Origin: Opitutales bacterium
GTDB taxonomy: Bacteria; Verrucomicrobiota; Verrucomicrobiia; Opitutales; Seribacteraceae
DNA: 33,300 nucleotides
Direction of reading: 5' to 3'
NCBI GenBank assembly: GCA_028042835.1
Contig: JAOFOL010000022.1
Location: 1-33,300 of the forward strand
Shown here: positions 1 through 33,300 of the stretch, piece after piece
Numbering within the stretch: the stretch's first letter is position 1
Layout of the letters: each line of letters begins with the position of its first letter
Notes under the pieces: generated by a model
The model's input: the letters and a program-made list of their open reading frames with translations, nothing else
The model's database searches: none
What the model was told of the DNA's origin: nothing
Program-made: the position numbers and the translations under genes

Positions 1-1
1 A

Positions 2-583
2 GACATAGTTATACTACATGCTGGTTGGATTAATGATGCAATGAGTTCATTAGATCTAGCAAAATCCACTAGATCTTGGGAAAAGAATTGGAAACTGATT
101 TTTCATGAGAGAGAAAATAGATCAGAGAACGAAAACTACATTCAAAAGATCAGTAAGTTGGGTTTCAAGAATGTACTTCTTTCGCTCAAGCCCGTTAAAT
201 TTGAAAAGGTTGATGAAGTAATAAATTCAAGTGATGTTGGAGTAGTTATTTATAACAAGCAAATGGGGGATAATTGTGAACTCATCACAAGAGCTTCAGG
301 AAAAATGGCCCATTACCTCAGATGCGGAATTCCGGTAGTTTGCCTTTCGCTACCAGGTTACAGAAAAATAATTGATGAATACCAGTGTGGAGTAACATTT
401 GACAGTATAAACCAAATACATAACGCAATTCGAAAAATACTTAATAATTACGACTTTTATAAGAAAAATACAAAAAGATGTTATATGGAATTATACGAAT
501 TCTCAATCCATTTTAAAAAAGTTACAGTCCGAATTGATAAATTATTAAAATATAATAATAAAAATTTATTTAATTTTTTGTAA
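2..583 (+). CDS. Glycosyltransferase, C-terminal part (5' end outside window)
   Basis: The reading frame is open from base 2, upstream of the first ATG at 41, so the gene enters from the left and only about 193 codons are seen. The first residues, DIVILHAGWIND, followed by a Trp-rich stretch ending in LIFHER, look like the inter-domain region of a GT-B fold glycosyltransferase. The later GKMAHYLRCGIPVV segment resembles the GT4 donor-sugar site (E-x-x-A-x-G-x-PVV type). It probably transfers a sugar from a nucleotide donor to the growing glycan on the cytoplasmic face of the membrane. The stop is 2 bp before the TTG start of the next gene, so the two are likely cotranscribed. The family call is by motif resemblance only; donor and acceptor are unknown. 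Confidence 0.6.
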   Translation, partial: DIVILHAGWINDAMSSLDLAKSTRSWEKNWKLIFHERENRSENENYIQKISKLGFKNVLLSLKPVKFEKVDEVINSSDVGVVIYNKQMGDNCELITRASGKMAHYLRCGIPVVCLSLPGYRKIIDEYQCGVTFDSINQIHNAIRKILNNYDFYKKNTKRCYMELYEFSIHFKKVTVRIDKLLKYNNKNLFNFL

Positions 584-585
584 GT

Positions 586-2127
586 TTGCTATTTAATTCC
601 TTAGATTTCATATGCTGGTTCCTACCAGCAAGCTTAATTTTGTTTTTTATATCGGCAAAAATAAGTTTTAACTTTGCAAAACTAACTCTTATTGTTTCAT
701 CTCTATTTTTTTATTCTTGGTGGAATCCTGCCTATCTGTACTTGATAATATTATCTATTTTAACGAATTTTATTTTAGCAAACTATATCAGTAAAAGTAA
801 AAATCGCTTATTTCTATATGTTTCAATATTTATTAATTTAGGAATATTAGGTTACTACAAGTATTATAACTTTTTCATCGATACAATTATTGAAACATCT
901 GCATTCAATATCGATACTTTAAAAATAATTTTACCTTTGGGTATTTCTTTTTTCACATTTCAACAAATTGCATATCATGTAGATTTATATAGAAATAAAA
1001 GCAAAAAATCTTCGATAATTGATTTTTCATTATTTGTTTCATTTTTTCCACAATTAATTGCCGGTCCAATAGTACATAATTCGGAAATCTTACCTCAATT
1101 ATGTAATAAAACTACTTTTACATTTAATTCTAGTAAATTCATTTCAGGTTTATGTCTATTTTCAATAGGTCTTTTTAAAAAAGTAATAATAGCCGATAGC
1201 ATCGCAATATATGCTAATTGTTTTTTTGATAGTGTAATAAATACTAACAAGATAATGTTTGCTGAATCCTGGTTCGGTACAACAGCTTTCGCACTTCAAA
1301 TTTACTTTGATTTTTCAGGTTATTCGGACATGGCGATAGGGCTTGGTTTAATGTTTGGTATTTTATTACCGATCAACTTTAATTCACCATATAAATCAAT
1401 AACAATAATTGAATTTTGGAAGAGGTGGCATATCACACTTTCAAGATTCCTTAAAGACTATATTTATATTCCACTGGGGGGTAACAGACATGGATCTCTA
1501 AAAAAGTACTTAAATTTATTTATAACAATGATTCTCGGTGGAGTATGGCATGGTGCTTCATGGACATTTGTTTTGTGGGGCGGAATCCATGGGTTATATT
1601 TAATTATTTCACATTATGTTAGATCTCAAACAAAGAGATTTAATGTAAAAAAATCAGATTATCTTAACATTATTTTAGGTAGAATGAGTGTTTATTTAAT
1701 GGTAACTATAGCATGGGTATTTTTCAGAGCAGAAAATTTTGATAATGCACAAAAAATTGTTCAAGGCATGTTAGGTTTCAATGGTATCGACCTTCCTCGT
1801 TTCTTATCTTTACCAAGCGATGTGTTATTATTAAATATCGTAAGCGAAAATATGATTAGATTTAATGGAGCGTTCACAATGGGCATCTTTAATTATCAGA
1901 ACATACCAGTTTTATTTATAACTCTAATAATTACATACCTATTTCCAAATTCAAATCTGTGGATAGAATATAAAGGTCAAAAAAAAGCGATATCTAATTT
2001 GTATCATTCTGCACAATTCAAGTCATTAAATAAAAGAAAATGTTTTTGGGGAGGAATACTTTTTTTTATATCTATAAAATCATTGTTTGATGATACATCA
2101 TCTGAATTCCTTTATTATAATTTTTAA
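586..2127 (+). CDS. MBOAT family membrane O-acyltransferase (AlgI/DltB-like)
   Basis: A 513-residue polytopic membrane protein, a normal length for AlgI-type MBOAT enzymes. The start is a TTG, and MLFNSLDF is the classic N-terminus of this family, so this start is well supported although no Shine-Dalgarno is visible. Conserved MBOAT pieces are YFDFSGYSDMAIG (about residues 240-252), FWKRWHITLS with H282, and GGVWHGAS with H322, the presumed catalytic histidine. Family knowledge: such proteins pass acetyl or acyl groups across the inner membrane to an SGNH-like partner that acylates an extracytoplasmic polymer. Here the partner is the immediately adjacent gene, which starts on the base after this stop. 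The last 60 residues are less conserved and include a further hydrophobic segment. Confidence 0.93.
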   Translation: MLFNSLDFICWFLPASLILFFISAKISFNFAKLTLIVSSLFFYSWWNPAYLYLIILSILTNFILANYISKSKNRLFLYVSIFINLGILGYYKYYNFFIDTIIETSAFNIDTLKIILPLGISFFTFQQIAYHVDLYRNKSKKSSIIDFSLFVSFFPQLIAGPIVHNSEILPQLCNKTTFTFNSSKFISGLCLFSIGLFKKVIIADSIAIYANCFFDSVINTNKIMFAESWFGTTAFALQIYFDFSGYSDMAIGLGLMFGILLPINFNSPYKSITIIEFWKRWHITLSRFLKDYIYIPLGGNRHGSLKKYLNLFITMILGGVWHGASWTFVLWGGIHGLYLIISHYVRSQTKRFNVKKSDYLNIILGRMSVYLMVTIAWVFFRAENFDNAQKIVQGMLGFNGIDLPRFLSLPSDVLLLNIVSENMIRFNGAFTMGIFNYQNIPVLFITLIITYLFPNSNLWIEYKGQKKAISNLYHSAQFKSLNKRKCFWGGILFFISIKSLFDDTSSEFLYYNF

Positions 2128-3105
2128 TTGAATACAAAATTTCAGACTTTTCTATATTTTATTGTCGGTTCAGCTTTAGGTTTTCTTATTTGGTCGTACA
2201 CATTGTTTTCAACTGAAAAAAATCCATGCAGTGAAGCTGTGTTTAATCAGCACATTATTGAAAGTAAAATTTCAATTTTAAAACAAGCCAAAAAAAATAA
2301 GATTGTTGTTCTATCCGGTTCTAATGCATTGTTTGGTTTTAATGCAAGAACTATAGAAAAAGAATTAAAAATTCAGACCATCAATTGTGGAATCCACGCT
2401 GGATTCAATCTTGATTTTTTATTATGGCTTACAAATAATTATTTTACGGAAGGTGATATTGTCATTATGCCTCTAGAGTATAATATTTATAAACAAAACG
2501 GTTCCAAACCATCAAGATCAATGGTAAATATTGTTCATGGTTACTATCCTAAATACAAAGAGAAACTTTCTTTTATTGAAAGAATGAAATTTAATTTAAC
2601 GTATTCCTACAAGGATTTCGCAGATTTACTATATATAAAATATAATCCTGCTTTTGATCAAAAATTCATACAAAAGTGGTTTATCAACAATCATGGTGAC
2701 ATCGTTAATAATCATAAATCTCAACAATCGGACCAACACAAACTTATGCTTAGTAAGGTCAACCTAAACAAAGTGTTAACAAATGGTTTAGATAAAAGTT
2801 GCCAAGGATTTACCAGATTAAAGAAATTTTTTCACCAAGCAAATAGTAAAGGCGTAAAAGTTGTCGGAGCATATCCTAATTTGTGCTATTGGGTAGATTA
2901 CGAGAATTATCCTTCATTTCATGAAACTCCAAAAAAAATAAAATCCTTTTTTGAAGAACATGCATTTGGATTTGTCGGAAAATTCAAAGATTCACATTTC
3001 ACCAATGACTACTTTTTTGATACAGAAAATCATCTTAATCATGAAGGTGTTAAGATAAGAACTGACAATTTAATTATTAATTTAAAGACACTTTTAGTAC
3101 TGTAA
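2128..3105 (+). CDS. SGNH/DltD-like membrane-anchored protein, partner of MBOAT
   Basis: 325 residues with one N-terminal membrane anchor (about residues 6-27) and an extracytoplasmic domain. After the first beta strand (KIVVL) comes SGSNALFGFN (63-72), at the place where SGNH and DltD proteins carry their nucleophile block. The third position is Asn66 rather than Ser, so S63 or S65 would have to serve if it is catalytic. Near the C-terminus FFDTENHLNHEGV (296-308) matches the Asp...His-Leu-Asn block. TTG start directly after the stop of the MBOAT gene; the pairing strongly suggests a joint role in O-acylation of the exported polysaccharide. Whether it is a transferase, an esterase or an inactive binder cannot be told. 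Confidence 0.75.
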   Translation: MNTKFQTFLYFIVGSALGFLIWSYTLFSTEKNPCSEAVFNQHIIESKISILKQAKKNKIVVLSGSNALFGFNARTIEKELKIQTINCGIHAGFNLDFLLWLTNNYFTEGDIVIMPLEYNIYKQNGSKPSRSMVNIVHGYYPKYKEKLSFIERMKFNLTYSYKDFADLLYIKYNPAFDQKFIQKWFINNHGDIVNNHKSQQSDQHKLMLSKVNLNKVLTNGLDKSCQGFTRLKKFFHQANSKGVKVVGAYPNLCYWVDYENYPSFHETPKKIKSFFEEHAFGFVGKFKDSHFTNDYFFDTENHLNHEGVKIRTDNLIINLKTLLVL

Positions 3106-3160
3106 GTGAATCCTAAAATTATTCCAAAATATTAAGCTAAAATAATAATACAAATATAAA

Positions 3161-3853
3161 ATGATCATGGATACTCTCTCAAATTTAGTTGCTACTCAAA
3201 AAAATTCTTTTGCTCAAATTTCTCCAACAACATTTTTGATAAATATTTTAATAACTTTACTTTTAACAATTTCACTAAGAAAATTTTATACAAAGTTTGG
3301 TAGATCTGTATCCAACAGAAAAGAATTTAGCTACAATTTTCTTTTAATGACAACAACTACTATGTTTATAATTACAGTAATTAAGTCATCGCTTGCTTTA
3401 TCTTTGGGGCTTGTTGGTGCACTATCTGTTATCAGGTTTAGAACAGCAATAAAAGAACCTGAAGAATTGTCATACTTATTTTTCGCAATCTCCATTGGTT
3501 TGGGACTTGGAGCAGACCAAAGATTGATTACTGTAATAGCATTCTTTAGTATATTGTGTGTCCAATACTTACAATATCGCTTTAAAGAAGATAACAATTT
3601 AGATTCAAATATGTTTTTAAATATTAAATTTGTTAAAAATAATGATGTTTGTACTGCGAAAACAATAGAGCTCATCAAAGATTCATGTACTGAAGTAACA
3701 CTAAACCGAGTAGATGAGAATACAAACAACATAGAAATTGCTTGCACAGTTCAATTCGAAGATGTGAGCAAAATCAACCAACTACAAAAAAATATCAACT
3801 CAACTTTTTCAAATGCAGAGTTTTCATTACTTAATAATCGAAATATCTTTTAA
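3161..3853 (+). CDS. DUF4956 family membrane protein
   Basis: 230 residues. Three to four hydrophobic segments lie at about 23-40, 56-90 and 100-138, followed by a soluble C-terminal domain of about 90 residues. The core LVGALSVIRFRTAIKEPEE with SLGLGADQR-like glycine-rich sequence after it (here SIGLGLGADQR) is the signature I associate with DUF4956. Family knowledge: DUF4956 genes are often found beside CotH-kinase and VTC-domain genes in bacteria, and exactly these two follow here (3880 and 6534). The function is unknown; a membrane partner or channel for the other two is an inference. ATG start; a second ATG lies two codons later. A 55-bp gap separates it from the acyltransferase pair. 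Confidence 0.85.
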   Translation: MIMDTLSNLVATQKNSFAQISPTTFLINILITLLLTISLRKFYTKFGRSVSNRKEFSYNFLLMTTTTMFIITVIKSSLALSLGLVGALSVIRFRTAIKEPEELSYLFFAISIGLGLGADQRLITVIAFFSILCVQYLQYRFKEDNNLDSNMFLNIKFVKNNDVCTAKTIELIKDSCTEVTLNRVDENTNNIEIACTVQFEDVSKINQLQKNINSTFSNAEFSLLNNRNIF

Positions 3854-3879
3854 GCTAAATCTCTTAAATTAAAGATAAA

Positions 3880-6516
3880 TTGAAACTAAAAGAAAAAAAT
3901 AATTTTAGCAATACAAAATTATTAATAAAAATTTTTAATTTTAAAAAAGGGTTATTTATAGTTATGTTTTTGTTAACTATATTTATATCTTTGTGTTCTG
4001 GAATTTTTTTACAAAAAAACGGACAAATTCATGTTATTAAAAGATTTTTATTAGAAGAATTTCCCCTTTATCCAAAAGTTGCTGTTTATGCATCGAGAGG
4101 TCTTTTTTATGACATACCTAAAATAAACATTAATATTAAACACGAAAATTACTTAAAATTATCAGATATGCGGACTGATGCATTAGAGAATTTGTCAGGT
4201 GATGCTTCAGAGTTTGAATATGTTAATGCTAATGTTTTTTTTGAAAAAAAATTAATTCCTATTGAAATCCGTTTGAAGGGTGATCGTCATGTGCATTATA
4301 ACGACGAGAAAAAATGGTCATTCAGGATAAAAGTTAAAGGTGAGGAAACTTTATTTAGAATGAAAAGATTTTCAATTCATAAACCAAGAGTTAGAAATTA
4401 TCTTTATGAATGGATTTTCCATACTACACTTAAGGATGAAGGTTTGTGTGCGTTGAGGTATGAGTTTTTAAATGTTTATGTTAATGGAGAAAACTTGGGT
4501 CTTTATGCATTAGAAGAGCACTTTGAAAAAAGACTTATCGAAAACAATAACAGAAAAGAAGGTCCTATATTAAAGTTTGATGAAAATTTAATTCCCACAA
4601 ATCCTAGTTCTGATCCCTTTTTTACAATTCCAATAACACCTTTCAACAGAAAGAAATGGTCTAATACTGAGTATGCAGATTTAACTCAGAAAGGCATTTC
4701 TCTACTTGAATCCTTCAGAATTGGTGAATCGAATTTAAACGATACATTTGATGTTGATTTACTAAGTAAATTTTATGCCACAATAGACTTACTAAAAGTC
4801 CATCATGCTTCTTATTGGAGGAGTATGAGGTTTTATTATAATCCAATTACTGAAAAACTTGAACCAATTGGTTATGATGGTCATTACGGATCATATGACC
4901 GAAGCGTTAATTGTTTAACAGCTGAATTCCTAACTCTAAAGCACGATGTTTCAACATTTTACATTAATTCAAAAGATTGGTTATCATTAATTTTTAATTT
5001 TAAAGATGAAAATATATTATTTTATAAAAAATATATAAAAAATTTGATTAGATTAAGTGACCCAAATTATTTCAAAAATTTTCAAAAAAAACATAAACAT
5101 AATATTTCTAAATATGAAGATTTGATATATTCGGACTTCCCATCTTTAAAAGATCATCAAATTAATTATGGACCAGAATTATTTATATTTAAACCTCATA
5201 TAATAGAACAAAATTGTGATTACATACGCAAAAGGTTATTTCCAAAAGATAGTAACGAAATCATTAGATCTTATTTATCTCATAATGATAGAAAAAAGAT
5301 TGAAATTTCTGTTGTTAATATTTTTTCTTTACCAATAGTTTTAAAAAATATAGTTACCGAAAATGGTACTGAAATAGTAAATTTTGAAAGTAATACAATC
5401 CTATATCCTCAAATTAACAACAAACCTGTCGATTACTCAAAGTACACACTTTCAACAGACAATACGGTGACTAAAACTGAATTACCAAATTTGTCACTAA
5501 AATTTGAAATTCTAGGGGTGGGAAACACACTAATCACTAAACTTCTTCCTTGGAATCACTATAATCCGAAGATTCTAGGTGTCTTAAGAGAAAACACTAT
5601 TAATGACATTAGCCAATTGGAATTTGTAGATATCGACAAACATAAAAAAGCTATATATTTTAATAAAGGTGATTGGGAATTGGCCAAAACAATTGTTATA
5701 CCCAAAGATTATAAATGTTACATTGAACAGGGATTTGAGCTCGACTTTTTAAATGGATCAAGTCTTATTTCCTATTCACCAATATTCGCTTCAGGGGATC
5801 TGTTCAACCCAGTTGTATTCCGATCTAGCGATTCAAATGGGAGTGGAATATTTGTCTTAAAGACAAAAAATGGTAGCGTCTTTTCTAATACTCACTTTTT
5901 AAATCTATCGAATCCTAATAGTAATGGTTGGAGTTTGAGTGGAGCTGTAAACTTCTATGAAGCGGATGTTCACTTAGACAATTGTATCTTCAAAAAAAAT
6001 AAAAGCGAAGATGCATTAAACATAATAAGATCAACCTTCAGAATAGAACATGTATTATTTGAAAATACTTTGTTTGATGCATTAGATTCAGATTTTTCAA
6101 AAGGAAATATTTCTCATAGTCAGTTTAACACGTGTGGAAATGACGCAATAGATCTATCCGGAAGTTACATAAATATGGAATCAATTTCAATAAAAGGTTG
6201 TAAAGATAAAGCAATTAGTGGTGGAGAAAAAAGTCTTTTAATAGCAAATGATCTAGAAATCAAAGACTCAAAAATTGGCATTGCATGTAAAGACCAAAGC
6301 ACAATTCGGGTTTTTGGTTTGAACATTAAAAACTGTAGATATGATTTGACAGCATACCAAAAGAAGAGTGAATTTGGCCCTGCAGAATTAGATATTTACA
6401 ATTACAACTCAGAATTCACATCACATGGTGTTGTTATTGAAAAAACTAGCTCATTAAGAATAGATGGCATTTATAAAAAAGGAAATTTTAGTAATCTAAA
6501 GAAGATATTATATTAA
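3880..6516 (+). CDS. CotH kinase-like protein with C-terminal right-handed beta-helix
   Basis: 878 residues, TTG start. A membrane segment (about 24-46) precedes a large domain that is probably extracytoplasmic. CotH features: IRLKGD (130-135), KKWSFRIKVKG (144-154), VNGENLGLYALEEHFEKR (201-218, with the acidic pair E212/E213), and LEPIGYDGHYG (about 328-337, with D333 in the place of the metal-binding Asp). CotH proteins are atypical protein kinases, best known from Bacillus spore coats, but no spore genes are seen here. From about residue 645 the sequence turns into Asn/Ser/Ile-rich, roughly 20-25-residue repeats (for example NISHSQFNTCGNDAID, SISIKGCKDKAISGG) typical of a parallel beta-helix, a carbohydrate-binding or carbohydrate-acting fold. 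Flanked by the DUF4956 and VTC genes. The kinase assignment is by motif; the substrate is unknown. Confidence 0.82.
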   Translation: MKLKEKNNFSNTKLLIKIFNFKKGLFIVMFLLTIFISLCSGIFLQKNGQIHVIKRFLLEEFPLYPKVAVYASRGLFYDIPKININIKHENYLKLSDMRTDALENLSGDASEFEYVNANVFFEKKLIPIEIRLKGDRHVHYNDEKKWSFRIKVKGEETLFRMKRFSIHKPRVRNYLYEWIFHTTLKDEGLCALRYEFLNVYVNGENLGLYALEEHFEKRLIENNNRKEGPILKFDENLIPTNPSSDPFFTIPITPFNRKKWSNTEYADLTQKGISLLESFRIGESNLNDTFDVDLLSKFYATIDLLKVHHASYWRSMRFYYNPITEKLEPIGYDGHYGSYDRSVNCLTAEFLTLKHDVSTFYINSKDWLSLIFNFKDENILFYKKYIKNLIRLSDPNYFKNFQKKHKHNISKYEDLIYSDFPSLKDHQINYGPELFIFKPHIIEQNCDYIRKRLFPKDSNEIIRSYLSHNDRKKIEISVVNIFSLPIVLKNIVTENGTEIVNFESNTILYPQINNKPVDYSKYTLSTDNTVTKTELPNLSLKFEILGVGNTLITKLLPWNHYNPKILGVLRENTINDISQLEFVDIDKHKKAIYFNKGDWELAKTIVIPKDYKCYIEQGFELDFLNGSSLISYSPIFASGDLFNPVVFRSSDSNGSGIFVLKTKNGSVFSNTHFLNLSNPNSNGWSLSGAVNFYEADVHLDNCIFKKNKSEDALNIIRSTFRIEHVLFENTLFDALDSDFSKGNISHSQFNTCGNDAIDLSGSYINMESISIKGCKDKAISGGEKSLLIANDLEIKDSKIGIACKDQSTIRVFGLNIKNCRYDLTAYQKKSEFGPAELDIYNYNSEFTSHGVVIEKTSSLRIDGIYKKGNFSNLKKILY

Positions 6517-6533
6517 ATGCTATTTTTATTTTT

Positions 6534-7202
6534 ATGTATAGAATAGAAAGAAAATTTCTAGTGGATTGCACTTCTAAAGATAATGCACTTAGAATCCTGA
6601 AATTAAATAAAGTTTTAATCACTGAAAGTTTTCCTACTCGCTATATAAACAACATTTATTTTGACACTGAAAATCTGCAATGTTACCGAGATAATATAGA
6701 CGGAATTGACAAACGTTTTAAAATAAGAATTCGTTGGTATGGAGAATTATTAAAACCTCACAATGCCAAGCTTGAGATTAAGTATAAAAAAGGCCTTGCT
6801 GGATTTAAGCACTCATATTCCCTTCCATTTTCAATTTCAGGAAAACTGCCAAATTTTAATGAGATTAAGAATGCTATTGCATATTCAAATATTCCAAGTT
6901 CACTAAAAGTTATTTTACGCGAATTTCGACCATCTTTAGTAAATCGATATCAAAGAAATTATTTTGTTACATCTGATCAATGTTTACGCGTAACTTTTGA
7001 TTCTGATTTGCAGTATTTTTCAAGTAATTCTTTTTTAAGGAATCATATGAAATCATTTTCTTTATCCAAGGATTATATTATAGAGTTAAAATTTCCTTCA
7101 GAAAATTTATCAAATGGATCTGAATTCTCTAATTCACTGCCTTTTCGAATGACAAAAAACTCTAAGTACATTCAAGGGTTGAATCTACTCATGACAAGGT
7201 AA
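6534..7202 (+). CDS. VTC domain protein (polyphosphate polymerase type, triphosphate-tunnel fold)
   Basis: 222 residues, the size of a stand-alone bacterial VTC domain. The tunnel-lining charged motifs are in order: RIERKF (3-8), INNIYFDT (38-45), RFKIRIRWY (61-69), KLEIKYKKG (79-87), VNRYQRNYF (136-144), LRVTFD (151-156), YIIELKFP (181-188) and SKYIQG (210-215). In yeast the homologous domain of Vtc4 makes polyphosphate from ATP; activity of the bacterial single-domain versions is less clear to me. There is no membrane segment, so it is probably cytoplasmic and may work with the preceding DUF4956 membrane protein. ATG start 17 bp after the CotH gene, with no obvious ribosome-binding site; cotranscription is likely. 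Confidence 0.85.
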   Translation: MYRIERKFLVDCTSKDNALRILKLNKVLITESFPTRYINNIYFDTENLQCYRDNIDGIDKRFKIRIRWYGELLKPHNAKLEIKYKKGLAGFKHSYSLPFSISGKLPNFNEIKNAIAYSNIPSSLKVILREFRPSLVNRYQRNYFVTSDQCLRVTFDSDLQYFSSNSFLRNHMKSFSLSKDYIIELKFPSENLSNGSEFSNSLPFRMTKNSKYIQGLNLLMTR

Positions 7203-7221
7203 ATGATTGATTAATTTGAGT

Positions 7222-8322
7222 ATGGAAAAAAATTTAATCCTTTCATTAATTCTATGTTCTAGGAACGATAATTACATGGGAAATTCTAAGTGGCGTTTAG
7301 AAACATCAATTAATTTATCAATTATCCATGCGCAGGAGGTAGGTTTTCTCGATAATCTAGAAATTATAGTAACTGATTGGGGGAGCGAAATTCCGCTATC
7401 TTCGGTTCTCAACTTGGTGGCATTTGCTGAAAAAACTGTTAAATTTATTCATGTATCAAATTCATTAGCAAAATCATTACAAAAAGATAGTAAGTTCCCT
7501 GAAGTTATTGCATTAAATGCAGCGGCCCGAAAAGCCTCGGGTCAGTATATTGGTCGTATAGACAACGATACCATAGTAGGGCCCGAATTCTTTGAAAAAT
7601 TTAATCGAATCGCCTGTGGTGAGCAGTCTGTATGGTTCGAACCATCTAATGCATTCATGTTCATAGAGAGGAGGTCTATTCCCTATCGATATAGTTCTAA
7701 ATCGTATCCTATTTCTTACACATATAACTATATTAAGACTTATGGATCTAAACTGGAAATTGAAAGTGCAAGAGATTGGGGGTATCCCTTTTGGTGGAGT
7801 CCAGTTGGTATTATGGTTTTCCACAAAGATATTTGGAAAGAATCAAGAGGTTATGATGAAAAACTTATATATTGGGGATGGATGGAAAGTGATCTTGCTC
7901 TTAGATTAGGTAAAAAGTGTTTGCTTATTGATTTTAAGGATGTGGCAGGAAATTTTTTATATCATCTGGAGCACTACCCGAGTCTCACTTCTTACAAAGA
8001 TAGAAACGGTCCTGCGACACCCAGACAAAAAAATAAGGTTAAAATTTCTGGATTAAATTTTACTGTTAATAACGAAAATTGGGGCTTGAAGAGTCAAAAT
8101 CTTAAATTAGATAGTTGTAAAGCCAAAGATATTCTTGATGTAAATAATAATATTAATCCACTGTATATGCATAAGTTTATGCTTATGAAATACAGATTTA
8201 TTTACTGTAAAATAATAAGAAATACTGATCTACTTAGAATGAGATTACCAACAATTTTCTCAAACATCAAAAATTTTATAAAAATCAATTTAGGAAAAAT
8301 AAAAAAAATCTTACACCTTTGA
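7222..8322 (+). CDS. Glycosyltransferase, GT-A fold (GT2/GT7-like)
   Basis: 366 residues from the ATG at 7222; in-frame TTG codons at 7207 and 7216 would add up to five residues. MEKNLILSLILCSRND is a fitting N-terminal beta strand. A DxD-type metal motif (GRIDNDT) is followed by the aromatic, acidic segment YWGWMESDLALRL, which resembles the C-terminal GT7-type loop. The segment NAAARKASGQYIGRIDND is typical of GT2-like enzymes. It would transfer a sugar to the glycan in the cytoplasm. The C-terminal 60 residues are basic and AT-rich coded, perhaps for membrane association. It lies right after the CotH/VTC group, where the long glycosyltransferase run begins. Sugar specificity is unknown. 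Confidence 0.8.
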   Translation: MEKNLILSLILCSRNDNYMGNSKWRLETSINLSIIHAQEVGFLDNLEIIVTDWGSEIPLSSVLNLVAFAEKTVKFIHVSNSLAKSLQKDSKFPEVIALNAAARKASGQYIGRIDNDTIVGPEFFEKFNRIACGEQSVWFEPSNAFMFIERRSIPYRYSSKSYPISYTYNYIKTYGSKLEIESARDWGYPFWWSPVGIMVFHKDIWKESRGYDEKLIYWGWMESDLALRLGKKCLLIDFKDVAGNFLYHLEHYPSLTSYKDRNGPATPRQKNKVKISGLNFTVNNENWGLKSQNLKLDSCKAKDILDVNNNINPLYMHKFMLMKYRFIYCKIIRNTDLLRMRLPTIFSNIKNFIKINLGKIKKILHL

Positions 8323-8326
8323 TAAT

Positions 8327-9547
8327 ATAAAAATACTGTTGCTAACAGATATTGAATTCTCAGGCGGTGCTACTATTGCCGCGAGCCGTTCATGTGAGGC
8401 TTTTCAAAAACTTGGTCATGAAGTCTTCAGGATAGTTCCATGGCGAGAAAATGGTGAACGTTTTTGGAAACCTGTAGATTTATTCGAAGGTAGAAAGTAC
8501 AAATTACAAAAAGAAGTATGCGAGATATTTGGTTTAAAAAGTTTAAAAAAGAAACTTAGAGAGAAAGACTTATCATTAAGGTTAAATGAAATTATTAACA
8601 CGATTAAACCTGATATCATTAACATTCATAATATTCATTCTGCTGAATGGCCATTATCATTTATTAAAATATGCTTAAATCATGCAAATGTATGTTTGAC
8701 ATTACACGATATGTGGGCGTTTGCGGGTTTATTCTATACATATGAAGATTTGCCGGAAACTGAAATACCGCTTGAAATACCCCCTGATCAACAAAACTAT
8801 GTACAATTATTTTGGCAAAAATTCCATACTGAATATAAAAACAAAGATTTTAAGTTTGAATTAAAAATAGTTAGTCCGAGTAAATGGCTTTTAGATAAAG
8901 CTCAAAATAGCCATTTTAAGGATTTTTTTGGCAAAAAAATTCAACTATCTATCCCAACAGGTAGATTTAAATCTTGTACAAGAGAGTTATCGAGAAAAGC
9001 TTTAGATATACCACAGCACGAACCTGTTGCTCTATTTACTGCATCAAACTTAACCTTGCACAGCAAAGGTTGGCACTATTTATCAGAGATTGGAAAGTCA
9101 AATATCCCACTCCCATATACGCTTCTAATAATGGGCGATGGAGGAACTTTTATAAAAAACGACTTTAGTGGAATAAACATTAAAATATTAGATATGGGCT
9201 ATGTTAGAGATGATAGGCTAAAGTGGATGATATATAGGGCAGCAGACATTACTTTACACCCTGCACCTGTAGACAATCACCCTAATACTGTTTGTGAGTC
9301 AATTGCAGCAGGAACACCAGTGATTTCATTTAATATTGGAGGGTTACCTGAACTAGTAATAGAAAAAAAGACAGGGTGGATTGCAAAAGAAATAAATACA
9401 AATGATTTTCACAAAACAACTATCAAAGCATTCGAAGATATCAAAAACGGCATTCGTTATGAAACAACATGCCTTGAATATGCGGAAAAAAACTTAGACC
9501 AAGTAAACCAGGCAAAAAAATACTTGGATCTATGGGAAAATTGGTAA
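8327..9547 (+). CDS. GT4-like glycosyltransferase, probable ATA start
   Basis: From the ATA at 8327 the protein is 406 residues and begins MKILLLTDIEFSGGAT, a complete first beta strand plus the glycine loop of a GT-B enzyme. The first canonical start in frame is a TTG at 8339, which would cut the strand down to LTD. ATA is therefore preferred but the TTG cannot be excluded. Other landmarks are the HDMWAFAGL motif typical of one GT4 subgroup and NTVCESIAAGTPVISFNIGGLPEL, the donor-sugar site (here only its core CESIAAGTPV matters). The stop of the previous gene is 4 bp upstream, and no ribosome-binding site is seen. Product role: retaining glycosyl transfer in glycan assembly. Confidence 0.85.
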   Translation: MKILLLTDIEFSGGATIAASRSCEAFQKLGHEVFRIVPWRENGERFWKPVDLFEGRKYKLQKEVCEIFGLKSLKKKLREKDLSLRLNEIINTIKPDIINIHNIHSAEWPLSFIKICLNHANVCLTLHDMWAFAGLFYTYEDLPETEIPLEIPPDQQNYVQLFWQKFHTEYKNKDFKFELKIVSPSKWLLDKAQNSHFKDFFGKKIQLSIPTGRFKSCTRELSRKALDIPQHEPVALFTASNLTLHSKGWHYLSEIGKSNIPLPYTLLIMGDGGTFIKNDFSGINIKILDMGYVRDDRLKWMIYRAADITLHPAPVDNHPNTVCESIAAGTPVISFNIGGLPELVIEKKTGWIAKEINTNDFHKTTIKAFEDIKNGIRYETTCLEYAEKNLDQVNQAKKYLDLWENW

Positions 9548-9563
9548 AAGCAAAATTTTGTAA

Positions 9564-10307
9564 ATGAAACATCTAATAAAGGAAATGCTGAGGGTTTTTG
9601 GATATGAAATCAGAAAAATAACATCTGCGTATGTGGATACTCCATTTGAAGAAACTGAAAATGGAAAATTTGTTAACCTCTTGAGAAAACACAGTATTGA
9701 TTTAGTTTTTGATGTGGGAGCAAATAACGGGACATGGGCACTTGAACTAAGAGAATCGGGTTACAATGGAGAGATAGTTTCAATAGAACCGTACCAAAAA
9801 AGCTATAATTTATTGAAAGAAAAAGCTGTTAAAGACAAAAAATGGAAAACATTGCACTGTGCAATAGGCGACTATGAAGGGAAAACAACTTTATACGTAG
9901 CAAGTAATACATTAAGCAGTTCGCTCTGCAAAATGACTGATAAACACCTAGAAGGTGCAAAAGATTCAAAATATGTTGGATCAGAAAAAGTAGATGTGAA
10001 AAAACTAGATAACTATGTGAATAAAGTTAGAGGAAAGAATGTATTTATAAAAATTGACACTCAAGGTTTTGAAAAACGAATTTTAAAAGGGTCTAATCTA
10101 GTTATGCCAAATGTTAAAGGCTTACAAGTAGAAATGTCATTCAAAAAATTGTACGAAGGTGAAATCACATTGTTTGAAATGCTGGATTATATAAATGAAT
10201 TAGGTTTTAACTTACAGTATCTAAATAATGGTTTTAAACACGAGAAAACAGGAGAATTACTTCAAGTCGATGGAATATTTTACAGAAATCACGATAATTT
10301 AATATAA
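9564..10307 (+). CDS. FkbM family methyltransferase
   Basis: 247 residues. The SAM-binding loop is VFDVGANNGTWALEL (about residues 49-63), with an acidic strand end EIVSIEP after it and the later FkbM motif FIKIDTQGFEKRILKG, where the Asp and Gly-Phe-Glu are family hallmarks. FkbM-type enzymes O-methylate sugars or polyketides, and in this locus O-methylation of a glycan residue is the natural reading. ATG start 16 bp after the preceding glycosyltransferase. The last codons overlap the proposed ATA start of the next gene by 4 bp. A second, distantly similar FkbM gene is at 28841, so the glycan may carry two different methyl groups. Confidence 0.9.
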   Translation: MKHLIKEMLRVFGYEIRKITSAYVDTPFEETENGKFVNLLRKHSIDLVFDVGANNGTWALELRESGYNGEIVSIEPYQKSYNLLKEKAVKDKKWKTLHCAIGDYEGKTTLYVASNTLSSSLCKMTDKHLEGAKDSKYVGSEKVDVKKLDNYVNKVRGKNVFIKIDTQGFEKRILKGSNLVMPNVKGLQVEMSFKKLYEGEITLFEMLDYINELGFNLQYLNNGFKHEKTGELLQVDGIFYRNHDNLI

Positions 10308-11491
10308 AAGTAAAAGAAAATTTAAGTTACCCAAAGATTCTGATAATTACAGAATCACCTCATGGTAGCAAAAACGGATTTGGTAAAACATTAGACACAT
10401 TTTTTTACGGTTGGCCAAAGTCTTGTCTACATACAATGTATACTGATTATCAGTTCTATCAGGAATTTAAAAATAAAAGAGGGTTTACCTTTTGCCATGT
10501 TCCACAACATAGAGGCAAAAGGTACGCAGTTACATTTTTATTGGGTCTAAAACCAGAATGGAGGAATCGATATTCGAAAAGGTGGTTAAATAAATCACTT
10601 AAAGAATACCGACCTGGAATCGTTTATACTATGTTTTACTCTGTTGAGTGCCTAAAATATGCTTATTGGGTTGCAAATTGTTATAATGCGAAACTTATTT
10701 CTCATATAGCAGATGACCCTTTTGGTGAAGAAATAGATAGAGATATAAAGAACATAATTCAGAATTCTAATGACAGGTTTGCGATAAGTAAAATGTCTGC
10801 AATTCACTATAATAAGATGTTCGACTGTGAATTTAAAGTTTTTCATAATGGCCCGACTGCGAAATTCTTTGAAAACCGACATAAAAACAGAAGTGAATCA
10901 AAAAAATTTTTGATACGCTTTATTGGCAATTATTATAAATTCGTGCATGAAGATGCTGTAGATGATCTAATGAATATTATACAGAGGTTAAATCTTAAGC
11001 ATAAATTTAATATTTGTTTAGAATTTTGGGGCGGAGAATTTCCACATTCCAGTCTTCAAAAGAAGTGTATTACATCTGAGATTTCATTTATGGGAAGATT
11101 CAATGAAAAAAACAGTACACATCTACATTTCGAAGCCGATCTACTTTTTCTTCCAGCGAGTTTCAATAAAAACTCGGTTGATCATTACAGATTTTCTTTC
11201 CCTACAAAGTTGACTGAATATTTAGCTACAAAAATACCAACTCTAATTTATTCGCCCAAAGAAACTTCTTTTTACGATTATTGTAAAACAAATAATCTAG
11301 GAATTCTTGTGGGAGAAAACAAAAAAAATATCTTGGAAGAAAAATTACTCGATATAATTTTAAACTATAAATTTTATGAAAAGAATGCTATTAAAAATAG
11401 CAATTTCATTTTTGAGAACGAACATGCAAATCAAATAAAAAAAAGATTTCAAGATACATTGCTAGCCAAAAATAAAAATGATGGAAATTGA
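10304..11491 (+). CDS. GT-B glycosyltransferase with ATA start overlapping the upstream stop
   Basis: 395 residues when started at the ATA at 10304, whose last two bases belong to the TAA stop at 10305-10307. An in-frame stop at 10295 and the absence of ATG, GTG or TTG until 10436 leave the ATA as the only sensible start. Starting at 10436 would lose 44 residues, including PKILIITESPHGSKNGFGKT, the first strand and phosphate-loop-like glycine turn of a GT-B fold. Further on, LFLPASFNKNS and a KLTEYLATKIPTLI segment resemble the GT4 donor site. No ribosome-binding site is seen; translational coupling to the FkbM gene is likely. The family is inferred from the fold pattern; the sugar is unknown. 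Confidence 0.78.
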   Translation: MKVKENLSYPKILIITESPHGSKNGFGKTLDTFFYGWPKSCLHTMYTDYQFYQEFKNKRGFTFCHVPQHRGKRYAVTFLLGLKPEWRNRYSKRWLNKSLKEYRPGIVYTMFYSVECLKYAYWVANCYNAKLISHIADDPFGEEIDRDIKNIIQNSNDRFAISKMSAIHYNKMFDCEFKVFHNGPTAKFFENRHKNRSESKKFLIRFIGNYYKFVHEDAVDDLMNIIQRLNLKHKFNICLEFWGGEFPHSSLQKKCITSEISFMGRFNEKNSTHLHFEADLLFLPASFNKNSVDHYRFSFPTKLTEYLATKIPTLIYSPKETSFYDYCKTNNLGILVGENKKNILEEKLLDIILNYKFYEKNAIKNSNFIFENEHANQIKKRFQDTLLAKNKNDGN

Positions 11492-12422
11492 AACTTTGAG
11501 ATATAGATTCCACGAAAAATACCCAAGAAAAATTTTATCTAAAATAAGATGGTTTATTATAAATAGACAAAAAAATATTTTACCATTCTTAAATGTTATT
11601 GGAGGGAAATTTACTGTGGTCGATGCGTTTGGATCCCCTGGCGACACTCTCCTATCAACAAATATAATTTCAGCAATAAAAGCAAAATATAAAAGATTAC
11701 AAATTAATCTTATTACCAAGAACCCTGATATAATAAAAAATGATCCTAATATAAAGTTTATAAACAGATTTGAAACATACTTCTCAATAACATTTTGGTA
11801 TTTAAACTTGATTGAGAATAAAGATAGTAGAACAAATGTTCTCTTCGACACACTAAATGACATAGGTATAAATGATTATGTCTATAAATGTAATGTATAT
11901 TTAGAAAATGATGAAAAAAAGTGGGCTAGAGAAAAAATATCAAAAAATAATAAAATTAAAATAGCGTTTAACTGTAGATCAAAACAAGAGGTTAAGAACT
12001 GGCCTGTAGAAAATTGGGAGTTTTTAATAAAATCACTTCAAGATTTTGAATGGATTCAATTAGGTGACCACACTGAACCATTTATTAAAAACGTAGTTAA
12101 TTTTTCCGGAAAATTAAATAGGCGTGAATCAATTTCAATTATGTCAGTTTGTGATTTGTTTATCGGACCTGACAGTTTCCTAGCACATGCTGCTAACGGT
12201 TTAAATTTAAAATCTCTGGTTATTTTTGGTGGAAGTAGAACAATTCAAAATCTCGGATATTCTGATAATATAAATATTGAAGACCGACCACACTGCAGTC
12301 CATGCTGGATAAATCAAGATGATGACCAAAAATGCACGCATAAACTCAAATGTCTATCGAACATAAAGGTTGAAACCGTAAAATCGCAAATCATAACTTT
12401 ACTAACGCCAATAGAAGGCTAA
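11478..12422 (+). CDS. GT9 (heptosyltransferase-like) glycosyltransferase
   Basis: 314 residues, overlapping the previous gene by 14 bp, with an ATG-ATG start. The segment VVDAFGSPGDTLLSTNIISA is the GT9 N-terminal GD(V/T)L signature, and the second domain has CDLFIGPDSFLAHAANGLNL with the G-x-D-S-x-x-x-H-x-A pattern of ADP-heptose:LPS transferases. It ends with four cysteines (HCSPCW and CTHKLKC), a feature of a GT9 subgroup, possibly structural. It would add heptose or another sugar to an LPS-like acceptor. Only 314 residues against about 320-350 for typical members. A second, more canonical GT9 gene starts at 17027. Confidence 0.8.
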   Translation: MMEIETLRYRFHEKYPRKILSKIRWFIINRQKNILPFLNVIGGKFTVVDAFGSPGDTLLSTNIISAIKAKYKRLQINLITKNPDIIKNDPNIKFINRFETYFSITFWYLNLIENKDSRTNVLFDTLNDIGINDYVYKCNVYLENDEKKWAREKISKNNKIKIAFNCRSKQEVKNWPVENWEFLIKSLQDFEWIQLGDHTEPFIKNVVNFSGKLNRRESISIMSVCDLFIGPDSFLAHAANGLNLKSLVIFGGSRTIQNLGYSDNINIEDRPHCSPCWINQDDDQKCTHKLKCLSNIKVETVKSQIITLLTPIEG

Positions 12423-12452
12423 TGATTTCATTTTAATAAGGTGCTATAGACA

Positions 12453-13364
12453 ATGGGCGAGATAAAAAGAGTTTTTATATCTGGTTTTAAATACGATGTT
12501 AATTTCACTCGTACATGTGTAAGTAGCATCAGAGAGTACTATCCGCTTATCCCGATAACACTTATTAAAGATAAGTACTACGGAGACTTTTACACAAATG
12601 ACATTGAGAAGCATTACAATGTAGATGTAATGGATGTTGGGAATAGAGTTTTTAGTTGGGGATTTGCTAAACTTGAGCCACTATTTTTACCTGTAAAAGA
12701 AAAGTTCTTAGTTCTTGATTCAGATACAGTGATTCTAGGAAAACTATTGGAATTTTTGGATAGTTTTAATCATCAGTTTATCGTATCCGGTCACAAAACA
12801 GAATTAAACTTTCAAAGTCAACAGTACTATGTTCCTGCTGAGATAGAAGAATTCGATAAAGAATTTAAACATCCAGGATACGGATTTAATACCGGTCAAT
12901 TTGTAGCAACATCAGGCATTTTCAAAAGAGAAGACTTTAATACACTTGTTGATTTTAATAATCCTCCTGTACTAAAGAATACCTCATTATTTAGGTATGG
13001 AGAACAAGGTTTATTAAATTACTTCTTGTACAAAAACTATCAGTGTGAAAATATATCACTAAAAAATGTTCCCTTCATGCATACAGGTGATAATCCGGCT
13101 GTTAAAAATTTAACAACTGAAAATATTAGGAAAAATCAATTCTCTCCTTTAGTTATACATTGGGCTGGTATGAGAAATAAAAACTTTAATAAAATGCATA
13201 GTGGATGGATCCTAAATTATTTTGAAAAAAAATATTATTCAAAAATTAAGTTTGGTTTTATCTTAAAAAAATTAAGAATATTTAAATTAATACTTATTGA
13301 CTTTACTAAGAACAAAATTAAATATGTAAGGAAACTTCATATGATAAATTTTTTACATAGTTAA
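12453..13364 (+). CDS. Putative GT8-like glycosyltransferase
   Basis: 303 residues. The sequence KFLVLDSDTVILG (around residue 88-100) carries a DxD metal and nucleotide-sugar motif after a hydrophobic strand. A downstream VIHWAGMR resembles the His-containing C-terminal motif of GT8 enzymes. NTGQFVATSGIF and YGEQGLLNYF fit the acceptor-binding part of the same fold. This is one of the few genes here with a plausible ribosome-binding sequence (AAGGTG, about 10 bases before the ATG). The C-terminal 40 residues are strongly basic. It is similar in design, though not clearly in sequence, to the gene at 21741. The family assignment is by motif only and the donor sugar is unknown. Confidence 0.62.
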   Translation: MGEIKRVFISGFKYDVNFTRTCVSSIREYYPLIPITLIKDKYYGDFYTNDIEKHYNVDVMDVGNRVFSWGFAKLEPLFLPVKEKFLVLDSDTVILGKLLEFLDSFNHQFIVSGHKTELNFQSQQYYVPAEIEEFDKEFKHPGYGFNTGQFVATSGIFKREDFNTLVDFNNPPVLKNTSLFRYGEQGLLNYFLYKNYQCENISLKNVPFMHTGDNPAVKNLTTENIRKNQFSPLVIHWAGMRNKNFNKMHSGWILNYFEKKYYSKIKFGFILKKLRIFKLILIDFTKNKIKYVRKLHMINFLHS

Positions 13365-13428
13365 TTAAAATAATAAGTATTATTTATTTTTTTCTTTACT
13401 ATTTTTGTTTTTATTTCAATTTAAAATA

Positions 13429-14244
13429 GTGCAGATTTCTGCTTTTATCCCTTGCTATAATAACGAAAGTACAATTGCTACTGCAATTGAAAGTATACAA
13501 TCACAAACGACAATAATTGATGATTTTTTTATAATCGATGACTGCTCAACTGATAACTCACTTCGAATTATTGAAGAGAATAATGTTAAGGTGTATAGAA
13601 TGCCTTCCAACATGGGCAGGGGATATGTTCGTTACATGTCAACAAAAATTGCAAACCACTCTATAATATTATGCTTAGACGCTAATAAAAGTTTAAATCC
13701 TAGTTTTGTTGAGAACGGAATTAAACATTTTGTTGATAACAAAATTTCTGCCGTGATAGGTTCTATAAGCTATAACAACACAAATAATTATCTAGATCGT
13801 TGGAGAAATATTTATTTGTTTAAATCTGATTACAATCACCATGAACTAGTTGATTGTGGTTTAATTACATATGGAACCTTAATGAGAAGGAATGCTATTT
13901 TAGAAGTTGGAAATTACGATCAATCACGAATACATTCAGAAGATGCTGAACTTAGCATTCGCTTAAAAAATAATGGTTGGAGAATAATTTCAGATCCAAC
14001 ATTAATTGTTCACTCTCTTAGCAGTGATTCATTTTGGAAACTTTTGGAAAGGTATTGGCGATGGTATGCAGGTACAAATGTAGATGTATCTATTAAAAAT
14101 TATTTATTGAATATTTTTTATTCATTCTCCTATATGAGTAGAAGAGATCTTAAGGATAAAGACTATAAACGATTACTTCTTTCAATCATCTGTCCTCATT
14201 TTCAATTTTTTAAAAACATAACTTCTAAGCTAAAGTTACTATAA
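13429..14244 (+). CDS. GT2 family glycosyltransferase
   Basis: About 271 residues. QISAFIPCYNNESTIATAI is the standard GT2 N-terminus, and IDDCSTDNS and the LDANKS segment give the nucleotide-binding Asp and a DxN-like metal site. Later HSEDAELSIRLKNNG matches the ED acceptor and base motif. The start is uncertain: GTG at 13429 gives the usual short lead-in, ATA at 13426 is also possible by analogy with neighbours, and TTG at 13405 would add eight residues. The 64 bp before the GTG are almost pure A/T. The TAA stop overlaps the ATA start of the next gene. It acts in the cytoplasm as an inverting transferase; sugar unknown. Confidence 0.85.
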   Translation: MQISAFIPCYNNESTIATAIESIQSQTTIIDDFFIIDDCSTDNSLRIIEENNVKVYRMPSNMGRGYVRYMSTKIANHSIILCLDANKSLNPSFVENGIKHFVDNKISAVIGSISYNNTNNYLDRWRNIYLFKSDYNHHELVDCGLITYGTLMRRNAILEVGNYDQSRIHSEDAELSIRLKNNGWRIISDPTLIVHSLSSDSFWKLLERYWRWYAGTNVDVSIKNYLLNIFYSFSYMSRRDLKDKDYKRLLLSIICPHFQFFKNITSKLKLL

Positions 14245-14984
14245 AATTACTAAGAAGATTATTAGCGTGGAAAAATAGATATCCTCTAATAAGTTATTTC
14301 TTATCTCGAACAGATGATTTTTTTGACAAATTAGTTTTTTGCTTTCTTGGTTCAAAAAAATCAATTTCCAGAAAAAATTTATTAGAATTAAAATCAGTCA
14401 ACGAAAAATATAATTTTACTGTAAATTTATTAAATCCACATCAGAACAAAAAAGAAATCATTACACTTATAAGCTTTGTTAATAAAATTAAACCCAAAAC
14501 ATTTTGTGAAATTGGTACTGCATGCGGAGGAACTAATCTTTTAATCTCTCAATGCGTAGAATCTCTTGAAAAAGTAGCAGGAATTGACTTAGAGATGCGT
14601 AACACGCACAAGTTAAAATATTATTTAAATCACTTAAATCACTGCTACATCAGAAGTAACTCTTCATGTTTAAAAACTCTAAATACCATTTCTGATTTTT
14701 TCATAAATGACGGAATTGATTTTTTGTTTATAGACGGCGACCATACATACGGTGGTGTAAAAAAAGATTTTGAACTCTATTCACCTTTAGTCAATAAGAG
14801 TGGTATAATTGCTTTTCATGATATCATTCCGGACTTTCAAACTAAATATGGTAAAAGGACAGGTAATTATGCCGGTGATGTACCAATTTTTTGGAATGAA
14901 ATTAAGAAATTCTATCGGTACGAAGAAATATTTATTTCCCCAAAACAAGACGGTTTGGGTATAGGCATCCTATATGTAGATTAG
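14241..14984 (+). CDS. Class I SAM methyltransferase with ATA start
   Basis: 247 residues from the ATA at 14241, which overlaps the TAA stop of the GT2 gene (ATAA). There is no ATG, GTG or TTG in frame between the in-frame stop at 14226 and the ATG at 14595. That ATG lies after motif I (FCEIGTACGGTN) and would leave half a fold, so the gene is longer than a canonical-start call suggests. Other motifs are AGIDLE, DFLFIDGDHTYGGVKKDF and GIIAFHDI, the pattern of the Methyltransf_24 or cephalosporin-hydroxylase-like group that often methylates sugars in antigen loci. The N-terminus, KLLRRLLAWKNR, is amphipathic and basic, perhaps a membrane tether. Substrate unknown. Confidence 0.8.
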   Translation: MKLLRRLLAWKNRYPLISYFLSRTDDFFDKLVFCFLGSKKSISRKNLLELKSVNEKYNFTVNLLNPHQNKKEIITLISFVNKIKPKTFCEIGTACGGTNLLISQCVESLEKVAGIDLEMRNTHKLKYYLNHLNHCYIRSNSSCLKTLNTISDFFINDGIDFLFIDGDHTYGGVKKDFELYSPLVNKSGIIAFHDIIPDFQTKYGKRTGNYAGDVPIFWNEIKKFYRYEEIFISPKQDGLGIGILYVD

Positions 14985-14987
14985 ACA

Positions 14988-16010
14988 ATGTCGAAGATAA
15001 AAAAGTTCATATATTTAACATGTTTACCGACTTTAGTACTACTTTTATTAATCGAATTTGCAATACGTATTCACAAGTTCGGATTTGACGCTGCTATATC
15101 TCCAGCAATTATGAATTCGCTTTTTGGAAAACCGGAATACTTTCAAAAATCAAAATTCCCTGAAATTGTCTACGAGTTACGTCCCAACCTTAATACTATT
15201 TTCGCTAAAGTCCCTTTTAGAACCAATAAATTTGGTATGAGAGACAAGGATTTCAGTAAAAGTAAACCTGAAACCATAATTAGGTATGCATGTGTAGGTG
15301 ACTCGCTAACTATGGGAAGAGGTGTTAAACTTAGTGGTGTATTTCATACTAGGTTGGAGGACAGAATGAATCATGAAATGAAACCAAAGAAATTCGAATT
15401 CCTGAATTTTGGAGTAGGAGGATATGATTTAAGACAATACATCGGGGTAATCAAAGAAAAGGTATTAAAGTTTGATCCTGACTACATCATTATTGGTTTC
15501 TGCGGAAATGACACCATCATACAACCTGATGATTATTACAAACCAAGAACCTTTTCTGGAAATCATTACGGAAACCTTTTCTTACATTCTTGGACAAAGG
15601 AATGGATACACGAGAGATATATTAGATTAAGGAAAAATAATAATAAAGAAATGATAGTGAAAAAAGAAAAACAGACTAATGAACAAATATCTATCAAACC
15701 CATTTCTGACTACCTTTATGAAAAGTTAAATGTTGTTGCAAAAATCAGTAAGAAGACAAAGATTCCGATAATAATTGTTCATCTAACTTACAATGGAGGG
15801 GAAATTGTTATAAATAATAAACTTAAGGAGGTTTGTAGGTCACTCGATATCCCATTTCTAAACACTGGAAATTTTTTCCCAAACGACCCAGTAGGTAACT
15901 ATATCAAATACTGTATATTTCGACATGATGGACACCCAAATTCTGATGCAAACGAAATATTTGCAGATAAAATTTTTGATTTTATAAAAAATAATAAGTT
16001 TTACAATTAA
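14988..16010 (+). CDS. SGNH/GDSL hydrolase family protein, membrane-anchored
   Basis: 340 residues with one N-terminal hydrophobic anchor (about 5-24). Block I is CVGDSLTMG, with the nucleophile Ser in GDS. Block II is NFGVGGYD, where Gly helps form the oxyanion hole. Block III is GFCGNDTI with Asn, and block V is HDGHPN with the catalytic Asp and His. All four SGNH residues are therefore present, unlike the DltD-like protein at 2128. Such enzymes in glycan loci remove or transfer O-acetyl groups outside the inner membrane. ATG start 3 bp after the methyltransferase. The stop overlaps the proposed ATT start of the sulfotransferase gene. Confidence 0.85.
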   Translation: MSKIKKFIYLTCLPTLVLLLLIEFAIRIHKFGFDAAISPAIMNSLFGKPEYFQKSKFPEIVYELRPNLNTIFAKVPFRTNKFGMRDKDFSKSKPETIIRYACVGDSLTMGRGVKLSGVFHTRLEDRMNHEMKPKKFEFLNFGVGGYDLRQYIGVIKEKVLKFDPDYIIIGFCGNDTIIQPDDYYKPRTFSGNHYGNLFLHSWTKEWIHERYIRLRKNNNKEMIVKKEKQTNEQISIKPISDYLYEKLNVVAKISKKTKIPIIIVHLTYNGGEIVINNKLKEVCRSLDIPFLNTGNFFPNDPVGNYIKYCIFRHDGHPNSDANEIFADKIFDFIKNNKFYN

Positions 16011-16896
16011 ATCTAGAAAAATATTTATATTTGCACATATCCCCAAAACCGCGGGAGTTACATTTCACAGGATATTATATAACAATTTTAAGGCGAATGA
16101 ATTATTATTCACCTATGGAAATCCTTTTCCAAATGAAACTTTTATCAATCATAAACACTGTGAAAAAATTAAGGTCATATTAGGGCACTTTGCTTACGGT
16201 ATGCATGAAAATATAAACGCAAATATAAATTTCTCATATATCACCTTTTTACGAAGTCCCTTAGATAGAATCATTTCTGAATATCACTACTTACGTTCTT
16301 CTCCTCGCGGTTATCCGTTATTCGATCGAGAAATTTATGAAAAAAAAATGCCTTTGGATGAATTTGTCAGGAATGGTCTATCAGTTTCAGTAGATAACCT
16401 CATGGTTCGTGCGGTTTCAGGAGTTGGGTGTGAAGGTATTGGCACTGCTTTTCACACTGCTAAAAGCGTTTCAAAAAAGAAATGGAAAGGAATATCTGAA
16501 GAAGATTTAAAACTAGCAAAAGTAAATATAGGTAAATATTATAATTTTGTCGGTATTACAGAATTATTTGATGAATCTATGCTTCTTTTGAGAGAAAAAT
16601 TAGGTTGGAAAAATATTTCTTATAAAAGAAGTAATATAGGTGATAAAAAAAGAGAAATTCCAAATTCATTAAAGGAAGAAATTATAGATTTGAATAAGTG
16701 GGATTATAAATTGTACGAATACTGCAAAGAACAATTTGTTAAGGAATGTGATAATTATGATGTTGAAAATAAATTAGATGATTTCCGAAAAAAAAATCAG
16801 CACCCCCCCCTTTTGAGAAAACTCAGCAACCGAATTTATTCACTGGCAAAAAGTAGTATTCGGTCGTTAATGATAAACAAACCGAATAAACATTAA
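16006..16896 (+). CDS. Sulfotransferase family 2-type protein, ATT or ATA start
   Basis: 296 residues if begun at ATT 16006, whose last base is the first base of the upstream TAA (16008-16010). In-frame ATA codons at 15991 and 15994 are alternatives. No ATG, GTG or TTG occurs in frame from the stop at 15985 until 16201. That ATG would remove IFIFAHIPKTAGVTFHR, the PAPS 5'-phosphosulfate loop that defines the family. The 3'-phosphate loop is TFLRSPLDRIISEYHYLR. It would transfer sulfate from PAPS to a sugar hydroxyl, resembling heparan-2-O-sulfotransferase-like proteins. Near the end it holds an A9 and a C8 tract 6 bp apart. PAPS-making genes are not in the window. Confidence 0.82.
   Translation: MKSRKIFIFAHIPKTAGVTFHRILYNNFKANELLFTYGNPFPNETFINHKHCEKIKVILGHFAYGMHENINANINFSYITFLRSPLDRIISEYHYLRSSPRGYPLFDREIYEKKMPLDEFVRNGLSVSVDNLMVRAVSGVGCEGIGTAFHTAKSVSKKKWKGISEEDLKLAKVNIGKYYNFVGITELFDESMLLLREKLGWKNISYKRSNIGDKKREIPNSLKEEIIDLNKWDYKLYEYCKEQFVKECDNYDVENKLDDFRKKNQHPPLLRKLSNRIYSLAKSSIRSLMINKPNKH
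16788..16810 (+). repeat. Adjacent homopolymers A9 and C8 inside the sulfotransferase gene
   Basis: Nine A (16788-16796) and, after six bases, eight C (16803-16810) lie about 30 codons before the stop of the sulfotransferase gene. A run of eight C is striking in a gene that is otherwise very AT-rich. Such tracts are prone to slipped-strand length change and could switch the C-terminal tail. Whether they vary in nature cannot be seen from one sequence, and a sequencing or assembly length error is also possible. Confidence 0.6.
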
Positions 16897-16920
16897 CAAT
16901 TTTCTCATAAGCATATAGTG

Positions 16921-16943
16921 TATAATATTATAATTAAGAGGAG
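16921..16943 (+). promoter_or_regulatory. Possible promoter -10 and Shine-Dalgarno in a 130-bp gap
   Basis: The gap 16897-17026 between the sulfotransferase and GT9 genes holds TATAAT at 16921-16926, with no good -35 box 17 bp upstream. Ten bases later comes AAGAGGAG at 16936-16943, the best ribosome-binding sequence I saw in the whole window. Oddly, it points at GTG-TAA (16949-16954), at a four-codon TTG frame and at a six-codon ATG frame (16958-16978), not at a real gene. It may be a leader peptide, a remnant of a lost gene, or chance. The rest of the gap is plain A/T-rich sequence. Confidence 0.3.
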
Positions 16944-17026
16944 ATATTGTGTAACAAATGATTTTTGGCAATCTTTAGTTTAACTTATAAAACTTTTATA
17001 ATCACATTGCTTTAAATATTTAAATT

Positions 17027-18070
17027 ATTAAGGTTAAAAAAGTATTCATATTACGAAATAATGACTTAGGTGATGTTCTAACTACTACGCCTCTATTGTT
17101 CAGTTTAAAATCAAACAGACCTGAACTTGAAATTTCAATTGGAGTAGGAAATTGGGCTAAACCGCTTTTACAAAATAATCCTGACATTGATGATGTCATT
17201 TGCTGTAACGCTCCTTGGCATAATAAACAAAACTGTTTTTACCCTGCGAATTCTCCCAAAACATTCTTAACGGGATTATTTTATGTACTCTTCTCTCGAG
17301 AGTCTCATGCAATTAGCAAAAGGAGATTTTCACATGGAATAGATGTTCTAGGAAGTAGACAAGGGTCTTGGCTTTTGAGAAAAGCAAAAATTCGAAACAG
17401 GTATGGAGTAAAAGGATATGCAGGGGGAGATAAGTGGTGCCAAAAATTCATAACGTATAAGAACGATAGAAATGTTATAAGTGCCAACCTTAAGTTCGCA
17501 GATTTTTTGGGAATAAATCCCACAACTGAAGCTCGCCCGAGAATCTATTTAACCAAACAAGAATTGGTTGAAGGGAAAAATGTTTGGACAAATACGGATG
17601 GAAAAATACGAAGAATAGTCATAGCACCAGGAGGTGGTTTTGAGGAAAAATGTTGGGGGAACAATAATTATACAGAACTGGTAAGCAAACTGTCGCAAGT
17701 TACTGCACATGAAATTATCATAGTCGGATCAAAAGAAGATTCTTCCAGAATTTCTTTACCAAGTTCAAAAAAGATTAAAAATCTCTGTGGGAAAACGAGT
17801 TTACGCAAGACAGCATCTGTAATCAAAAACGCAGATTTAGTTATAAACAACTCATCCGTTGCCATGCATTTAGCAGGCACATTCAGTATTCCTTCTATTA
17901 CATTATTAGGAGGATTTTATGACAATGCATCTCTTCACCATAAGCAATGGGGATATCCTGAATCCTTAGTTTTAGGCAAAGAGACCAATGTTGGCATAAA
18001 TAAAATTACGGAAGTAGATGAGGTGCTTAGTGAAGTAGAAGCGATGATGAAACGTAAGATAATGAATTGA
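17027..18070 (+). CDS. GT9 heptosyltransferase-like glycosyltransferase, ATT start
   Basis: 347 residues from ATT 17027 (ATT 17024 is equally possible; an in-frame stop is at 17021). The first canonical start, TTG 17096, would delete KKVFILRNNDLGDVLTTTPL, which is the GT9 signature strand and GD-x-L loop, so it cannot be right. The second domain has IAPGGGFEEKCW at the donor site, IIIVGSKED, and ADLVINNSSVAMHLAGTF, matching the usual N-S-x-x-x-H-x-A pattern. Length is normal for ADP-heptose:LPS heptosyltransferases. It probably adds heptose or a related sugar. Its stop overlaps the TTG start of the next gene (TTGA). Confidence 0.85.
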   Translation: MKVKKVFILRNNDLGDVLTTTPLLFSLKSNRPELEISIGVGNWAKPLLQNNPDIDDVICCNAPWHNKQNCFYPANSPKTFLTGLFYVLFSRESHAISKRRFSHGIDVLGSRQGSWLLRKAKIRNRYGVKGYAGGDKWCQKFITYKNDRNVISANLKFADFLGINPTTEARPRIYLTKQELVEGKNVWTNTDGKIRRIVIAPGGGFEEKCWGNNNYTELVSKLSQVTAHEIIIVGSKEDSSRISLPSSKKIKNLCGKTSLRKTASVIKNADLVINNSSVAMHLAGTFSIPSITLLGGFYDNASLHHKQWGYPESLVLGKETNVGINKITEVDEVLSEVEAMMKRKIMN

Positions 18071-19092
18071 AAATTTGTTTTATATCTGGACCATATCAGC
18101 CTCAAAGATGTGGGATTTCTGACTACATTGATCTACTTATTTCTGAATTCTCTAAAATCAACATTGAGTGTGTTCATACGATTATTAATCAAAAAAATCC
18201 GTTATCTAAAGTGGCAAATAATCTACCCGACGCGGATATTTACAGCATTCAATTTGCACCCTATTTTTTTTCACCTACTGGTCTATCAGCTAACTCGCTT
18301 CAAAAATTAGCCGCATCTCTTCGTAATCGTAAACTTCACATTAACTTTCATGAAATTTGGGTTGGTGCATACCCAAAAGCGAAATGGAAAGAAAAAATTT
18401 TGGGATGGTTTCAGAAAAAAGAAATCAAATCCTTTATAAAAGTAAGTGAGCCAAAAATTATTACTTGCTCAAACTCTGCCGTACTAGATCGTTTACAAAA
18501 AGAAAGTATAAAGGCTCAGTATCTTTATCTATGTGGTACAGTTCCTTTTTCCCCGTGTAGAGAGACTGATACATCCGACCATCTTAGAGTTGCTTTTTTC
18601 GGAACTCTTTACGAAAAATTTAACTATGAACATACAGCAGTTTTGTTAAAAAATATTTCAATCTCACTCAAAAAAAATATTTTGATAGATGTAATTGGCA
18701 GGCAAAGAGAAGATGATGGATTTAAAAAGATGCAAGCAACTTTCAAAAGCTTTGGTTTCATAACAACTGTGACCGGTGAGCTCAATAGAACTCAAATTTC
18801 TCGAAAGATTCAGAAATGTAAAATTGGAGTTACAACCACTCCATATGATATAATCGGGAAAAGCAGTGCTACCGCAACTCTTCTGGAGCATAGAATACCA
18901 ATTATTGCATTTGACGATAGAGACACGCCAACAGAAAAATTATTTGTGATGAAAGAATTTGAGGAACAAGTATTCCTACTCGACGACGACTCGGTGACTG
19001 ATCGCTTACTTAAATCAATTCAAAAACCTAGAATAGCACAGTTTGATGGCGCTGCTTACACCGCAAAGGAAATGTTAAAATTGCTCCGTTGA
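18067..19092 (+). CDS. GT4-like glycosyltransferase
   Basis: 341 residues; TTG start overlapping the upstream TGA (TTGA), giving MKICFISGPYQPQRCGISDY, a normal GT-B N-terminus with a glycine loop. AFFGTLYEKFN is the linker and second-domain strand, and the C-terminal part has a weak donor site, SSATATLLEHRIPIIAFDD, in place of the usual E-x-x-A-x-G pattern. That suggests a divergent GT4 subgroup. Its own stop again overlaps a TTG start at 19089. Base composition is intermediate between the AT-rich genes to the left and the GC-richer ones to the right. Substrates unknown. Confidence 0.75.
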   Translation: MKICFISGPYQPQRCGISDYIDLLISEFSKINIECVHTIINQKNPLSKVANNLPDADIYSIQFAPYFFSPTGLSANSLQKLAASLRNRKLHINFHEIWVGAYPKAKWKEKILGWFQKKEIKSFIKVSEPKIITCSNSAVLDRLQKESIKAQYLYLCGTVPFSPCRETDTSDHLRVAFFGTLYEKFNYEHTAVLLKNISISLKKNILIDVIGRQREDDGFKKMQATFKSFGFITTVTGELNRTQISRKIQKCKIGVTTTPYDIIGKSSATATLLEHRIPIIAFDDRDTPTEKLFVMKEFEEQVFLLDDDSVTDRLLKSIQKPRIAQFDGAAYTAKEMLKLLR

Positions 19093-19637
19093 AACCTAAA
19101 AAACAAGAAACTGCTTATCAAAATCCGTGGCCATGGTGGCATCAATTTATTTTAGTATGTTGGCGGCTCGCTTGGTTTTTCTGTTGCAGGTGGACGCCCA
19201 AGTTTTTCAATCCCTGGCGGATTCTTGTACTTAAAGTTTTTGGGGCGAACCTTTCCGGACTTCCATTCGTACATAGTTCTGCAAGAATTCAAATTCCGTG
19301 GAATTTAACGATGCAGCATCGTGCCTGCCTCGGCGAATGCGCAAATGCTTATTCCCTTGGGAAGATAGAGGTCCTACAGGGGGCGACCGTAGCCCAGGAA
19401 GCCTATCTCTGCACTGGAACCCATGATTTCACAGACCCTAGCTTACAACTTATTACCAAGCCTATCACGATTGGGAAAAATTCTTTCATTGGAACCCGGG
19501 CAATGATTCTTCCAGGAGTCATTATTGGGGACCAGGCAATCGTCGGTGCAATGTCGGTGGTTTCCAGAGATGTACCCGATCATCAAATCGTAGCGGGTAA
19601 TCCCGCCAAAAATATTGGAAAAAGACCCACAAGTTGA
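19089..19637 (+). CDS. WcaF-type sugar O-acetyltransferase (left-handed beta-helix)
   Basis: 182 residues, TTG start overlapping the upstream TGA. The N-terminal half has the Trp-rich, membrane-skimming segment of colanic-acid WcaF-like acetyltransferases (NPWPWW, FFCCRW, FNPWR). The second half is hexapeptide-repeat sequence: ITIGKNSFIGTRAMILPG, VIIGDQAIVGAMSVVSRDV and the terminal IVAGNPAK. The His in CTGTHDF is the catalytic candidate. It would transfer acetyl from acetyl-CoA to a sugar, on the cytoplasmic side. GC content jumps at this gene (a sampled line near 19.4 kb is above 50%, against under 30% near 6 kb), so it may have arrived with a different block of DNA. Confidence 0.88.
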   Translation: MKPKKQETAYQNPWPWWHQFILVCWRLAWFFCCRWTPKFFNPWRILVLKVFGANLSGLPFVHSSARIQIPWNLTMQHRACLGECANAYSLGKIEVLQGATVAQEAYLCTGTHDFTDPSLQLITKPITIGKNSFIGTRAMILPGVIIGDQAIVGAMSVVSRDVPDHQIVAGNPAKNIGKRPTS

Positions 19638-20620
19638 GCAAAGATATAATCAATAAAAAGATTCTCATTACTGGAGGTCTAGGTTTCATTGGTTCCAACC
19701 TAACTCGCAGGTTGGTTGAGCATGGAAACACCATCACGGTGGTGGATAGTTTGATTCCTGAATATGGAGGGAACCTCAGAAATCTTCACGACATACAAAA
19801 CAAGATTACAGTTAGCCTATCCGATGTGCGCGATGTTCCAGCGATCAATGACTTGATCAAAGGGCATGATTACCTATTTAACTTAGCGGGGCAGACCAGT
19901 CATTTGGACTCGATGCACGACCCAATTACAGACTTGGACATCAATGCAAAAGCTCAACTTTCTATTTTGGAGGCCTGTAGGAAATACAATCCGGATATAC
20001 GCATAGTATTTGCCAGCACCCGCCAGATTTATGGAAAGCCCAAGTACTTGCCGGTTGATGAGAAACATCCAGTGCACCCGGTAGATGTAAATGGAATTAA
20101 TAAAATTGCCGGTGAGCAGTACCATATCCTCTATCAAGAAGTATATGGAATTGCATCTTCCGTTCTTCGTCTAACCAATACCTACGGGCCAAGGATGCGC
20201 ATCAAAGATGCCAAGCAAACCTTTTTGGGTATCTGGATAAGAAACTTGCTAGAAGGCAAACAGCTTCAGGTTTTTGGGGATGGACAGCAGCGCAGGGACT
20301 ACAATTATGTTGAGGATGTGCTGGATGCCTTGCTTATCACTGCAACTAAAGAAAATGCCGTCGGCAAGGTCTATAATTTGGGAGCACCCGACCCTCTCAG
20401 TCTTGAGGATACCGCGAAGATTATGTGCCAAGGGATCGAGGGCAGTGATTACCAAATGATTCCTTTTCCTGAGGAGCGAAAAGCTATAGATGTGGGAGAT
20501 TTCATTTGTGATTACAGTTCTTTTCGTAATCAATTTGGATGGGAACCCAAAGTAAATTTTGAAGAGGGCATTCAGCGATCCCTTGAGTATTTCAAAGATG
20601 AAATTGAACATTACATTTAG
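19634..20620 (+). CDS. NAD-dependent sugar-nucleotide epimerase/dehydratase (extended SDR), Tyr replaced
   Basis: 328 residues, TTG start in a TTGA overlap. The Rossmann motif KILITGGLGFIGSN (about 9-22) has the G-x-x-G-x-x-G pattern, with D38 at the end of the second strand. The usual catalytic Y-x-x-x-K reads N153-G-I-N-K157, followed by the normal IAGEQYH, so the general-acid Tyr is Asn while Lys is kept. The SST-like motif is ASTRQIYG (127-134). It would act on a UDP-, GDP- or dTDP-sugar, and the adjacent aminotransferase suggests a keto-sugar intermediate. I have a vague memory of other sequences with this Asn, so it may define a subfamily, but the chemistry is unclear. Confidence 0.85.
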   Translation: MSKDIINKKILITGGLGFIGSNLTRRLVEHGNTITVVDSLIPEYGGNLRNLHDIQNKITVSLSDVRDVPAINDLIKGHDYLFNLAGQTSHLDSMHDPITDLDINAKAQLSILEACRKYNPDIRIVFASTRQIYGKPKYLPVDEKHPVHPVDVNGINKIAGEQYHILYQEVYGIASSVLRLTNTYGPRMRIKDAKQTFLGIWIRNLLEGKQLQVFGDGQQRRDYNYVEDVLDALLITATKENAVGKVYNLGAPDPLSLEDTAKIMCQGIEGSDYQMIPFPEERKAIDVGDFICDYSSFRNQFGWEPKVNFEEGIQRSLEYFKDEIEHYI

Positions 20621-20629
20621 CAATTTCCG

Positions 20630-21727
20630 ATGATTCCGTTTAGCGATCCATCTGCTTCCTACCAAGCACATAAGTCTGAAATTGATCTTGCGATCAAGCG
20701 GGTACTCGACTCGGGATGGTATGTTTTGGGCAGTGAAGTTGACGCGTTTGAGAAAGAATTCGCATCTTTTCATGGTAAAGATTTGCATGCTGTGGGAGTG
20801 GCAAATGGAACCGATGCGATTGCCTTGTGTCTGAGATGTCTTGGCCTTGAGGCTGGAGATGAGGTTATCACCCCATCCCACACGGCAGTGGCCACGGTTG
20901 CAGGAATTGAACAGGCATATTGCACCCCAGTATTTGCAGATATTGAACCGATCTCGAAATGTATCGACCCAAAATCAATAGTGAAAAGAATTAGTGCTAA
21001 AACACGAGCTATTATGCCGGTCCATATTTATGGACAGCCATCTGCCATGAAAAGTATTTTAGAAATTGCGGAGTATCACCATCTTGAGGTTATTGAAGAT
21101 TGTTCTCAAGCACATGGATCTGAAATTGACGGACAAAAAGTGGGAACATTTGCTAAACTATCCGCATACAGTTGCTACCCTACCAAAAACCTAGGAGGAA
21201 CTGGGGATGGTGGTGTCATTCTTTGCCAGTCTCAAGAATTTGCAGACAAAATAAAATCTCTTCGTCAGTATGGCTGGAACGAAAAGAGAGAAAGTACTAT
21301 TCCCGGATTTAATTCCCGTCTCGATGAACTACAAGCTGCTATTTTGCGAGTTAAGCTAAGATACCTGAGCGATGATAATAAAAAACGACGAACCATCGCA
21401 AAGATGTATAGCCAAGCTTTTAATCATCTGCCGATTACCCTTCCCTCTCAAAACACAAACGAGGTGCATGCGATGCATTTGTATGTGATTGAATGTGAAC
21501 AAAGGGATGAATTGTTAGAATCCTTAAGATCTAAAAAGGTAGGTGCTAGTTTGCATTATCCTTTGGCGGTTCATCAGCATGCTGCTTATGCCAATCGTAT
21601 AAGAGGAGGTGATGATTTGCCGATGACTGAAAGTTTTTACAATAAAAACCTCACTTTACCGATGTATCCAGAATTACCTAATGAAAAGGTTGAAGAAATT
21701 ATTACTTCAGTAAAAAGTTGGTTTTGA
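20630..21727 (+). CDS. DegT/DnrJ/EryC1/StrS PLP-dependent sugar aminotransferase
   Basis: 365 residues, the usual family length, ATG start 9 bp after the SDR gene. The PLP lysine is K186 in SCYPTKNLGGTGDGG. Other landmarks are ANGTDAI (59-65, phosphate grip), PSHTAVAT (82-89), VIEDCSQAHGS (154-164, with the Asp that contacts the pyridine nitrogen and His below it) and the substrate loop GWNEKRES. Such enzymes convert nucleotide-bound keto sugars to amino sugars with glutamate as donor. With the SDR just upstream it forms the only sugar-nucleotide pathway visible here. The exact sugar (3-amino or 4-amino) cannot be told from sequence. Confidence 0.93.
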   Translation: MIPFSDPSASYQAHKSEIDLAIKRVLDSGWYVLGSEVDAFEKEFASFHGKDLHAVGVANGTDAIALCLRCLGLEAGDEVITPSHTAVATVAGIEQAYCTPVFADIEPISKCIDPKSIVKRISAKTRAIMPVHIYGQPSAMKSILEIAEYHHLEVIEDCSQAHGSEIDGQKVGTFAKLSAYSCYPTKNLGGTGDGGVILCQSQEFADKIKSLRQYGWNEKRESTIPGFNSRLDELQAAILRVKLRYLSDDNKKRRTIAKMYSQAFNHLPITLPSQNTNEVHAMHLYVIECEQRDELLESLRSKKVGASLHYPLAVHQHAAYANRIRGGDDLPMTESFYNKNLTLPMYPELPNEKVEEIITSVKSWF

Positions 21728-21740
21728 TCAACAGAGATTG

Positions 21741-22640
21741 ATGGAGGCAAATGATAACCCTATTGTTGTTCAATCGCTAATTGGAAAAAAACGACTGCCC
21801 TTTTACCTTGGATGTTTAAAGTCATTAATTAATTTTAGTGAAGACTGCATTGAACTGCTGTTGCACTCCGACGGAACGGTTTCAGTCGAAGATGAAGAGT
21901 TTATTTTTTCAGAATTAGACGGTACAAAAATAACTATCTGTAATTCTTCCGCTAATACAGATCGAATTATTGATTGCCTTGTAGGAAAACCAAATTGCCA
22001 AAAATTTCGGCAAAAATCGATTTGGGGAATTGAATTTTTTGATCCAATTTTTATGAAAACTGATGATCTAATCAGTTTCTACCTAGATGCAGATATTCTT
22101 TTTACTCGCCCTTTTTCAGGGTTATTTGATCGTTCACAAGTTAAAAATGGTGCGATTTTCCTTCAGGATACTCAGTGGCATGCCTATTCTTTTCGCCCTT
22201 GGTATTTGCTAGGAGTAGATAGAAAACCGGAACTTGTAAAAGGTATAACGACTGGGTTAGTATTTTGGGATAAAGAGGCAATAGACTGGGATTACTTGGA
22301 ATGGTTTCTAGGTGCTCAACATCTCCACCACATTCCTGAATGGATTATGCCCACCGCCCAAGCAGGTTTGGCCAACCGATGTGAAGCTAAGACTGTTTGT
22401 AATCATCAGATTACAAACCTATACCCAAACGCTGAGATTTCGGAAGATTCGTTTGGGGTTCATTTACTCGGTTCTTACCGCAAGGATTGGGTCAAAAAAC
22501 TTGATGCAACGGAAAAAACCACAAGTAAACCGAAACATTCAACAAAAGCACTTTTTAAACAATGTGAAAAGTTGAACATGATAAACTATTCTCTAAATCA
22601 AGTGAAAAGGTGGAAAAATACCCGATTAAACCTTTGGTAA
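21741..22640 (+). CDS. Putative GT8-like glycosyltransferase
   Basis: 299 residues from ATG 21741; a TTG one codon earlier (21738) is an alternative. A predicted GT-A core has VVQSLIGKKRLPFYLGCLKS at the start, then FYLDADILF, a DxD motif after a hydrophobic strand, and HLLGSYRKDW near the end, where GT8-type proteins carry a metal-binding His. I do not recognise a named family with certainty. Its job in the locus is likely addition of one sugar. The stop is directly followed by the ATG of the next gene, which means tight coupling. Compare 12453-13364, which has a similar layout. Confidence 0.6.
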   Translation: MEANDNPIVVQSLIGKKRLPFYLGCLKSLINFSEDCIELLLHSDGTVSVEDEEFIFSELDGTKITICNSSANTDRIIDCLVGKPNCQKFRQKSIWGIEFFDPIFMKTDDLISFYLDADILFTRPFSGLFDRSQVKNGAIFLQDTQWHAYSFRPWYLLGVDRKPELVKGITTGLVFWDKEAIDWDYLEWFLGAQHLHHIPEWIMPTAQAGLANRCEAKTVCNHQITNLYPNAEISEDSFGVHLLGSYRKDWVKKLDATEKTTSKPKHSTKALFKQCEKLNMINYSLNQVKRWKNTRLNLW

Positions 22641-23735
22641 ATGCTAGAACTTGCTGACAGAAGGATCGTAATGCTGGCACCTTGTCTAGGTAAATTTGGG
22701 GGTATAGAAACATTCTGTATTACTTTGATTGAAGACCTGATTAAGAGGGGGGCGAAAATAAGGTTATTGAGAAAAAAAGTTCGTGGATTTGCTACGGATG
22801 GCTCAATCGAAAAAAACGAAACAGAAATTCGTTTGACTTGGACAGAAAAAGAAAGTGACCGTTTTACAAGCCAGTTTGTCAGCCCTAAAGACTTAGTTAT
22901 TAAAGATGCAATTAGAGACTGTGATCTAGTCCATTTACACAACCCTATGGTTAAGGGTGTATGGTATGCCAAGAAATTCCGTAAACCTTGCGTGATGACG
23001 ATTTACAACTGGCGTAGGCGAGGATTTCACCCCAGGTTGATCGCCTGGAAGTGGGCAGTCAACCAAGTCGACCGAAGGTGGTACATATCTGAATTCGTGT
23101 GGAATACCTGGGAAAGAAAAAAAAGAAAAAACAGTGACCGCTTACCAGTAGTTTCAAGAATGCCAATCGAAGAAACTCCACCCAACCAAAGAAAAGGGTT
23201 TCTATTTATTGGAAGATGGATACCTAATAAAGGTATTCGTGTATTACTGGAGGCATACCGAAAACTATCACCGGATCCAGTGAAATGGCCTCTGATTATG
23301 CTGGGTGATGGTCCGCTCAGGTCAGAGATCCTATCTTTCGTAAATGAACAGAAAATTAATGGTTTAGAGACACCTGGTTTCGTAAGTGAATCAGAAAGGC
23401 ATCAATTCACACGTAATGCTAAATGGATGGTAGTACCACCAAATACTCGAGAAGACCTTGGTTTGACTCCTTTAGAAGCCCGATCCGTGGGAGTACCCTG
23501 TATTGCAACAAAGGATGGTGGGCTTATTGAGACAGCAGGAGCTCATGCTTTGTTTTCTATTCCAGGTGATGTAGAAAGCCTCACGCGTTGCTTAAGTAAA
23601 GCAGTTAAAATGGATGAAAATCGTTACAGAGAGATGATTGAAATGTCAAAGCAAGGACTGAATGAGTATGTTCGACCGCTTGATGAATACGCAAAACAGT
23701 ACCTAGCTTTACTCAAGGCAAGTGAACAAAACTGA
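22641..23735 (+). CDS. GT4 family glycosyltransferase
   Basis: 364 residues, ATG directly after the previous stop. LGKFGGIETFCITLIEDL is the N-terminal G-G-x-E loop, LHNPMVKG marks the first-domain acceptor loop, LFIGRWIPNKGIRVLLEAY opens the donor domain, and EDLGLTPLEARSVGVPCIA is the E-x-x-x-x-x-x-E retaining-GT motif. The family is clear; the substrate is not. The 3' end overlaps the GTG start of the acyltransferase gene by 14 bp. Confidence 0.92.
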   Translation: MLELADRRIVMLAPCLGKFGGIETFCITLIEDLIKRGAKIRLLRKKVRGFATDGSIEKNETEIRLTWTEKESDRFTSQFVSPKDLVIKDAIRDCDLVHLHNPMVKGVWYAKKFRKPCVMTIYNWRRRGFHPRLIAWKWAVNQVDRRWYISEFVWNTWERKKRKNSDRLPVVSRMPIEETPPNQRKGFLFIGRWIPNKGIRVLLEAYRKLSPDPVKWPLIMLGDGPLRSEILSFVNEQKINGLETPGFVSESERHQFTRNAKWMVVPPNTREDLGLTPLEARSVGVPCIATKDGGLIETAGAHALFSIPGDVESLTRCLSKAVKMDENRYREMIEMSKQGLNEYVRPLDEYAKQYLALLKASEQN

Positions 23736-24831
23736 GCGTATACAAATTATAGACTTTCTTCGAGGTTTGTCCTGCTTAGGAATCTTATTTTATCATGTGA
23801 GGGTCGATTTATGGGTTGGATGGTGGGAAATACAGAACAACCCGCATATGTATTCATCAATTACTAAGGCGACTGCATGGCTTTCAATCCCGACCCCTTT
23901 CCTAGGTTACGCAATTCTTTTGTTTTTTTTAATAAGCGGATTTTGTATTCACTATCCAAATACTAATCCAGGGGCGTGCCCCTCGTGGAAAATCTATTTC
24001 ATTCGTAGATTTTTAAGAATCTATCCAACCTACGCTATTGCAATACTATTAACTGCTTTTATCAGTTATTGCTCATTTAAAACCTGGGGGGACAAGTCAT
24101 GGAATGTTAACAGAATTATTACCGTAACTACCTTATTACAAAATTACCCACCTGATACTGGTCAATTATTAAATAATACTTCCTTATGGACGATTCCCTT
24201 GGAATTTGAATTCTATATTCTATATCCGCTAGTCTTTTTTTTTATGACAAAAGCAAAATTTTTGATCATTTTGATAACCGCATTTTTGTGCAGCACCCTA
24301 TCTATATATCTATATCAATCAGGGATAATTTGGGTCTCATTAACTGCTCTTTTCTTTTGGCCATGTTGGTTACTTGGAGCATGGCTTGCTCAACTCTATA
24401 GGAACACAAAAATTATAAATATAAAATTATATTATCAACTCGTTATTTTACTTTTTTCCATTACGATCGCCCTGTTCTCAAGTTATAAATCTTTTCAATG
24501 GTGGACTCAGTATATTGCATGGACAATTTTTTATTTTTTATTTTTTATCTTTTGCTTAGTTAGAAGCAAATTCATTATAGGATTAATCGGAAGTGCAACA
24601 TTTAGTATGATATCTTGGATTGGAACCATTTCGTTTTCATTATACATAATACACTTCCCTATTTTTAGATTAATGGGATACATCCACTACGAAATATTTT
24701 CTGAAAAACCAGCCAATTTTTTGATTACTGTATTGTACATAGTACCAACAATTTATTTTTCATGGATATTTTTTAATAATGTAGAAAAGCCAATTCATCA
24801 ATGGTCTAGAAAAAATGTGGGAAGAATGTGA
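23722..24831 (+). CDS. Acyltransferase family 3 (OafA/WecH-like) membrane protein
   Basis: 369 residues with about ten membrane segments, the standard size for stand-alone acyltransferase-3 proteins. The start is GTG, overlapping the previous gene. RIQIIDFLRGLSCLGILFYH contains the family R-x-x-x-x-D-x-x-R-G pattern and the essential His. LWTIPLEFEFYILYPL and ISFSLYIIHFP are further signatures. It would move acetyl or another acyl group onto a sugar during or before export. With the MBOAT and WcaF-type genes this makes three unrelated acylation systems in one locus. The GTGA overlap with the next gene shows coupled translation. Confidence 0.92.
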   Translation: MNKTERIQIIDFLRGLSCLGILFYHVRVDLWVGWWEIQNNPHMYSSITKATAWLSIPTPFLGYAILLFFLISGFCIHYPNTNPGACPSWKIYFIRRFLRIYPTYAIAILLTAFISYCSFKTWGDKSWNVNRIITVTTLLQNYPPDTGQLLNNTSLWTIPLEFEFYILYPLVFFFMTKAKFLIILITAFLCSTLSIYLYQSGIIWVSLTALFFWPCWLLGAWLAQLYRNTKIINIKLYYQLVILLFSITIALFSSYKSFQWWTQYIAWTIFYFLFFIFCLVRSKFIIGLIGSATFSMISWIGTISFSLYIIHFPIFRLMGYIHYEIFSEKPANFLITVLYIVPTIYFSWIFFNNVEKPIHQWSRKNVGRM

Positions 24832-26027
24832 ATGAAAATATAAAATTTGCAGTTTCGCACCCGACCGGAAACACTTTTGTACGAGCACTTTTGCAGGAGT
24901 TACAGAAAAATGGAAATTTAAGTAATTATTTTACAACGATTGGATTTGGTAACGGATTTAAAATGTGTTCAAATTACCTGATAAGAAGATCCTACCCCAT
25001 TCCTGATGACAAGATAACAAGACAGTGGTTAAACGAATGCATAAGACTACTTTTCCCCAGTAAGGAAAAAACAAAACAAAAACTGACTGACAAATCATAT
25101 ATTTGTTTAGATAAAAAAGTTTCCAAGATTATCGCAAATAGAGAGATTAAAATTCTTCATGCTTATGAGGATGTTGCATATCACTCTTTTTCTCGAGCAA
25201 AACAAAATGGAATACATTGTTCATACGAACTCCCCATCGCTTATTGGAAAACTGTGAGGCGGTTACTTTCAGAAGAAGCAGAGAGATACCCTCAGTGGGA
25301 ACCCACTCTTGGAAGTACGCGGGAACCAGAAGAAAAACTTATTAGAAAGGAATCTGAGATAAAATTAGCTGACTGCATAACTTGCCCGAGTAAATTTGTT
25401 TTAGATTCAATACCAATTGAGATAAGACAAAATAAAAAGTGCATTATTGCTCCATTTGGAAGCCCAAATTGTGAACAGATTAATTTCCAAATCAGTAAAA
25501 ACAGTATTAAAACTTTTAAACTTTTATTTGTTGGGTCGATGAGCCAAAGAAAAGGACTTGCAGATCTTTTTATGGCAATGAAACTCCTTTCCAAAGAACC
25601 CGTAAGTCTCTCGATTCTTGGACAACCTTCGATGCCAATGGAATTTTACAAACAAAAATATTCCAATTTCAAATATTTCCCCGCATGCTCCAACAAAATG
25701 GTTCGTGAAATAATGAAAGCTCATGATGCTTTGGTGCTACCATCCATTGTAGAGGGTAGAGCACTTGTCCAGCAGGAAGCTCTTTCATGCGGAATACCGA
25801 TTATTATTACACCTAATACAGGCGGAGAAGATTTAGTGATAAATGGAATAACTGGGCACATCGTGCCTATCCGCTCCCCTGAAAAGATTGCTGAGAAAAT
25901 AATTGCTCTCATCGAAAGCAAAACTCCAAAAGTTGAAGTCGCTGAGAATTGCCAAAAAAAAGCTAAAGCCTATTTATGGGGTGCTTACGCAAAAAAAATC
26001 ATTAACTGCAACTTATATGAAGATTAA
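24828..26027 (+). CDS. GT4 family glycosyltransferase
   Basis: 399 residues, GTG start overlapping the upstream TGA (GTGA). The N-terminus, KFAVSHPTGNTFVRALLQEL, has a His-Pro-x-Gly-Asn loop rather than the usual Gly-Gly. LLFVGSMSQRKGLADLF starts the donor domain, and EGRALVQQEALSCGIPIIIT is the E-x-x-x-x-x-x-E donor-site motif, followed by TGGEDLV. This places it in the GT4 group found in exopolysaccharide loci. The closest functional guess is an alpha-transferase late in repeat-unit assembly. It precedes the Wzy-like polymerase. Confidence 0.9.
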   Translation: MNENIKFAVSHPTGNTFVRALLQELQKNGNLSNYFTTIGFGNGFKMCSNYLIRRSYPIPDDKITRQWLNECIRLLFPSKEKTKQKLTDKSYICLDKKVSKIIANREIKILHAYEDVAYHSFSRAKQNGIHCSYELPIAYWKTVRRLLSEEAERYPQWEPTLGSTREPEEKLIRKESEIKLADCITCPSKFVLDSIPIEIRQNKKCIIAPFGSPNCEQINFQISKNSIKTFKLLFVGSMSQRKGLADLFMAMKLLSKEPVSLSILGQPSMPMEFYKQKYSNFKYFPACSNKMVREIMKAHDALVLPSIVEGRALVQQEALSCGIPIIITPNTGGEDLVINGITGHIVPIRSPEKIAEKIIALIESKTPKVEVAENCQKKAKAYLWGAYAKKIINCNLYED

Positions 26028-26051
26028 AGTGCTTGAGACTTCAATTTGCCG

Positions 26052-27386
26052 ATGACTGCCATAAATGCTATTTCGATGAATTTTGAAGTGGATAATAAAA
26101 GATATGCTCCCAAGCTTAATGAAGATTATGAAATAATAAAAAAACTAATTTGGATATACTTTATTCTACTTCTTACAGAAGGAGCTTTGCGCAAATGGTT
26201 TTTGCCCGGTCTATCTCAAGCATTATTAATTATAAGAGACCCTCTCGTTATATGGATTTATTTTCTAGCTTTTCAGCAAAACATATTCCCTTCTGAAAAT
26301 AAATACATAAGTTTACTTACAAAAACAACCATTGTTGCATGTTTCACATCCATTATAATCAACCAAACTCACCCGTTCATAATTTTATACGGCATTCATA
26401 CAAACTATTTACACATTCCACTGGCATTCATAATGGGTCGAATCCTGACAAGAACTGATGTTTTAAATTTCGGAAAAGCATTTTTACTAGGCGGATTTTT
26501 TATGACTTGGCTGGTCGCTGAGCAGTTTCAAGCAGAAAGAGATGGAATACTTAATGTAGCAGCTGGTGGCCATGGATTTCAACTCGAAACATCAGGTGGT
26601 AAACTGAGAGCATCCGGGACTTTTTCTTTTGTAAGTGGTATTGTATACTATTATTGCTTTGCAGTATCCTTTGTGATTTACGGATTTATTACAAAAGGTG
26701 CATTACCTCGTTGGATGGTTTATCTCGGCGCAGGAGCAACTTTGCTTGCAATGGTGACTGCAGGAAGTAGATCTGTAATCGCTGAGTGTCTGCAAGTTGT
26801 AGCTTGTTTTGGATTTTTAGCATACATAAAGCCAAATGAATTTGGTAAAATAGCATTTTCACTTTTGGGTTTTATTTTAGTAGGATCTATTCTCTACTCA
26901 CAAATAGATTTGTTTGAAGAGGGTATAAAATTTTTAGGTTTAAGATTTGAAGAAGCAGCGAATACAGAAGGAAACCCCTTTGAAGCATACTTTATTCGTT
27001 ACTGGCATATTATTAGAGCACCATATGATCTAACATGGGTTAGTTTCTTTGGACTTGAAGGACTTGGAACTGGAACAAGGGCAGGAGTTGCATTAGCTGC
27101 AAAATTAGGAATTTCGACAAAAATCGGTTTCGTTGAAACACCATGGTCACAACCTATCATCGAAAATGGCATACTCATAGGTTGTACATTTTTATTTTGG
27201 CGAATATGGATAACAAAATCCCTCTTTGTTGCTTGCATTCAATCAATAAAAAAAGGAAATTATTTACCCATCTTTCTATTTGGTGCATGTGGTCCTGTTT
27301 TGTTAACAGGGATGTACGGACAACCGACAACATTAGGTTTTGTTGCGTTTGGTACAGGGTTATGTTTAGCATCTACGAAAACATAG
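26052..27386 (+). CDS. Wzy/O-antigen ligase-like polytopic membrane protein
   Basis: 444 residues from ATG 26052; a TTG two codons earlier (26046) is possible. About ten hydrophobic segments begin near residue 38. The segment LTEGALRKWFLPGLSQALL followed by IRDPLV is characteristic of a group of O-antigen polymerase/ligase-like proteins. A large periplasmic loop (about residues 285-350) with several Arg and Glu residues precedes the last segments, as in Wzy and WaaL. It would polymerise repeat units or ligate the glycan to its anchor. It is the only such candidate in the window. Its end marks a 306-bp gap, so a transcription unit may end here. Confidence 0.78.
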   Translation: MTAINAISMNFEVDNKRYAPKLNEDYEIIKKLIWIYFILLLTEGALRKWFLPGLSQALLIIRDPLVIWIYFLAFQQNIFPSENKYISLLTKTTIVACFTSIIINQTHPFIILYGIHTNYLHIPLAFIMGRILTRTDVLNFGKAFLLGGFFMTWLVAEQFQAERDGILNVAAGGHGFQLETSGGKLRASGTFSFVSGIVYYYCFAVSFVIYGFITKGALPRWMVYLGAGATLLAMVTAGSRSVIAECLQVVACFGFLAYIKPNEFGKIAFSLLGFILVGSILYSQIDLFEEGIKFLGLRFEEAANTEGNPFEAYFIRYWHIIRAPYDLTWVSFFGLEGLGTGTRAGVALAAKLGISTKIGFVETPWSQPIIENGILIGCTFLFWRIWITKSLFVACIQSIKKGNYLPIFLFGACGPVLLTGMYGQPTTLGFVAFGTGLCLASTKT

Positions 27387-27692
27387 CATATGTGTTTAGT
27401 TCATAGATTTTTAAAATAATCTTATTTCTGACCTTACAAGTGATTTCTTACAATTTAGAAACCATAACATTTATCTACAATTAGACAGTTTCAATAAAAT
27501 AGGAATACTTAACACTTCATTGAGTCTTGAAATAACTAACTGATTAAAAATTTGAATACTCTAAAATTTAAATATAGTTGTTTAATTATTAAAATAAATT
27601 CACATATTTAAGTAACACTAAAAAAATAATCTGTATGTGTTTCTGCGGGAATTAATTAAAATATTTCATTAAGAAAAAATATATTTCATTTA
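27387..27692. other. AT-rich intergenic gap, no gene seen
   Basis: 306 bp of mainly A/T with stops in every frame; I see no gene remnant, terminal repeats or convincing stem-loop terminator. The sequence TTGAAT, 15 bases, TATAGT near 27550-27580 is only a weak promoter match. It is the longest non-coding stretch in the window and separates the Wzy-like gene from the last three glycan genes, so a new promoter is probably somewhere in it. Confidence 0.6.
27661..27690 (+). repeat. Direct repeat of ATATTTCATT, 20 bp apart, before a GT4 gene
   Basis: Ten identical bases (ATATTTCATT) occur at 27661-27670 and 27681-27690, with start points exactly 20 bp apart, the second copy ending two bases before the ATG at 27693. 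Two helical turns of spacing would suit a dimeric regulator. In such AT-rich sequence chance is also quite possible. Confidence 0.35.
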
Positions 27693-28820
27693 ATGCGAAT
27701 TCTACTTGTTACAAATTACAGAAAAGATAAACAGAAAAGCATGATTCGTTTTGGAAATCTGTTAACAAAAGGATCGTCTAATAATAATCTGAAAATTTCT
27801 GAAGTTTATCCACAATCTATTACAAGGAAATATTTAACCGGTGGTAAACTTAAGAAATGGGCAGGTTACATCGATAAATACATTTTATTTCAAAAAAAAA
27901 TTAAATCTGTTCTTACTAGCGGTGTTCACGATTTGATTCACATTATAGACCATTCAAATTCGGTGTATCTGCCAATTTTTTCTCAAATAACCAAAGCTCC
28001 GAAATTAATTACATGTCATGATCTAATCGCAATACGCACCGCGTTCGGAGAATTCCCCAATGCACCCCAAACATACCGAACGGGCAAGCATCTGCAAAGG
28101 TGGATTTATAAATCGCTCGTTCAGGCAGATTATCATGCCTGTGATTCACTGCAAACCAAGCAGGACCTTAATCGATTGGTCCCTGGCTCAGAATTAAACT
28201 CATCCGTTCTTCACCTTGGTACGGAAACCAATGTCCCAACAGCGGAGCAACAAAAAGAAATAACTGATAATCTAATGTTCTGTCCCGGTAAAACCAATTT
28301 TTTACTGCATGTGGGAAGTTCAGCCTGGTACAAAAATAGAAAGGCGGTCTTTAAGGCCTTTCGGCACTCATGCGAAAAGTTCTCTAGCCTAGATCTCAAG
28401 CTTATACTTGTGGGACCGAAACCCGAGATTGAAGAATTGGATACTGATTTATCCAATTGGTTTCGATCTCATCCGAAATCCCTCATTAACTTGCACAATC
28501 TTTCTGAAAACTCTCTAAGTAAACTTTACAAGTATGCAATGGCACTGGTTTGCCCGTCTTATGTTGAAGGATTTGGTTGGCCTCCCCTTGAAGCCGCGGT
28601 TCATGGTTGCCCTGTTATTACAACGCGTACTGGTGCAATCTCTGATTTATTGGGTGACTACGCCCATTATGTGGACGCAGATGTGCAGGCGACTATCAAC
28701 AAAGCTGTCATACAAACACTGGAATCCCAAGATCCAAAAAAAAGTTCCATCTCTTTACCTAACCATGATGATTGTAGAAATGGTTATTATGATCTGTACA
28801 ATCGGTTGATCAAAATTTGA
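27693..28820 (+). CDS. GT4 family glycosyltransferase (mannosyltransferase-like)
   Basis: 375 residues, ATG start. The second domain has LLHVGSSAWYKNRKAVFKAF, in which the usual R-K-N/G-x-x motif is YKNRK. It also has VCPSYVEGFGWPPLEAAVHG, the classic E-G-F-G-x-P-x-x-E-A donor site, followed by CPVITT. The N-terminal domain includes HIIDHSN and LITCHDLIAI, the acceptor-side His motif of the WbaZ/mannosyltransferase-like GT4 group. The sugar is not certain. The first 150 bases of the gene are AT-rich like the gap before it; the rest is closer to the GC of the right-hand genes. Confidence 0.92.
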   Translation: MRILLVTNYRKDKQKSMIRFGNLLTKGSSNNNLKISEVYPQSITRKYLTGGKLKKWAGYIDKYILFQKKIKSVLTSGVHDLIHIIDHSNSVYLPIFSQITKAPKLITCHDLIAIRTAFGEFPNAPQTYRTGKHLQRWIYKSLVQADYHACDSLQTKQDLNRLVPGSELNSSVLHLGTETNVPTAEQQKEITDNLMFCPGKTNFLLHVGSSAWYKNRKAVFKAFRHSCEKFSSLDLKLILVGPKPEIEELDTDLSNWFRSHPKSLINLHNLSENSLSKLYKYAMALVCPSYVEGFGWPPLEAAVHGCPVITTRTGAISDLLGDYAHYVDADVQATINKAVIQTLESQDPKKSSISLPNHDDCRNGYYDLYNRLIKI

Positions 28821-28840
28821 AATGATCCCAACATTGTCTC

Positions 28841-29680
28841 ATGCTTCTTCTTAACGCACCTCTTCATACCGCAAGAAAAACGAAGCTTTTCCAATTTATG
28901 GTGAAAAGTCGTTGGAATCTCCCAACTCTCTATAATTTAGGCTTCAGTCACAGGGTCGCTCTAAAGCCTCTTACCCATGCGTCCATTAGGTGGAAAAAAA
29001 AACAGTTAGAACCTGGGATTCGTTTTTTGATCAGCTCACTCGCTCAAAAAATGGATGAGAATAACGATGATGGCTGGTTTTTCGATGTGGGGGCAAATGT
29101 CGGGTTGTATGTTTGGGAAGTTAATAAATTGTGCCCAAATCGTAAAATTTTGGCCTTCGAACCAGATCCGGAAAACTTCAAACTTCTTGAAATGACTTTA
29201 AAAGAAGCAAACTTGCAAAATTTAGAACTTTGCCCGGATGCCCTAAGCAATAAAACGGCAGAGGTTTCTTTTTCCCAAGACCCCTTGACTTCAGCAACCG
29301 GTTGCATAACAGGAAAAGATAAGCCTTGGATCGAGCAATACCTTAATGCTTCCACCAATCAAATTTCTGTAAAAACAAGAACCATGGATACAGAAGAGAG
29401 AGATAACAAGTTACCAAGTTTGATTAAAATTGATGTGGAGGGACATGAAGTCGAGGTTTTGGAAGGAGCGGTTAATACCCTCACCAAGAGAAAACCGCTC
29501 CTTATTATTGAATCCTTTCCCCCCAAGCAGGAGAGGGTTATTTCTATTCTTAAAGAGCACGGATACGAATTAAGGGACGCCGATCGGTATGGTTTGATTC
29601 ATTCAAAGACCAACAATTTGTTTGCTTGGCATCCTCAAGGTCCTCTTAAAGAAACGATCATTCAAAAAATTCTCCGTTAA
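28841..29680 (+). CDS. FkbM family methyltransferase
   Basis: 279 residues. WFFDVGANVGLYVWEV (about 79-94) is the SAM-binding loop, ILAFEPDPENFKLLE closes the cofactor pocket, and LIKIDVEGHEVEVLEGA is the FkbM motif with its Asp and His-Glu. A methyl transfer to a hydroxyl of the glycan is the likely role. The basic N-terminus (HTARKTKLF...) may dock at the membrane. ATG start 20 bp after the GT4 gene; the stop overlaps the ATG of the next gene by one base (TAATG). It is only distantly like the FkbM protein at 9564. Confidence 0.92.
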   Translation: MLLLNAPLHTARKTKLFQFMVKSRWNLPTLYNLGFSHRVALKPLTHASIRWKKKQLEPGIRFLISSLAQKMDENNDDGWFFDVGANVGLYVWEVNKLCPNRKILAFEPDPENFKLLEMTLKEANLQNLELCPDALSNKTAEVSFSQDPLTSATGCITGKDKPWIEQYLNASTNQISVKTRTMDTEERDNKLPSLIKIDVEGHEVEVLEGAVNTLTKRKPLLIIESFPPKQERVISILKEHGYELRDADRYGLIHSKTNNLFAWHPQGPLKETIIQKILR

Positions 29681-30546
29681 TGACAAAGGACAAAAAAGTT
29701 CCGATAAGCTTACTTGTTCCCTGCAAGAACGAAGAAGGAAATTTAGAAAAATGCCTAAAATCGGTGCCATGGGTTATGGAAGTCTTCGTGGTTGATTCGA
29801 ACAGTATCGATCAAACTTCTGCAATTGCAGGTATGCACGGGGCAAAAGTAGTACAATTCGAATACAAGGGAGGATGGCCAAAGAAAAAAAACTGGGCATT
29901 AGAAAACCTGCCTTTCTCCAATGAATGGGTATTAATTTTAGATGCGGACGAATGCCTTCCCCCTGAAGCAGAAGAAGAAATTCGAAGTATCGTTACCAAC
30001 CCTGCAGATAAACCTGTGGGTTACTGGATAAATCGACGATATTTTTTCTTGGGTAAGCCTTTAAAGCATGCATATTTCCCAAATTGGAATCTAAGATTAT
30101 TTAAACACAAACTTGGTCGATACGAAAAAATAACCGACCTTAACACAGCTAGTGGAGACAATGAGATTCATGAGCATGTAGTTGTCGACGGTCCTACTGG
30201 GAAGCTTTCATCAATTATGGATCATCATGCCTTTCCAACCATTGACAGTTTTATGGAGAAACATAATCGATACTCCAACTGGGAAGCCGTTGTTGAAAGT
30301 ACCGCCCAAGATGTTGAATCTGCCTTGCAGCATAATTCAGTGAAAGGGAAGCGGAAGTTACGAAGGATTTTCAGGAGACTCCCCTTCCGCCCGACACTGC
30401 GTTTCCTATATGTTTACCTTTGGCAGGGAGGGATTCTTGATGGATGGCCTGGGTATGTTTTTGCTAGGCTACATGGACAGTATGAATTTTTATCGCAATC
30501 TAAAGCTAAGGCTCTCCTGCGATCTAGAAAAATATTTAAAAATTAA
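29680..30546 (+). CDS. GT2 glycosyltransferase, WaaE/KdtX-like
   Basis: 288 residues. ISLLVPCKNEEGNLEKCL is the GT2 N-terminus with an E-E pair, followed by VFVVDSNSIDQT (usually D-S-x-S-x-D-x-T) and VLILDADECLPPE, the DxD-E metal site. The later part, GYWINRRYFFLGK and YFPNWNLRLF, is typical of the LPS core glucosyltransferase WaaE group. The enzyme would add a beta-linked sugar to an LPS core or lipid-linked acceptor. It is the last gene of the glycan run. Its TAA (30544-30546) lies within TTAA, the same four bases that hold the stop of the convergent gluQ gene. Confidence 0.92.
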   Translation: MTKDKKVPISLLVPCKNEEGNLEKCLKSVPWVMEVFVVDSNSIDQTSAIAGMHGAKVVQFEYKGGWPKKKNWALENLPFSNEWVLILDADECLPPEAEEEIRSIVTNPADKPVGYWINRRYFFLGKPLKHAYFPNWNLRLFKHKLGRYEKITDLNTASGDNEIHEHVVVDGPTGKLSSIMDHHAFPTIDSFMEKHNRYSNWEAVVESTAQDVESALQHNSVKGKRKLRRIFRRLPFRPTLRFLYVYLWQGGILDGWPGYVFARLHGQYEFLSQSKAKALLRSRKIFKN

Positions 30547-31325
30547 ACTGTCTTAGAAAGCTTTAGTCCATTGGAGGCGAGTAGTAATTCACCGTGAAAA
30601 AATTCAGGTCGAGGCCAGTTTAACGAATCAAAAAGTAGGCATTGCCTAGAACTAGAAATTAATAAGTCTTCACCTCGTACAATTTCTGTTATTTTCATTA
30701 AATGATCGTCCACAACTGTGGCGAGTTCGTAAGCTGCGACACCATCTTTTCGCCAAACTAAAAAGTCTGAAAAGTCCGATCCTACTTCCAGAATCACTTC
30801 CCCCAATCGTCCATCTACAATTTTAACTTCATCTCCCCAATTAGTTGCAAACCTCCAATTTGTATTTCCAGGAAATTGCTCTCCTTCCCGCTCATTTTTT
30901 TGAGTACTTAATTCTTTAGGGAATAAATATTCATCTCCTAATCGGCTTTTAATTCCCGCCGATTTAATTTCACTTCTTGACCGCTCACAAGGGTAAATCA
31001 TACCCTTTTCTTTTAGTTTAAGTAGTGCATCCATGTATAAATTACTGCGGTAGCTCTGCTCATACGGACCATAGTCACCACCAATTAATGGACCTTCATC
31101 CCATGATAGACCTTCTCTTTTTAGATCACGATAACAAGCATCGACAAACTTCTTTTTACACCTTGAAGGATCAAGATCGTCCAGTCTGAGAGCTATTATT
31201 CCATTAACCTGACGTGCCCGTTCTACTGCTTTATGGAAGGTCTTCATATTTCCTTCATGCAAGTAACCTGAGGGAGTCGGAGCTAATCTTCCTCTGTACT
31301 GATTTTGTGCTTTCTCCTCGCCCAT
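30543..31325 (-). CDS. gluQ: Glutamyl-Q tRNA(Asp) synthetase, short C-terminus
   Basis: 260 residues. GRLAPTPSGYLHEGN (about 12-26) holds the HIGH-like class I signature, ALRLDDLDPSR gives the glutamate-binding Asp and Arg, and the protein ends NGLKLSKTV, a KMSKS-like motif just before the stop. In E. coli GluQ the chain continues some 40-50 residues after this motif, so the tail is missing here. The zinc site is also reduced: YPCERSR has one Cys where E. coli has C-x-C. The enzyme attaches glutamate to queuosine at position 34 of tRNA-Asp, a cytoplasmic tRNA modification. No neighbour is related. ATG start; it is divergent from the helicase gene across 70 bp. Confidence 0.9.
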   Translation of the reverse strand: MGEEKAQNQYRGRLAPTPSGYLHEGNMKTFHKAVERARQVNGIIALRLDDLDPSRCKKKFVDACYRDLKREGLSWDEGPLIGGDYGPYEQSYRSNLYMDALLKLKEKGMIYPCERSRSEIKSAGIKSRLGDEYLFPKELSTQKNEREGEQFPGNTNWRFATNWGDEVKIVDGRLGEVILEVGSDFSDFLVWRKDGVAAYELATVVDDHLMKITEIVRGEDLLISSSRQCLLFDSLNWPRPEFFHGELLLASNGLKLSKTV

Positions 31326-31353
31326 TGTTCGAAAGTAAGATTTAGCTTATGTT
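31325..31353 (+). promoter_or_regulatory. Weak candidate promoter for the DEAD-box gene
   Basis: TTGTTC (31325-31330) and TATGTT (31348-31353) are separated by 17 bp. Both boxes match a sigma-70 consensus only partly, but the position suits a transcript beginning near 31360, just before the hairpin at 31363. The first base of the -35 box lies in the start codon of the divergent gluQ gene. Confidence 0.25.
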
Positions 31354-31362
31354 GACTACGAC

Positions 31363-31380
31363 GAGAAGACTAATCTTCTC
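31363..31380. promoter_or_regulatory. Perfect 7-bp inverted repeat in the gluQ/helicase divergent region
   Basis: GAGAAGA-CTAA-TCTTCTC is a perfect 7-bp stem with a 4-base loop, ending 15 bases before the ATG of the helicase gene and lying 38 bp from the gluQ start. It could be an RNA hairpin in the helicase 5' leader or a DNA operator read from both sides. It is not a terminator: no T run follows on the + strand, and on the - strand it is followed by GTCGTAG. Confidence 0.5.
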
Positions 31381-31395
31381 AAAACAAAATTTAGA

Positions 31396-32613
31396 ATGAA
31401 TTTCAAAGAATTGGGCCTATGTCCACCACTACTAGAAGCAATCGAGGGGATGGGTTATGAAGTACCCACACCGATTCAAGAAATGTCTATCCCTCCTATA
31501 CTAGAAGGCAGGGATCTCGTTGGGTCAGCCCAAACCGGAACAGGAAAAACAGCTGCTTTTGCTCTCCCTAGCCTTGATCGCCTCAGGAAGCACGGGGAAT
31601 GCCGCGCACTAGCTTTAGCTCCTACTCGTGAACTAGCCATCCAAATTGAAGAAAACTTCTGTAAATATGGAAAGGGTTTAGATCTGCGGATGGCTCTTTT
31701 ATATGGAGGGGTAAAATACGGAAAACAGTTGGAACAACTGGGTAACGAACCTGATATCATCGTTGCTACACCTGGACGACTTCTTGATCATTTAAGCCAA
31801 GGAAATCTAAACCTTCGGAAAATTGAAATTCTCATCCTTGACGAAGTCGACCGTATGCTCGACATGGGTTTCATTGAGGATGTTACCAAAATTATTCAAA
31901 AAACCCCAAAATCGAGGCAAACTCTATTTTTCTCGGCCACTATTCCTGACTCAGTACGAAGACTTTCAGAATGGGCACTCAAAAATCCGGCAGAAGCTAA
32001 GATCGATATCAAGATTTCGGCTGCTGATACCGTCAGTCATGCACTTTATCCCGTACCAGCTATTCAAAAATTCGATCTTTTAATTGCCCTACTCAAAAAG
32101 ATCAAATTCGAAAATCTAATCATTTTCTTTCAAACAAGAAGAGGGACAGACAAGATTAGCAAGTGGTTAACCGAGCATGGAGAAACGGTGAGGGTTCTTC
32201 ACTCTGACCTTAAACAAAGAGATCGATCCAGTGCATTGGAAGAATTCAAGCATGGGAAAGTGAAGATATTGTGTGCTACAGATGTTGCTTCCAGAGGTTT
32301 GGATATTACCAATGTCACCCATGTTATAAATTACGATGTTCCACAACATTCAGAGGATTATGTACATCGCATAGGGAGAACTGGGCGAGCCAGAACGGAA
32401 GGAGAAGCTTTTACCTTATGCAAACCTGAAGAGTTGTCCATGGTTGACTCCATTGAAAAACTTTTGGGTAACCCTCTTCCACGAAAATTTGTAGATGACT
32501 TTGGATATCGTGAGGAGCGTTCTAGCTTGGCTCCGCCTGCACCTCAAGTTTCAAAGAAAAGAAATCGAGGGTTCGGCAAACAAGTCTCTTTCGGTGGTCG
32601 AAGAAAGAGATAA
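31396..32613 (+). CDS. DEAD-box ATP-dependent RNA helicase (RhlE-like)
   Basis: 405 residues. Motifs in order: Q motif PTPIQ (24-28), Walker A AQTGTGKT (45-52), PTREL (76-80), ATPGR (124-128), the motif II box as DEVD (149-152) rather than DEAD, SAT (180-182), then HSDLKQRDR, ATDVASRGLD and HRIGRTGRA in the second domain. The short basic tail (KKRNRGFGK and GGRRKR) may bind RNA. RhlE-type helicases remodel structured RNA in ribosome assembly, RNA decay and cold adaptation. It has no functional link to the glycan genes and looks like core genome. The ATG follows an AT-rich leader without a clear Shine-Dalgarno. Confidence 0.95.
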   Translation: MNFKELGLCPPLLEAIEGMGYEVPTPIQEMSIPPILEGRDLVGSAQTGTGKTAAFALPSLDRLRKHGECRALALAPTRELAIQIEENFCKYGKGLDLRMALLYGGVKYGKQLEQLGNEPDIIVATPGRLLDHLSQGNLNLRKIEILILDEVDRMLDMGFIEDVTKIIQKTPKSRQTLFFSATIPDSVRRLSEWALKNPAEAKIDIKISAADTVSHALYPVPAIQKFDLLIALLKKIKFENLIIFFQTRRGTDKISKWLTEHGETVRVLHSDLKQRDRSSALEEFKHGKVKILCATDVASRGLDITNVTHVINYDVPQHSEDYVHRIGRTGRARTEGEAFTLCKPEELSMVDSIEKLLGNPLPRKFVDDFGYREERSSLAPPAPQVSKKRNRGFGKQVSFGGRRKR

Positions 32614-32671
32614 GGTTACTTTTTCGCTTTCAAATGAGCGAGTCTACCTTGATCTAAAAAACAATATCTAA

Positions 32672-32839
32672 CTACTCAGCAGTTTCGAGCGAACTAGGTA
32701 CAATATCATGTGTAGTCGTAGTTCTGACTCTCTCTACTTTGGTAGGCATATCAAGTATAGTCCTAACCGGAATCGTAATCACTTGAGTACAGGAAGTAAA
32801 AAAACTTGCTAAACATAAGATGATTAGAAACTTGCACAT
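32672..32839 (-). CDS. Small putative lipoprotein (55 aa)
   Basis: A short reading frame within the gap between the helicase and DUF445 genes. It begins MCKFLIILCLASFFTSC, a compact signal peptide: one Lys, a hydrophobic core, and a lipobox-like FTSC with Cys17 as the likely lipidated residue. The rest, about 38 residues, is polar with two short Thr- and Arg-rich stretches, followed by a TAG stop. An in-frame TAA lies just upstream of the ATG, and AAAGAAAAG precedes the start as a weak purine-rich ribosome-binding region. It resembles small entericidin-like or orphan lipoproteins, but I recognise no family. It is convergent with the helicase gene and divergent from the DUF445 gene. Confidence 0.55.
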   Translation of the reverse strand: MCKFLIILCLASFFTSCTQVITIPVRTILDMPTKVERVRTTTTHDIVPSSLETAE

Positions 32840-32887
32840 CTTTTCTTTAGATACTAAATCGAAGATCTTAGCAACAAACTTTTACCC

Positions 32888-33300
32888 GTGATAATTATCG
32901 ACCTTTCTTTTACAAATACAATCGCGTCTATACATAATGCCAATGACGATTTGAATTGGATTCTTTTTCTTCTTCCTTTTATCGCAGCACTGATCGGATG
33001 GATGACAAATTATATTGCGGTAAAGATGCTTTTTCACCCAAAAGAACCTTCCAGAATTTTGGGTCTGACTTTCCATGGAATTTTCCCGAAGAGACAAAAA
33101 GCTCTCGCTGAAAAGCTCGGCGATCTTGTGGCAGAAGAACTGTTTTCCCTTTCAGATGTTTCTGATAAAATCAAAGAATTTGCAACCAGTGATGATGCCA
33201 TGGATGAGGTAGGTAAAAGAATCGAGATGACGATTCGCAATAAACTTGTCAAAAGTTTCCCAATGCTTGCCATGTTTCTGAGCGATGAAATGGTGGAAAA
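32888..33300 (+). CDS. DUF445 family membrane protein, N-terminal part (runs off the window)
   Basis: 137 codons are visible from GTG 32888 and the frame is open at the window end. After a short lead, a membrane segment (about residues 21-36, WILFLLPFIAALIGW) runs into MTNYIAVKMLFHP, the hallmark of DUF445/YheB-like proteins. These have a membrane segment at each end and a long helical middle. IFPKRQKALAEKLGDLVAEE continues the family pattern. The function of the family is unclear to me; it is an inner-membrane protein. It is unrelated to the polysaccharide genes and probably part of the host backbone. The GTG is the only reasonable start near the membrane segment. Confidence 0.8.
   Translation, partial: MIIIDLSFTNTIASIHNANDDLNWILFLLPFIAALIGWMTNYIAVKMLFHPKEPSRILGLTFHGIFPKRQKALAEKLGDLVAEELFSLSDVSDKIKEFATSDDAMDEVGKRIEMTIRNKLVKSFPMLAMFLSDEMVE

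Follow-up and report, generated by a model that had tools for sequence, protein, structure and literature searches.

Probable AUA and AUU start codons in surface-polysaccharide genes of an uncultured marine genus of Verrucomicrobiota

Introduction

Where does translation begin in a gene that offers no ATG, GTG or TTG ahead of its conserved N-terminal motifs? This question is raised by a surface-polysaccharide gene cluster within the window, that is, the whole stretch of 33,300 nucleotides that was analysed. The window is a complete contig (C26) of a 2.1-Mb assembly that is 63% complete and consists of 110 contigs, and with a GC content of 0.34 it is lower in GC than every readable stretch sampled, with one exception. 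It is chromosomal and comes from an uncultured marine genus of Verrucomicrobiota (Opitutia). A DEAD-box helicase gene anchors the contig in the chromosome of the genus: of the 26 other genomes of the genus, 19 contain a full-length match (79–99% identity) and another a partial one (86%), and the region from 29.9 to 33.3 kb is syntenic with four relatives, which argues that the window is not misbinned.

The features relevant to the question, all on the forward strand, are the following:

586..30546, +, surface-polysaccharide gene cluster containing the five genes under study (Pfam annotation and tblastn)
8327..9547, +, GT-B glycosyltransferase (Pfam Glyco_trans_1_4, E 8e-14), with a proposed ATA start
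10304..11491, +, GT-B-like glycosyltransferase (weak: Glycos_transf_1 at 21.9 bits, below the cut-off of 26.4)
14241..14984, +, SAM-dependent methyltransferase (Methyltransf_24/CmcI-like, Pfam E 2e-14, domain at residues 89–195)
16006..16896, +, sulfotransferase (Pfam Sulfotransfer_2 from residue 4)
17024..18070, +, GT9 glycosyltransferase (Pfam Glyco_transf_9), with an ATT start at 17024 or 17027
31396..32613, +, DEAD-box helicase

Comparison of 29 window genes with 17 genus stretches by tblastn divided the cluster at the GT9 gene. From this gene rightwards (17024–30546) it is matched in up to six of the stretches, and to the left of it matches are mostly missing or weak. The loci of the relatives come from separate assemblies generated by several projects, and names such as AG-919-G08 presumably denote single cells.

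Start regions of the five genes

The first-pass annotation had proposed that these genes start at ATA or ATT, each time before a lysine codon, and direct reading of the sequence bore out the coordinates and codons of all five starts. The gene at 8327 (ATA AAA) begins 4 nt past the preceding gene and has the previously noted TTG alternative at 8339, four codons downstream. The other four contain, as claimed, no ATG, GTG or TTG ahead of their N-terminal motifs. At 10304 (ATA AAA), 46 codons follow the upstream stop before the first such codon, at 10436; at 14241 (ATA AAA), 122 codons pass without one and the first, at 14595, lies within the Pfam domain; at 16006 (ATT AAA), 71 codons separate the upstream stop from the first, at 16201; and in the GT9 gene there are 24, up to 17096. 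Three of these genes overlap the stop codon of the previous gene, as ATAA at 10304 (TAA 10305–10307) and 14241 (TAA 14242–14244) and as ATTAA at 16006 (TAA 16008–16010). In the GT9 gene, whose proposed start at 17027 reads ATT AAG, an in-frame TAA (17021–17023) is followed from 17024 by ATT ATT AAG.

These 5' regions look coding. When stop-to-stop frames were ranked by coding score among 456 intrinsically called genes, from a 613-kb sample of the window's own genome, the start-less 5' regions of frames 14229, 10298, 15988 and 17024 took ranks 1, 3, 4 and 7, the last being less extreme if judged by its start-less length alone (24 codons). A fifth start-less call in the window, 31339 (the helicase), was a false positive. 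The stretch by which its frame is extended is a hairpin-containing leader that, as protein, is not conserved beyond L052.

The alignment of N-termini with homologues, which had been suggested as a check, located a canonical start in the same column for three of the five genes. For 8327, six of the ten homologues shown (14 loci given) have one exactly at the ATA column, namely TTG in L199, GTG in L207 and ATG in L200, L204, L209 and L211. For 16006, GTG occupies the ATT column in L191, one of the ten shown. For the GT9 gene, position 17024 aligns without a gap, as counted by eye, with TTG in the closest orthologue (G022), so that the column agrees if translation starts there, and the gene may indeed start at 17024 rather than 17027. 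For the remaining two genes no such column was obtained: homologues of 10304 keep the KILIxxE region and mostly start shortly upstream of it, and the search with 14241 gave no homologue covering its first residues.

In three of 12 genus loci the GT9 gene has no canonical start; the others have TTG or ATG. Among the latter, L129 has a distant TTG only and is doubtful, and L131, a thirteenth locus that a contig end interrupts, was left out. The three loci are those of G000, the window's genome (ATT AAG), G007 (likely ATA AAA) and G020 (likely ATT AAA); apart from the window's own gene, the orthologues devoid of a canonical start are L121 and L126. Between the closest pair, G000 with its ATT start and G022 with TTG, dN is 0.14 and dS 0.60 (dN/dS about 0.23), and therefore the gene is functional. 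Within its F-I-L-R motif, an ATA of the window aligns with ATT or GTT in most of the relatives shown, which is consistent with ATA being read as Ile rather than Met. Start-less coding frames and homologous start columns thus both support the proposed ATA and ATT starts, and calling these genes from canonical starts would, as had been warned, truncate them wrongly at the 5' end.

Enrichment in polysaccharide loci

The frequency of such genes was assessed by intrinsic gene calling with three-periodic Markov models by GC class, in which the 5' region without a canonical start was scored. The class that was counted comprises start-less genes with ATA, ATT or ATC (ATH) followed by AAA or AAG within the first 20 codons. 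The polysaccharide set consisted of the window and 23 genus stretches around polysaccharide loci, labelled by locus and not by single genes, and the remaining set of sampled stretches from the rest of G000, G007 and G010. Start-less ATH-Lys genes numbered 14 of 240 in the former and 2 of 914 in the latter (Fisher p 1.7e-8), and the difference persisted at GC below 0.38 (14/135 vs 1/150, p 2e-4). A third set, 15 loci that carry more distant GT9 genes and mostly have a higher GC, contained none in 202 genes. Start-less genes of any kind totalled 18, 19 and 4 in these three sets, respectively. As for the two cases elsewhere, L162 adjoins the G007 cluster and L021 is doubtful, having also an ATG 17 codons in. 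Use of ATH starts across the whole genome is therefore not supported by the sampled remainder, with its 2 cases in 914 genes.

The lysine codon is a strong part of the signature. Ile-Lys occurs in the first 16 codons of 14 of the 18 start-less genes from polysaccharide stretches, where 1.5 would be expected from gene bodies; the scored ATH-Lys is the first such dicodon found, and in L101 the start probably lies elsewhere. If the 222 other genes of these stretches are provisionally taken to start at their first canonical codon, Lys is the second codon in 35 of them, so it looks like a property of ATH starts. Among these 222 genes the first canonical codon is TTG in 90, compared with 174 of 895 elsewhere; this excess suggests that in AT-rich, variable polysaccharide loci start-codon selection appears weaker, or that low output is favoured. 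The O16/colanic acid region of E. coli K-12 served as a control, only a rough one because its annotation is curated: from 24 CDS, two cut, one broken and one transposase were dropped, and all 20 that were left have canonical starts (ATG 19, GTG 1).

Replication was sought in 20 further stretches, picked by homologue matches or lying near them, with models trained on the first set only. The outcome is positive, although weaker than in the first set (4/229 vs 14/240): start-less ATH-Lys genes make up 4 of 229 compared with 2 of 914 elsewhere (p 0.017), divided into 3 of 148 within the genus (p 0.021 alone) and 1 of 81 elsewhere in the order. The last of these, L244 (the gene of L221, ATT AAG), was known before its stretch was chosen, and L237 is doubtful; one clear new case (L236, 1584) again presents an ATTAA overlap. 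Rescored with the replication models, the first set gave 15 of 237. ATH-Lys occurs in 4 of the 16 start-less replication genes, with 1.3 expected. As the other 12 are without it (four of them have ATH-Asn), start-less calls are not all ATH starts, and part of them are probably remnants or false calls, like the helicase leader among the five calls of the window.

Sequence context of the starts

Shine–Dalgarno (SD) signals offer little explanation for the choice of these sites. SD-like cores were found upstream of 96 of 750 starts in the genus and in 85 of 750 control intervals, with no clear enrichment, and in none of 14 ATH starts in the tested interval, so that rescue by an SD sequence was not observed. 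The 16S tail nevertheless keeps the anti-SD CCTCC in the two genus genomes in which it was found. Local mRNA structure is weaker at the ATH starts, with a mean MFE of −3.2 kcal/mol (n=14) compared with −4.8 at canonical starts (n=106, p 0.02); internal sites average −6.5 kcal/mol (n=129). The distance to the upstream gene, known for 13 of the 16 ATH-Lys sites (8327 is outside this count), varies: six overlap its stop, including the doubtful L021, three lie at 23–31 nt and four at 130–246 nt. Coupling to the upstream gene may therefore help some genes and does not appear to be needed by all.

Initiation factor 3 and the initiator tRNA

It had been proposed that changes in infC might relax start selection, and the gene gave little support to this idea. 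IF3 (IF3_C) was found in 22 of 27 genus genomes, and the five in which it was missed, the window's own assembly among them, are 60–66% complete. Eleven of 12 IF3 loci align from the N-terminus along their length with E. coli IF3, the other being cut. Loss of IF3 was thus rejected, and no change that would relax start selection was identified in the 11 aligned sequences; relaxation by point changes may nonetheless occur. The infC gene of the genus itself appears to begin ATG GTN ARR.

The initiator tRNA carries the ordinary anticodon. Of 27 genus genomes, 21, including G000, contain a single match to a pattern for its anticodon arm, with identical matched letters; the six genomes without a match are 57–67% complete in five cases and 91% in one. 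Since the anticodon is CAT in all 21, a different initiator that would read AUA or AUU was rejected. The complete tRNA was read from G000 and nine other genomes, and its identity was judged from two genus tRNAs aligned with E. coli metZ, the sole comparison outside the genus. In E. coli tRNA numbering, in which C1xA72 is the usual initiator feature, the genus tRNA has an A-U pair at 1-72, C as the discriminator and, where the usual run of three G-C pairs in the anticodon stem would begin, A29-U41. According to the available part of one study, G1338 of the 16S rRNA contacts the initiator pair 29-41, and a swapped pair 30-40 lowers discrimination against CUG in vitro (PMC11497404). It is a speculative idea that the altered tRNA contributes to ATH starts through looser start-codon discrimination. 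Its role would be at most permissive, because it is seemingly genus-wide and the ATH starts occur mainly in polysaccharide loci.

Proposed model and alternative explanations

The model that we favour proposes that these genes probably initiate at AUA or AUU, and rarely AUC, at sites of weak mRNA structure, without an SD sequence and, in most cases, with Lys as the next residue. These start codons would be read, with a mismatch at the third position, by the usual initiator tRNA with its CAU anticodon, and an AU-rich, unstructured site together with the Lys second codon may offset the weak start codon. Translation would be low, and such enzymes may tolerate or even need low output, in which case AT-directed mutation could replace ATG, TTG or GTG by ATA or ATT. 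The simple origin suggested by the first-pass annotation, ATGA turning into ATAA, fits 10304 and 14241, but neither the ATTAA case nor the two genes that do not overlap. Where the start overlaps the preceding stop, coupling to the upstream gene would help. By analogy with infC and sigR, these genes would have low output and be sensitive to IF3. In vitro, E. coli components in which CAU reads AUU yielded very little full-length product, as described in the accessible part of that work (PMC10158994), and this counts against easy initiation unless the lineage differs. We keep as a tentative, rather doubtful extension that the whole lineage has a relaxed start rule, in which little SD use and the unusual initiator tRNA would allow useful initiation at AUA, AUU and AUC, polysaccharide genes being a low-output, IF3-tunable set.

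Translation might instead arrive from the upstream gene, by termination-coupled re-initiation or by frameshifting at the overlap, with no de novo start. In its favour, three of the five genes share nucleotides with the stop before them (ATAA or ATTAA) and a fourth follows at 4 nt, ATTAA overlaps are found again in relatives, and a coupled E. coli reporter re-initiated at non-AUG codons when given matching anticodon-mutant initiator tRNAs. In the same study, in the part available, re-initiation in E. coli was inhibited when IF3 was in excess, and it depended on the very initiator-tRNA features that initiation de novo requires (PMC2268962). Together with the four ATH-started genes at 130–246 nt (17027 and three genes of relatives), this means that re-initiation, which had been put forward as making start identity less critical, cannot be the rule. 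Frameshifting would require a shift that varies between gene pairs, and no slippery heptamer was seen by eye in the window overlaps. On balance, a general dependence on the upstream gene is unlikely. It is very improbable that the genes are decaying after start loss, as pseudogenes of a variable locus, or that only internally started fragments are expressed: the cluster varies in its left half, the window is AT-rich and some other start-less calls resemble remnants, but the frames are long and intact, they retain their N-terminal motifs, the GT9 gene shows the low dN/dS given above, the same start-less state recurs in other species, and decay would not yield so strong an ATH-Lys signature. The incomplete, fragmented assembly and the low GC of the window could also suggest that bases were misread or misassembled, or that the bin contains a foreign contig; this is hardly credible in view of the helicase matches, the synteny with four relatives and the repetition of the pattern in separate assemblies of other species.

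Comparison with known systems

Starts outside ATG, GTG and TTG have precedents in bacteria. Non-canonical initiation codons have reportedly been demonstrated in Deinococcus deserti by N-terminal proteomics, whereas those described here are proposed from the sequence; to our knowledge, the starts in that species are linked neither to a single class of genes nor to Lys in second position. The AUU/AUC starts of infC, the gene for IF3, and the GTC start of Streptomyces sigR are likewise non-NUG codons that initiate bacterial protein-coding genes, and they are IF3-sensitive, as the available part of the report states (PMC5472188). Those are single genes, whereas here several unrelated polysaccharide genes are involved, in several species; the genus also differs in its own infC, apparently begun with ATG, from E. 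coli infC, whose record gives ATT. Some Verrucomicrobia have been listed as SD-scarce with CCUCC, and the genus resembles them in keeping the anti-SD while its SD cores are not clearly enriched; non-NUG start codons are not mentioned in the available portion of that list (PMC10783764). Belinky et al. counted one AUG-to-AUU switch among 61,358 reconstructed AUG starts, according to the accessible part of their study (PMC5622118). In the open-licence literature, no report was found of clustered AUA/AUU starts in polysaccharide loci or in Opitutales.

Gene finders limited to ATG, GTG and TTG would truncate or lose such genes, and a bias may therefore exist in the N-termini and start-codon statistics recorded for uncultured lineages. 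Should the starts be confirmed, these loci would provide a natural system for studying how the ribosome chooses a start with little SD guidance and an altered initiator tRNA. Single AUU/AUA starts are known, as in infC; what appears to be new is that such starts cluster, across the genus, in a single class of genes.

Region between the conserved glycosyltransferase and helicase genes

Two features lie in or near the interval that separates the conserved GT2 gene from the DEAD-box helicase gene:

30543-31325, minus strand: open frame of 260 aa with an ATG start, between the two genes
31363-31380: hairpin GAGAAGA-CTAA-TCTTCTC in the helicase leader, slightly upstream of the helicase start at 31396

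Comparison of the DNA at 30777-31233, within the minus-strand frame, with five relatives gave no match. The hairpin is possibly a leader element. It is identical in the leader of one relative's locus (L052), its arms are unchanged around a different loop in L053-L056, and the arms are altered relative to the window in L085. When the whole leader was considered, 20 of 200 shuffled sequences folded as well or better.

Initiator tRNA and IF3 of the genus

In the window's own assembly (G000), eleven small contigs, C3-C12 and C14, consist of N in place of sequence letters. The initiator-type tRNA was located in this assembly:

Contig C18, 33643-33668 (locus L263): initiator-type tRNA-Met(CAT); further loci of the genus, L251-L260

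Its anticodon arm, as matched by pattern search, is identical in all 21 genus genomes with a match. The genus tRNA has the anticodon stem TCAGG/CCTGA, that is, A29-U41, together with an A1-U72 pair and C73.

From the sequences of the infC loci (L135-L144 and L146), infC of the genus appears to start with ATG rather than with a non-canonical codon. The IF3 encoded at these loci carries an acidic C-terminal tail of about 40 residues or longer, which is absent from E. coli IF3.
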